From contig NZ_MVQB01000060.1 of the NCBI RefSeq assembly GCF_002067035.1, positions 167,499 to 208,580 on the forward strand: a DNA stretch of 41,082 nt, read 5' to 3'. This document shows, one piece after another, positions 1 through 41,082 of this stretch. How positions within the stretch are numbered: the stretch's first letter is position 1; every line of letters begins with the position of its first letter. A program made the position numbers and the translations under genes. Source of the stretch: Methanoregula sp. PtaB.Bin085. Its GTDB lineage: Archaea > Halobacteriota > Methanomicrobia > Methanomicrobiales > Methanospirillaceae. The notes beneath the pieces were generated by a model. That model ran no database searches. It was not told where the DNA came from and saw only the letters and a list, made by a program, of their open reading frames with translations.

Positions 1-638
1 AATTCACCGGAGATATGCGAGATCGCCTCCCAGCCGAGGAAACACCAGAAGATCACCGCAGCTGTATGGCCTACGCTCATCCACCCGTTTGGCAGGAACG
101 GAAAGAAGTTCTCCATGCTGATCGCCGGGACGCTCCCGATGATGGCCACGACGAGGACGATGATGATCGTAAGCACAACGGCAACCTGGACCTGCCCGGT
201 CATTCTCATGCCGAGGTAATTGACGAGGAGCGCCGTTGCCAGCATGGCGGTTGCGACAAGGAACTTCGCTCCTTCTCCAAGACCGGTGGCTGCACAGAGA
301 TACCCTGCACCCGTGAGCGCGATGACCGGGGCTGCGACAACGGTCGAGAGGAGGAAAAACCAGCCGACAAGGGATCCGATCTCCGGGTTAAATGCCCGGG
401 CCACGAATGACGAGACCCCGCCGGCATCCGGGTACCGGGCCGCGAGGAACCCCATCGTCAGGGCCATCGGCACGACAAGAAGCGCCATCATGGCCCACGC
501 GACCAGGGATGCCGGGCCGGAGAGTTCGGCAGCAAGACCGGGGAGGATCAGGATGCCCGAGCCGAGGACTGCGCCGGTATAGAGGGCGATCACCTGCGGG
601 AGACCAAGGACGCCGCGGTCCTTCACCGGGTCCTGCAT
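1..638 (-). CDS. APC-family amino acid permease, C-terminus cut by window edge
   Basis: An open frame runs from an ATG at 638 to the left edge without a stop, giving about 212 residues. It reads as a polytopic membrane protein of the amino acid-polyamine-organocation (APC) family. Near the N-terminus lies the glycine-rich first helix (GAVLGSGILILPG), the usual substrate-binding unwound helix of the family, followed by further long hydrophobic helices. GGGAG lies about 8 bases upstream of the ATG and supports this start. It is divergent from the GntP-like gene at 822. It resembles in architecture the second APC permease at 11396. The substrate cannot be told from sequence. Confidence 0.85.
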   Translation of the reverse strand, partial: MQDPVKDRGVLGLPQVIALYTGAVLGSGILILPGLAAELSGPASLVAWAMMALLVVPMALTMGFLAARYPDAGGVSSFVARAFNPEIGSLVGWFFLLSTVVAAPVIALTGAGYLCAATGLGEGAKFLVATAMLATALLVNYLGMRMTGQVQVAVVLTIIIVLVVAIIGSVPAISMENFFPFLPNGWMSVGHTAAVIFWCFLGWEAISHISGE

Positions 639-821
639 GACACCGCTCCCGTGTTGCTGTCCTTCGCCCGCATCATGATCGTCTCCGCCGGTTTTTCTGC
701 AGTCAGGTTTGGCACGATGCCATAAATATGTCCCGGGAAATAGGTCCGGAAAACAATACAGACCTGGTATCCGGCGGGGATTTTCACAATATTTTTCACC
801 CGGCACAGAGGATCCTTATCG

Positions 822-2105
822 ATGGATCCGCTGGTCGCGTTCTTCATTACCCTCGTCCTCATAACGGTATTCAGCCTCTGGTACAGGATTACCCCGTTTT
901 TCACGCTCATCGGCGGGGCGATCCTCTTCGGGCTCCTGGCCGGGATGACTCCCGATGCGACCATGCTGGGGATCGTGGAAGGGGTCGGCAGGGTCTTCTC
1001 CGCATTTGGTATCATCATCCTCTGCGGCGCAATCATTGCCAAACTCATGGAAGAGCAGAAGCAGACGGAAGAGATCGTATCCGATATCCGGCGTGTCGTA
1101 CACCATCCGCCGGTTATTGCCGGGTCCTCCGGGTACCTCCTTTCGGTTCCCGTTACCTGCTGCGTCACCTCCTATATCATGCTGATCCCGATCATTGAGT
1201 GTATCGGAAAGGACCGGACAGGGCGCACCGTGCTCCTGTACCTTGCAGCCGTCGGAGGGGTTATCTCTTATGCCCTTATATATCCCACACCCGTTGTCAT
1301 TCCTCTGTTTGGGGCGTTCTCCCGGGGAATCAGCCCGCTTGCATTCGATGCTGTTTCTGTTCCGCTCTCGCTTGCAGTACTGGGCGCTGTGCTGCTCTAT
1401 TTCCGGTTTTTTTCCCCTTATGCAGCAACACGGCGGGATTCTTCCGCTTTTCTGCCGTCAGGGACAGGAGACTGCATAACGGATAAAACGCAGGGGATTC
1501 ACTGGAGGGCATGGGCGCCGTTCATCGTCATACTCCTTGCAATCCCGGTCTCGCTCTTCCTCCTGAAACTCTCGCACGTCAGCATGATCAATATCATCAT
1601 GCTGGCCGGAACCGTTACTGCCATTTCCCTTGCACCCCCGGCAGCACGAACCGCAGGTCTGTCCCGGGGGGCAAAACACGGGGGTTTCATCATCTTCGAT
1701 ATCTGCGGGGCCGGAGCGCTCGGTTTTGTCATTGTGCAGAGCGGGTTTGCATCCACCGCGCTGAACCAGATGACCCTGGTCATCCCGGTCATCCTCGTGC
1801 CATTCTTTCTTGCCGCGCTCATCGAGACGGCACAGGGTTCCCGGGTCGTTACGGCAGTGATCGCGGCAGAGGTGCTTGCGAAATCCCCTGTCATCAGCAC
1901 GATCCACCCGATTCCCCTTATCCTTCTCATCAGCGCCGGAGCCTGTATCGTTTCGTACGTGACGGATCCCTTCTTCTGGCTCGTCCAGCGAACCACGGGG
2001 GATGATATCAGGACCGTTGTGAGGTACTACACCCTTCCCATCGCGCTCGCCGGCATCCTGATCCTGATCGTTGCCGTTACACTGCAATACCTTGTCTTCC
2101 GGTGA
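822..2105 (+). CDS. GntP-like (ion transporter superfamily) permease
   Basis: This is a 427-residue, very hydrophobic protein with roughly eleven or twelve predicted membrane helices. The overall pattern of hairpin-like hydrophobic segments with short Pro/Thr-rich stretches (for example IYPTPVVIPLFG near residue 155) resembles the GntP/citrate-type permeases of the ion transporter superfamily. The family call is by overall resemblance, not by a decisive motif, and the substrate is unknown. A GAGGATCC ribosome binding site precedes the ATG. AT-rich elements at about 719-730 and 785-799 could be its promoter. It is likely a single-gene unit: the next gene starts 117 bp downstream. Confidence 0.6.
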   Translation: MDPLVAFFITLVLITVFSLWYRITPFFTLIGGAILFGLLAGMTPDATMLGIVEGVGRVFSAFGIIILCGAIIAKLMEEQKQTEEIVSDIRRVVHHPPVIAGSSGYLLSVPVTCCVTSYIMLIPIIECIGKDRTGRTVLLYLAAVGGVISYALIYPTPVVIPLFGAFSRGISPLAFDAVSVPLSLAVLGAVLLYFRFFSPYAATRRDSSAFLPSGTGDCITDKTQGIHWRAWAPFIVILLAIPVSLFLLKLSHVSMINIIMLAGTVTAISLAPPAARTAGLSRGAKHGGFIIFDICGAGALGFVIVQSGFASTALNQMTLVIPVILVPFFLAALIETAQGSRVVTAVIAAEVLAKSPVISTIHPIPLILLISAGACIVSYVTDPFFWLVQRTTGDDIRTVVRYYTLPIALAGILILIVAVTLQYLVFR

Positions 2106-2222
2106 GGTTTTATGGTCCGGGATTCTCATCCGGCAGCCTGGCATTTTGGCATCGCTCTTCCGGCTCCGACCACAAAACCCTTGATGTCCTCGGCCAGATT
2201 TTCCTGAGAGGATGAGGGCCCC

Positions 2223-2627
2223 ATGAGAGGATATGCCGGAGTTGTTTTCATTCTGGTGCTGCTGGTACTGCCATGTGCATATGCCGCGGATCCTGCGGTA
2301 ACCGGGAAGAGCGGTCAGGGCATCAATGGCACGGAATTCGATGCACGGGGAATTGATATTGCAAACAATTCCATCCTACACCAGTACGTTGTTACACCGA
2401 CACTGGTTGACATCAGAGTGGAGGTGTCCGGCACCTCGTTTCCAGGCCCGAAAGGGGAGATGGCAGCGGGACCCAGGACAATTGGGTTTGCCGCAGATCC
2501 GGGATCGCTGCTGGTAATCATTCTCGGTATTATTGCGGTTTCTGCAGGAGTTCTATATCTGAAAAAAAGGAGACCGGAAGAACCTGCCGGGGAGGATGAT
2601 GAAGAACCAGATGAAAAAATCGGATAA
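2223..2627 (+). CDS. Small secreted membrane-anchored protein of unknown function
   Basis: I do not recognise this 134-residue protein. It has an N-terminal signal peptide (hydrophobic residues about 5-20, followed by AYAAD), a short extracellular part of about 75 residues containing an Asn-Gly-Thr sequon-like site, a single membrane helix at about residues 93-112 and a cytoplasmic tail starting with KKRR and rich in Glu and Asp. This is the layout of a small cell-surface protein with an outside N-terminal domain. It lies alone between the permease and the mtr operon, and nothing in its context suggests a role. Confidence 0.65.
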   Translation: MRGYAGVVFILVLLVLPCAYAADPAVTGKSGQGINGTEFDARGIDIANNSILHQYVVTPTLVDIRVEVSGTSFPGPKGEMAAGPRTIGFAADPGSLLVIILGIIAVSAGVLYLKKRRPEEPAGEDDEEPDEKIG

Positions 2628-2774
2628 AACTGGACCACACAACCCCAAAACCCGGAGAATTGAAATCACCCCTTTTTTTATTCGCGATCATGAGTGTGTC
2701 CGGTGCCAACACAACCAGACTTTCCTTAACACAAATTCACATGAGTGAATAATTCCAATACAGTGCCCGAATAT

Positions 2775-2832
2775 GAAAAAGGGCTGTAAATATCTGGATT
2801 TCCCCGAAATAAAATCGTAACCTTTTAATGAA
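2775..2832 (+). promoter_or_regulatory. mtrE: Candidate promoter elements of the mtr operon
   Basis: Two archaeal TATA-like elements lie upstream of mtrE: CTGTAAATATC at 2784-2794, preceded by a purine-rich BRE-like GAAAAAGG, and CCTTTTAATG at 2821-2830. Initiation about 25 bases downstream of either would give a leader of roughly 90-130 nt. Which one is used cannot be decided from sequence. The rest of 2628-2939 contains no convincing gene. Confidence 0.45.
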
Positions 2833-2939
2833 GATCTTACCAACTTTACACTAACCACAAAGGGTATGTACTTGTACTCATTGTGCGTGGCATTGCATTT
2901 TGAATACTCTCGTGCATTCGCACGTAGGGAGGAGGCTAA

Positions 2940-3854
2940 ATGGAACATATTGTCTTTGGCATTGGAATTACTGCATTGACAGGAGCTCTTGCCACCGTAG
3001 CCGGCTCTGCAGAGGATACTGAATCCAACATCGGGTCCCAGGGTGACCCGAACTCACAGGTTCAGCTTGCCCCGCAGATGGGATTCCTGCACCGCATCTT
3101 CAACAAGGCGGTTGCCGGTGAACCCCCGGCATACGGACTCTGGTGCTGTCTTGGCGCCGGACTCGCATGGGCATTCATGGCGATGCAACTCAACGCGGTT
3201 CTCGCAATCGTTCTCGGCTGTGTTCTCGCAACATTCGTCCAGGGCGTCTATGCAACCACCGCTTACCTGGGCAGGACTGCAAGTCTTGCCAAGTTCGGGC
3301 AGCCGGTCTACGTGGACGTCCTCAAGTCCATGACCTCGGTTACCATGGCACATGCCTTTATCGCAATATTCTGTACCGTTACAATCTGCTACCTGATCAA
3401 CACCGGCCTGGGACACCCGTTCCCGCTGCCGCTGCTCGGACTGATCTGGGGCATTGCACTCGGTGCAGCAGGCTCTGCGACAGGCAACCCGTACTACGGC
3501 AAGGAACGCCAGTACCAGAACCAGAAGTTCGGTGCCGGTGTCCCGATCTCCGCATCCGGTAACATCGTCCGGTATGCCGAGGCAGGCGAGCGGAACTCGA
3601 TCGACAATGGGTTCTTCACCCACAAGATCGGCGGTTCTGCATCCGGTATCTGTTTCGGCCTGATTGTCTTCCTTGAACTCTGGCGTACCGTCCTCTTTGA
3701 GAGCCTGCCATTCCCGGCCCTTGGGCCCGGCTGGTATGCAATCTTCGTCGGTATTGTCATGATCCTTATCTTCACGGCAATCGACCGGACCATTGAGAAC
3801 TGGGCCCGCAGGAACTTCGGACCCTACACGGAAGTCAAGGAGGCATCCTCATGA
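2940..3854 (+). CDS. mtrE: Tetrahydromethanopterin S-methyltransferase subunit E
   Basis: MtrE is one of three multi-span membrane subunits (C, D, E) of the Na+-pumping methyltransferase that moves the methyl group of methyl-H4MPT (or the sarcinapterin form) to coenzyme M. The 304-residue protein has about six hydrophobic helices and family-typical blocks such as GNPYYGKERQYQNQKFGAG around residues 181-199 and the SIDNGFFTHKIGG region near 220-232. It is the first gene of the operon, as in other methanogens. GGGAGGAGG lies just upstream of the ATG. Its stop overlaps the mtrD start by 4 bases, which suggests coupled translation. Confidence 0.97.
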   Translation: MEHIVFGIGITALTGALATVAGSAEDTESNIGSQGDPNSQVQLAPQMGFLHRIFNKAVAGEPPAYGLWCCLGAGLAWAFMAMQLNAVLAIVLGCVLATFVQGVYATTAYLGRTASLAKFGQPVYVDVLKSMTSVTMAHAFIAIFCTVTICYLINTGLGHPFPLPLLGLIWGIALGAAGSATGNPYYGKERQYQNQKFGAGVPISASGNIVRYAEAGERNSIDNGFFTHKIGGSASGICFGLIVFLELWRTVLFESLPFPALGPGWYAIFVGIVMILIFTAIDRTIENWARRNFGPYTEVKEASS

Positions 3855-4693
3855 GCGCAGTTGCAGCAAAGCCCGCAGCAGGCGGCGCAATGAACCCGGC
3901 CGCCATGGCAGTCGGTGCAGTTCTGACACTCATCCTCATTGGCATCTGTTACGTCATGGCACCGCCCGTTGCCCTCATGGCGCTCATCGGCGTCGTCGTC
4001 GGCGGCGTGCTGATCGGCTTTGGTACCCACTTCGTCCCGGTCGGTGGCGCTCCTGCCGCCATGGGACAGGCTCCCGGTATCGCAACCGGTGTTGCGATGC
4101 TCGCAGCAGGTGCGGGTCTTGCAGGGCTGTTCGGCGGCGCATGGGCAGCTGAGCAGGGCCTTGTGGTAGCGGTCGTTACCGGTGGTGTCGGCGGCGGCCT
4201 CATGATGGCAATCACCTGCATGATGGTGAACTTCGTCTACGTTTTCGGCATGGGTATTCCCTCGGCATCCGGTAAGGTTGCAAAGGACCCGATCACCGGA
4301 GACACCCAGGCAGAATACAAGTCCCAGGGAACGGAAGGTCACGGCCTGCCATTCATCTCATTCGTCGGCGGCGTGATCGGTGGTCTCCTTGGCGGTGCCG
4401 GCGGTACGCTCATCTACATCGAGCTCCTTGAACTCTACAAGGTCACGCTCCCGACCCTGATGGGCGCTCCTGAAGCACAGATAATGCCAATCGCAGTCTC
4501 CGCTGCAGGTATGTTCGCCGTTGGTCTCTTCCTCGTGAATGCGGTGCTCACGGCATACAACATCACGGGTACTATCGAAGGACCCCACGACCCGAAATTC
4601 AGCCGCTGGCCCCGGTCAATCGTTGCTTCCGCAGCTGCATCGGCACTCTGCGGACTGGTAGCGATCCTCATCGTGGTGCCCCTGCCAATCTGA
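3851..4693 (+). CDS. mtrD: Tetrahydromethanopterin S-methyltransferase subunit D
   Basis: MtrD is a 280-residue integral membrane subunit of the Mtr complex. It is dominated by Gly/Ala-rich helices, with the soluble loop GMGIPSASGKVAKDP near residue 135 that is typical of the family. Together with MtrC and MtrE it forms the membrane part linked to sodium translocation (family knowledge). AAGGAGG inside the end of mtrE precedes the ATG, and the gene overlaps mtrE by 4 bases. The stop is 10 bases upstream of the preferred mtrC start. Confidence 0.96.
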   Translation: MSAVAAKPAAGGAMNPAAMAVGAVLTLILIGICYVMAPPVALMALIGVVVGGVLIGFGTHFVPVGGAPAAMGQAPGIATGVAMLAAGAGLAGLFGGAWAAEQGLVVAVVTGGVGGGLMMAITCMMVNFVYVFGMGIPSASGKVAKDPITGDTQAEYKSQGTEGHGLPFISFVGGVIGGLLGGAGGTLIYIELLELYKVTLPTLMGAPEAQIMPIAVSAAGMFAVGLFLVNAVLTAYNITGTIEGPHDPKFSRWPRSIVASAAASALCGLVAILIVVPLPI

Positions 4694-4703
4694 GGTGGAA
4701 AAG

Positions 4704-5564
4704 ATGTCAGTCAAAGTAGAAGTAATCGAAGGCGGTGTCCCCCACAATACAATCATGATCGCGGGCATCGTCTGCACGCTCGTGTGCATCTACCTCACGT
4801 ATCTCAACACCTTCTCGCCGGTACCCCTGTTCTCCTTCTTCGGGGGACTTGCGGTTGTCGCGGCATTAATCTGGGGTAGCCACACCATCAAGGTGCTCTG
4901 CAGTTACGGTATCGGTACAGGTGTACCATCAGCGGGTATGATCGCATTCGGTTCCGGTGTCATCGCGATGCTGCTCGCAACACGGGTAAGCAATGTCCTG
5001 CTCGCACCGATTGTTGCGGTCATCCTTGCGGCCGTCATCGGCTTCATTCTCGGGTACCTTGCCAACAACGTCCTGAACATGAAGATCCCGGCCATGGTGC
5101 AGGCGCTCACCGAGATGGCTGTTGTCGGTGCACTGACCCTCATGGGATTCGCGGCACTGATCTCCGGTGTATTCACGTTCCAGGGCCTGACAACCGGCTC
5201 GGTAACGTTCCTGGGCATGGCACTTCAGACACACCAGCAGACCTTCATCGGAGGCGGACTGATTGCCGTCGCGTTCCTGCTCGGTGCCATCGCAATCCAG
5301 CACCCGTTCAACGCGTGCCTCGGCCCCGGCTGGAAACAGGACCGCATGCTCATGCTCACCGCAGAGTGCGGATTTTTAAGCATGATCGTCGCTGCTGTCA
5401 TGTCGTTTGCCCTGATCACGGTCAGCCCCATCCCGTCAATACTCTCGCTGCTCATTGCCATCATCGGCTGGGTCTATACCTACACCCAGTACATGGAAAT
5501 GTCCAAGCGCGATGCTGCTGCATGGCTTGATGCGAAGATGATACCGGAAACGGAGGGACACTAA
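4704..5564 (+). CDS. mtrC: Tetrahydromethanopterin S-methyltransferase subunit C
   Basis: MtrC is a third polytopic membrane subunit of Mtr; this one has 286 residues and about seven or eight hydrophobic segments. The stretch HPFNACLGPGWKQDR near residue 203 is family-typical. An upstream GTG at 4695 is in frame, but the ribosome binding site GAGGTGG at 4692-4698 overlaps that codon and is well spaced for the ATG at 4704, so 4704 is chosen. The gene is followed by mtrB after 2 bases. Confidence 0.95.
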   Translation: MSVKVEVIEGGVPHNTIMIAGIVCTLVCIYLTYLNTFSPVPLFSFFGGLAVVAALIWGSHTIKVLCSYGIGTGVPSAGMIAFGSGVIAMLLATRVSNVLLAPIVAVILAAVIGFILGYLANNVLNMKIPAMVQALTEMAVVGALTLMGFAALISGVFTFQGLTTGSVTFLGMALQTHQQTFIGGGLIAVAFLLGAIAIQHPFNACLGPGWKQDRMLMLTAECGFLSMIVAAVMSFALITVSPIPSILSLLIAIIGWVYTYTQYMEMSKRDAAAWLDAKMIPETEGH

Positions 5565-5566
5565 CT

Positions 5567-5866
5567 ATGGCATACATCCAGGTACTCCCTGAATTCGGCC
5601 TTGTCGCCGACCCCGTTGCCGGCATTATTACTACCGCCGGCGAATCCTACTCGCCCGTCATCGAGAAGGTCGGCATCCTCGAAGCAGTCAGCGACGACCT
5701 CGTCAACATGCTCTCGGGAGAAGGCAACCTGCTCGCATCATTCCCGGGCAGAGAGCACAACCTCAAGATTGCCGGTACCATGACCTCGTTCTGGTACGGG
5801 CTTGCAATCGGGCTGTTCGTAGCCGGTATCATTGCATTCCAGCTGATCAAGCCAGGGGTGATCTAA
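5567..5866 (+). CDS. mtrB: Tetrahydromethanopterin S-methyltransferase subunit B
   Basis: MtrB is a 99-residue subunit with a soluble N-terminal part and a single C-terminal membrane helix at about residues 73-93 (family layout: one anchor helix in the central stalk of the complex). It starts MAYIQVLPEFG, typical of the family. GGAGGGACAC upstream serves as ribosome binding site. It sits between mtrC and mtrA, as in other methanogens. Confidence 0.96.
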   Translation: MAYIQVLPEFGLVADPVAGIITTAGESYSPVIEKVGILEAVSDDLVNMLSGEGNLLASFPGREHNLKIAGTMTSFWYGLAIGLFVAGIIAFQLIKPGVI

Positions 5867-5869
5867 ACC

Positions 5870-6396
5870 ATGGCAAACAAGAAATCACCGGCAAGCGGCT
5901 GGCCGCTCATCAAGGGTGACTTCCACTCGGGAGACGCCAACAGCCCTGTCGCTGTCGTCACCATGGGTTCACACCTCGACGAGCAGGGCATCTGCGATGC
6001 GGGCGCCGCACTCTGCGGCTCCTGTAAGACCGAAAACCTCGGTCTCGAGAAGGTTATCGCCAACGTCATCGCCAACCCGAACATCAGGTTCCTCCTCCTC
6101 TGCGGTACCGAAGTCAAGGGACACCTCTCCGGCCAGACACTCGTCGCCCTCCACAAGGGCGGGGTCAAGGAAGGAAGGGTCGTCGGCGCAGAAGGCGCTA
6201 TCCCCTTCATCGAAAACTTAAAAGACGACGCCATCAAGCGCTTCCAGGAACAGGTCGAAGTCGTCAACATCATGGAGTCCGAGGATCTGAACGCCATCAA
6301 GGCAAAGATCAACGAACTCAAGGGCAAAGACCCGGGCGCTATCGCTGCTGACGCAATGGTCGTCGAAGTCAAGGAAGCCGCCGGCGGCGGTGCCGA
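5870..6396 (+). repeat. 527-bp direct repeat, copy 1 (MtrA corrinoid domain)
   Basis: Compared base by base with 6811-7337 (offset 941), this block differs at one position: g at 6001 against a at 6942, a silent change in an Ala codon. Identity starts at the ATG and stops abruptly after the codon for Ala175 plus two bases. A GGGGTGATC ribosome-binding sequence precedes both copies. Confidence 0.98.
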
Positions 6397-6595
6397 GGAA
6401 GCTGGCGGGGAAGTCCGTCCGCTCTCCGGCGAGATGGCACTCATCACCGCACGCATGAAGGTCATCGAGAAGATGGTCGTGGATATCGGATACCGGGACA
6501 AGTTTGCAGCCGGGGTCTATGCCGGGAAGATCGAAGGTCTCATGATTGGACTGATCGTTTCGTTCGCCCTGGTTGGATTCCTGATGATGGGGTGA
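5870..6595 (+). CDS. mtrA: Tetrahydromethanopterin S-methyltransferase subunit A (corrinoid subunit, full length)
   Basis: MtrA carries the 5-hydroxybenzimidazolyl cobamide that accepts the methyl group from MtrH and donates it to coenzyme M. Residues 1-176 form the corrinoid domain; His85 in EVKGHLSGQ corresponds to the conserved cobalt-ligating His (His84 in the well-studied homologue). A Glu/Gly-rich linker follows, then a C-terminal amphipathic segment and membrane helix (about residues 216-240). The length of 241 is normal. GGGGTGATC upstream is an excellent ribosome binding site. Bases 5870-6396 are almost identical to 6811-7337 in the MtrA-MtrG fusion downstream, so this gene is one of two corrinoid-domain genes in the operon. 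Confidence 0.97.
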
Positions 6596-6601
6596 TACAC
6601 A

Positions 6602-6805
6602 ATGGCAGAAGAAGCTAAATCAACAGGACCCGTCAGGATGGTTGCAATCGACAACATGGTGGAGAGCATCCGCTACAAGTCACAGATCCTGGCAAGGACG
6701 AACAAGATCGACTCGGCAGTCTCGGCATCGGGCCTCGTCGGGTTCGTGGCCGGCCTGCTCACAGCACTGCTCATGATCGTGCTGCCGGCAATTCTGATGG
6801 GGTGA
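6602..6805 (+). CDS. mtrF: Tetrahydromethanopterin S-methyltransferase subunit F
   Basis: MtrF is a 67-residue subunit with a soluble N-terminal segment containing the family block [14 protein letters not shown] (residues 20-33) and one C-terminal membrane helix. By family knowledge it resembles the C-terminal anchor of MtrA; here both end in a helix followed by a short MG tail. GGGGTGAT overlapping the end of mtrA precedes the ATG. The position between mtrA and the mtrG-containing gene is canonical. Confidence 0.93.
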
Positions 6806-6810
6806 TCAAG

Positions 6811-7337
6811 ATGGCAAACAAGAAATCACCGGCAAGCGGCTGGCCGCTCATCAAGGGTGACTTCCACTCGGGAGACGCCAACAGCCCTGTCGCTGTCGTC
6901 ACCATGGGTTCACACCTCGACGAGCAGGGCATCTGCGATGCAGGCGCCGCACTCTGCGGCTCCTGTAAGACCGAAAACCTCGGTCTCGAGAAGGTTATCG
7001 CCAACGTCATCGCCAACCCGAACATCAGGTTCCTCCTCCTCTGCGGTACCGAAGTCAAGGGACACCTCTCCGGCCAGACACTCGTCGCCCTCCACAAGGG
7101 CGGGGTCAAGGAAGGAAGGGTCGTCGGCGCAGAAGGCGCTATCCCCTTCATCGAAAACTTAAAAGACGACGCCATCAAGCGCTTCCAGGAACAGGTCGAA
7201 GTCGTCAACATCATGGAGTCCGAGGATCTGAACGCCATCAAGGCAAAGATCAACGAACTCAAGGGCAAAGACCCGGGCGCTATCGCTGCTGACGCAATGG
7301 TCGTCGAAGTCAAGGAAGCCGCCGGCGGCGGTGCCGA
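6811..7337 (+). repeat. 527-bp direct repeat, copy 2 (MtrA corrinoid domain)
   Basis: This is the second copy of 5870-6396, with one silent difference (a at 6942). It begins at the ATG and ends where the reading frame passes into the MtrG part. Confidence 0.98.
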
Positions 7338-7551
7338 AGTCGGCGCTGCGAGTGCAAACCCCCAGTTCCTCGAGATTGAGAAGAGGCTCGACAAGATTGA
7401 GAAGAAGATCGAGTTCGTGGATGCGGAGATTGCGCAGCGTGTTGGACGAAAGATTGGACGGGATATCGGTATACTGTACGGCCTCATTGCAGGCGTCTTT
7501 GTATTCGTTATACTGTTGTTCCTGTACCAGAAACTGATGGGAATGCTCTAA
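6811..7551 (+). CDS. MtrA corrinoid domain fused to MtrG (second corrinoid subunit)
   Basis: The 246-residue protein has two parts. Residues 1-176 are the MtrA corrinoid domain, identical in amino acids to the upstream mtrA, including His85. After a short Ala/Gly linker, residues about 187-246 are MtrG: a charged helix ([16 protein letters not shown]), the [16 protein letters not shown] block and one membrane helix. No separate mtrG exists in the operon, so this fusion takes its place between mtrF and mtrH. GGTGATC upstream supports the ATG at 6811; a GTG at 6802 is less likely. If made and assembled, the complex would carry a second cobamide-binding domain on its MtrG stalk. Misassembly is the main alternative. 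Confidence 0.93.
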
Positions 7552-7568
7552 TGGAGGTGTAAAAGAAC

Positions 7569-8606
7569 ATGTTCAGATTTGAAAAAGAACAGAGTGTCTG
7601 GGACTTCAACGGCACCATGATTGGTGGACAGCCCGGTGAATACCCGACCGTGCTCGGTGCTTCGATCTTCTACAACAAGCACGAGTGTGTGCTCGACGAT
7701 CACAAGGGAACGATCGACAAGGCAAAGGCAGAAGCGCTGTGGAACCGCTGCCAGGTCCTCTCGGACATGACCGGTATCCCGCACTTCATCCAGATCATTG
7801 CGGAATACGGCGAAGCGTTCGAGAGCTACTTCAGCTGGTTCGACTCGATTGACAACAAGACCGCATTCCTGATGGACTCGTCGGCACCCAAGGCGCTTGC
7901 ACATGCGTGCAAGTACGTCACGGATGTCGGTCTCGCCAACCGTGCGATCTACAACTCGATCAACGGTTCGATTCCGCCCGAGAACATCGAGGCACTCAAG
8001 AAGAGTGACGTCGATGCTGCAATCGTTCTCGCTTTCAACCCTGGCGACCCGTCGGTTGCCGGCCGCGAGAAGGTTCTGACCGAAGGTGGCGTTGCAGGAC
8101 AGGCAAAGGGTATGCTTGCTATCGCAGAAGAATGCGGTATCAAGCGCCCGATCCTCGACACTGCAGCAACCCCGCTCGGCCTCGGCTCCGGCGGAGCATA
8201 CCGTGAGATCCTTGCGTGCAAGGCAATCCACGGCTACCCGACCGGTGGTGCATACCACAACATGACCGTTTCCTGGACCTGGCTCAAGCGCTGGAAGGGG
8301 ACCTCGAAGACCCCCTCTGTACTCGCAGACGGTTACAAGGGCAAGGACGAGCTGCTCAAGCAGATGTCCCACCACTACCTCGGCGGCATGGAAGGCATCA
8401 AGCAGGCCGCCTGGTCCGCACCCGATATTGGCTGCAACATGATTGCATCCACGCTCGGGGCAGATCTCATCATGTACGGACCTATCGAGAACGTCGAAGC
8501 AATGATCACTGCACAGGCCTACACGGACATCACTGTCCTCGAGGCCACCCGTCAGCTCGGCATCGAGTGCAAGGCGCCAAGCCACCCAATCTTCAAACTC
8601 ATCTAA
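7569..8606 (+). CDS. mtrH: Tetrahydromethanopterin S-methyltransferase subunit H
   Basis: MtrH is the peripheral catalytic subunit that transfers the methyl group from methyl-tetrahydromethanopterin to the cob(I)amide of MtrA; it has a TIM-barrel methyltransferase fold (family knowledge). The 345-residue protein starts MFRFEKEQSVWDF and has the family region SINGSIPPENIEALK at about residues 136-150. It is soluble, with no membrane segments. GGAGGTG precedes the ATG. It is the last gene of the operon, as usual, and is followed by a T-tract. Confidence 0.97.
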   Translation: MFRFEKEQSVWDFNGTMIGGQPGEYPTVLGASIFYNKHECVLDDHKGTIDKAKAEALWNRCQVLSDMTGIPHFIQIIAEYGEAFESYFSWFDSIDNKTAFLMDSSAPKALAHACKYVTDVGLANRAIYNSINGSIPPENIEALKKSDVDAAIVLAFNPGDPSVAGREKVLTEGGVAGQAKGMLAIAEECGIKRPILDTAATPLGLGSGGAYREILACKAIHGYPTGGAYHNMTVSWTWLKRWKGTSKTPSVLADGYKGKDELLKQMSHHYLGGMEGIKQAAWSAPDIGCNMIASTLGADLIMYGPIENVEAMITAQAYTDITVLEATRQLGIECKAPSHPIFKLI

Positions 8607-8608
8607 TC

Positions 8609-8615
8609 TTTTTTT
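8609..8615 (+). terminator. T-tract terminator after mtrH
   Basis: Seven T residues lie directly after the mtrH stop codon, the usual signature of archaeal transcription termination. A 7-bp perfect hairpin with a 6-base loop follows at 8646-8665 (AAGAACG / CGTTCTT). Confidence 0.55.
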
Positions 8616-8881
8616 GGTGAGGGTCCGAAGAACTTGAACCAGCAGAAGAACGGATATGCGTTCTTTGACTTGTAAGAGGTTCGAATGGCCTCCTGCTCTT
8701 CTCGTCCTCAACCTCCTGTGGAAGGGTTCGGATTCATCAGAACCCCGAGGAGGAGAAGATTTACAAAGTAAAATTTTTAAAGTGTTGAGAGAATCATCGG
8801 ATCCGAAATACCGACATGAACAGTTTCAAATGCACTGAATGTAGTTAAAAAAAATGGGGGCAACTCCGCAAGCGTGTTTCC

Positions 8882-9544
8882 TTACTTCCTTGCTCCGCCA
8901 CCGGTATTATCCGAGGTCCCGGGCGCCTGGGGATTGTTGACGAGCCGGACAGCTTCATCCGCTTCCCGCACACGGCCCAAATTCCGCAGGGCAATTGCCT
9001 TATTGTACCAGACAAACGAGTTGATCGGATTAAAACCGAGAGCACGATCAAAGTAGGAGAGTGCTTCCTCATTTCTCCCAAGCTCCCGGAGGGCAATTCC
9101 TTTCGCGGTCATTGCCCGCAGGTTGTTCGGGCTGGTTTCCAGGATCCGGTCAAAACAGGCAATCGCCTCGGTATACCTGCCGAGCTCGTTGAGCGCGTAT
9201 CCCTTGTTTGCCAGTGCAAACGTATAATCGGGATCGATGGCGAGCGCCCGGTCAAAACATGCAACGGACTCAGCATACCTCCTGATCTTGCGGAGGGTAT
9301 ACCCTTTTTCATACCACACGGTCGGGAGGTTCTGGTTGATAGCAAGAGCCTTATCGTAACAGGCGATTGCATCTTCATGTCTCCCGAGATAATAAAAGAC
9401 TTCGCCCTTGTTCTCGAGTGCACTGGTATTGTTGTTATCTTTCGCAAGGATACTGTCATAGCGGGCGATCGCCTCGTTATACCTGCCCATACTTTTCAGG
9501 CGGTGTGCTTCTTCAAGAACTGCCCGGATATCCATATCGATCAT
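8882..9544 (-). CDS. Tetratricopeptide repeat (TPR) protein
   Basis: The roughly 220-residue protein consists almost wholly of about six 34-residue tetratricopeptide repeats, with the repeated pattern A-x-x-x-Y-D-x-A-L-A-I-x-P. TPRs form superhelical scaffolds for protein-protein contacts; no catalytic domain is present. The frame is open upstream to 9637, but that start would overlap the end of the upstream surface-protein gene; ATG at 9544 or 9535 is more likely. No clear ribosome binding site is visible for either. The gene follows the surface protein on the same strand and may share its transcript. Confidence 0.85.
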   Translation of the reverse strand: MIDMDIRAVLEEAHRLKSMGRYNEAIARYDSILAKDNNNTSALENKGEVFYYLGRHEDAIACYDKALAINQNLPTVWYEKGYTLRKIRRYAESVACFDRALAIDPDYTFALANKGYALNELGRYTEAIACFDRILETSPNNLRAMTAKGIALRELGRNEEALSYFDRALGFNPINSFVWYNKAIALRNLGRVREADEAVRLVNNPQAPGTSDNTGGGARK

Positions 9545-9590
9545 ACAATGATGTGCATCCGGATTGATAATACCTTCCCGGAACAGGAAG

Positions 9591-10280
9591 TCAATGACGG
9601 GTCCTGCAGAGGGCAGCAAACCCGGCACAGCAGGCAAGGACGACGATTACTGAAAAAGAACCGGTTTTTGCACGCGTTGCCGGGACCACCGTGGCCTGAA
9701 CAGGGATTGTCGTCGCTGTTGCCGACGGGAATGGGGGTACAGCCGGCGTTTCTGTGGGGGTATCAGTCGTTATCACCGGAAGGAGCGCGGGTGTCTGTTC
9801 ACCTGGTTTCTTTGTATGGACTTTTGCCGCTTCTATGGATATTTTCGGAATACCCGAATCCTTCAGGAATATCCCGAATGTCTTGTAACCCACCCCCCCA
9901 AGATGGGCCTTATCCACAGGCTTATTCGTCACATATACGGTATAGGTCCCGGGATTAATCTCGTTTGCAATCCGCGATGTTTTCCAGGTATAGGTCCATG
10001 CCTGGCTGTCATCGAGAGGGACAACCGTGAAATAACCCTGGTCCGCCCGAAGGTCAGTATTCGTCAGCGTCACTCCGTTTTCCGGCAGGCCTGGCCCGGT
10101 GAGGAAAAGGTACACTGAATCCCCTACGTATGAGTATCCATGGAGGGTGATGGTCTCGCCAAGGTAACCTTCCCGGTCAATATCCGCCGCGGTTGCGGGA
10201 GAGGCGATGATCCACAGAAGACAGATCACGATGCCGGCCTTAGACCACCAATGCTCCGGGTAAAGGTGCACGATCATCAC
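9591..10280 (-). CDS. Predicted cell-surface protein with C-terminal anchor
   Basis: This 229-residue protein has an N-terminal signal peptide (about residues 14-32, ending ATAAD). A beta-rich domain follows with the motif FLTGPGLPENG near residue 60, which I associate with surface/S-layer-like proteins of Methanomicrobiales; this is recognition by resemblance. A Pro/Thr-rich linker (about residues 164-208) and a C-terminal hydrophobic segment ending in Arg/His complete the layout of an exported, anchored protein. A TATA-like element at 10305-10317 places initiation almost at the start codon, suggesting a leaderless mRNA. The start could be either of two adjacent ATGs (10280 or 10277). Confidence 0.7.
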   Translation of the reverse strand: MMIVHLYPEHWWSKAGIVICLLWIIASPATAADIDREGYLGETITLHGYSYVGDSVYLFLTGPGLPENGVTLTNTDLRADQGYFTVVPLDDSQAWTYTWKTSRIANEINPGTYTVYVTNKPVDKAHLGGVGYKTFGIFLKDSGIPKISIEAAKVHTKKPGEQTPALLPVITTDTPTETPAVPPFPSATATTIPVQATVVPATRAKTGSFSVIVVLACCAGFAALCRTRH

Positions 10281-10650
10281 GTACTACTGAATAAACTGCG
10301 GGCAGGTTTATAGATTTGTTCGTGAGTAGATCCTCCCTTCCTGTGAGTACTGTGTGTCCATGAATCTGACACGAGGGAGTTGTAATATCCGGTTATTTCC
10401 CTGGTACCTGGAAAACGGCCGGTATTCAGGACCGTGACTGAGACCATGGCTATTGCATCAGCTGCAGGTATCGCCGGAGTTCTCTTTGGTCTCCTGCTCA
10501 CGTGATGTGCAGTCAGCGCTCCCCGATATCCCGTTTTCTCAATACTGGCTGGATATCCGGCATGTCCTGCAGGCCACGGTAATCAGGTTATTGGAACACC
10601 GGCGCGTTGGGAACGGAGACAGGGATTCCTGAGTGAAAAAGAGAAGTCTG
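10281..10650. other. Intergenic region without a recognisable gene
   Basis: Apart from the TATA-like element at 10305-10317 serving the minus-strand surface protein, I see no supportable gene. A 19-codon plus-strand frame at 10446-10505 encodes a short hydrophobic peptide; it has no ribosome binding site and is probably chance or a remnant. Confidence 0.5.
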
Positions 10651-11172
10651 TTATAATTCCAGAGGCTGGAATCCGTTCTTTAATACCTTACCGAACTGAA
10701 GCCGGATCTTGGGATCCAAGGCACAGACCGGGCATTTGTAATCATCGGGGAGATCTTCGAATTTCGTGCCGGGTTTTATACCGCGGTGAGGTTCCCCGCG
10801 CTTTTCATCGTAGATGTAATTACACATCGAACAGATGTACCGGGTTGCCCGCCATTCCTCGAATCCCCATTTGCCAATCCTGCCCTTCCCCTGCTGCCCG
10901 CACACCGGGCAGACATAGGTGTCCGGAAGATCCTCAAACGCCGTACCGGCAGGGATGCCATTGTGGGGTTCGCCCCGTAATGGCGAATAGATATAGCCAC
11001 AGAGACGGCACCGGAAGCGGGCCATATCTTTTGACTTCCTTTGCACCGCTTTTTTTGCTGCCGGTTTTTTTGTCGAAGTGCCTTTTCTGGCCGCGACTGT
11101 TTTTTTTACCGTGACCGGTCGGGAGATCTTCTTTGCTGCCGGCTTCTTCGTCTTTGGAACCGCTTTAGCCAT
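10651..11172 (-). CDS. Double rubredoxin with basic Lys/Ala/Pro N-terminal tail
   Basis: Rubredoxins are small one-electron carriers with one iron held by four Cys. This 173-residue protein has two complete rubredoxin domains: Cys55/Cys58 with Cys88/Cys91, and Cys114/Cys117 with Cys147/Cys150, each with the G-x-P-x-G-T-x-F-E-D-L-P block between the Cys pairs. The first 50 residues are a disordered, strongly basic tail with repeated KKPAAKK, reminiscent of histone H1 tails. AGGTGAAGG precedes the ATG, and a TATA-like element lies at 11241-11255. In methanogens rubredoxin typically serves oxidative-stress enzymes; no partner gene is adjacent here. The tail may bind nucleic acid or another acidic partner (inference). 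Confidence 0.92.
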
Positions 11173-11240
11173 GAACCTTCACCTGAGGGGTTTCCCTGGT
11201 TGATCAGGCAAACCTCGTTACTGGATGATTGACGGCGCTG

Positions 11241-11255
11241 TTCATATACATTATG
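11241..11255 (-). promoter_or_regulatory. TATA-like element of the double rubredoxin gene
   Basis: On the minus strand the element reads TTCATAATGTATATG. Initiation about 25 bases downstream would give a leader of about 45 nt. The opposite-strand permease has its own candidate at about 11323-11333 (ACTTAAAAG). Confidence 0.4.
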
Positions 11256-11395
11256 AATGATGCAACGGCAGCGGGGAATCCCCGTTTCCAAATACCATCC
11301 TTAATACCTGAAGAGGGCAACACAGACTTAAAAGCCAATCCCCAGAATTTCATACGGTTCCGGGACATCAGGCAGGAGATTCGGAGGATGTACAG

Positions 11396-12556
11396 ATGGA
11401 AAAAAGCCGGTCGTACAGGAGATCGCTCGGCCTGATTGAGCTGGTCAGTCTCGGGGTAGGCGGGACAGTCGGTTCCGGCATATTCGTGGTTCCCGGGATC
11501 GCGGCACAGATGACCGGGCCCTTCTCCCTGCTGGCGTGGGTGATCGTGGCTCTCTCGGCATCGTGTGTCCTTCTCTCACTCGCTTCGATATCCTACCACT
11601 TCACCGCATCGAGCGGTTTTTATTCCCTCTTCGAGTCTGTCTTCGGTGTGCGTATCGCGGCCCCGCTGATGGTCATCTACTGCGTTTCCTCAATCCTCGG
11701 GATTGCCACCATTGCGGCGGGAATCGGGCAATATGTGTCGTTCTTTTCCGTCCCGTCAATCCTGCTTGTCGAGATCGCGATCCTCGCGTTCTTTCTCTGC
11801 CTGAACTGTATCGGCATCGCACTCTCCGGTATCACAGAGAATTTTTTAACCCTGCTCAAGATCGTCCCGCTTGTTATCATCGCGATCGTACTCCTGCCGT
11901 TTGTCCGGCCGGAGAACCTGGTTCCCGCAGCGCCACTGACAATGAACGGGCTGCTGGCAACGGTAATCATCGTGTACTGGCCTTTCACCGGTTTCGAGAT
12001 CTGTGCCATTCCCGTGGAGGAGACAAAGGACCCGGCATTGATCCGGCGGTCGCTTCTGCTGGTGATGCTGGTCGTGGTTACTCTCTATCTTGTCCTGAAC
12101 ACAGCGCTTATCGGCAGCGTCGGTTCTGCGGTTCTCAGCAGTTCCCCCGCCCCCGTAGCGGCGGCTGCCGGGGCAGTCTTTCCGCACGCCGGTGAGATCG
12201 TTGCCTTCATTGGGATCATCGCCATGCTCTCAGCCCTGAACGCTTACATCATTGCAACGTCCCGGATTCTCCATTCCCTGGGGGAGCGGTTCTCTGTACA
12301 GGGGATCCGGCACCTGAGCCGTCAGGGTACTCCGGTAGCGACGCTGACAATGGCGTGTGGGGCGGGTATGCTCCTCCTGCTTATCTCCAACCGCTTCGAC
12401 ACGCTTGCTTCACTATCCGTCGTGACAACGCTTGTCCCGTACATCTTCTTCTGCCTCGCGGCCTGGATTCTCCTCCCGGCACCGCGATCCCGGCTGGTTG
12501 CGGCCGCCGGCATATTTTCAACGGCTGCAATCCTGATCCTGTATATGTTCATGTAG
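11396..12556 (+). CDS. APC-family amino acid permease
   Basis: This is a 386-residue permease with about eleven membrane helices. The first helix holds the family motif GVGGTVGSGIFVVPG (residues 20-34), where the unwound glycine segment contacts the amino acid. A GFEICAIPVEETKDP segment near residue 200 fits the loop after helix 6 of APC proteins. Length is slightly below the roughly 420-450 usual for the family, so the last helix may be missing. GGAGG lies 8 bases before the ATG. It stands 69 bp before the MarC-family gene, same strand, possibly co-transcribed. Confidence 0.88.
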   Translation: MEKSRSYRRSLGLIELVSLGVGGTVGSGIFVVPGIAAQMTGPFSLLAWVIVALSASCVLLSLASISYHFTASSGFYSLFESVFGVRIAAPLMVIYCVSSILGIATIAAGIGQYVSFFSVPSILLVEIAILAFFLCLNCIGIALSGITENFLTLLKIVPLVIIAIVLLPFVRPENLVPAAPLTMNGLLATVIIVYWPFTGFEICAIPVEETKDPALIRRSLLLVMLVVVTLYLVLNTALIGSVGSAVLSSSPAPVAAAAGAVFPHAGEIVAFIGIIAMLSALNAYIIATSRILHSLGERFSVQGIRHLSRQGTPVATLTMACGAGMLLLLISNRFDTLASLSVVTTLVPYIFFCLAAWILLPAPRSRLVAAAGIFSTAAILILYMFM

Positions 12557-12624
12557 CAGAGTACCATAACCGGCCTCACCCTGCCATTTTATCCGCAGAA
12601 ACCACCTATCTTCTCAATCAGACC

Positions 12625-13224
12625 ATGCAGGACATACTTCCCGGTATCCTCTATTGTTTCGCGGCGCTTTTCATTATCCTCGACCCGCTTCTATCCGTCC
12701 CGATCTTTTCCACAATGACCCGTGGGCAGACTCCCGCGGAGATCCACCGCCAGGCTTTCATCGCGGTTGCGGTAGCCGGAGGCCTGATGTACCTGTTCCT
12801 GGTCTTCAACACAACGATATTCTCAATCCTCGGCCTCACCCTGCCGGCCTTCCAGATCGCCGGCGGGATGATCCTCTTTCTTCTCGGCCTGCAGGAAGCC
12901 CTTGGAATCGAGCTCGGGCGTACCAAGGGGCATGCTGCAGCTTCGGCAGCTGGTGTCGTCATCGGCACGCCGATCCTGTGCGGACCCGGTACCATTACAA
13001 CCGTCATGCTGCTGTCAAAGGATTACGGGATGCTGATCACGTTCTCCGCGATCACCCTCTCGCTCCTCGCCACCTGGCTGATTCTGTATTATGCACAGAC
13101 AATCCAGCGGATCCTCGGTGACGTTGTCACGGATATTATGGGAAAGGTCCTGGGAATGTTGGTCGCCGCTATCGCGGTCAAGATCATCGCATCAGGGATC
13201 CTGGCTTATATCGCGACAATCTGA
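12625..13224 (+). CDS. MarC-family integral membrane protein
   Basis: The 199-residue protein has six hydrophobic helices and the MarC hallmarks: FIILDPLLSVPIF near residues 14-26, a GLQEALGIELGR segment near 90 and IGTPILCGPGTITT near 112. MarC proteins are integral membrane proteins of unresolved function, once linked to multiple antibiotic resistance (a link later questioned). The frame is open further upstream, but ATG 12625 gives the normal family length and begins exactly at the conserved start. It converges on the DUF2156 gene. Confidence 0.88.
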   Translation: MQDILPGILYCFAALFIILDPLLSVPIFSTMTRGQTPAEIHRQAFIAVAVAGGLMYLFLVFNTTIFSILGLTLPAFQIAGGMILFLLGLQEALGIELGRTKGHAAASAAGVVIGTPILCGPGTITTVMLLSKDYGMLITFSAITLSLLATWLILYYAQTIQRILGDVVTDIMGKVLGMLVAAIAVKIIASGILAYIATI

Positions 13225-13273
13225 CCGGCTGTCCAACCGCCCGGAACGAGTCGTCCTTGCGGTAAAGATGCGA

Positions 13274-14170
13274 TCACGAATCGCACTTCAGCGAGTGTAC
13301 CTCGACCATATGATGGGGGTGAAGCCGCTCTTTTGCTTCACGGAGTCCGGGAACGCCTAGATCGCTTTCGCGGTTGATGAACATAAAATCCTTCACAAGA
13401 AGCGCGGCCGTCTCCTGGTTGATGGCCTTATAGATGCCTTCGCAGTCCGGGAGACCCTTTTCGAAATGCACGAGAGCGGTATCTGCGGTTTGTCTCTCAA
13501 AGAGCGAGATGGCACCAATTTTGGAAAAAACACGGATCGCAATCCCCTGTAAAGGAAGCTCGTCGAAATGGTCGATGGCGAAAAAAACGGCCTCTTTCTC
13601 GTGAGCTAGAACCGGGTCGCCCCCCTCGCATCCCTTCCACTCGCACCACTCGATCAGGAACCGTTTCACCTCAGCCCAGTTCTCTTTTGAGATCGGTTCC
13701 GTGACGCTCGTGCAGTTTTTGCGGAATTTGTTGACCTGTCGCCGGATAGTCAGGTAGTTTTTCCCGGGAAGTTCTGCAAGGTCGCTTGCGCGGTACACGT
13801 ACTCGAAATGGTTGCGGTCGGGGACGAGGTTCAGTGCCGGGCAGACCTCTTTCATCCAGTGGGCAGTCCCGGTATCGATCAGGCCGATTGGTTCGTTTTC
13901 GCCGACATCAGAGGCAAAGCGGATCAGAGAACGCAAAAGCGCAGGATTGCGGGGGCCGATGGGGGGACGGAACTGCGTCACGTTGCCGATAGTGCTCGCG
14001 ATGATGACGTTCTTTTCCACATGGGCAAACGTATAATGGGCAAAATGGTTCCAGCAGACCATGTTCGCAAAGGAGTTATCGGAGTGGCTCTGGGAGTACA
14101 CTGCGTAGTGCCGCTCAAAGAATTCCCGGTCTGCGAGGGTCACTGGCCTGAAATCATCCTGCGAGAGCAT
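13274..14170 (-). CDS. DUF2156-family protein (GNAT-fold, phosphatidylglycerol lysyltransferase-like)
   Basis: The 298-residue soluble protein matches the DUF2156 family, which shares the duplicated GNAT fold of the C-terminal domain of lysyl-phosphatidylglycerol synthase and FemX-type transferases. Recognisable parts are the N-terminal SDNSFANMVCW block (residues 32-42), the RRQVNKF-KNC region near 144-154 and the C-terminal INRESDLGVPGLREAK block (about 268-283). No membrane domain is attached, so lipid lysylation is not implied. Its ATG overlaps the stop of the upstream GNAT gene (TGATG), indicating translational coupling. The substrate is unknown. Confidence 0.85.
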   Translation of the reverse strand: MLSQDDFRPVTLADREFFERHYAVYSQSHSDNSFANMVCWNHFAHYTFAHVEKNVIIASTIGNVTQFRPPIGPRNPALLRSLIRFASDVGENEPIGLIDTGTAHWMKEVCPALNLVPDRNHFEYVYRASDLAELPGKNYLTIRRQVNKFRKNCTSVTEPISKENWAEVKRFLIEWCEWKGCEGGDPVLAHEKEAVFFAIDHFDELPLQGIAIRVFSKIGAISLFERQTADTALVHFEKGLPDCEGIYKAINQETAALLVKDFMFINRESDLGVPGLREAKERLHPHHMVEVHSLKCDS

Positions 14171-14592
14171 CAGTGCTCACCCCGGTATATGAGCGGGATA
14201 TGCCGTTCCATGAGACGGAATCCGATCGGCAGGTAGAACTTTTCGGTTCCTGGCTCAGCTATCAGGGCGATCCAGGTGATACCTGCCTGCAGGCAGTGGC
14301 CGATGAGGATGGAAACGATATCCCTGCCAATACCGCTTTTCCGGTACTCCGGCAGAACCACGACATCCTGAATGTATGCATCCGAGATTCCATCTGAGAT
14401 GATGCGACCCATACCGACCGCACGACCGGTCGCGATATCTGCTGCAACCGCAAAAGCAAAACTGCCCCGGATAAGATGTGGGAGATCCTCAGCCCGATGC
14501 TCCACCTTCCACCATCCCCCGACTTTATAAAGGGCAGCTATCTCATCGCTATCCCATGATGTAACAATTGTTACAGAAATACCTTCTGCCAC
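14170..14592 (-). CDS. GNAT-family N-acetyltransferase
   Basis: The 140-residue protein is a single GNAT domain. Motif A is clear: DVVVLPEYRKSGIGRDIV at about residues 76-93, containing the R-x-x-G-x-G acetyl-CoA pyrophosphate loop. It is followed by helix alpha-3 and a C-terminal YLPIGFR block typical of the family. The acceptor is not predictable. A palindromic TATA-like CGTTTAAACG at 14612-14622 would start transcription close to the ATG (near-leaderless). It is translationally coupled to the DUF2156 gene downstream. Confidence 0.88.
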   Translation of the reverse strand: MAEGISVTIVTSWDSDEIAALYKVGGWWKVEHRAEDLPHLIRGSFAFAVAADIATGRAVGMGRIISDGISDAYIQDVVVLPEYRKSGIGRDIVSILIGHCLQAGITWIALIAEPGTEKFYLPIGFRLMERHIPLIYRGEH

Positions 14593-14690
14593 AAGAAAAC
14601 ATGCCCCTGAAACCGTTTAAACGATTCCGTTGTTACAGCCAATCAGGAAGATGATGAACATAAACGGGTACTGGAACAGCATCAAAACAC

Positions 14691-15233
14691 TCAGGATTGT
14701 TCAGGCCGCGCAAGCCGGGAGATCGCTGTATCGACAATCGCGCCTAATCCCTCGACATCCCAGTGTTCAGAGTTAAGTATCAGGTGATAGATTGAGAGAT
14801 CCCCGATATCGATAGAATAGTAGGAGAGGTATCTGCCGGCTTCGCACTTCTCGCGTTCGAGCGTGAGCTGCTTTGCAGTTGCCTCATCGGCAGTCTGGTC
14901 CCGGAACGCGATGCGCTTGATCCGGCAGCCGATGGGAGCGTACAGCCAGATCTTCAGATCAGCATCCTCTACCATCCAGCCGGACAGCCTGCCTTCAACG
15001 ATGATATTGTCACGCTGCGAGGCGATCTCCTTCTGGCGCGCGTCGATCATCTTGTCATAGGCAGGATCTTCCTCTGCAAGCCGGCCGAATGCGGCCAGCT
15101 CCATGTTGTGCTCCTTTGCGAGCTGGCGGAAAACCTCTCCCGCGGAGATCATCTCAAAACCGTGGCGCTGTGCAAGATATCGGGAGAGCGAGGTTGTCCC
15201 GCTGCCGGGGAGCCCGCTCACCGTTACCCGCAT
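14691..15233 (-). CDS. cmk: Cytidylate kinase, archaeal type
   Basis: Cytidylate kinase phosphorylates CMP and dCMP with ATP. The 180-residue protein starts with the P-loop GLPGSGTTSLSR (residues 7-18); a DNIIVEGRLSGWM segment at about residues 74-86 belongs to the NMP-binding part, and the Arg-rich lid lies around residues 104-118. It is at the normal place for archaea, the distal end of the spc ribosomal operon. Its start overlaps the stop of the DUF106 gene by one base. The ribosomal genes L34e and L14e that flank cmk in some archaea are not here. Confidence 0.93.
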   Translation of the reverse strand: MRVTVSGLPGSGTTSLSRYLAQRHGFEMISAGEVFRQLAKEHNMELAAFGRLAEEDPAYDKMIDARQKEIASQRDNIIVEGRLSGWMVEDADLKIWLYAPIGCRIKRIAFRDQTADEATAKQLTLEREKCEAGRYLSYYSIDIGDLSIYHLILNSEHWDVEGLGAIVDTAISRLARPEQS

Positions 15234-15841
15234 CAGATACCCCCGATGTTCAGGGCTTTACGGATTACCTGGCTCACCGTGATCGAACAAAGCATGTACC
15301 AGAGGATCCACGCCGGCAGGATCCAGATAGAATCGTTAAGTCCATGCAGGCCCCAGTACGGAAACGTGATGGTTGTTGATGCCTGCGAGAGCCGGAACCA
15401 GAGCCAGAAGAAGATCGGGACTGATATGATCAGGATATAGATCATCGGCTGCATCTGCTGCTGGGAGAGCTCGAGCTGTTCCCGCATGACACGATCCCGC
15501 TTGGCCTCCAGTTTCTTAATCCGTTTCTCGTCCTGTGAAAGCGTGGCCTCCCGGTACTCGGTCTGGAACTCCCTCATCTTCTCCTGCGATTCGGTCATCT
15601 TCTCATAATCGATCGTGTATTTCTGTATGATCGAAGAATAGAGGCCCGTGAACGCAGAGAGGATAACGATAAGGATATAAAACGGTATCCTGAATGTCGT
15701 GATAAGCGGTGCGAAGATGGCATCCATGCCCTGGCCGATGCCGTCCCGCAGCCAGGGAACGGTATACGCCCACATCATAAGGAACATGAACGCGATCGTA
15801 AACCAGATACTGTACTCGTTCCAGACCTTCTTGAAATTCAT
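15233..15841 (-). CDS. DUF106 membrane protein, Oxa1/YidC-EMC3-like insertase
   Basis: The 202-residue protein has an N-terminal membrane helix, a second helix at about residues 45-65, a long charged coiled-coil segment (about 75-125) and two more hydrophobic segments near the C-terminus. This is the layout of archaeal DUF106 proteins, which belong to the Oxa1 superfamily with YidC, EMC3, Get1 and TMCO1 and are thought to insert membrane proteins. ATG 15841 is chosen because AGGTGA stands just upstream and the frame then does not overlap adkA. Placement two genes downstream of secY agrees with a role at the translocon. Confidence 0.88.
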   Translation of the reverse strand: MNFKKVWNEYSIWFTIAFMFLMMWAYTVPWLRDGIGQGMDAIFAPLITTFRIPFYILIVILSAFTGLYSSIIQKYTIDYEKMTESQEKMREFQTEYREATLSQDEKRIKKLEAKRDRVMREQLELSQQQMQPMIYILIISVPIFFWLWFRLSQASTTITFPYWGLHGLNDSIWILPAWILWYMLCSITVSQVIRKALNIGGI

Positions 15842-15845
15842 CCGT

Positions 15846-16421
15846 TCACCTGAGAACGTCGGCAAGATCCTGCCCTGCACGATCGAGCAGGAAATCCGCG
15901 TTCGTAACTATCTTAATGGTACATCCCGTGAGCATTGCATAGGCAGCAGCAATGGAGCGGTTGAACTGCTGGTGCTCGGCGATTGCCTTTGCCCCTTCCT
16001 TGTCGCGTGATCGGGACTCATCCGTCATGCGCCGCATGAGAATCTGGTCATCATCGGTTTCAACGAGGACAATGATATCAGGCATGATCTCCCTGAGAAC
16101 CCATTCGGGCAGCCCGGCCATATACCCTTTCGGGGTCTTGACCGACGCATGGGTATCGATCAGGACATTTCCCTTGATCCTTGCAATTGCCTGTCCGGCA
16201 CGCTGCTGCAGTTTCTTCTGCACCGCGCGGTCGAGAGAGCGCATCTGGTCACGGTCCGTGACGATATTCTCCTGAACGGCAATATCGAACATGAAAGTGC
16301 CGAAGTTGATCGACTGGTATTCGATACCCTCTTCCTTGAGTTTTTTAAGTGCCTCGTTGACAACTGTCGTCTTTCCGACACCCGGCACACCGGTGATAAT
16401 GACCTTTTTTCCCATCAGCAT
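15846..16421 (-). CDS. adkA: Adenylate kinase, archaeal AdkA type
   Basis: The 191-residue protein catalyses ATP + AMP = 2 ADP. The P-loop is GVPGVGKTTVV (residues 8-18). The sequence follows the archaeal trimeric AdkA family and not the bacterial lid-bearing type: an internal DTHASVKTPKGYMAGLP segment near residue 89 and an RRMTDESRSRD segment near 130 are recognisable. It stands between secY and the DUF106 gene in the spc operon, as in other euryarchaea. Confidence 0.94.
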   Translation of the reverse strand: MLMGKKVIITGVPGVGKTTVVNEALKKLKEEGIEYQSINFGTFMFDIAVQENIVTDRDQMRSLDRAVQKKLQQRAGQAIARIKGNVLIDTHASVKTPKGYMAGLPEWVLREIMPDIIVLVETDDDQILMRRMTDESRSRDKEGAKAIAEHQQFNRSIAAAYAMLTGCTIKIVTNADFLLDRAGQDLADVLR

Positions 16422-16433
16422 CCTTCCAGTGAC

Positions 16434-17867
16434 TTATTCCTTGCCAAAGAACGTCCGCATGAACGGGTACATCTCCATGATCTGCTGGCTTGCGATCTCC
16501 TCATAGAGACGGTACGTGATACTGACCGTCAGGAGAAGACCGGTCCCGCTGACTGATCCTATGACACCGAAGAGGTTTGCAACGACACTGAGTATGCCGA
16601 TGAAAACACCACCGATGACCGTGACACGGGGGATGTACCGGTCAAGGTACTTCTCAAGTACCTGCGGGTTCCTGCGGTAGCCGGGAATGGACATGCCGGA
16701 GAGCTGGATCTGCCGAGCGACATCCTTGCTGTCGAGCCCGGCTGTCTTGATCCAGAACAGGGCGAAGACCGCACCACCGACCACCATGAATGTGATATCT
16801 ATTCCCAGACGTAATAGCACCTCCCATGGTGCGTGGCCGAGATCGGTCATCCACCACATCCAGTCAGAAGGACTGTTAATCGGGGCAAGGAAGTACATGA
16901 TACCGTTCGTGGGGGTTGATCCGTTGAACTGCCCGAGGGTCGTGATGCCGATATTCGACAGGAACATGCCGAGCATCTGGATGTTTGCCTGCAGAACACG
17001 GACAAGGATCATGGGCAGGACACTTGCGTAGATCAACTTGACCGGGAACCGCGCACGGGCACCACGCACCTGCGCGTGGGCGAGCGGTATCTCTATCCTT
17101 GTCGATTCGACATAGACGATGACGAGGAAAATGATGAGGGTCGTGATAAAGGCGAGGATGTCCTTGCCAAAGTACGTCAGGTAGTTACCGCCGTCAAGAC
17201 CGATGGCGATGAGGCGCGGGAAAAAACCTGTCGGATACTGGTCGGTGATCTTCGCCCAGTTGATGAATCCGCTGACCAGCGCCTGCGAGATGCCCGCGAT
17301 GATGAAGAGACCGACACCTGAACCGATACCCCATTTCGTGACCACTTCATCCATGAAGAAGATCAGGATGCCCCCGATACAGATCTGGAGGAAAATCAGG
17401 AATGATACTGCAAACAGGTTGCCGCCGAAGAACTGGCTTGCAATGATCGGATCAGGTGTCATGAAACCGCCGACGAGGTTCGGGGCTGCTTCGATAACGA
17501 TCATGACAAGGATGAGAATCTTCTGCAGACCCATGTACATGACCTGTCCGCGCGTCTCGCTGGTATCAATATGGAGGATGTCAGCACCTTTCAGGAGCTG
17601 AAGTACGATGGATGCTGTAACGATAGGCCCGATACCGAGGTGGACGATCGAACCGCTTGCACCGGCAAGGAGCGCGCGCCACGCGGCAAAGAGGTCCTGG
17701 TTTGCCGCACTCAGGCCAAAAACCGGGATGTTCGTCAGGGCAAAATACAGAATCAGTATTGCAAGTGTCCAGAGCAGTTTGTTCTTGAAATGAACATGCC
17801 CTTCGGGACTTTTGACTGCAGGCATTGCTGCGAGCAGCGGTTCCATTCGATCCAGCAGGTCTCCCAT
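16434..17867 (-). CDS. secY: Preprotein translocase subunit SecY
   Basis: SecY is the channel subunit of the SecYE-beta translocon in the cytoplasmic membrane. The 477-residue protein shows about ten hydrophobic helices, the helix-2a plug region after LTNIPVFGL, the pore-ring helices and the conserved cytoplasmic loop PLAHAQVRGARARFPVKL (near residues 258-275) that contacts the ribosome. A second loop, SGMSIPGYRRNPQVLEKYLDRYIP, is in place near residue 390. It follows rpl15, the usual archaeal spc order. Confidence 0.96.
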   Translation of the reverse strand: MGDLLDRMEPLLAAMPAVKSPEGHVHFKNKLLWTLAILILYFALTNIPVFGLSAANQDLFAAWRALLAGASGSIVHLGIGPIVTASIVLQLLKGADILHIDTSETRGQVMYMGLQKILILVMIVIEAAPNLVGGFMTPDPIIASQFFGGNLFAVSFLIFLQICIGGILIFFMDEVVTKWGIGSGVGLFIIAGISQALVSGFINWAKITDQYPTGFFPRLIAIGLDGGNYLTYFGKDILAFITTLIIFLVIVYVESTRIEIPLAHAQVRGARARFPVKLIYASVLPMILVRVLQANIQMLGMFLSNIGITTLGQFNGSTPTNGIMYFLAPINSPSDWMWWMTDLGHAPWEVLLRLGIDITFMVVGGAVFALFWIKTAGLDSKDVARQIQLSGMSIPGYRRNPQVLEKYLDRYIPRVTVIGGVFIGILSVVANLFGVIGSVSGTGLLLTVSITYRLYEEIASQQIMEMYPFMRTFFGKE

Positions 17868-17895
17868 TGTTTCACCAAAAAATATCGGGGGCTGA

Positions 17896-18324
17896 TCAGG
17901 CTACAAGTGCCTTCCCGCCCATTTTCTCGATCTTTGCCTTCGCCGTTTCAGAGAATGCCGATGCGGAGATGGAGATTTTTTTTGTCACCCTGCCGCTGCC
18001 GAGCACTTTCTCGATGCCCATGTCAGCTGCGTTGATCACTACCATATCTCCTTCCTGTTTTGCAATACCCTGAGCCAGAAGCGATGGGACGATCTGGTCC
18101 AGTATACCGACATCGATGGTTGTCACATCGGTGCCGGTCTGGTTGCAGAATCCGTCCTTGCCAAAGACCGGCCTGCCCATCTCCATATACCACTTGACAA
18201 AGTGGTGAGCGTTGATACCGGCACGACCTCTGCCGCCGCGGTTGCCTGCACCGCGCCGGTTCTTGTGGGTGCCGCCACCGCATGTCCGCGATCCGCGGTA
18301 CTTTGAACGTTTGTTTGTTGGCAT
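17896..18324 (-). CDS. rpl15: Ribosomal protein L15 (uL15)
   Basis: The 142-residue large-subunit protein begins with MPTNKRSKYRGSRTCGGG and a Gly/Arg-rich N-terminal extension (NRRGAGNRGGRGRAG) that threads into the 23S rRNA. The frame opens at 18333, but GAGGTGATG stands correctly before the ATG at 18324, giving the family's usual N-terminus. It lies between rpl30 and secY. Confidence 0.96.
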   Translation of the reverse strand: MPTNKRSKYRGSRTCGGGTHKNRRGAGNRGGRGRAGINAHHFVKWYMEMGRPVFGKDGFCNQTGTDVTTIDVGILDQIVPSLLAQGIAKQEGDMVVINAADMGIEKVLGSGRVTKKISISASAFSETAKAKIEKMGGKALVA

Positions 18325-18329
18325 CCGCA

Positions 18330-18791
18330 TCACCTCATCTTGTTCAGGAGTGTATTGATCTCCTGACCATAATAGCCAAGCGCTCCACCCTGGGGGAAGG
18401 TACGTTTGGTGGTCTTGTATCCCTTGCGCGGGGGATGAAGTCGAAGTACCGGCTTGAGCCCGGGAATGTCGCGGAGTTTCGATTCACCGCTCGCAAGTGC
18501 CTTTGCAAAGTCGCCGATGGTCGCATAGGTGGAGTTTTTCCTGACATACTCATCGGTCAGCGGTGCATCGCCGATGACCCTGCCGCGCGTCTGCAGCAGC
18601 GTTTCAACGGTTGCTGCATCCACTTCGCCGAACGCCACGTAGTCCTTGACCTTGCGGATCATCCCAAGGTTCTGGGGAGAGTCCGGGATGAGGACACAGT
18701 GGTTGATGTGGTGAAGGCGCAGCATCTTCAGGGTGTCTTTGATGTCCTGGCGTGTTTTTACAACACCACGGACCTGAACAACCGCGTACAT
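18330..18791 (-). CDS. rpl30: Ribosomal protein L30 (uL30)
   Basis: The 153-residue protein is the long archaeal/eukaryotic form of L30. The N-terminal ferredoxin-like domain starts [11 protein letters not shown] and continues through LRLHHINHCVL; the C-terminal extension ends with the LHPPRKGYKTTKRTFPQGG block. Its start overlaps the rps5 stop by one base, pointing to coupled translation. Confidence 0.96.
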   Translation of the reverse strand: MYAVVQVRGVVKTRQDIKDTLKMLRLHHINHCVLIPDSPQNLGMIRKVKDYVAFGEVDAATVETLLQTRGRVIGDAPLTDEYVRKNSTYATIGDFAKALASGESKLRDIPGLKPVLRLHPPRKGYKTTKRTFPQGGALGYYGQEINTLLNKMR

Positions 18792-19408
18792 TACTGCGAC
18801 CTCCCGGTTCTGATCATATTGGTTTCATTCAGCGCGTTGAAAGTCGCTTTTGCAAAGTTGATGGTTGTCCGGGTCTGTCCCCGGGCAAACGTCCATGCAT
18901 CCTTGATACCAGCAAGCTCGAGCACTTTCTTGCTGATGTCTCCGGTCACAAGGCCGATACCCTGAGGTGCCGGCTTGAGCGTCACCTTGACACTCCCTGC
19001 GGTTCCTTCAACCTGCATCGGGATAGAGTGGGCTGTGTCGCACCCGCATTCCCAGCTGCCGCAACCGCGCCGTACCTTGATGAGGTTCATCTTGGCCTTG
19101 ACGATGGCTTTCTTGATCGCATCGCCGACCTGGACATCCTTGCCCTGGCCGAAACCGATGTAGCCGTTGCGGTTGCCGACGATGACGACTGCCCGGAACT
19201 GGACGCGCCGGCCGGAGTCGGTCATGCGCTGCATCATGGCAATATCGAGGACCTCGTCTTCCAGATCCGGAAGGAACTGGTCGACGATCTGGGGCTCCTT
19301 GATGGGCCTGCCGCTCTCGAGGACCTGGTCGATGCTCTTGATCTCGCCCGAAGCAACGAGCTTGCCAAGACCGGTGACCGGGATCCATTCTTCGCGTTCG
19401 TATGCCAT
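18791..19408 (-). CDS. rps5: Ribosomal protein S5 (uS5)
   Basis: The 205-residue small-subunit protein has the double-stranded RNA-binding-like N-terminal domain (residues about 45-110, with [20 protein letters not shown]) and the C-terminal S5 domain containing [11 protein letters not shown] and GIGLVTGD. It is part of the decoding-site neighbourhood of the 30S subunit and takes part in translational accuracy (family knowledge). It follows rpl18 directly. Confidence 0.96.
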
Positions 19409-19933
19409 TTATGCCATCTCCTTCTTTATGGCAGCTGCCACCTGTTCGACATTTTTCACGATGTCCCCTGCATTCTTGTTGTATGCAGCGATATGCGCGC
19501 CCCTGACGCGCTCGTCCGACGGGAGGATCTCCTCGCCGTGCGGGATCTCAAGACCTGCCTCGACAGCTCCCTTGAGTGCTGCAAACACGCGTGCACCGGG
19601 GGTTGCCCGGTTGAGGCCGATGTCCAGGATTGCCGCATCCTGCCGGGCCTTCTTTGCTTTTACCGCAAAGAGCATTCCCGTGAGATATGCTGCCGGGGTA
19701 CTGGAGGTTGATCCCTTGAACCCGTATTTTTCGAGCTCGGCTGAATTTGCTGCCACGAGGGTACGGTCGCCGTCCATCTCAGCCGTGACGAGCTGCACGA
19801 TGATGTGCCGGTTGGTCTTGCGGACGACCATGCGCGGTACGTCTGCAACGACAAGCCTCGTCCGCTGGTAGTAATCGGTTTTGCCTTCCCTCCTTCTTCT
19901 GAAGGGGACAAAATACCGTGATCCTGTTGCCAT
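19409..19933 (-). CDS. rpl18: Ribosomal protein L18 (uL18)
   Basis: The 174-residue protein binds 5S rRNA on the large subunit. It starts with the archaeal N-terminus [24 protein letters not shown], contains the [20 protein letters not shown] segment near residue 109, and ends with a charged helix. It lies directly between rpl19e and rps5. Confidence 0.95.
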
Positions 19934-19934
19934 G

Positions 19935-20387
19935 TTACTTCATCCTCCCTGAGAGGATCTCCATCTGCGCCTTCATGTGCGCAACACTTCTGAACTGCCC
20001 GCCTGCCGCTTTCCGGTACAGGATACGGTACATGTGCCGGTCGATGGTGCCGGCCGCGCGCAGCTCAACGAGTACTTTTCGTATTGCACGAATCTTCTGG
20101 ACCCATGCGGTTTTACTCGGCTTCCGTGCGCCTGCTGCACCCTTGCGCTTTCCGGCACCCTTGCGGTGGCCGTAGGAACGCTGGGCGATGCGCGCCCGTG
20201 CCCGGCCGCGGCTGACGCCTTTCTTCTGGCGCGCCTTGATCGCACCTTCGGTAATGAGGGCCCGCAGGTCTTCCCGCGAGATCGCATTCTCGATATCCGA
20301 GAGACGGGCAGGGTCGAACCAGACGCGGTTGACACCGCATTTCAGTACGGATGCCACGATACGTCTCTGGCTGGCGATGTCACTCAT
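19935..20387 (-). CDS. rpl19e: Ribosomal protein L19e (eL19)
   Basis: The 150-residue, strongly basic protein is specific to archaea and eukaryotes. It begins [18 protein letters not shown] and has the long basic helix and the [25 protein letters not shown] block (about residues 59-83) that reaches into the 23S rRNA. Its start overlaps the end of rpl32e by 8 bases. Confidence 0.96.
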
Positions 20388-21087
20388 TCTTCTTCACCCC
20401 TTTCTTGGGGGCCTTTGCAGCGGCGGTCTTCTTTGCCGGGGCCTTCTTCTCGGCCTTGGGCTCTGCTTTCTCGGCCTTGGGCTTGGCGGCGGCCTTCTTT
20501 GCCGGGGCCTTCTTCTCGGCCTTGGGCTTGGCGGCGGCCTTCTTTGCCGGGGCCTTCTTTTCGGCCTTGGGCTCTGCTTTCTCGGCCTTGGGCTTGGCGG
20601 CGGCCTTCTTTGCCGGGGCCTTTGCTTTCTTTACCGTGGCCTTCTTCTCCGCTTTTTCTTCGCCCTCTTCCGTCTTCGGCTTTGCCTTTGCAGGTTTCTT
20701 TGCCTTTGTCTTCACAACTTTTGCATTAAGGACGCCAAGACCACTGGTAATTGCCTGGTCCTGGATCGCAACACGCTTCCGCATGCCCACCGTCGCACCG
20801 ATCCTCACTGCCTGTGTTTTGGGATCGAGTCCTTCGAGCTCCTTCAAGGAAGTTACAAGAACCTCGAAGTAGCCGCTCGGGTGCATACCACGTACGGCCA
20901 CGGGGCTGCCAAAGCCCGGCTTGGGGAGTGCTCCCTTTGCCTTCTTCTGCTCGCGCTGCTTGTTATGCTGTCCGCGAGGTTTTCTCCATGAATCGGAGAG
21001 CTGGCGTTTCTTGCCGTACCCGTCACGCTTGAAGCGCGCACCCTTGTCGGTACGGACTTGGATCAGACGCTTGATTTCTGTTGCCAT
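20380..21087 (-). CDS. rpl32e: Ribosomal protein L32e (eL32) with long repetitive Lys/Ala tail
   Basis: Residues 1 to about 125 are the normal L32e core (RDGYGKKRQLSDSWRKPRG, then GMHPSGYFEVLVTSL), a large-subunit protein of archaea and eukaryotes. The rest, about 110 residues, is an extra C-terminal tail of Lys, Ala, Pro and Glu, built from repeats with the unit APAKKAAAKPKAEK. The archaeal family is usually around 130 residues, so the tail almost doubles the protein. The tail lies at 20383-20712. The repeat is visible in the DNA (20419-20620), which suggests growth by slippage or unequal recombination. Confidence 0.94.
   Translation of the reverse strand: MATEIKRLIQVRTDKGARFKRDGYGKKRQLSDSWRKPRGQHNKQREQKKAKGALPKPGFGSPVAVRGMHPSGYFEVLVTSLKELEGLDPKTQAVRIGATVGMRKRVAIQDQAITSGLGVLNAKVVKTKAKKPAKAKPKTEEGEEKAEKKATVKKAKAPAKKAAAKPKAEKAEPKAEKKAPAKKAAAKPKAEKKAPAKKAAAKPKAEKAEPKAEKKAPAKKTAAAKAPKKGVKKNE
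20419..20620 (-). repeat. Tandem DNA repeat in the rpl32e tail
   Basis: Four tandem units begin at 20419, 20485, 20530 and 20596 with lengths 66, 45, 66 and about 25 bases. All start with the plus-strand pattern (A/G)GCGGCGG(T/C)CTTC. The 45-base unit is the 66-base unit lacking an internal 21-base segment. All lengths are multiples of 3 except the last partial unit, so the frame is kept. Confidence 0.92.
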
Positions 21088-21092
21088 TTCCT

Positions 21093-21617
21093 TCAGCCCC
21101 TCTGAACCATGTAGATACCATCCTGGAAGACGCGCGGGTCGCGGTCGCGGATGTGGGTTGCATGTTCGATGTTCGCTGCGGTTGTTCCAACAAGTTCGCG
21201 GTCAATACCGGTCAGGACGACCTCATCGCTGCCGACCTTTGCCGTGACACCCGCTTCGATCCGTGCATGCCGTGCCTTCTTTTCACCAAGGAAATTCGCA
21301 ATCTCAAGCTTGTTGCCCTGAAGCTTCAGCTGGATCGGGAAGTGGCTGTAGACAACTTTCATGCGGTATTCGTACCCCTCGGTTACTCCACGGAACATGT
21401 TCTTTGTATGTGCCTCGAGCGTACCGACCATCGCGGTGATCTCCTTGCGGCGGGATTCAGTTGCTATAACAACTTCTTTCCCGTCACAGGTTACGGTGAC
21501 CTGAGGGAACCGGATATTGCGGGAGAGTTGTCCCTTGGGTCCTGTCACGCGAAGATGCATGCCGTCAAGACTGACTTTCACGCCATCCGGAATAATGACT
21601 TTTCTTACTGCTGCCAT
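21093..21617 (-). CDS. rpl6: Ribosomal protein L6 (uL6)
   Basis: The 174-residue large-subunit protein has two copies of the L6 fold and sits near the factor-binding site. Recognisable parts are VTGPKGQLSRNIRF near residue 28, NMFRGVTEGYEYRMKVVYSHFP near 73 and the C-terminal ATHIRDRDPRVFQDGIY. It lies between rps8 and rpl32e, as in other archaeal spc operons. Confidence 0.96.
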   Translation of the reverse strand: MAAVRKVIIPDGVKVSLDGMHLRVTGPKGQLSRNIRFPQVTVTCDGKEVVIATESRRKEITAMVGTLEAHTKNMFRGVTEGYEYRMKVVYSHFPIQLKLQGNKLEIANFLGEKKARHARIEAGVTAKVGSDEVVLTGIDRELVGTTAANIEHATHIRDRDPRVFQDGIYMVQRG

Positions 21618-21629
21618 TCAAAGCACCCT

Positions 21630-22022
21630 CTAGTACACGTACCCGATCAGCTCTCCGCCGATGCCTTCTTTTCTCGCCTGTTCATGGGACATAACACCCT
21701 TTGAAGTCGAGAGCATCAGGAGACCGAAGTTTTTCCCGGGCAGGTACTGCTTCTCCCAGTATTCCATTTCATCCAGCTGTACAGAGAACCGCGGGCTGAT
21801 AGCACCGCAGCGGTTGATCCTGCCCGTCAGGTTGACCTTGAGCTGGCCACCCCTGCCGTCATCGATGAACTCGAAGCTGCCGATATAACCGGCGTCCTGC
21901 ATGATTCGGAGCATTGCGCCGAGAAGCTTGCTTGCGGGTTCGATAATGACGACGGCCTTGCCGGTATCCCCGGCGTTCTTTATGGCACACATGCCATCTG
22001 CAATGGTATTCTGTCGTGTCAT
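21630..22022 (-). CDS. rps8: Ribosomal protein S8 (uS8)
   Basis: The 130-residue protein binds the central domain of 16S rRNA. It shows the N-terminal [13 protein letters not shown] block and the C-terminal [19 protein letters not shown] signature. A GTG at 22031 is in frame, but GAGGAG overlaps it and is well placed for the ATG at 22022, which also gives the family length of 130. It follows the small rps14 gene. Confidence 0.96.
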
Positions 22023-22034
22023 TTCGCTCACTCC

Positions 22035-22190
22035 TCAGCTCATCTTCTTGAAACCCATCTTCTGGGCCCATTCGCGGAAGCACTGCCTGCAGAACATGAT
22101 GTGGTATCTGCGTACGAGCCCCTGCTTGCGCCCGCACATCTTGCATTCGTTCGCACCGCGACCGTAGATCTTCTTTCTTACTCCTGCCAT
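22035..22190 (-). CDS. rps14: Ribosomal protein S14 (uS14), zinc-binding type
   Basis: A 51-codon frame encodes the short archaeal S14, which binds 16S rRNA in the head of the small subunit. It starts [19 protein letters not shown] and carries a zinc ribbon with Cys16, Cys19, Cys34 and Cys37, then [14 protein letters not shown]. The ATG overlaps the rpl5 stop by one base (TGATG). The gene is short but its position between rpl5 and rps8 is canonical. Confidence 0.96.
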
Positions 22191-22687
22191 CAGTGCACCT
22201 CGACCTGGAACTTCTCTTTGAGGAATGCAATGGCATCAGTTTTGCTCACACGCTGCTTCTGGGGGAGCTTCTTCTGCGCCATCTTCCTGCGGGTAATCCG
22301 GATGCCTTTCCGTTCGAGGACGACATTGACGTCCATACCATAGATACCAATCTGCGGGTCGTAGGACATTCCGGGGAAATCCGTGTGCTCTTCGATACCG
22401 AAGGCAAAGTTTCCGCTTTTGTCGAACTGGCTCTCAAAGAGAGTCTTCTGGACGATGTTGAGAGCGGTTGCAATGAAGTCTGCAGCAGGTTTACCACGGA
22501 GAGTAACCTTGCAGCCGATAGGCATCCCTTTCCTGACGGAGAATGCCGGCTGGGTCTTTTTGGCAATGCTCCGAATCGGGGTCTGCCGGGTAATCGTCTT
22601 CATGATGTTCTCGGCTTTTACGAGCTTGTCGCCCGCTTCGCCAACGCCCATGTGGACGACGACCTTATCGATATAGATATCGCGCAT
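22190..22687 (-). CDS. rpl5: Ribosomal protein L5 (uL5)
   Basis: The 165-residue protein binds 5S rRNA in the central protuberance. It contains [19 protein letters not shown] near the N-terminus, the [22 protein letters not shown] block and the [15 protein letters not shown] block. A GTG at 22696 is in frame, but GAGTGA just before the ATG at 22687 and the family's start (MRDIYIDKV) favour 22687. The 5' end overlaps rps4e. Confidence 0.95.
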
Positions 22688-22692
22688 CGATG

Positions 22693-23418
22693 TCACTCTT
22701 CATGCCCCCATTTTGCAATGGCCGGGGCTTTTGTTCCGACCATGTAGATGTATGGCGCAACGGTATCGAAGGTCGTCCCTGTTACTTCGTCGGTAAGGAT
22801 GATCTTGTTGGGAACGCTGCCGGGGACCTTGACGATATCCTTGATCCGGGCTACCTTGCCGGAGTGTTTACCGCCGATGATCATCGCCATGTTGCCAACG
22901 GCAAACGGGAAGTGATCGACAATCTTGAACCGGCTCTCCGGTTCGAGCGACAGCACGATCGAATCCCCGGGTTTGTATTTGTTTTCAGCCAGGATATTGG
23001 AGCCGTCGCGAAGGTTCAGCTGGACTTTTCCCTTGCTGACGATAGTCTTGTTCTTTATCTTGCAGAGACGGGTTTTTGCCGCTTCGGAATCGATCGCGAC
23101 AGAGACGTGCCTTCCGTTCTTGTCACGGAGGATGCGGTAATACTTGTTAATCTTCGGGAGGGCGATGATATCGAAGATCCCGATGCCCATCTTGGGGTCC
23201 CGGCAGGGTTTCCCGTTGATGATGACATCGTTCTGGTGGAGGATCTGCTTGACCTCCTTGAGGTTCCGTGCCATGCCCATGTGGTCGCGGAGCCAGACCG
23301 TAATCGGCATGGCATTCGCGTTGTGCGGGCCGGCTGCGGTCTTCGTGATGAATTTCGTGACTTTCTTTGCGATATGCCACGAGTCAGGGGCGTTGAGTCT
23401 CTTTAAGTGGTCTCCCAT
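22693..23418 (-). CDS. rps4e: Ribosomal protein S4e (eS4)
   Basis: The 241-residue protein is found only in archaea and eukaryotes. It has an S4-type RNA-binding domain in the first half (KRLNAPDSW, then [22 protein letters not shown]), the central S4e domain and a C-terminal KOW-like segment with [19 protein letters not shown]. Its ATG overlaps the rpl24 stop by one base. Confidence 0.96.
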
Positions 23419-23783
23419 TATTCGGCCTCCGCTAATTTTGCCTCGCGGCGTTTGTCGGCAAGGTTCAGCTTGGTGATCCGGACATTGGATGCACTGACTG
23501 CACGGGGGACTTCAGTCCCGTCGGCTTTTGTTGAGAAGACACCGTGAACGACAATCTTAGCGTTCTTGGTATCGACAGCATCAACAAGTCCTTCTTCACC
23601 TGCGAAGTCACCGCGGGTTACCTTTACGGTGTCGCCCTTAACGACGCGCAGGGTCTTCTTTTTATACTGCTCGCTCAGTTCCGCTGACAGCGGGGCGTTG
23701 AGATATTTCGAGCTGACGTGTGAAGGGGCATTATACCGGGCCTTCCTCTGTTTTCTTGGCTGTGAGCTTTCCAGTCGTACCAT
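23418..23783 (-). CDS. rpl24: Ribosomal protein L24 (uL24)
   Basis: The 121-residue protein is an early assembly factor of the large subunit. It starts with the archaeal block SSQPRKQRKARYNAPSH and has a KOW motif at about residues 50-72 (VKGDTVKVTRGDFAGEEG). A charged C-terminal helix follows. It lies between rpl14 and rps4e. Confidence 0.96.
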   Translation of the reverse strand: MVRLESSQPRKQRKARYNAPSHVSSKYLNAPLSAELSEQYKKKTLRVVKGDTVKVTRGDFAGEEGLVDAVDTKNAKIVVHGVFSTKADGTEVPRAVSASNVRITKLNLADKRREAKLAEAE

Positions 23784-23793
23784 TCTTCACACC

Positions 23794-24192
23794 TCATACA
23801 ATGATCGTTGCCATGGACCCGAGCTTGGGGAACCGCTCTGCCACTTCACGGGCAACCGGTCCCTTGATCTCGGTCCCTTTCGGCTCATTCTTTTCATCGA
23901 CAACAACCACCGCGTTATCCTCGAAGGATACGCGCATCCCGCTTGGCCTGCGCATCTCTTTCTTGGCGCGGATGACCACCGCGCGTACGAGCTTCCGGCG
24001 CATGTCCGGTGTGCCCTTCTGGACGCTTGCCGTACAGAGGTCGCCGAGACCCAGTTTGGGCTGGCGGCGCCTGACGCCGTGATAGCCAAAGACCGAAATG
24101 ATCTGGACGGTCCTGGCCCCGGTATTATCGGCGCAGGCAAGCCGTGTTCCTGTGGCAAGTGATCTCGGGGTCTTGGACTGCTTCGCCTTCAT
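23794..24192 (-). CDS. rpl14: Ribosomal protein L14 (uL14)
   Basis: The 132-residue protein sits at the subunit interface of the large subunit. The five-stranded barrel is recognisable from [20 protein letters not shown] and [25 protein letters not shown]. The frame is open to 24246, but the family starts near [11 protein letters not shown], matching the ATG at 24192, which overlaps the end of rps17 by 4 bases. Confidence 0.95.
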
Positions 24193-24515
24193 GGCTTCTG
24201 CACCTCCACGACCACGAACGTCGTGCTCTTCGAAAGCGGCCGGCATTCGGCAATCTTCACCACGTCACCGGCCTTTGCCCCGATACAGGGAGGGTTGTGG
24301 GCATGGAGCTTGCTCGAGCGCTTCTCGTACCGCTTGTATTTCCGGACGTAATGCAGGTAATTCCGTGCAACCACGACCGTTCCCATCATTTTATCGCTCA
24401 CGACTTTACCGGTGATCACCTGGCCGCGCACCGGTAAAGTGCCGTGAAACGGACAGTTAACGTCCTTGCACTCCGATTGCGGAGCCGTGACGTTCAATCC
24501 AATGTTTTGTGCCAT
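24189..24515 (-). CDS. rps17: Ribosomal protein S17 (uS17)
   Basis: The 108-residue protein has the archaeal N-terminal extension with the [10 protein letters not shown] block followed by the OB-fold S17 core ([21 protein letters not shown]). The C-terminal [20 protein letters not shown] is the family signature. It binds 16S rRNA. Its start overlaps the rnp1 stop by one base. Confidence 0.96.
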
Positions 24516-24799
24516 TATGGTATCCTCTTCTTTTCATGCAGGTTGATCCTTTTTTCAGGAGCCAGAGCCAGTACGGATCCATCTATCTCCACAAGTTCCC
24601 TGCCGGGAAGCGAGACCCGGAACGTGTTGTGCATCTTCGCGATGCGCCTGATTCCGTTGGAGGTCTCGATGACCAGCAGATTCCTTGTTTCATCGATGAT
24701 GCGGCCGGACAGTCCCTTCTGATCCTGGTTTGCAGCTCCCGATACCAGAACATCCAGACCAATCAGCTCGTGGCGCAGGATGTTCCGGGAAGAGATCAT
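24515..24799 (-). CDS. rnp1: Ribonuclease P protein component 1 (Rpp29/POP4 homologue)
   Basis: The 94-residue protein is the archaeal homologue of eukaryotic Rpp29, a protein partner of RNase P RNA in 5' processing of tRNA precursors. It has the beginning [14 protein letters not shown], the [18 protein letters not shown] segment and a beta-barrel end ([16 protein letters not shown]). Location between rpl29 and rps17 is standard for euryarchaea; the SUI1-like gene found there in some archaea is absent. Confidence 0.95.
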
Positions 24800-24999
24800 G
24801 CAGTTCTCCTGCGGTTCTGCTCGGTCATCATCCGGGCAATGGTCCTCCGGAGTTCCCCGATATGGCCGGGGTTCTCGGTGGCGCCGCCGGCACTGACCTT
24901 GCCATAGTGCTGGACAAGTTCCATCCGGAGTTTTCCCATCTGTTCCTGCAGTTCAACATCCGAGAGCTGCCTGACATCCTTTGCCCTGAATATTGCCAT
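24796..24999 (-). CDS. rpl29: Ribosomal protein L29 (uL29)
   Basis: The 67-residue protein is two helices: FRAKDVRQLSDVELQEQMGKLRMELVQ... is the first, and the RRTIARMMTEQNRR signature the second. It sits near the peptide exit tunnel. It overlaps rnp1 by 4 bases and rps3 by one base. Confidence 0.95.
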   Translation of the reverse strand: MAIFRAKDVRQLSDVELQEQMGKLRMELVQHYGKVSAGGATENPGHIGELRRTIARMMTEQNRRRTA

Positions 25000-25694
25000 T
25001 ACTGTTCGCCTCCGAGATCTTCGTCGGGAAGCGCTGGCTCCTCGGCATCGTCCTCATTTACCGGGGTGACGGTTGCCTTTGCAGCCGGGCGTTTCTTTTC
25101 CTGTTCGATGACTGAGAAGTGGTCGGGCAGCTTGGCACCTGCGGGGACCAGCTTGACCTGAACACCGATGACGCCGAGTTTCTTGATTGCAACGGCATAG
25201 CCTTTTTCAACGATCGTGTTGCTCGGTTCACCGCAATGCTTGATGTAGCCTTCCGTGAACTTCTGGGTCCTGGCACGGGCACCGGTGAGCTTGCCAGCGA
25301 TAACGACTTCGCAGCCGAGTGCACCGGAGTCCATGACCCGGCGCAGGATGCTGGTGCCAGCCTTCCGGAAGTACCAGCCGCGCTCGAGTGCGTTTGCAAG
25401 CCGCTCTGCCATGATCTGGGCGTTGAAGCTCGGGTTGCTGACCTGCTGGACTTCAATCTGCGGGGATTCCACGCCATAATTCTGGGCAAGGTCCTGCGTC
25501 AGCTGGTGGACCAGTTTGCCACCTTTCCCGATGACGATACCGGGCTTCTCGGCAAAGATGGTAACCTGGGTGCCGAGCGGCGTCCGGGCGATGTCCATAC
25601 CGCCATAGCCTGCGCGCTTCAGTTCCTTGGACAGGTACTTCTCGACACGCGCTTTCCGGACGCCTTCGTTGATGAATTTCCTCTCGACTGCCAT
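24999..25694 (-). CDS. rps3: Ribosomal protein S3 (uS3)
   Basis: The 231-residue protein lies at the mRNA entry site of the small subunit. It has an N-terminal KH domain with the GxxG loop at residues 52-59 (GIVIGKGG) and the C-terminal S3 domain (ALGCEVVIAGKLTGARARTQKF). The last 30 residues form an acidic tail rich in Glu and Asp, a common addition in archaea. Confidence 0.96.
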   Translation of the reverse strand: MAVERKFINEGVRKARVEKYLSKELKRAGYGGMDIARTPLGTQVTIFAEKPGIVIGKGGKLVHQLTQDLAQNYGVESPQIEVQQVSNPSFNAQIMAERLANALERGWYFRKAGTSILRRVMDSGALGCEVVIAGKLTGARARTQKFTEGYIKHCGEPSNTIVEKGYAVAIKKLGVIGVQVKLVPAGAKLPDHFSVIEQEKKRPAAKATVTPVNEDDAEEPALPDEDLGGEQ

Positions 25695-25695
25695 G

Positions 25696-26160
25696 TTATG
25701 CCACCTCGCGGACGATGATCTCGATGTTCACGCTCTCCCGCACCTTGGGGCTTGCACGGCCCATCGCACGAGGGAAGAATGCCTTCTGTGCCCTTCCGCG
25801 GTTTGCCGAGGCGTGGATGATTTCGAGGTTCTCGGCATCGAGGCCAAGATATTCTGCGTTCTTCTTGACGGACTCGAGGATACGGATGTATTCCTTCGAG
25901 GCCTTGACCGGGTAACGCCCTGCGTCCCAGTTGCCGGGGAGGCCGCGCTTGTGGGCGACATTCCGGTTGAAGTACCGGAACGGGACCGCCTTCCTGAGTT
26001 TGACCACGTCGTTGAGGTACGCGATTGCATCATTCACGCGCTTGTGCCTGATGAACCCGGCGATCTCGATCGAGTGCTTGGGGGACATGTTCAGCTCATT
26101 GGCCTTTGCCTTTGCAACGGTGTCACCCTTGACATTTTGTGAATATTCAGTTCGTGCCAT
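25696..26160 (-). CDS. rpl22: Ribosomal protein L22 (uL22)
   Basis: The 154-residue protein lines the peptide exit tunnel of the large subunit. It has the archaeal start region with ALxMSPKHSIEIAGFIR-like sequence, the long tunnel beta-hairpin with HKRGLPGNWDAGRYPVKAS, and the C-terminal signature FPRAMGRASPKVRESVNIEI. It sits between rps19 and rps3. Confidence 0.95.
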   Translation of the reverse strand: MARTEYSQNVKGDTVAKAKANELNMSPKHSIEIAGFIRHKRVNDAIAYLNDVVKLRKAVPFRYFNRNVAHKRGLPGNWDAGRYPVKASKEYIRILESVKKNAEYLGLDAENLEIIHASANRGRAQKAFFPRAMGRASPKVRESVNIEIIVREVA

Positions 26161-26166
26161 AGTTCA

Positions 26167-26586
26167 TCACTTCAGCGGGACGTACTTGCTGCCTCTGGTT
26201 GCACCAATACCGGCGCTTCCGTGAGTGACCCTCTTCCTTGTCAGGGCAAACTCCCCGATATACCGGAAGACCGACTCCGGCTGGAACTCGACTTTCACGA
26301 ACTCCTTGCCATTATACACCTCGATAGTCTTTCCGATCATGACCGGCATGACGATCATTTCCCGGAGGTGGGTCCGGATCTTCTCGTCACCGTCGCGGAT
26401 CTTTGCCAGTAATGTCTCTTCACCGCGGGAGAAACCGCGGGTAACCTTGCGGCGGGGACGGGCCGGCATCAGGGGGAGGAGTTCGGAGATCCCCATCGCC
26501 TTGAGCTCGTCGATCTTGTAGCCGCGATAGGTGAACTCCTCACGCCGCCGTGGCATTCTCTTCTGAGTCTTCTTTGGTGCTGCCAT
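26167..26586 (-). CDS. rps19: Ribosomal protein S19 (uS19)
   Basis: The 139-residue protein sits in the head of the small subunit close to the A site. It begins with the archaeal MAAPKKTQKRMPRRREEFTYRG, continues through LLPLMPARPRRKVTRGFSRG and ends with the signature KEFVKVEFQPESVFRYIGEFALTRKRV, cut here to its key parts. It follows rpl2. Confidence 0.95.
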   Translation of the reverse strand: MAAPKKTQKRMPRRREEFTYRGYKIDELKAMGISELLPLMPARPRRKVTRGFSRGEETLLAKIRDGDEKIRTHLREMIVMPVMIGKTIEVYNGKEFVKVEFQPESVFRYIGEFALTRKRVTHGSAGIGATRGSKYVPLK

Positions 26587-26593
26587 TTACCCA

Positions 26594-27310
26594 TCACTTC
26601 CTGCTCTTACCTGTCCTGCGTGCTGCAACGTGTCCGACGGTCCTTCCCGGGGATGTGCCGCGTGCGATCGTCTTCGGGCGTCCTGCGTGCTGGTGCCCTC
26701 CGCCACCGAACGGGTGGTCGATAACGTTCATCGCCACGCCGCGGACGCGGGGCCAGTTGGCCGCAGTATTGTGCATCTTGTGGTACTTGTTCCCGGCCTT
26801 CACGAACGGTTTCTCGACCCGTCCGCCACCGGCGACGATACCGATGGTTGCCCGGCAGCGTGCGTTGAACCACTTTGTCTTGCCGCTGGGCATCCGTATG
26901 CCGACACGGTCTTCAGTTTTATCAACGACAACAGCCTGGACACCAGTCGAGCGGACAAACTTACCGCCGTCGTTCGGGCGTGCCTCGATGTTGCAGATGA
27001 ATGTACCGGTCGGAATGTTCGCGAGGGTCAGGGTGTTACCGTTCTTTACCTCTCCGGCAGCACCCCAGAACACTTCGTCTCCAATCCCGAGACCCTCGGT
27101 GACCAGCATGTAAACCTTCTCGCCGCTGTCAAGCTTGACAAGGGCGATGGGTGCATTGCGTGCCGGGTCGTGTTCGATATCGATGACGGTTCCGGTGACC
27201 TTCTTCGTGTCGTCACCGATATGTTTCAGTTCAGCCTTGTACCGGTGGGATGGTGCACGGTATGTCGGACCCCCCTTCCCGCGGGCCTGTGTTGTAATTC
27301 GATGTCCCAT
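26594..27310 (-). CDS. rpl2: Ribosomal protein L2 (uL2)
   Basis: The 238-residue protein is a core large-subunit protein near the peptidyl transferase centre. It has the N-terminal GHRITTQARGKGGPTYRAPSH region, the OB-fold and SH3-like domains and the C-terminal signature VRGVAMNVIDHPFGGGGHQ, with the functionally important His in that loop. A GTG at 27319 is in frame, but GGTGGGG stands before the ATG at 27310 and gives the usual family N-terminus. Confidence 0.96.
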   Translation of the reverse strand: MGHRITTQARGKGGPTYRAPSHRYKAELKHIGDDTKKVTGTVIDIEHDPARNAPIALVKLDSGEKVYMLVTEGLGIGDEVFWGAAGEVKNGNTLTLANIPTGTFICNIEARPNDGGKFVRSTGVQAVVVDKTEDRVGIRMPSGKTKWFNARCRATIGIVAGGGRVEKPFVKAGNKYHKMHNTAANWPRVRGVAMNVIDHPFGGGGHQHAGRPKTIARGTSPGRTVGHVAARRTGKSRK

Positions 27311-27319
27311 GTTCCCCAC

Positions 27320-27568
27320 CTACATTATACCGAGCCGGCTGAGGATCTCCTCGGCGGCTTTCTCGTTCTCAAAGCTCACGATGGCTTTCTTCTCGCCATG
27401 CATATTCATCAGTGTCCGGACGCCCTTGACTTTCTGGCCGAAGGCCTTCTCGACCTCGCGCTTGATGTCGTCCTTTGTTGCTTCGTGGGTTACAAGGAAC
27501 TGGAGCTTGCTCTGGTTCTCGAGAAGCACCATCGCTTTTTCTGTAACGAACGGGAATTTCAGGGTCAT
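27320..27568 (-). CDS. rpl23: Ribosomal protein L23 (uL23)
   Basis: The 82-residue protein binds at the peptide tunnel exit, where SRP and the translocon dock. The N-terminal FPFVTEKAMVLLENQSKLQF and the C-terminal MNMHGEKKAIVSFENEK blocks are characteristic. It is directly between rpl4 and rpl2. Confidence 0.95.
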   Translation of the reverse strand: MTLKFPFVTEKAMVLLENQSKLQFLVTHEATKDDIKREVEKAFGQKVKGVRTLMNMHGEKKAIVSFENEKAAEEILSRLGIM

Positions 27569-28315
27569 TTACCTTCCCCCCAGACGCGTGAGCGCGCTCT
27601 CGGTCCAGACCGTCAGGCGGCCCGCGAGCATCCCCGGAGCGAGGTGCTCGACATTGAGCTGATCGACGGTGACTGCATCGACACCAGAGAGGTTGCGTGC
27701 AGCTGAAAGAGGCTTCTCCGCGGTGACAATCAGGAGGCTCTTTCGCTGTTTCATCCGGCGGCCGCGCAGTTTGCCTTTGCCGGCACGGACCTTCCGGCTG
27801 TCCTTTGCCTTGACAACGTCGTTGTATACACCCGCTGAGGTGAGCGCGGTGATGATCTCCGCGGTCTTGCCAATACTCTCGAACTTATCCTCGAGGACAA
27901 CCGGGACTTCGCCTTCGAAGATGTGGCCGCGTCCACGGACAAGCTCCGGGTTGACGCTGGCTGCAACGGCCGAGCGGAACGCCTTCTGCTTCTCCTTCTG
28001 GTTGATTTCTTTTATCAGGACCTTGGCAACCTTCGGGGGATGCGCCTCACGTCCTCCCTTTGCCTGCGGGACCTTGGCGGCACGGGAGCCATTCTTGATA
28101 CGGGGCACGTGGGACGACCCGCGGCCGCTTCCCCACCCGACTGCAGAAGACCGGATGCCCGCGAACGGGTCGGTCCCGTGCGGCTGCCGGCGGGTGCTCT
28201 GCAGTGCCATAACTGCCTTCTTGATCAGATCGGGCCGGTATGCTTCGGAGAAGATCTCCGGGAGCTCGATGTTCTTTGATACCGCGCCATCCAGTGATTT
28301 TACCTGTGCTTTCAT
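27569..28315 (-). CDS. rpl4: Ribosomal protein L4 (uL4)
   Basis: The 248-residue protein is the archaeal/eukaryotic L4. Its long tunnel loop is recognisable from AVGWGSGRGSSHVPRI (around residue 59) and GGREAHPPKV; the C-terminal part has GKLRGRRMKQRKSLLIV and the AARNLSGVDAV block. In bacteria L4 represses its own operon; whether that applies here is unknown, but the structured leader upstream of rpl3 makes the question relevant. Confidence 0.96.
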   Translation of the reverse strand: MKAQVKSLDGAVSKNIELPEIFSEAYRPDLIKKAVMALQSTRRQPHGTDPFAGIRSSAVGWGSGRGSSHVPRIKNGSRAAKVPQAKGGREAHPPKVAKVLIKEINQKEKQKAFRSAVAASVNPELVRGRGHIFEGEVPVVLEDKFESIGKTAEIITALTSAGVYNDVVKAKDSRKVRAGKGKLRGRRMKQRKSLLIVTAEKPLSAARNLSGVDAVTVDQLNVEHLAPGMLAGRLTVWTESALTRLGGR

Positions 28316-28322
28316 TGTCTGA

Positions 28323-29336
28323 TCATCCCTGCTTGCTCTGGACGCTCACGAACTGGATTGCCGGCATCCTGACGACATGTTCTCCCTGGCGCATCGCCGG
28401 GCGGATACGGATCAGCCGCTTGACCGGGCCGGGGATAGAGCCTTTGACCAGTACGTACGGGTTCCTGAGGACGCCGTAGTGGAGGAAGCCTCCTGCCGGC
28501 GTGATCTCGCTTGCATTCTCAGAGAACTTCAGGATACGCTTGTTGAACTCTGTCCTCTGCTGGAATCCCATCTGGCCGATCTGGGGAACCTGCCACCGGA
28601 TGTGGTGCGGGTTCCAGGGTCCGAGAGTCCCGATGTGGCGTTCCTTGCCGCCAACGGAGTGCTTGCGCTTGCGCAGGGCAATACCCCAGCGCTTGACGGC
28701 GCCCTGCGTCCCCTTACCGGTAGTAATGGCGGTGATATCCGCATAGGCACCGGCCTGGACAACATTGTTCAGTGATACATCCTTGCCGAGGAGCCCGAGA
28801 GCGAATTCGACCTGCTTCTTGATGTCCGCTCCTCCAACCTTGATCTCCATCAGATCGGGTACTTTCTTGGGAACACCGGAGAGTGCGGCCGGCTGCGTGT
28901 AGGTAACAGCGTAGATCTCGGCAATAGTGCCGGCGGCAACCGCATCGGTCAGTTTCTTCCTTGACGCTTCCCCGTCGTAATCCTTGGGGAGCGTGATGCG
29001 GCGGCCGAGAACAGCGTCAAGCTGGTCTGCCCAGACGTCGGTAAATGCATGTTTGCCGTACGTATCTTTCGCGTACGCACGAATGGCTGCGACCTTCATC
29101 TGAGGGACTTCAATCACGGTAACCGGGACCATGATCTCCTTGCCTTCGGTGGGACTGTTCTTGTGGTCATCCACCATGATGACATGCGTCATACCTACCT
29201 TGTATCCGGCAAATCCCTGCAGGACTGGTGTGCCCTCGTAGACTGGCCACGATTGGTACTTCGGAATCGGGCTCTTTGCACGCTTTCTCGGGCTGAATGC
29301 AAGAGAGCCGCGGCGTGGTCTGTTGATTTTTGGCAT
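28323..29336 (-). CDS. rpl3: Ribosomal protein L3 (uL3)
   Basis: The 337-residue protein is the archaeal/eukaryotic long L3, which organises the peptidyl transferase centre. It starts [20 protein letters not shown] and contains the [20 protein letters not shown] block near residue 213, followed by [15 protein letters not shown], the family signature around the W-finger. It is the first gene of the S10-spc supercluster. About 540 bases of non-coding, hairpin-rich DNA lie upstream. Confidence 0.97.
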
Positions 29337-29872
29337 GTGTGAATCAATCCTTTCTGCGTGTAGGTTATTCTCATTGCGACACGTGTATGAGATTCATCCG
29401 AGATTGTGCGACGGTTCGCTTATCGCGAAAGCCAACACGCGGGAACCTGCAGTTTTTCTGTAAGGATACCTCCTGGAGGCCCGTAATAGTCCCGGGAGGA
29501 GATCGTACCAGTGATTCCTGCCTGTTTCTTGAGATGCACAACGGGACGTGATTGAACGTCCTGCTGGTGTGCACCAGCATTCCTGTCTCGCGGAAGAAGT
29601 TCCTGACGATAGCGCATCCCCTGGTGTTTCAGGGAAAAGGGCTCGTTGCACGAACGTCGGCCCGTTGCGCCCGGTCAGTTCCTACTCTGTCAGCCTGTTG
29701 TGACGAATCACAACTCCTTCTCGGTCTAATCCCCATCCGGGGATTCACCAATCGGGATTCACCTACGGCATAACCATCGATCCTGTGTCGGGAGATTCAG
29801 GTACGCCGTCAGCATGGCCATGAACGGTAAACCGTTCAGGGCACAGGTTCAGGTAAACCTCATATCGGCTTC
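29337..29872 (-). other. Hairpin-rich, apparently non-coding leader of the ribosomal protein operon
   Basis: No supportable gene is seen between the promoter at 29893-29907 and rpl3. The stretch holds many perfect inverted repeats: 7-bp stems with 4-base loops at 29697-29714 (loop UUCG on the minus RNA), 29728-29745 and 29821-29838; an 8-bp stem at 29562-29579; a 6-bp stem at 29544-29561; and 5-bp stems at 29415-29429, 29619-29634 and 29845-29860. They could fold in a long 5' leader, or in a separate small RNA. The strand is inferred from the promoter and rpl3. I do not recognise SRP RNA or RNase P RNA motifs in it. Confidence 0.6.
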
Positions 29873-29892
29873 CTCTAGTATTGTAGAAAAAA

Positions 29893-29907
29893 GCATATAA
29901 ATATATC
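29893..29907 (-). promoter_or_regulatory. rpl3: TATA-like element for the ribosomal protein operon
   Basis: On the minus strand the element reads AGATATATTTATATGC, a strong archaeal TATA. It lies between the end of the Tfx gene (29957) and the leader. Initiation about 25 bases downstream would fall near 29870, giving an unusually long leader of about 535 nt before rpl3. Confidence 0.55.
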
Positions 29908-29956
29908 TTACCAGCCAGGTAAACGGAAATCGTGCGGCATGGGCACCGCAGGCTGC

Positions 29957-30361
29957 TCAGCCGAAATACAATTCGCCTGCATCAGTGATATAGACGTGGA
30001 TGTCTTCGCAGATACAGCGGGCCTTGCAGCACTGGGGCCGGGATTCCCTGATACGATTGATGAGGGATATGGTATCGTATTTAACCTTGATGTTAATCTT
30101 CTCAGCTTCTCCGAAGATGATTGCCGGGACTTCGAAAAGGTCCGTTCCGTTTGGGATGACGCAGAGATGTGTGGCATCGAGGGTATAAAGGAACTCAAGC
30201 GTCTCTTTCGCCCGCCTGATATTTTCCATGGCGCTCTTTTCAATAGTACAGACGTTTGCTTTTGACGTTGAGATGATATCGGCAATCTGCTGTTGTGTCA
30301 GACCCTGCTTGCGGTACCGGAGCACCTCCATCTGGCGATCGGTGAGCAACCCATCCTTCAT
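29957..30361 (-). CDS. tfx: Tfx-family DNA-binding transcriptional regulator
   Basis: The 134-residue protein has an N-terminal helix-turn-helix (LLTDRQMEVLRYRKQGLTQQ, then IADIISTSKANVCTIEKSA, residues 5-45) and a C-terminal acidic domain, the two-part layout of archaeal Tfx. In Methanothermobacter, Tfx binds downstream of the fmdE promoter of the molybdenum formylmethanofuran dehydrogenase operon (family knowledge). The C-terminal part holds a Cys cluster (CCKARCICED near residue 110). It is divergent from mtd, with 223 bp between. A BRE/TATA-like ACGAAAAGTGTTTAAGTC lies at 30382-30399, about 25 bases from the ATG. Confidence 0.9.
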   Translation of the reverse strand: MKDGLLTDRQMEVLRYRKQGLTQQQIADIISTSKANVCTIEKSAMENIRRAKETLEFLYTLDATHLCVIPNGTDLFEVPAIIFGEAEKINIKVKYDTISLINRIRESRPQCCKARCICEDIHVYITDAGELYFG

Positions 30362-30381
30362 GCTAACACCTTCTCAATGCA

Positions 30382-30399
30382 GACTTAAACACTTTTCGT
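30382..30399 (-). promoter_or_regulatory. tfx: Candidate promoter of the Tfx gene
   Basis: On the minus strand ACGAAAAGTG (BRE-like) is followed by TTTAAGTC (TATA-like), 20-38 bases before the start codon, so the mRNA would have a very short leader. Confidence 0.4.
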
Positions 30400-30480
30400 T
30401 AACTTTGACATATCCTTACCGATACCGGGCGGGATTTTCGGGGGTTGATTCCGGGATGTGCCGGAGCATGCAAATAAACA

Positions 30481-30510
30481 GCCGGAAGATTTTTTTGCAG
30501 ATTTTCCGGC
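30481..30510. promoter_or_regulatory. Inverted repeat between tfx and mtd, candidate operator
   Basis: GCCGGAA at 30481-30487 and TTCCGGC at 30504-30510 form a perfect 7-bp inverted repeat with a 16-base T-rich centre. It lies 19 bases upstream of the mtd TATA element, where an activator or repressor site would be expected. Binding by Tfx is a guess. Confidence 0.4.
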
Positions 30511-30528
30511 GGAGGATACAATTCAAAA

Positions 30529-30538
30529 TGTTTATATG
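30529..30538 (+). promoter_or_regulatory. mtd: TATA element of mtd
   Basis: TGTTTATATG stands 47-56 bases before the mtd ATG. Expected initiation near 30560 leaves a leader of about 25 nt containing the AGGTGAT ribosome binding site. Confidence 0.6.
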
Positions 30539-30584
30539 AACTCCGGGTCATATTAACGTGCTAAAACTTTTTAGGTGATATCAG

Positions 30585-31424
30585 ATGGTAGTTAAAGTAG
30601 GCGTTGCAAAACTCGGCAACATCGCAAGCGGTGTCATGGCCGAGCTGCTCCTCGACGAGAGAGCAGACCGTGAAGACATGCAGACATTCATGGCAACCAG
30701 CGGTACCAAGCTCGAGCCGGCAGATGTCGACCGTGTCGTTTCCAACCTGAAGGCATACAAACCCGACTTCTGTATCGTCGTTTCCCCGAACGGTGTCCTC
30801 CCGGGCCCGACCAGTGCCCGCGAAGAGCTTGCAAAGGCCGGCATCCCGGTCGTCATCATCACCGATGATGTAACCACCAAGAAGGAGTGGGAAGGCGTCA
30901 AGGCCAGCAAGTTCGGATACATCATCATGAAGGCAGACTCCATGATCGGTGCACGCCGCGAGTTTCTCGACCCCGTCGAGATGGCGGACTACAACGGCAA
31001 CCTCGTCAAGGTCCTTGCACTCACCGGTGCATTCCGCAAGCTCGAAGTCGCCCTCGACAAGGTCATCGACCAGGTCAAGGCCGGCAAGAAGGGCGATGCA
31101 ATTGAACTCCCGAAGATCATCATGACCACCGACAAGGCTGTCGAAGGCGAGTTCACCAACCCCTACGCACTTGCAAAGGCACGTGCCGCCCACGAGATCG
31201 CGATGGCAGTTGCAGGCCAGAACGTCAAGGGCTGCTTTATGACCAAGGAATGGGAGAAGTACATCCCGATCGTTGCCAGCGCTCACGAGATGATGAGGTC
31301 CGCTGCAGTGCTCTGCGATGAAGCCCGCGAGCTCGAGAAGGCAGGCGACAGCATTATGCGCCAGGCCCACAAGAAGGACGGAACGCTCGTCGCCAAGAAG
31401 AAGCTCGTAGCAAAATTCGACTGA
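30585..31424 (+). CDS. mtd: F420-dependent methylenetetrahydromethanopterin dehydrogenase
   Basis: Mtd reversibly reduces methenyl-H4MPT to methylene-H4MPT with reduced F420 in the hydrogenotrophic pathway. The 279-residue protein has the family start [16 protein letters not shown], the [14 protein letters not shown] block (residues about 67-80) and [21 protein letters not shown] near residue 110. A strong TATA and AGGTGAT precede it. It is a monocistronic unit: the next gene is convergent. The heavy use of preferred codons suggests high expression. Confidence 0.97.
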
Positions 31425-31433
31425 GTTCCTTCC

Positions 31434-32363
31434 CTATTTATCTCTCTTTTTATAGAATTTTCCGAGGTCTTCCGGAAGGGTCATTATTACCGGCTCAAGG
31501 TGAAGTCGTTCCATGAATGCGGAGTCACTTGTAGATGCGGGATTGGGATTAATACGCGAAATCATGGAACAGAACGCCCGGTATCCGTGATCGTTGCCGG
31601 CCCTGTCAAAAAAGACCGACATATTGAACGCATAGGTTCCCAGTTTCCGGTAGAGGGAGATGATCTCGAGTATGCCCCTGGCAAGCAGATCCGCATAATT
31701 CTCCATCTCCCCGAGTGTTGAGATGGGCAGGATCCCTCTCACTTCGCGCTCACCCAGAGGAACTGCATTGGCGGCCCAGAGAATTTCATCACCAAACAGG
31801 TACCGTTCAGACTGGCGTTCAATCTCCCTCAGGTCTTCCCAGTAAATCCGGCCACATTTTTTCCGGTATTGTTCACTTGATCCGATGTATATTTCGGCAA
31901 TTCTTGAGGGTTGATTATCGGATAATCCCTGCATGTGCGGATGGATGATGCTTGCTCCCGATGACGGGAGGAAATTCCAGTTGATACTGGCATATCCCTC
32001 TGCCCTGCGAAGAGCTTCGGTCTGCGCGAGGAGTGCATCCACAACCTGCTGTCGGCTGAAATGAATAACAGAATGTTCCCGTGTTATCACGGTAACAACA
32101 TGATTTTCACTGAAGGGGAACATGTTGGGGAATGTGACGCTTTCACCCCGCACAATCCGTTGACCGTCGGGAAACGTCGGGGTTACTTTCAGTATGGAAT
32201 CCGGGCAGAAAGGACATCCGTCACTGGTTGAGGAAGAGTTCTGTGACTGATCAATCTGCCGTTTCATCCGGTCCGGGCTGATCCTGCATCTGAACCCGGT
32301 AAGATTCTCCGAGCGAAACTGCAGAGACCCCCTGCTGGTAATAACTTCCCGTACCGAGAACAT
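31434..32363 (-). CDS. GalT-like nucleotidyltransferase of the HIT superfamily
   Basis: The 309-residue protein resembles galactose-1-phosphate uridylyltransferase. It has a zinc-site-like CPFC at residues 50-53, the NMFPFSENHVVTVITREH block (80-97) found in GalT proteins, and the catalytic motif HPHMQ at 141-145, whose central His would form the nucleotidyl-enzyme intermediate. The second half is weakly conserved and the true sugar or nucleotide substrate is uncertain. GGTGAAGGT precedes the ATG. It lies between two methanogenesis genes, convergent with mtd, but nothing ties it to that pathway. Confidence 0.75.
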   Translation of the reverse strand: MFSVREVITSRGSLQFRSENLTGFRCRISPDRMKRQIDQSQNSSSTSDGCPFCPDSILKVTPTFPDGQRIVRGESVTFPNMFPFSENHVVTVITREHSVIHFSRQQVVDALLAQTEALRRAEGYASINWNFLPSSGASIIHPHMQGLSDNQPSRIAEIYIGSSEQYRKKCGRIYWEDLREIERQSERYLFGDEILWAANAVPLGEREVRGILPISTLGEMENYADLLARGILEIISLYRKLGTYAFNMSVFFDRAGNDHGYRAFCSMISRINPNPASTSDSAFMERLHLEPVIMTLPEDLGKFYKKRDK

Positions 32364-32422
32364 ACCTTCACCATACTATTTCCGGCACCATCACATAGTC
32401 ATTTGCACAAGGATCGGGAAAA

Positions 32423-32440
32423 TCCCCCCATGAGGGGGGA
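32423..32440 (-). terminator. Perfect GC-rich hairpin downstream of mer
   Basis: TCCCCCC and GGGGGGA form a perfect 7-bp stem with a 4-base loop (ATGA). On the minus strand it is followed by ATTTT. It lies 80 bases past the mer stop and would protect the 3' end or aid termination of the mer transcript. Confidence 0.5.
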
Positions 32441-32519
32441 ACTGAAAAATGATGAATATCTGCCGGAAAACCAGTGCCATTCTCCAGGCATGGCGCCGGC
32501 AGGTATCGGATATCCGCAC

Positions 32520-33506
32520 TTATACGACGTATTTGCCGAGAAGGCGGATGGAGTTGGTCATGTCCGGACCAAGCGGTGAGCCGAAGATGATCTGGGTTAC
32601 ACCGGCCTTGGTGAGGGCTTCGCATTTCTGCTTGACCATTTCAGGAGTACCTGCAATGGTGAATGCATCGATTTCCTTGTCTCCGACAAGGTCTCCGACG
32701 CTCTTGAAGTCGAACTTTGCGAGGGCTGCCTTGATCTTGGCAACATTGTTCAGGTCGAGGCCGTGGCGGGTCAGGAGGTCGGGCGGGGAGCCGGCTGCGA
32801 TGAATGCGGCAACGATCTTTGCTGCATTGCGGGCCTTCTTCTCGCTCTGATCGATTGACATTGCGGTGTATGCGCCGACATCAAAGTTCTTCTTTCCTAC
32901 CTTGTCGCAGGCTGCCTTGATGATCGGGATTGCAATGGCAAAGTCCTTGGGGTTTGATGCGTTGATGAGTGCACCGTCGCCCACTCTTCCGGCAAGCTCG
33001 AGAACCTTGGGGCCCTGAGCACCGACATAGATCGGAACTCCCTTCTTGCCCGGGAGAGTAACACCGGTGAGCTTTGCACCATCGTAATCGAAGAACTTCA
33101 TGCCCGACTTGTTCACCTGTTCGCCGGCACAGAGCTTGCGGATCTGTGTGATGGCTTCCTCGAGGCGGGCAACCGGCTTTTCAGCCTGGATAGCAAGCTT
33201 CGGGAGGGTTGACAGGTCACCGGGGCCGATACCGAGGACTGCGCGCCCGTCGGAGATCTCGTTCAGCGTGCAGAAGAATGATGCCATTGCCGCTGGGGTG
33301 TCGGTGAAGGAGTTCATGATACCCGGACCCATCTTCAGGGTCGTGGTCTCCTTTGCGATTGCGGCAAGGGTGGGGTAGCAGTGGCGGTTGTTGTAGTGGT
33401 TGGTGATCCATGCAAAATCAATGTCTTTGGATTCTGCAAGTTTACAGAAGTTGACAACTTGCTTCACATTGACATTTCCTGGTACGAATTCAATTCCATA
33501 TGTCAA
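32520..33506 (-). CDS. mer: F420-dependent methylenetetrahydromethanopterin reductase
   Basis: Mer reduces methylene-H4MPT to methyl-H4MPT with reduced F420, giving the substrate of Mtr. The 328-residue protein is a luciferase-like TIM barrel. It starts MTYGIEFVPGN and carries WITNHYNNRHCYPTLAAIA (residues about 33-51) and GIGPGDLSTLPKL (around 96-108), both family landmarks. GAGGTGAAC stands before the ATG and a TATA at 33542-33556. It is a separate unit and not in an operon with mtd or mtr. Confidence 0.97.
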   Translation of the reverse strand: MTYGIEFVPGNVNVKQVVNFCKLAESKDIDFAWITNHYNNRHCYPTLAAIAKETTTLKMGPGIMNSFTDTPAAMASFFCTLNEISDGRAVLGIGPGDLSTLPKLAIQAEKPVARLEEAITQIRKLCAGEQVNKSGMKFFDYDGAKLTGVTLPGKKGVPIYVGAQGPKVLELAGRVGDGALINASNPKDFAIAIPIIKAACDKVGKKNFDVGAYTAMSIDQSEKKARNAAKIVAAFIAAGSPPDLLTRHGLDLNNVAKIKAALAKFDFKSVGDLVGDKEIDAFTIAGTPEMVKQKCEALTKAGVTQIIFGSPLGPDMTNSIRLLGKYVV

Positions 33507-33541
33507 GGTTTGTTCACCTCATTGAGTATTACCGTCCCACC

Positions 33542-33556
33542 ATTTAAATAAATTAT
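33542..33556 (-). promoter_or_regulatory. mer: TATA element of mer
   Basis: On the minus strand AATTTATTTAAATG stands about 40 bases before the ATG, implying a leader of about 15-20 nt. The remainder of 33507-33824 holds a T10 run at 33721-33730 and AT-rich promoter-like DNA for the plus-strand gene at 33825, but no gene. Confidence 0.55.
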
Positions 33557-33824
33557 CATTTTACGTTGATCCCTTTGGCTGATCTCTTTGAAAAGGATAA
33601 AATTACCCCTTTTTTGGAAAATGGCGCTTTTTTCGGACTTGAAGCAACTGCCGGCATAGAATATTACCGGTAAAATGAATCACTTTGTCACAGGAAAATG
33701 TTCCAATATCCACGGGCGTAATTTTTTTTTCTCCGGTGACGATTATCCTATAAGATATTGAATACAGACCTATCATAGTATAATACAACCATAACTACAC
33801 CATCGGGATATTCAGGACTGATGT

Positions 33825-36077
33825 ATGCGGATAATTGCTCTTGGACTCGGGGGGGCAGGTTGCAGGATCGTCAACAGCCTCTATGCGATAGACCGGCGCA
33901 GCAGCAGGGTGGCATGTGTCCAGGCTCTGGCTATCGATGTTGACGAAGAAACGATACGACAGCTGACTGCCCTCCCGGATAACGGGCGGATGTGTTTTTC
34001 CGCAGACACCGGTATCGCTGATCTGACCGGGTCAGAAATACCGACAGCCCCCATCGATATCAATGAGATCGTTTCCCGGGTCCAGAACCTTGAATCCGGT
34101 GAAAACGATGCAATTTTTCTCTGCTGCGGTCTTGGCGGAAGCATGGTGGATGTCGCCCCCCATATTATCGCAGGCCTGAGATCGTCTGTTGTTGAACCGA
34201 TATTCGGCCTTGTCACCCTTCCCTGCCTTGCTGAAGGAGAACGTATCTCGGGAAAAGCAGCGGATGATATCGATATGCTTTCTTCTCTGCTTGATGGTAT
34301 CATCGTGTTCGATAATGAGACCTGGCATAAAAAAATCAAGACGCAGAGAGCAAACCTCCCGAAAAAGGAGATGGGATTTGCGGAAAAGATCGGTCTCATT
34401 AAAAGCGAAAAACCCCTTCCTCCGGCACAGGCAACGTACCGGAACCTGAATGAGGCCATCGTACGACGGATCGGTCTCATACTTCGCGCGGGCGAATTCA
34501 GAGCTGACGGGGGTATCGATCTTGCAGAGGTCGTCCTGGATTCCGGCGAAGTACTCAACACGATGAGAGGCATGGGATTTATCACCATCGGGTATGCAGT
34601 CGAGAAACTACCCCACGACCCCCTTCGGTTCCTTTCGTGGCTGAAACCAGCAGGACTGAGTGATGAAGAACAGAAAAAAAGGGCTTCCCGTATTGTTGAG
34701 CTTGCAAAACAGGCGATTTATCATGAGATCTCCACACCCTGTGACCTGACCAGTGCCCATAAAGCTCTGGTGCTTATTGCCGGTCCCTCGCACGAACTCT
34801 CCATGAAAGGATTCATGACTGTCAGGAAATGGATTGACAGGAGCATTGCCGGGCTTGAGACACGGTCAGGAGATTATCCTGTCATGAACACAAAAAACGT
34901 GGCGATTATCGTCATGTTGTCCGGGCTCGAAAATATCCCCCGCATTACTGAGATCAAAGAGATCCGGTCCCAATCAAAACCCGGGAAACATGCAGGTCAG
35001 GCAGAAACCCCGGATGAAGGAATGGAACGTGTTCACCCGGTTATCAGGGATGATATGATTTCACTTCCAGCCCGTATGCCCAGATCCGATGACAGTGATC
35101 GCAGAACCCCTCCCGTCCATGAATCTCTTCCTGAGGAGTACGAAAACGAAACCCCGGCAAGGAAGCCGGAACAAATCCTGCAAAAAGAAGTCGCAGTTGA
35201 ACCGGCAATACCATTACCGCCGGTTCAACCAGAAATTCCCCGATCCGTTCCAACGGCAAGGAAGATGCCGGCACCCGAACCGCCAGCTGAACCAGAACCC
35301 CTGAGGACACCTGAAGTATTTGTACCTCCCTCCCGGCGTCGGGTCATTGTTGCTCACACAGAGAATGAACACGCTCATCACCATCCTTCGCACCCATTGC
35401 CAGCTCACGGAGGGCTTCGCCCTGGAAAGAGCAGTCCATCTGAACGCCATTTAACGGAAATATCCCCCCTGCATTCCGATCAGGACAGCCCGCCTGCCAA
35501 AGAAACAGAACGGCAGAGAATTGAACGGGAGTTACGCCGGCAAAGATCGATGGCGATAGGTGTTGCTTCCCAGAAAAACACCCCTCAGGCCGGGAAAACC
35601 CCCGAAAAAAACATGGAGAGAAAGATCATCCAGAAAAGAACGCCTCATACAAAAACAGATGCAGAGGAGAAGATGCCTCACAAAGTGATCGAACCTGGAG
35701 AGATTGAGATCTCTTCTGACAAACGGACGGTCATCGTCGGAAAACGAAAATCTGCTCTCCTGCCACAGAATGCGCAGGACACATCGTCTCTCCAGGAGGA
35801 GAACATACCTCAGCATCCGGATGAGTCCGATGACGATAACAGAAGCGTAGAAATCAGGGACAGGATATTCCGGGCAAGGGACGAGATATTTACCGGGAAA
35901 GGAGTGAGAAAAACCACCCTCCCGCCGGCTCGGGATTCTACACTCCTCCATACCGAGCTGAAATCAAAGAAAAAAACCGTGGACAGAGAAGATGACGTTC
36001 ATGATACTGTCCTTCCGGAGACAGAGGATCGGGACACTCAAATCGGAAAAAATCGAATCAGGAAAGATAAATCATGA
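33825..36077 (+). CDS. Divergent FtsZ/tubulin-superfamily protein with long disordered tail
   Basis: Residues 1 to about 385 follow the FtsZ fold: T1 loop GLGGAGCRIVN (6-16), T4-like CGLGGSMVDVAPHIIAG (101-117), T5-like TLPCLAEGER (131-140), T6-like FDNETW (162-167) and the T7 acidic pair Asp232/Glu235 in GGIDLAEV. In canonical FtsZ the T4 motif is GGGTGTG; here it is GLGGSMVDV, so nucleotide binding may be changed, though the acidic T7 pair needed for hydrolysis is kept. Residues about 386-750 are a low-complexity tail rich in Pro, Glu, Lys and Arg, predicted disordered. Noncanonical FtsZ-like families in archaea and bacteria have been proposed to remodel membranes. The start is supported by GACTGATG only weakly. 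Confidence 0.78.
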   Translation: MRIIALGLGGAGCRIVNSLYAIDRRSSRVACVQALAIDVDEETIRQLTALPDNGRMCFSADTGIADLTGSEIPTAPIDINEIVSRVQNLESGENDAIFLCCGLGGSMVDVAPHIIAGLRSSVVEPIFGLVTLPCLAEGERISGKAADDIDMLSSLLDGIIVFDNETWHKKIKTQRANLPKKEMGFAEKIGLIKSEKPLPPAQATYRNLNEAIVRRIGLILRAGEFRADGGIDLAEVVLDSGEVLNTMRGMGFITIGYAVEKLPHDPLRFLSWLKPAGLSDEEQKKRASRIVELAKQAIYHEISTPCDLTSAHKALVLIAGPSHELSMKGFMTVRKWIDRSIAGLETRSGDYPVMNTKNVAIIVMLSGLENIPRITEIKEIRSQSKPGKHAGQAETPDEGMERVHPVIRDDMISLPARMPRSDDSDRRTPPVHESLPEEYENETPARKPEQILQKEVAVEPAIPLPPVQPEIPRSVPTARKMPAPEPPAEPEPLRTPEVFVPPSRRRVIVAHTENEHAHHHPSHPLPAHGGLRPGKSSPSERHLTEISPLHSDQDSPPAKETERQRIERELRRQRSMAIGVASQKNTPQAGKTPEKNMERKIIQKRTPHTKTDAEEKMPHKVIEPGEIEISSDKRTVIVGKRKSALLPQNAQDTSSLQEENIPQHPDESDDDNRSVEIRDRIFRARDEIFTGKGVRKTTLPPARDSTLLHTELKSKKKTVDREDDVHDTVLPETEDRDTQIGKNRIRKDKS

Positions 36078-36092
36078 ACCGAAATCAATCGA

Positions 36093-37049
36093 TCAATTGC
36101 TCTCGATAATCTTTGAAAAAGGAATATTTCCGGCTCCAATCTCGGTTTTTATTTCGATCCCATGCTCCACGCAGTTTCCAGTAAAATTCATCCCGCTGAA
36201 CGCAACGATAGAAAGACGGAACGGATTATCCGGAAGGTTGAAAACCTGGTTACCCATCGCGATCGGGAAAACAAAACCACAGGAATTCATCAGTCGGATT
36301 ATTTCCTCTGCCTTTTCCCTGGCAGCACTTGGAACTTCGCGGACATTTGCAAGGGCAATCCCGGTTTTTGACCGGGTGAAATCGGAGATTGTGGTGAGAT
36401 TGGAAGATATAAACAACTCAAGAGGATCGATGGTTGTTCCCCGGTAGCCGATAAGATCCCGGAACCTCTTCGGCATACCCTGTTCCAGTTCCAGCCTTCC
36501 GCCAAAAGCCATATTCACCGGAATACCGTTTCTCTGGAACACCCCGTCCATAGAGATACTGCAAAGAGAGATGAATCCGACCGAACCGGAAGGAACGCGG
36601 GGATCCTTGTCGATGATGCGGTATGACGAGAAAAAACCACAGCCTGCTTTAATTACATCGTCAAACGATGCTTTTGTTTGTTCAAAGGATGATTCCGGAA
36701 CAATGGAAAGGTTATACGCCACATCCCCCGTGCCGGTGGAAGGATCGAAGGTGCTCCGGTATGCCAGTCGCTCCAGTTTTGATATGATAAATCCAATCCT
36801 GTCATCAACAAGAGCACTGTCTGTCTCCTGCCGGCCTTCCGGGGTCAGCACCCTGCCCTGGTTGCCAATCTTTTCAGTAAAACCCATGGTGTCAAGGTAG
36901 CTGAGATAATACTGGACGGCCCTGTCGCTCAGGACAAAACCCCGCTCTGCCATCAGTTCCGAGAGCCGCTTTGCCCCCATGGGTTCCTGGTGTTCCCTGA
37001 GAATACGTAAGATTTCGATATATTTTCGTTCTGTACGGATCATGCTCAT
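36093..37049 (-). CDS. NrpR-family transcriptional regulator (single effector domain)
   Basis: NrpR represses nitrogen-assimilation genes in methanogens and responds to 2-oxoglutarate. The 318-residue protein has an N-terminal winged helix (about residues 1-70: LREHQEPMGAKRLSELM, then LSDRAVQYYLSYL) and one NrpR effector domain (about 80-310; DUF128). The archetype of Methanococcus has two effector domains in one chain, whereas in Methanosarcina the DNA-binding and second domain lie on separate proteins; this one matches the DNA-binding, one-domain form. Its ATG overlaps the dUTPase stop by 4 bases, so both are co-translated. No clear GGAAT-N6-TTCC operator was found in the window. Confidence 0.86.
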   Translation of the reverse strand: MSMIRTERKYIEILRILREHQEPMGAKRLSELMAERGFVLSDRAVQYYLSYLDTMGFTEKIGNQGRVLTPEGRQETDSALVDDRIGFIISKLERLAYRSTFDPSTGTGDVAYNLSIVPESSFEQTKASFDDVIKAGCGFFSSYRIIDKDPRVPSGSVGFISLCSISMDGVFQRNGIPVNMAFGGRLELEQGMPKRFRDLIGYRGTTIDPLELFISSNLTTISDFTRSKTGIALANVREVPSAAREKAEEIIRLMNSCGFVFPIAMGNQVFNLPDNPFRLSIVAFSGMNFTGNCVEHGIEIKTEIGAGNIPFSKIIESN

Positions 37050-37483
37050 TTCGCCTCCACCGCACCCAGGCTGTCCTGATATCGTCCGTTATAGCTTTGC
37101 GCCGGATTGCGTACCTCATGGAGTATCATCTGAGCCACCCGCTCGTTTTTCTTAACCGTGATCTCCTCGGCCCCCATGTTACTCAGGCAGAGCGTTAACT
37201 GCCCCCGGAAGCCGGGATCCACGAATCCGGCACCAAGAAGGATTCCGCGTCGCCCGAAGGATGACCTGCACCGTAGTGTGCCGGCAAGGTCCCCCGGCAG
37301 TTCAACCCATTCCAGTGTTGGCATAAGGGTGCAGATTCCCCGGGGAAGTCTGGTCTCCTCCGCTGCCCGGAGATCATACGACGCCGGCTGCTGGCTTTCG
37401 CTGCTGTACGGGCGTATGACAAGTCTGGCCTCATCGTCTGTAAGTCCGAGGCGGCGTTCAGTCTCCGCGGCAGATAATATCAT
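37046..37483 (-). CDS. dut: Probable dUTPase of the dCTP deaminase family (archaeal type)
   Basis: The 145-residue protein has the trimeric dUTPase/dCTP deaminase fold. Landmarks are PASYDLRA (residues 33-40), RSSFGRRG (73-80), the uracil-hairpin GFVDPGFRGQLTLCLSN (86-102) and the C-terminal NGRYQDSLGA. In dCTP deaminases the residue before the last three of the block is a catalytic Glu; here it is Cys99, so hydrolysis of dUTP to dUMP is more likely than dCTP deamination. The frame opens at 37582, but that region holds tRNA-Arg; the ATG at 37483 fits the family start MILSAAE. A TATA-like region at about 37505-37515 implies a leaderless mRNA. Confidence 0.82.
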   Translation of the reverse strand: MILSAAETERRLGLTDDEARLVIRPYSSESQQPASYDLRAAEETRLPRGICTLMPTLEWVELPGDLAGTLRCRSSFGRRGILLGAGFVDPGFRGQLTLCLSNMGAEEITVKKNERVAQMILHEVRNPAQSYNGRYQDSLGAVEAK

Positions 37484-37539
37484 CCGGTAAATTATCGGTA
37501 GAGAATGCTTAATATCTTTTGATGTTAAGAAGTTGAGCA

Positions 37540-37611
37540 GGATCCATGGGGTAGAGGATATCCTCTTGGGCTTCGAACCCAAGGACGCGGGTTCGATTCC
37601 CGCTGGGTCCG
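37540..37611 (+). tRNA. tRNA-Arg (anticodon TCG)
   Basis: The 72-base sequence folds as a tRNA: acceptor GGATCCA with TGGGTCC (7 pairs, one G-T), D arm around GGGT...TCCT, anticodon stem TTGGG/CCCAA with loop CTTCGAA (anticodon TCG, reading CGA), variable loop GGAC, and a perfect T stem GCGGG/CCCGC with loop TTCGATT. The discriminator base is G and CCA is not encoded. The D stem has weak pairs at its ends. It is divergent from the dUTPase gene across a 56-bp AT-rich spacer. Confidence 0.93.
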
Positions 37612-37658
37612 CTGGATTTACCTGGTTTTTGCCGGATTAACCGTCAAATTATAAAAAA

Positions 37659-39053
37659 TCAGATTTCATTCCTTCTCGTGACATGGTGGCCGGGTTTTCT
37701 GCCGAACTTCCTGAATACCACAAACAGGGCAAGAACCACGAGAATGACACCCCCGATAATCCCGAGAAAACCCAGGTCCATGGATTTATCGAGACGGAGA
37801 GTAACGGAATCGGTAGTGTTGCCTGCGACAACCTCTCTCTGGAGAGAAGCCGGCAGGTAACCTTCCCGGGTTGCTGAAATATTATAAACCCTGTTGAACC
37901 TGACGCTGGTAATGATCCGGCCGTGATCATCGGTCTGCCCGATAACGGTTCCATCAACGGAGATCACTGCTTGCGGAATCTCTTTTGCCTCTTTATCACT
38001 GACAGAGATGGTGAGGGCGGAACTTTCCGCAGTCAGCGTGAAAGAATAATCCTCGCTTTTATTCGAAACAGTGATGGTCCGGTTTGAAGGATTGTACCCG
38101 GTCTTTCTTATTTCAACAGGATAGGATCCAAAAACCAGATCGGGAAACGTGTGACGCCCGTACTCGTTCGTTGTTCCGGACAGGTTTCCGCTGATATAGA
38201 TCTCCGCACCTTTCACCGGATTATTGTTTTCATCATAAACATACACAAAAGCACCTATCGGGGCTTTGGCGATCTCTATGATATAAATCGCATCACCCTG
38301 ACTGATGATTCTCGATTCGGTAACGGATTCGTACCCATCCTTTTTTACCTCAATCGTATATGTCCTGCCCCGGGCAACCGGAGTACTCAGGATTCCACGT
38401 TCATCGGTCTTTCCTGCAGGGATTGAATTAAGCCGGATTTCGGCACCCGGGACCGGTGCCTTGGATGCTTTGTCCTTTACCACGAATGAATATTTATTGC
38501 CTGAAAGAAGCCAGAACTGAATTGCCTTGTTATCCATCCCGACATCCGCTGTGCCGCTCCGGGGTTCGTAATTGGGTGCGTTAATATCCACAGAATACAG
38601 CATATTGGCATTCACAATGAAAGTAACCACGCCGGCTGCATCACTCTGCTTGCTCTGCGTAGAGTTCATCGCGGATATGTTAACAACAGCACCGGGGACA
38701 GGGCTGAGCGTATCGGAGTCATACAGATTTATTGTCAGGGTGACAGCCTTCCGGCTCATGTTAACAATAAGCGTTTCCTGGTTTTTCGGGACAATGTTTT
38801 CCCAATCGGTATACCCGACCATAGAGATGCGGATACGCTGGTCATTCTGGCCGTTGTGGGAGAGGAAATACTGGCCGTTATTGTTGGTTCGTGCGAAGTC
38901 CTGACCATTGACGTAGACAACCGCATTCGGAATTGAGGTATTATCGATGCTGTCCCGCACGGTGATTTGCAGATCTATCGCAGCCTGGACTGTACTGCAG
39001 AGGAGGAACAGGCATAATAAAAGGAGGAGAAAAGGAGAGCGATATCGATACAT
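37659..39053 (-). CDS. Secreted surface protein with repeated carboxypeptidase-regulatory-like domains and C-terminal anchor
   Basis: The 464-residue protein has a signal peptide (Leu-rich residues 6-20, then STVQAA), about five beta-sandwich repeats of 75-80 residues and a C-terminal membrane helix (about residues 428-448) followed by a basic tail. Repeats carry a Pro-x-x-x-A-x-V/I pattern, a GxT-D/N-x-x-G turn and a GY segment (AVVYVNGQDFARTNNNGQY, and VSVDGTVIGQTDDHGR shortened), like PEGA and carboxypeptidase-regulatory domains of surface proteins. ATG 39053 is preferred over 39077 since AGGTGG lies upstream, though spacing is long. Function is not known; adhesion or surface structure is a guess. 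Confidence 0.78.
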   Translation of the reverse strand: MYRYRSPFLLLLLCLFLLCSTVQAAIDLQITVRDSIDNTSIPNAVVYVNGQDFARTNNNGQYFLSHNGQNDQRIRISMVGYTDWENIVPKNQETLIVNMSRKAVTLTINLYDSDTLSPVPGAVVNISAMNSTQSKQSDAAGVVTFIVNANMLYSVDINAPNYEPRSGTADVGMDNKAIQFWLLSGNKYSFVVKDKASKAPVPGAEIRLNSIPAGKTDERGILSTPVARGRTYTIEVKKDGYESVTESRIISQGDAIYIIEIAKAPIGAFVYVYDENNNPVKGAEIYISGNLSGTTNEYGRHTFPDLVFGSYPVEIRKTGYNPSNRTITVSNKSEDYSFTLTAESSALTISVSDKEAKEIPQAVISVDGTVIGQTDDHGRIITSVRFNRVYNISATREGYLPASLQREVVAGNTTDSVTLRLDKSMDLGFLGIIGGVILVVLALFVVFRKFGRKPGHHVTRRNEI

Positions 39054-39093
39054 GATAAAATATCGCCACCTGCTCATATATCAGGACATCGGT

Positions 39094-40617
39094 CTAGAGT
39101 TCGACTGTAGAAGGCACACGATCGAGCAGCATACCCTCAACCAGTACCGGCATCAGGCGCCTGCCTTCCTCAATTGCCTGCTGGAGCCGCCAGCTCCGGT
39201 CAGCATAGATGGTGAAGAGGGGTTCACCCGCCTTGACAAGTTTTCCTTTTTTGGCGTGGAGAAGGACACCCGCTCCGCGGTCATGGGGTGCTCCGGCTGT
39301 CCGTGCAAGGGAGATCAGGGATTTATTGTTCATCTCGATGATATACCCGGATGTCGGAGCATTTACTACGAACTGGTGTTCGCCGGGGAGGATATCCGAC
39401 GATTTTACATTCGGGTCGCCCCCCTGGATCTCAATAATCCTGCGGAACTTTTCAAGGGCCTTGCCCTTGACGAGAAGCTCGTACGCCATGGCTGCACCGG
39501 CTCCCCGGGCTGCTTTTCCTGACATCTCGAGCGCGATACCGGCTATTGAGATGCTTTTCTGGATAAAGGAATTCGGCTCAGTTGCGCCTTCAAGAACTTT
39601 CAGGGCTTCAATAACTTCCAGCTTCGGCCCGATACTGTGCCCGACCGGGGTATCGCCATAGGTAAGAGCGCATTCGACTTTCATGTTAAGGCGTTCGCCG
39701 AGCTCGATGAATTCCCGGGCAAGTTTCCTGCCTTCCTGTATTGTCGGGACTTTCGTGTTGAGCCCAACCGGGATATCGATAACCACGAGATTTGCACCGA
39801 CAGCAGACTTTTTTGCCATGACACTGGCCAGCATCTGACCTCGGGCATCGATCTTGAACGGGTATTCCTGAATAATAATCCGGTCATCCGCCGGGGCAAT
39901 ATTGGTTGCTCCGCCCCAGACGATACAGCCGCCGATCTTTTCCGTCATCTGCTGGACTTCGCTTGAGGAGAACTCAACAAACGCAAGTACCTCCATAAGG
40001 TCCGCCGTACCGCCGGCACCCGTTATAGCCCGTGAGCTGGTCTTGGGGATTTTCAGGCCGCTTGCTGCAATGATCGGAACGACAAGGAGCGATATTTTAT
40101 TACCGGGTACGCCACCGATGGAATGTTTGTCGACAATGGGACGGGACGAGAACTTGATCTGTTCGCCGGTTTCTACCATCGCCCGGGTAAGGTATTCGAT
40201 CTCATCCATATCAAGTGGATTGATGTAGGTCGCAGTGATAAACGCGGTCAGCTCAGCAGCAGAAATATCGTCGTTGACAACGTCCCTGATGACCGTGAGG
40301 GTTTCTTCTTTGGACAACTTGACGCCATCCATCTTCTTTTTAATAAAATCCAGCGACTTCGGCCGCCCGGCCTCCCGGACCTCAACCTCATTTCCATCTG
40401 CGAGGTGCAGTTTCTCATTGGTAATGCTGTAGACGCCGATTGTTCCCTGCTGTGCAATTGTCAGGGTTGTCTCGACAAACGCAGTTGCAGTTACTCCGTT
40501 CTCGGGATTAATAATCTGGACCCGATCGCCGTCGAGTACTCCTATCCTGCGGGCATCGGCCCGGTTCAGAAGCACGCCCCGGGTGGCAATATCCAGTATT
40601 TTTACCATGAATTTCAC
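39094..40617 (-). CDS. AMP phosphorylase (archaeal thymidine-phosphorylase family)
   Basis: The enzyme converts AMP and phosphate to adenine and ribose 1,5-bisphosphate, the first step of the archaeal pathway through ribose-1,5-bisphosphate isomerase to type III RuBisCO. The 507-residue protein has the archaeal N-terminal extension (about residues 1-85) followed by the phosphorylase core with [13 protein letters not shown] and the [19 protein letters not shown] block, including the conserved Ser/Gly-rich phosphate-binding stretch. GGAGGAG with 6-base spacing points to the GTG at 40617 as start. Neither partner of the pathway is in the window. A TATA lies at 40665-40674. Confidence 0.93.
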
Positions 40618-40664
40618 GTTATGCTCCTCCACGGGATACTTCCTGAACATGAAATAAAGTATCC

Positions 40665-40674
40665 CTTTTATATG
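40665..40674 (-). promoter_or_regulatory. TATA element of the AMP phosphorylase gene
   Basis: On the minus strand CATATAAAAG stands about 48-58 bases before the GTG start, which places initiation near 40645. Confidence 0.5.
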
Positions 40675-40798
40675 TAGGTTAACCGCTCCGGCAATAAAAA
40701 GGTGCCACGCGAACGCGGCGTCAGTAACCCTGGGAGAAGAAACGGGAATATCCGAAAGAAACGATGAATGCGGAAACCCGCTTCGGGAACGTGATCTG

Positions 40799-40815
40799 AA
40801 AAAAAAGAAAGTTTA
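40799..40815 (-). terminator. T-rich terminator after the surface protein at the right edge
   Basis: On the minus strand the stretch after the stop codon reads CTTTC followed by T8, a typical archaeal termination sequence. Confidence 0.5.
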
Positions 40816-40824
40816 GGTTTTGGT

Positions 40825-41082
40825 TCAGTGCCTGCGGACAACGATGAACGCAACAGCGCCGAGGCCGATCAGGGCAATCAGTGCACCGTAGCCGGGTGAC
40901 TTAGTGGTCGGGACCGGGGTAGGTACAGTGGTTGCGATGGTGGTCGGGACGGGGGTTGCGACAGTTGTCTGGACTGCTACAACGGTGGTCGGGACCGGGG
41001 TTACGACGGTCTCGAGAACGTTGAACAGTGCAGTACCGGTTGCTTCCTGGATGACTGCGGATTCAGTAACAATGTACTCGTC
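40825..41082 (-). CDS. C-terminus of a PGF-CTERM-like surface protein, N-terminus cut by window edge
   Basis: The last 85 codons of a gene entering from the right edge encode a Thr/Pro/Val-rich linker with repeated TPVPTT, followed by SPGYG, a hydrophobic helix (ALIALIGLGAVAFIVV) and RRH. This matches the PGF-CTERM sorting signal, with Tyr in place of Phe; such signals are processed by archaeosortase and used for lipid anchoring of surface proteins (family knowledge). The Thr-rich linker is a likely glycosylation region. The N-terminal domain is not in the window, so its role is unknown. Confidence 0.75.
   Translation of the reverse strand, partial: DEYIVTESAVIQEATGTALFNVLETVVTPVPTTVVAVQTTVATPVPTTIATTVPTPVPTTKSPGYGALIALIGLGAVAFIVVRRH

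Follow-up and report, generated by a model that had tools for sequence, protein, structure and literature searches.

An MtrA-MtrG fusion in the mtr operon of a Methanomicrobiales genome: gene conversion with mtrA-1 and a probable second corrinoid carrier

The mtr operon and its fusion gene

In methane formation from CO2, Mtr catalyzes the step that conserves energy by pumping Na+. The window (the whole stretch of DNA analyzed here, 41,082 nucleotides) contains a complete mtr operon on its plus strand, with the order mtrEDCBAF-AG-H, which is ordinary apart from AG. The fusion gene, mtrA-2b, is flanked by mtrF on one side and mtrH on the other, with mtrA-1 upstream of mtrF, and open reading frame (ORF) calls and Pfam matches place it at the coordinates and operon position at which it had been predicted. 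The genes, and the features of mtrA-1 and mtrA-2b referred to below, are as follows:

2940 to 3854, plus strand: mtrE (ORF call, Pfam)
3851 to 4693, plus strand: mtrD (ORF call, Pfam)
4695 to 5564, plus strand: mtrC (ORF call, Pfam)
5567 to 5866, plus strand: mtrB (ORF call, Pfam)
5870 to 6595, plus strand: mtrA-1, canonical MtrA with its own anchor (ORF, Pfam, NCBIfam)
5870 to 6396, plus strand: MtrA corrinoid domain copy 1, the repeat partner (repeat alignment)
6602 to 6805, plus strand: mtrF (ORF call, Pfam)
6801 to 6807, plus strand: GGTGATC, the ribosome-binding-like motif preceding the fusion; it overlaps the stop codon of mtrF (sequence)
6811 to 7551, plus strand: mtrA-2b, the MtrA-MtrG fusion gene, 246 aa (ORF, Pfam, NCBIfam)
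6811 to 7337, plus strand: MtrA corrinoid domain copy 2, homogenized with mtrA-1 (repeat alignment)
7063 to 7065, plus strand: codon of the cobalt-ligand His85 (alignment to Methanothermobacter marburgensis His84)
7327 to 7362, plus strand: linker, residues 173-184, of low model confidence (Pfam borders, predicted model)
7363 to 7548, plus strand: MtrG anchor, residues 185-246, one long predicted helix (Pfam, predicted model)
7569 to 8606, plus strand: mtrH (ORF call, Pfam)

The fusion is encoded in a single open frame running from the ATG at 6811 to the stop at 7551. Pfam recognizes both parts in the same protein (MtrA, PF04208, residues 4-172, 280 bits; MtrG, PF04210, residues 185-236, 82 bits), and NCBIfam agrees, bearing out the original prediction of an MtrA corrinoid domain, a linker, and MtrG in one frame. 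The cobalt-ligand histidine is likewise kept as predicted, His85 of the fusion aligning with His84 of M. marburgensis MtrA. The MtrG anchor, which had been described as complete-looking, is indeed present but lacks roughly the first ten positions of the profile: its match begins at about position 10-11, and those of stand-alone MtrGs outside the order mostly at 1-6. An anchor of the mtrA-1 type is absent from the fusion, MtrG sitting in its place, and a search of the host genome, in which the fusion was the single MtrG match, returned no second mtrG, stand-alone or otherwise.

Extending the ORF as far as possible would move its start to GTG 6802; this start was set aside, the GGTGATC motif just before ATG 6811 favoring the latter, which is also the start originally proposed. 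GGTGAT(C) occurs just upstream of the start in mtrA-1, mtrF, and the fusion alike; these motifs may represent ribosome-binding sites, which would fit separate translation starts of the three genes.

Elsewhere in the window, a gene at 33825-36077 (plus strand) encodes a CetZ-type tubulin of 750 aa, in which the recognized domains end near residue 380 and are followed by a long C-terminal region that no Pfam family matches. An L4-Archaeoglobi ribosomal leader (Rfam, 40.4 bits) lies at 29603-29678 (minus strand), just upstream of the gene for ribosomal protein L3 (28323-29336), and the gene at 10651-11172 (minus strand) encodes two rubredoxin domains after a lysine-rich N-terminal stretch.

Distribution and concerted evolution of the fusion

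The original prediction implied that the fusion was new; it was in fact described by Wang et al. in 2015 (PMC4632066), who reported two mtrA genes in Methanomicrobiales, the second being fused to mtrG and designated mtrA-2b, whereas the second mtrA of Methanococcales is fused to mtrF (mtrA-2a). Both mtrA-2a and mtrA-2b were found to be homogenized with mtrA-1 by long-lasting gene conversion, with a mean paralogue identity of 92.4% in Methanomicrobiales (PMC4632066), and the same concerted evolution of mtrA paralogues was recovered in a 2018 study (PMC6053082). The gene studied here is mtrA-2b, known and ordinary for its order: it is the same fusion, occupies the same slot downstream of mtrA-1 between mtrF and mtrH, contains a homogenized domain, and shows no essential difference from the published gene, the host being a further species with a tract that is 99.8% identical. 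The placement of the host in Methanomicrobiales follows from its nearest named matches, which are Methanoregula and relatives, and the genus-level and family-level genome groups agree.

In a class-level genome search, MtrG was detected in 179 of 232 genomes, with one match per listed genome, and loci were taken from about 80 of the 179. Sixty-six Methanomicrobiales genomes could be fully scored, that is, both MtrA copies were scorable on one contig, and all 66 display the order A1-F-A2G (mtrA-1, mtrF, fusion) with MtrG fused; 3 further single-contig genomes (L264-L266) agree, as does a locus with a truncated A1 (L157). Seven short MtrG frames within the order (in G125, G129, G167, G171, G197, G201, and G223) were considered as stand-alone mtrG genes and rejected, all of them lying at contig ends, and we found no genome of the order that keeps the MtrG anchor without the fused domain. 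Outside the order, within the same phylum, none of 83 MtrG-bearing genomes contains an MtrA-MtrG fusion; their MtrG frames measure only 56-143 aa and are therefore too short for an MtrA domain. The fusion, whose breadth of occurrence in Methanomicrobiales the original prediction had left to be established, thus extends throughout the order and marks it as an ancient feature, as published.

At the DNA level, mtrA-1 (5870-6396) and the fusion (6811-7337) agree at all but one of 527 bp (G at 6001, A at 6942), and this mismatch is silent (codon 44, GCG/GCA). The identity begins at the ATG and ends abruptly at both borders. A near-perfect repeat of this kind within a 63-contig draft genome could point to an assembly artefact or to a recent duplication private to the host genome, but the probability of either is negligible: a silent base distinguishes the two copies, the fusion has been published from complete genomes (PMC4632066), and the gene order is shared by all fully scored genomes of the order and by single-contig relatives. 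An artefact was rejected on the latter ground in particular: finished genomes on a single contig, from the host's own genus and family, have A1-F-A2G as well, and they also answer the concern, raised with the original prediction, that long reads might reveal a normal mtrG. In many fragmented relatives, contigs break inside the repeated domain, as expected from short-read assembly of near-identical repeats.

Across the 66 genomes, the A1 and A2 domains have a median DNA identity of 97.6% (minimum 79.1%), and orthologues average about 75%. In 51 of the 66 genomes, A1 and A2 group as sisters on the tree; across 1,000 label shuffles, the maximum was 4. The MtrA domains of the host are thus homogenized by gene conversion between the fusion and mtrA-1, and an ancient fusion kept in step by conversion explains the locus well. 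Conversion has lapsed in several lineages, whose synonymous distances are approximately 0.7-1.4. In the 12 diverged genomes, mtrA-1 and mtrA-2b share 79-85% of their nucleotides and 84-90% of their amino acids (loci L164, L175-L180, L196, L197, L206, L209, and L224), making these genomes useful for asking whether the two carriers specialize.

The fused corrinoid domain as a probable second shuttle

The fused domain evolves under purifying selection, with a median dN/dS of 0.10, equal to that of mtrA-1 (0.10), and the G anchor has a value of 0.07; in the 12 genomes in which conversion has lapsed, dN is 0.06-0.10 at dS of about 0.7-1.4. His85 is the same in A1 and A2 in 66/66 genomes, including the 12 diverged ones, and the same holds, again in all 66, for the residues predicted to contact MtrH and MtrCDE, the list of which was taken from the predicted contacts in PMC10998594. 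Glu55 and the GAI-F part of the conserved meander motif of MtrA (PMC4915002) are invariant in a 17-sequence fusion alignment; Glu55 of the fusion is the counterpart of Glu54, which holds the cobalt histidine (PMC4915002). A predicted model of the fusion, moderately confident overall (mean pLDDT 72.7), comprises a domain that matches solved MtrA with a TM score of 0.87-0.90, followed by a flexible, low-confidence linker and a 62-residue helix. A degenerate fusion domain was rejected on the basis of the purifying selection and of the kept histidine and contact residues. Part of this conservation could stem from gene conversion itself, although the diverged lineages speak against that reading.

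In the cryo-EM stalk, the A and G anchors form a closely associated couple (PMC10998594), so that domains carried by MtrG and by MtrA would have almost the same point of departure. Judged from its sequence, the fused domain most likely serves as a functional second cobamide shuttle, anchored next to the first. The original proposal of a second cobamide shuttle on the complex therefore stands with respect to the tethering of a second corrinoid domain, while its function as a shuttle finds indirect support in selection, contact residues, and the adjacency of the A and G anchors. Both mtrA paralogues have been reported as essential, with reference to a study in Methanococcus (PMC4632066), in which the second copy is an A-F rather than an A-G fusion. 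Although the fusion itself is published, a PDB sequence search returned no fusion-type Mtr structure, two Mtr structure papers searched for it, including PMC10998594, do not mention an MtrA-MtrG fusion, and a literature search yielded nothing relevant on purification, proteomics, or structure of Methanomicrobiales Mtr.

The fusion, its distribution, its homogenization, the purifying selection, and the kept catalytic and contact residues are all observed here, and we consider it likely that mtrA-2b produces an MtrA-MtrG subunit of the Na+-pumping Mtr complex that acts as a second shuttle. The gene replaces stand-alone mtrG, so that every complex built with the fusion would have, in addition to the corrinoid domain on the MtrA anchor, another on the MtrG anchor. 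Projected onto the published trimeric stalk, to which each protomer contributes a single anchor of A, B, F, and G, this would give 6 rather than 3 cobamide carriers per trimer, a stoichiometry extrapolated from structures solved in organisms without the fusion. Since anchors A and G lie side by side, the two domains would hang next to each other, and the second may take methyl groups from MtrH and hand them to the same MtrCDE site as MtrA-1. In most lineages, the domains would stay interchangeable through recurrent conversion with the neighboring mtrA-1. What we infer is that the second domain is loaded with cobamide and turns over, and that the complex assembles with this stoichiometry. A second carrier might, as originally suggested, also double the capacity for carrying methyl groups or make two independent contacts with MtrH possible. 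A whole order building Mtr with 2 corrinoid carriers per protomer would constitute a natural experiment on whether methyl shuttling limits Mtr.

Were the fused domain an idle passenger, the gene would be retained as the only source of MtrG, its corrinoid part staying intact mainly through repeated rewriting from mtrA-1, or else serving as a spare repair template for mtrA-1. The fusion being the only mtrG in the genome and the near identity of the domain to mtrA-1 in most genomes fit such a scenario, as does the proposal that conversion helps to purge harmful mutations, a Muller's-ratchet idea (PMC4632066). We nevertheless regard it as unlikely, given that the 12 genomes in which conversion has lapsed combine low dN with full retention of the histidine and contact residues and that the anchor was in no genome of the order found to have shed the domain. 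It is also conceivable, although quite improbable, that the carriers have specialized, one serving mainly MtrH and the other mainly MtrCDE, or that the fusion is used under other conditions. A1 and A2 of the diverged lineages do differ at recurring surface positions (near 3-6, 23-24, 118-121, and 140-164), but no contact residue is among the differences, and most lineages actively homogenize the two domains, the opposite of specializing.

Corrinoid domains on other stalk anchors

The canonical Mtr of M. marburgensis and Methanosarcina mazei (PDB 8q3v and 9qtq; PMC10998594, PMC12774963) has the same corrinoid domain, A/B/F/G anchors, MtrCDE, and MtrH but differs from the fusion type in that each protomer has a single corrinoid domain and MtrG stands alone. 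The mtrA-2a of Methanococcales and Methanocella arvoryzae likewise places a second, homogenized corrinoid domain on another stalk anchor beside mtrA-1, although here the domain is joined to MtrF, the stalk partner of MtrB, and the origin is considered independent (PMC4632066). In the EDCB[AF]FGH operons of TACK archaea, Methanoliparia, and ANME-1 (PMC9982363), the corrinoid domain also resides on an MtrF-type anchor; these operons are without mtrA-1, so the fused domain replaces MtrA, unlike in the operon described here.

Two families of the same phylum (f10 and f12; 17 genomes), which, judging from PMC9982363, are probably ANME-1 and a relative, have operons of the latter kind, without mtrA-1 and with the order C, B, an MtrA domain with an MtrF-type tail, a protein of 60-70 residues, G, and H. 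An example is locus L267 (854-1042 and 1043-1786, both minus strand), and L288-L303 have the same arrangement. A family search yielded one strong MtrA match per genome, the fused one, and in 4 of the 17 also a weaker MtrA homologue elsewhere. The 60-70 residue protein has been read as a duplicate mtrF (PMC9982363), and Pfam calls it MtrF, its MtrA model not reaching the anchor. When MtrA-anchor profiles are compared with MtrF profiles, however, the small protein scores as an MtrA anchor in 17/17 genomes, a result that holds with profiles trained only on genomes outside f10 and f12, and NCBIfam ranks MtrA above MtrF by a modest margin in 3/3 small proteins tested. Profile scores thus provide a strong lead, rather than proof, since the A and F anchors resemble each other, that the protein is a free MtrA anchor and not a duplicate MtrF. 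That assignment would suggest that a corrinoid domain can work from another stalk anchor while the MtrA anchor persists purely as a stalk component; by analogy with the ANME-1-like operon, whose corrinoid domain is on MtrF, a domain on another anchor is probably functional.

A broader generalization, to which we assign about even chances, is that the MtrA corrinoid domain is a portable module, the extra or only copy of which may sit on other anchors: on G in Methanomicrobiales, on F in Methanococcales and some Methanocella-like archaea, and on F as the sole operon carrier in ANME-1-like archaea, with the vacated MtrA anchor persisting as the 60-70 residue subunit. Methanomicrobiales trimers would then have 6 interchangeable carriers per 3 MtrCDE pumps.

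Outside Methanomicrobiales and Methanococcales, mtrA-1 plus an mtrA-F fusion was reported only for Methanocella arvoryzae (PMC4632066). In a Methanocella-like family (f14), mtrA-1 and an mtrA-F fusion occur together in 3 of 4 genomes (L258, L259, and L260), the fourth (L257) being without the fusion. One of these genomes, G260 (L259, G260:C212:6600-10200), carries 2 mtrG-like genes in tandem, and a second short mtrG-like match was observed on another contig of genome G390 (G390:C109:4103-4255).

Follow-up and report, generated by a model that had tools for sequence, protein, structure and literature searches.

What becomes of a tubulin-superfamily protein that has lost the half of its nucleotide pocket holding the phosphates and has kept its T7 loop? 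This question is raised by an open reading frame at positions 33825 to 36077 (forward strand) of the window, the 41,082-nucleotide stretch of DNA analyzed here, which derives from a Methanomicrobiales genome of 2.9 Mb in 63 contigs. The frame starts with ATG and encodes a protein of 750 amino acids followed by a stop codon. A preliminary description had presented it as an FtsZ-like protein with an altered T4 motif and a disordered tail. Prokaryotic tubulin relatives are mostly viewed as self-assembling GTPases.

Domain matches, phylogeny and predicted fold placed the protein on the CetZ side of the superfamily and not with FtsZ. In Pfam profile searches, the N-terminal domain matched Tubulin/FtsZ (PF00091) above the cutoff over residues 2 to 170, and CetZ_C (PF21011) was found with 149 bits against a cutoff of 21.6. 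FtsZ proper was rejected, as TIGR00065 gave 39.2 bits, in the N-domain only, against an equivalog cutoff of 295.2. The best solved relatives by sequence were CetZ1 and CetZ2 of Haloferax. In the phylogeny, which had been proposed as a check and in which FtsZ was represented by two rows only, with tubulin and TubZ left out, all the CetZ-type rows separated from FtsZ with a support of 100/100; the ortholog family formed a single clade (95/94) beside the canonical CetZ branch and apart from it. The AlphaFold2 model of the core (pLDDT, 78.5; pTM, 0.81) showed the same affinity, its closest solved folds being CetZ1 (4B46; Z score, 36.6) and CetZ2 (4B45; 36.5), followed by the Methanosaeta CetZ (3ZID; 33.2) and, after the CetZs, by TubZ (31.2). 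Structure prediction thus returned the tubulin/FtsZ fold that had been read from the sequence. The FtsZ-like label, however, was not the best one, and the C-terminal domain that had been matched to FtsZ turned out to be CetZ_C. The intact T4 signature GGGTGSG is replaced by GGSMVDV in the 750-aa protein and is lost in all the orthologs examined; for this reason, the protein was classified as a divergent CetZ paralog and not as a canonical CetZ.

All features of the gene are given on the forward strand. The N-terminal nucleotide-binding-type (Rossmann) domain, delimited by PF00091 and the model, comprises residues 1 to 178 (33825 to 34358). The alignment and the model also revealed a family-specific insert between T6 and H7 (34326 to 34424), variable in sequence and of ∼25 to 33 amino acids, in which model confidence was low at residues 181 to 196. 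Helix H7 (34437 to 34484) carries the base-side residue N209, conserved in 99% of the orthologs. Within the family, conservation is highest in the CetZ_C domain (residues 202 to 380; 34428 to 34964). Conservation in the divergent clade was 0.58 for the N-domain versus 0.70 for the C-domain, the reverse of canonical CetZ (0.66 versus 0.57, respectively).

The nucleotide pocket was compared in 116 orthologs and 49 canonical CetZs aligned on CetZ1. Which of these positions contact the phosphates, the ribose and base, or the GTP of the neighboring subunit is established knowledge from FtsZ, tubulin and CetZ structures. As judged from this alignment, the loss in the divergent clade is selective and confined to the phosphate side. 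The T1 loop, GLGGAGCR (33843 to 33866; canonical GFGQAGGK), retains most of its glycines. The T2 segment AIDVD (33930 to 33944) shows replacement of N38 by D in 99% of the orthologs and of A40 by D in 89%, and at the T3 site (33996 to 34040) the canonical phosphate loop KGHGVGTDN is absent, with low pLDDT at residues 62 to 73. The T4 loop reads GLGGSMVDVAP (34128 to 34160; canonical GLGGGTGSGGAP), with the T lost, one G deleted and a D gained. Among the orthologs, GGGTGSGG has become GG[S/T]MxD, T111 being replaced by M, V or L, G112 deleted and G114 replaced by D in 78% of the cases. The altered T4 noted in the preliminary description is thus no chance or sequencing oddity, since it is fixed across the 116 orthologs; the alterations of T2 and T3 go beyond that description.

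The rest of the pocket has been retained. T5 (LPCLAEG; 34218 to 34238) keeps the ribose-side residue E137 in 99% of the orthologs, and N164 of T6 (FDNETW; 34308 to 34325) is invariant. In CetZ1 numbering, the base and ribose side is represented by E142 (99%), N169 (100%) and N187 (99%), so that some nucleotide could still be bound. The T7 loop, EVVLDSGEVLNTM (34527 to 34565), reads EVVLDSGEVLNT in the 750-aa protein, and its acidic pair is kept as had been claimed: D239 is present in 100% of the orthologs and E242, aligned to CetZ1 E218, in 99%. The equivalents of CetZ1 D215 (100%) and E218 (99%), on the catalytic face turned to the neighboring subunit, are therefore both retained.

At least one CetZ_C match was found in 229 of the 232 genomes of the class searched with Pfam. 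There were usually two per genome, a canonical CetZ of ∼390 to 410 amino acids (∼245 bits) and a weaker one. With a profile built from 36 orthologs, the divergent form was detected in each of the 106 Methanomicrobiales genomes with a completeness of 90% or more that were sampled, and was absent from 284 other genomes of the phylum. The matches in the latter, of canonical or FtsZ type, were far weaker and fell mainly in the C-domain (best, 1e-49). The source genome contains two FtsZs, one canonical CetZ of 399 amino acids and one divergent CetZ, and a canonical CetZ accompanied the divergent one in the genomes searched.

The neighborhood of the gene is maintained throughout the order, mostly at one mer/nrpR site: upstream lie mer and an unknown gene, downstream nrpR and a dCTP-deaminase-like gene, and each of the four is on the opposite strand. 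No conserved operon partner was found at the loci examined across the order. Since the gene stands alone, with its neighbors on the opposite strand, the context provides no tie to cetZ in this order. The divergent cetZ has been inherited vertically and seems to be monocistronic. The dN/dS values of the core (0.02 to 0.13) denote strong purifying selection; these values, the synteny and the orthologs in every sampled genome of the class of at least 90% completeness ruled out a pseudogene or a sequencing error.

In the window, mer lies at 32520 to 33506. The gene at 31434 to 32363, which adjoins mer in most of the Methanomicrobiales loci examined, and that at 30561 to 31370 gave no Pfam or NCBIfam match at an E value of 0.01. 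The window also contains the mtr operon (2940 to 8606), in which mtrE, mtrD, mtrC, mtrA and mtrH were identified, a ribosomal protein operon with secY (15846 to 29336), and a gene at 37659 to 39077 whose product, with four carboxypeptidase-regulatory-like repeats and an archaeal Fn3-like domain, is probably a surface protein.

After residue ∼385 the protein continues as a tail of 365 residues (386 to 750; 34980 to 36074), with 12% Pro and 35% charged residues. The disorder ascribed to it earlier was corroborated by the charge-hydropathy analysis and by the full-length AlphaFold2 model, in which pLDDT was ∼30 except for a short helix in the QRIERELRRQR region (residues 562 to 578; 35508 to 35558) and a short strand in the RTVIVGK region (residues 635 to 639; 35727 to 35741). 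Among long-tailed orthologs, the tail ranges from ∼100 to 780 residues; the longest ortholog found (L134, in genome G152) has 1,141 amino acids and a tail of ∼780. Loss of the tail was seen in 15 sequences, most of which come from other genera within the same family; orthologs of 376 to 446 amino acids were counted as losses, some of which may be frameshifts in draft assemblies. Since tail-less orthologs exist, the core role does not require the tail in every case. Two short motifs recur in the 96 long tails analyzed. D[DE]MI, located here at 35049 to 35060, is present in 70 of them, and the D[DE]MI/D[DE]M[IL] motif occurred 71 times versus 0.85 expected by shuffling. The repeat [PA][KR][DE]xx[FLI]x[GA], of which ARDEIFTG (35874 to 35897) is a copy, occurred 87 times versus 2.5.

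Most long tails end in a tryptophan-containing peptide. Trp was found in the last five residues of 85 of 98 long tails and makes up 0.14% of the residues elsewhere in the tail. The motif [ILVMFA][DETSNG][FW][ILVM], which was defined after inspection of the sequences, occurred in the last ten residues of 71 of the 98 (0.0007 expected). By the same criterion, it was present in 26 of 28 FtsZ1/FtsZ2 proteins of the order, in none of 49 canonical CetZs and in none of the 15 tail-less orthologs. The FtsZ termini read IDFL, LEWV or LDWV and those of the divergent CetZs ISWI, ITWI or IDWI, most of the latter carrying T or S where FtsZ has D. At the corresponding site (36060 to 36077), where most orthologs have ISWI or ITWIR, the window protein ends in RIRKDKS, and the terminal Trp is missing from it and from 12 other long-tailed sequences. 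The close relative L007 keeps the peptide (ending in DLSWI), and L006 has lost it too. Archaeal FtsZ C termini that contain a GID motif are ligands of the membrane anchor SepF (PMC8178401), and SepF is present in the source genome, so SepF is possibly a partner of the peptide. Given the post hoc definition of the motif and its absence from the window protein and 12 others, SepF binding is a lead and not a finding.

Compared with canonical CetZ (CetZ1 and CetZ2 of Haloferax volcanii; 4B46 and 4B45), the divergent form shares the two-domain fold, CetZ_C, the T5, T6 and T7 residues and the D215/E218 equivalents, but it lacks the T2, T3 and T4 phosphate loops and carries the T6-H7 insert. In most orthologs, a tail of 100 to 780 residues stands where canonical CetZ has a short C terminus ending in PLF. 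The main text of a previous survey (Brown and Duggin 2023, PMC9856176) describes "Non-Halobacteria-like" CetZs from Methanomicrobiales, Archaeoglobales and Methanosarcinales, reports that every complete genome of Methanomicrobiales has two CetZs, of which one is deep-branching, and suggests that the two may be functional pairs. The divergent clade is probably already labelled in that tree as the deep-branching group, and the main text of PMC9856176 appears to make no mention of T4/T3 loss or of a long tail. Pocket loss does not extend to the entire "Non-Halobacteria-like" group, as its Methanosarcinales-like members L234 and L235 keep GGTGSS in T4.

The short second CetZs that we call Archaeoglobi type from the CetZ content of their genomes (L233, L241 to L244, and L250) likewise have a degenerate T4 (SLESDFG) and no T3, a loss that goes further than in the divergent clade. 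In contrast to the divergent form, they measure ∼300 to 340 amino acids, have no tail and carry Asp as the second T7 acidic residue (DTSD). A joint clade of both groups was neither supported nor rejected (p-AU, 0.37). Outside the class, genome G375 carries a short T4-degenerate CetZ gene 147 bp upstream of a canonical cetZ on the same strand (L245:8987-11305). This candidate two-CetZ operon is the only direct hint from gene context at a joint function of a T4-degenerate and a canonical CetZ.

Loss of nucleotide motifs is not new in kind within the superfamily. Key motifs are missing from some archaeal FtsZ paralogs (Makarova and Koonin 2010, PMC2875224), and the FtsZ of Nitrosopumilus maritimus, which lacks GGGTGTG and the T7 loop, formed no polymers in yeast (PMC3684127); it resembles the divergent CetZ in being an archaeal protein without GGGTGTG, but T7 is missing there and invariant here. 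FtsZl-1 and FtsZl-2 (PMC2875224) are likewise large members of the tubulin superfamily that are extended at the C terminus, although their additional regions are coiled-coil or globular, CetZ_C is absent, and the T4 motif GGGTG(S/T)G is kept. Membership of our protein in these families was discarded because its T4 is GLGGSMVDV.

We tentatively favor a role for the divergent CetZ as a nucleotide-impaired subunit that may cap or anchor canonical CetZ filaments, because the phosphate loops have been lost whereas the T7 and C-domain face is kept and best conserved. An order-wide, vertically inherited CetZ paralog would thereby have become a partner subunit, presumably unable to self-polymerize through an ordinary GTP cycle. 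With its T7 face it would dock onto canonical CetZ, at the GTP face of the latter, where it might act as an end cap, a hydrolysis trigger or an anchor subunit. In comparison, α-tubulin supplies the catalytic residue for the GTP of β-tubulin. The long tail would be a flexible tether whose short motifs bind partners, as would, in most species, the FtsZ-like C-terminal peptide, possibly with SepF among its ligands.

Rather unlikely, in our opinion, is a scaffold that makes no filaments, its tubulin-fold head binding a partner other than CetZ and its tail doing the work, as a hub for partners in division, the envelope or regulation. Such a function would suit an isolated gene with no synteny partner, the short motifs conserved in the tail and the FtsZ-like peptide, but it offers no obvious reason for the invariance of D239/E242 outside a contact between T7 and nucleotide, and tail-less orthologs persist, most of them with a recognizable T7 motif.

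The filaments with unusual nucleotide dependence envisaged in the preliminary description are possible, but less likely than a cosubunit, cap or anchor, given that a protein devoid of its phosphate contacts still has the T7 face, which completes the GTPase site of a neighbor. In its full form, which we also deem unlikely, the protein would form filaments on its own with a nontriphosphate ligand or no nucleotide, and the tail would be a scaffold for shape or membrane remodeling. The complete two-domain fold, the nearly invariant base and ribose residues, which might bind a nucleoside or another guanine nucleotide, and the conserved motifs of the tail are in line with it. Against it, T7 would have to pack on the T2/T3/T4 face, which belongs to the half with the lower conservation, contrary to canonical CetZ, and the acidic residues gained would be expected to repel phosphates. 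The associated idea of a membrane or shape protein is compatible with our data and receives some weight from the FtsZ-like peptide of most orthologs.

That peptide, which in most orthologs resembles the termini of FtsZ1/FtsZ2 of the order and not those of canonical CetZ, might instead denote an accessory subunit of the division ring that joins FtsZ filaments and SepF, and not CetZ. We find this improbable, since the T7 and C-domain sequences are CetZ type and docking on the GTP face of FtsZ is less likely than on that of CetZ. Finally, a decaying duplicate without function, which the degenerate GTP motifs and the loss of the tail in some sublineages might suggest, is scarcely credible in view of its presence in all 106 sampled genomes, its conserved synteny and, above all, the strong purifying selection on its core.

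In the collection of papers searched, we found no described nucleotide-impaired CetZ and no paper on a CetZ1 E218A mutant. What seems to be undescribed is that, across a whole order, half of the pocket has selectively disappeared and T7 has stayed, in combination with the tail. If the partner-subunit reading is true, these archaea would have a division of labor between subunits comparable in logic to that of α- and β-tubulin, which bears on why every Methanomicrobiales genome has two CetZs. An extended version, to which we give only speculative standing, would have a phosphate-blind, T7-competent, order-wide subunit capping or triggering CetZ at one end and tethered through an FtsZ-mimicking peptide to the SepF division anchor, thus linking the shape and division cytoskeletons. 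The finding suggests a possible connecting route between CetZ and the FtsZ/SepF machinery.
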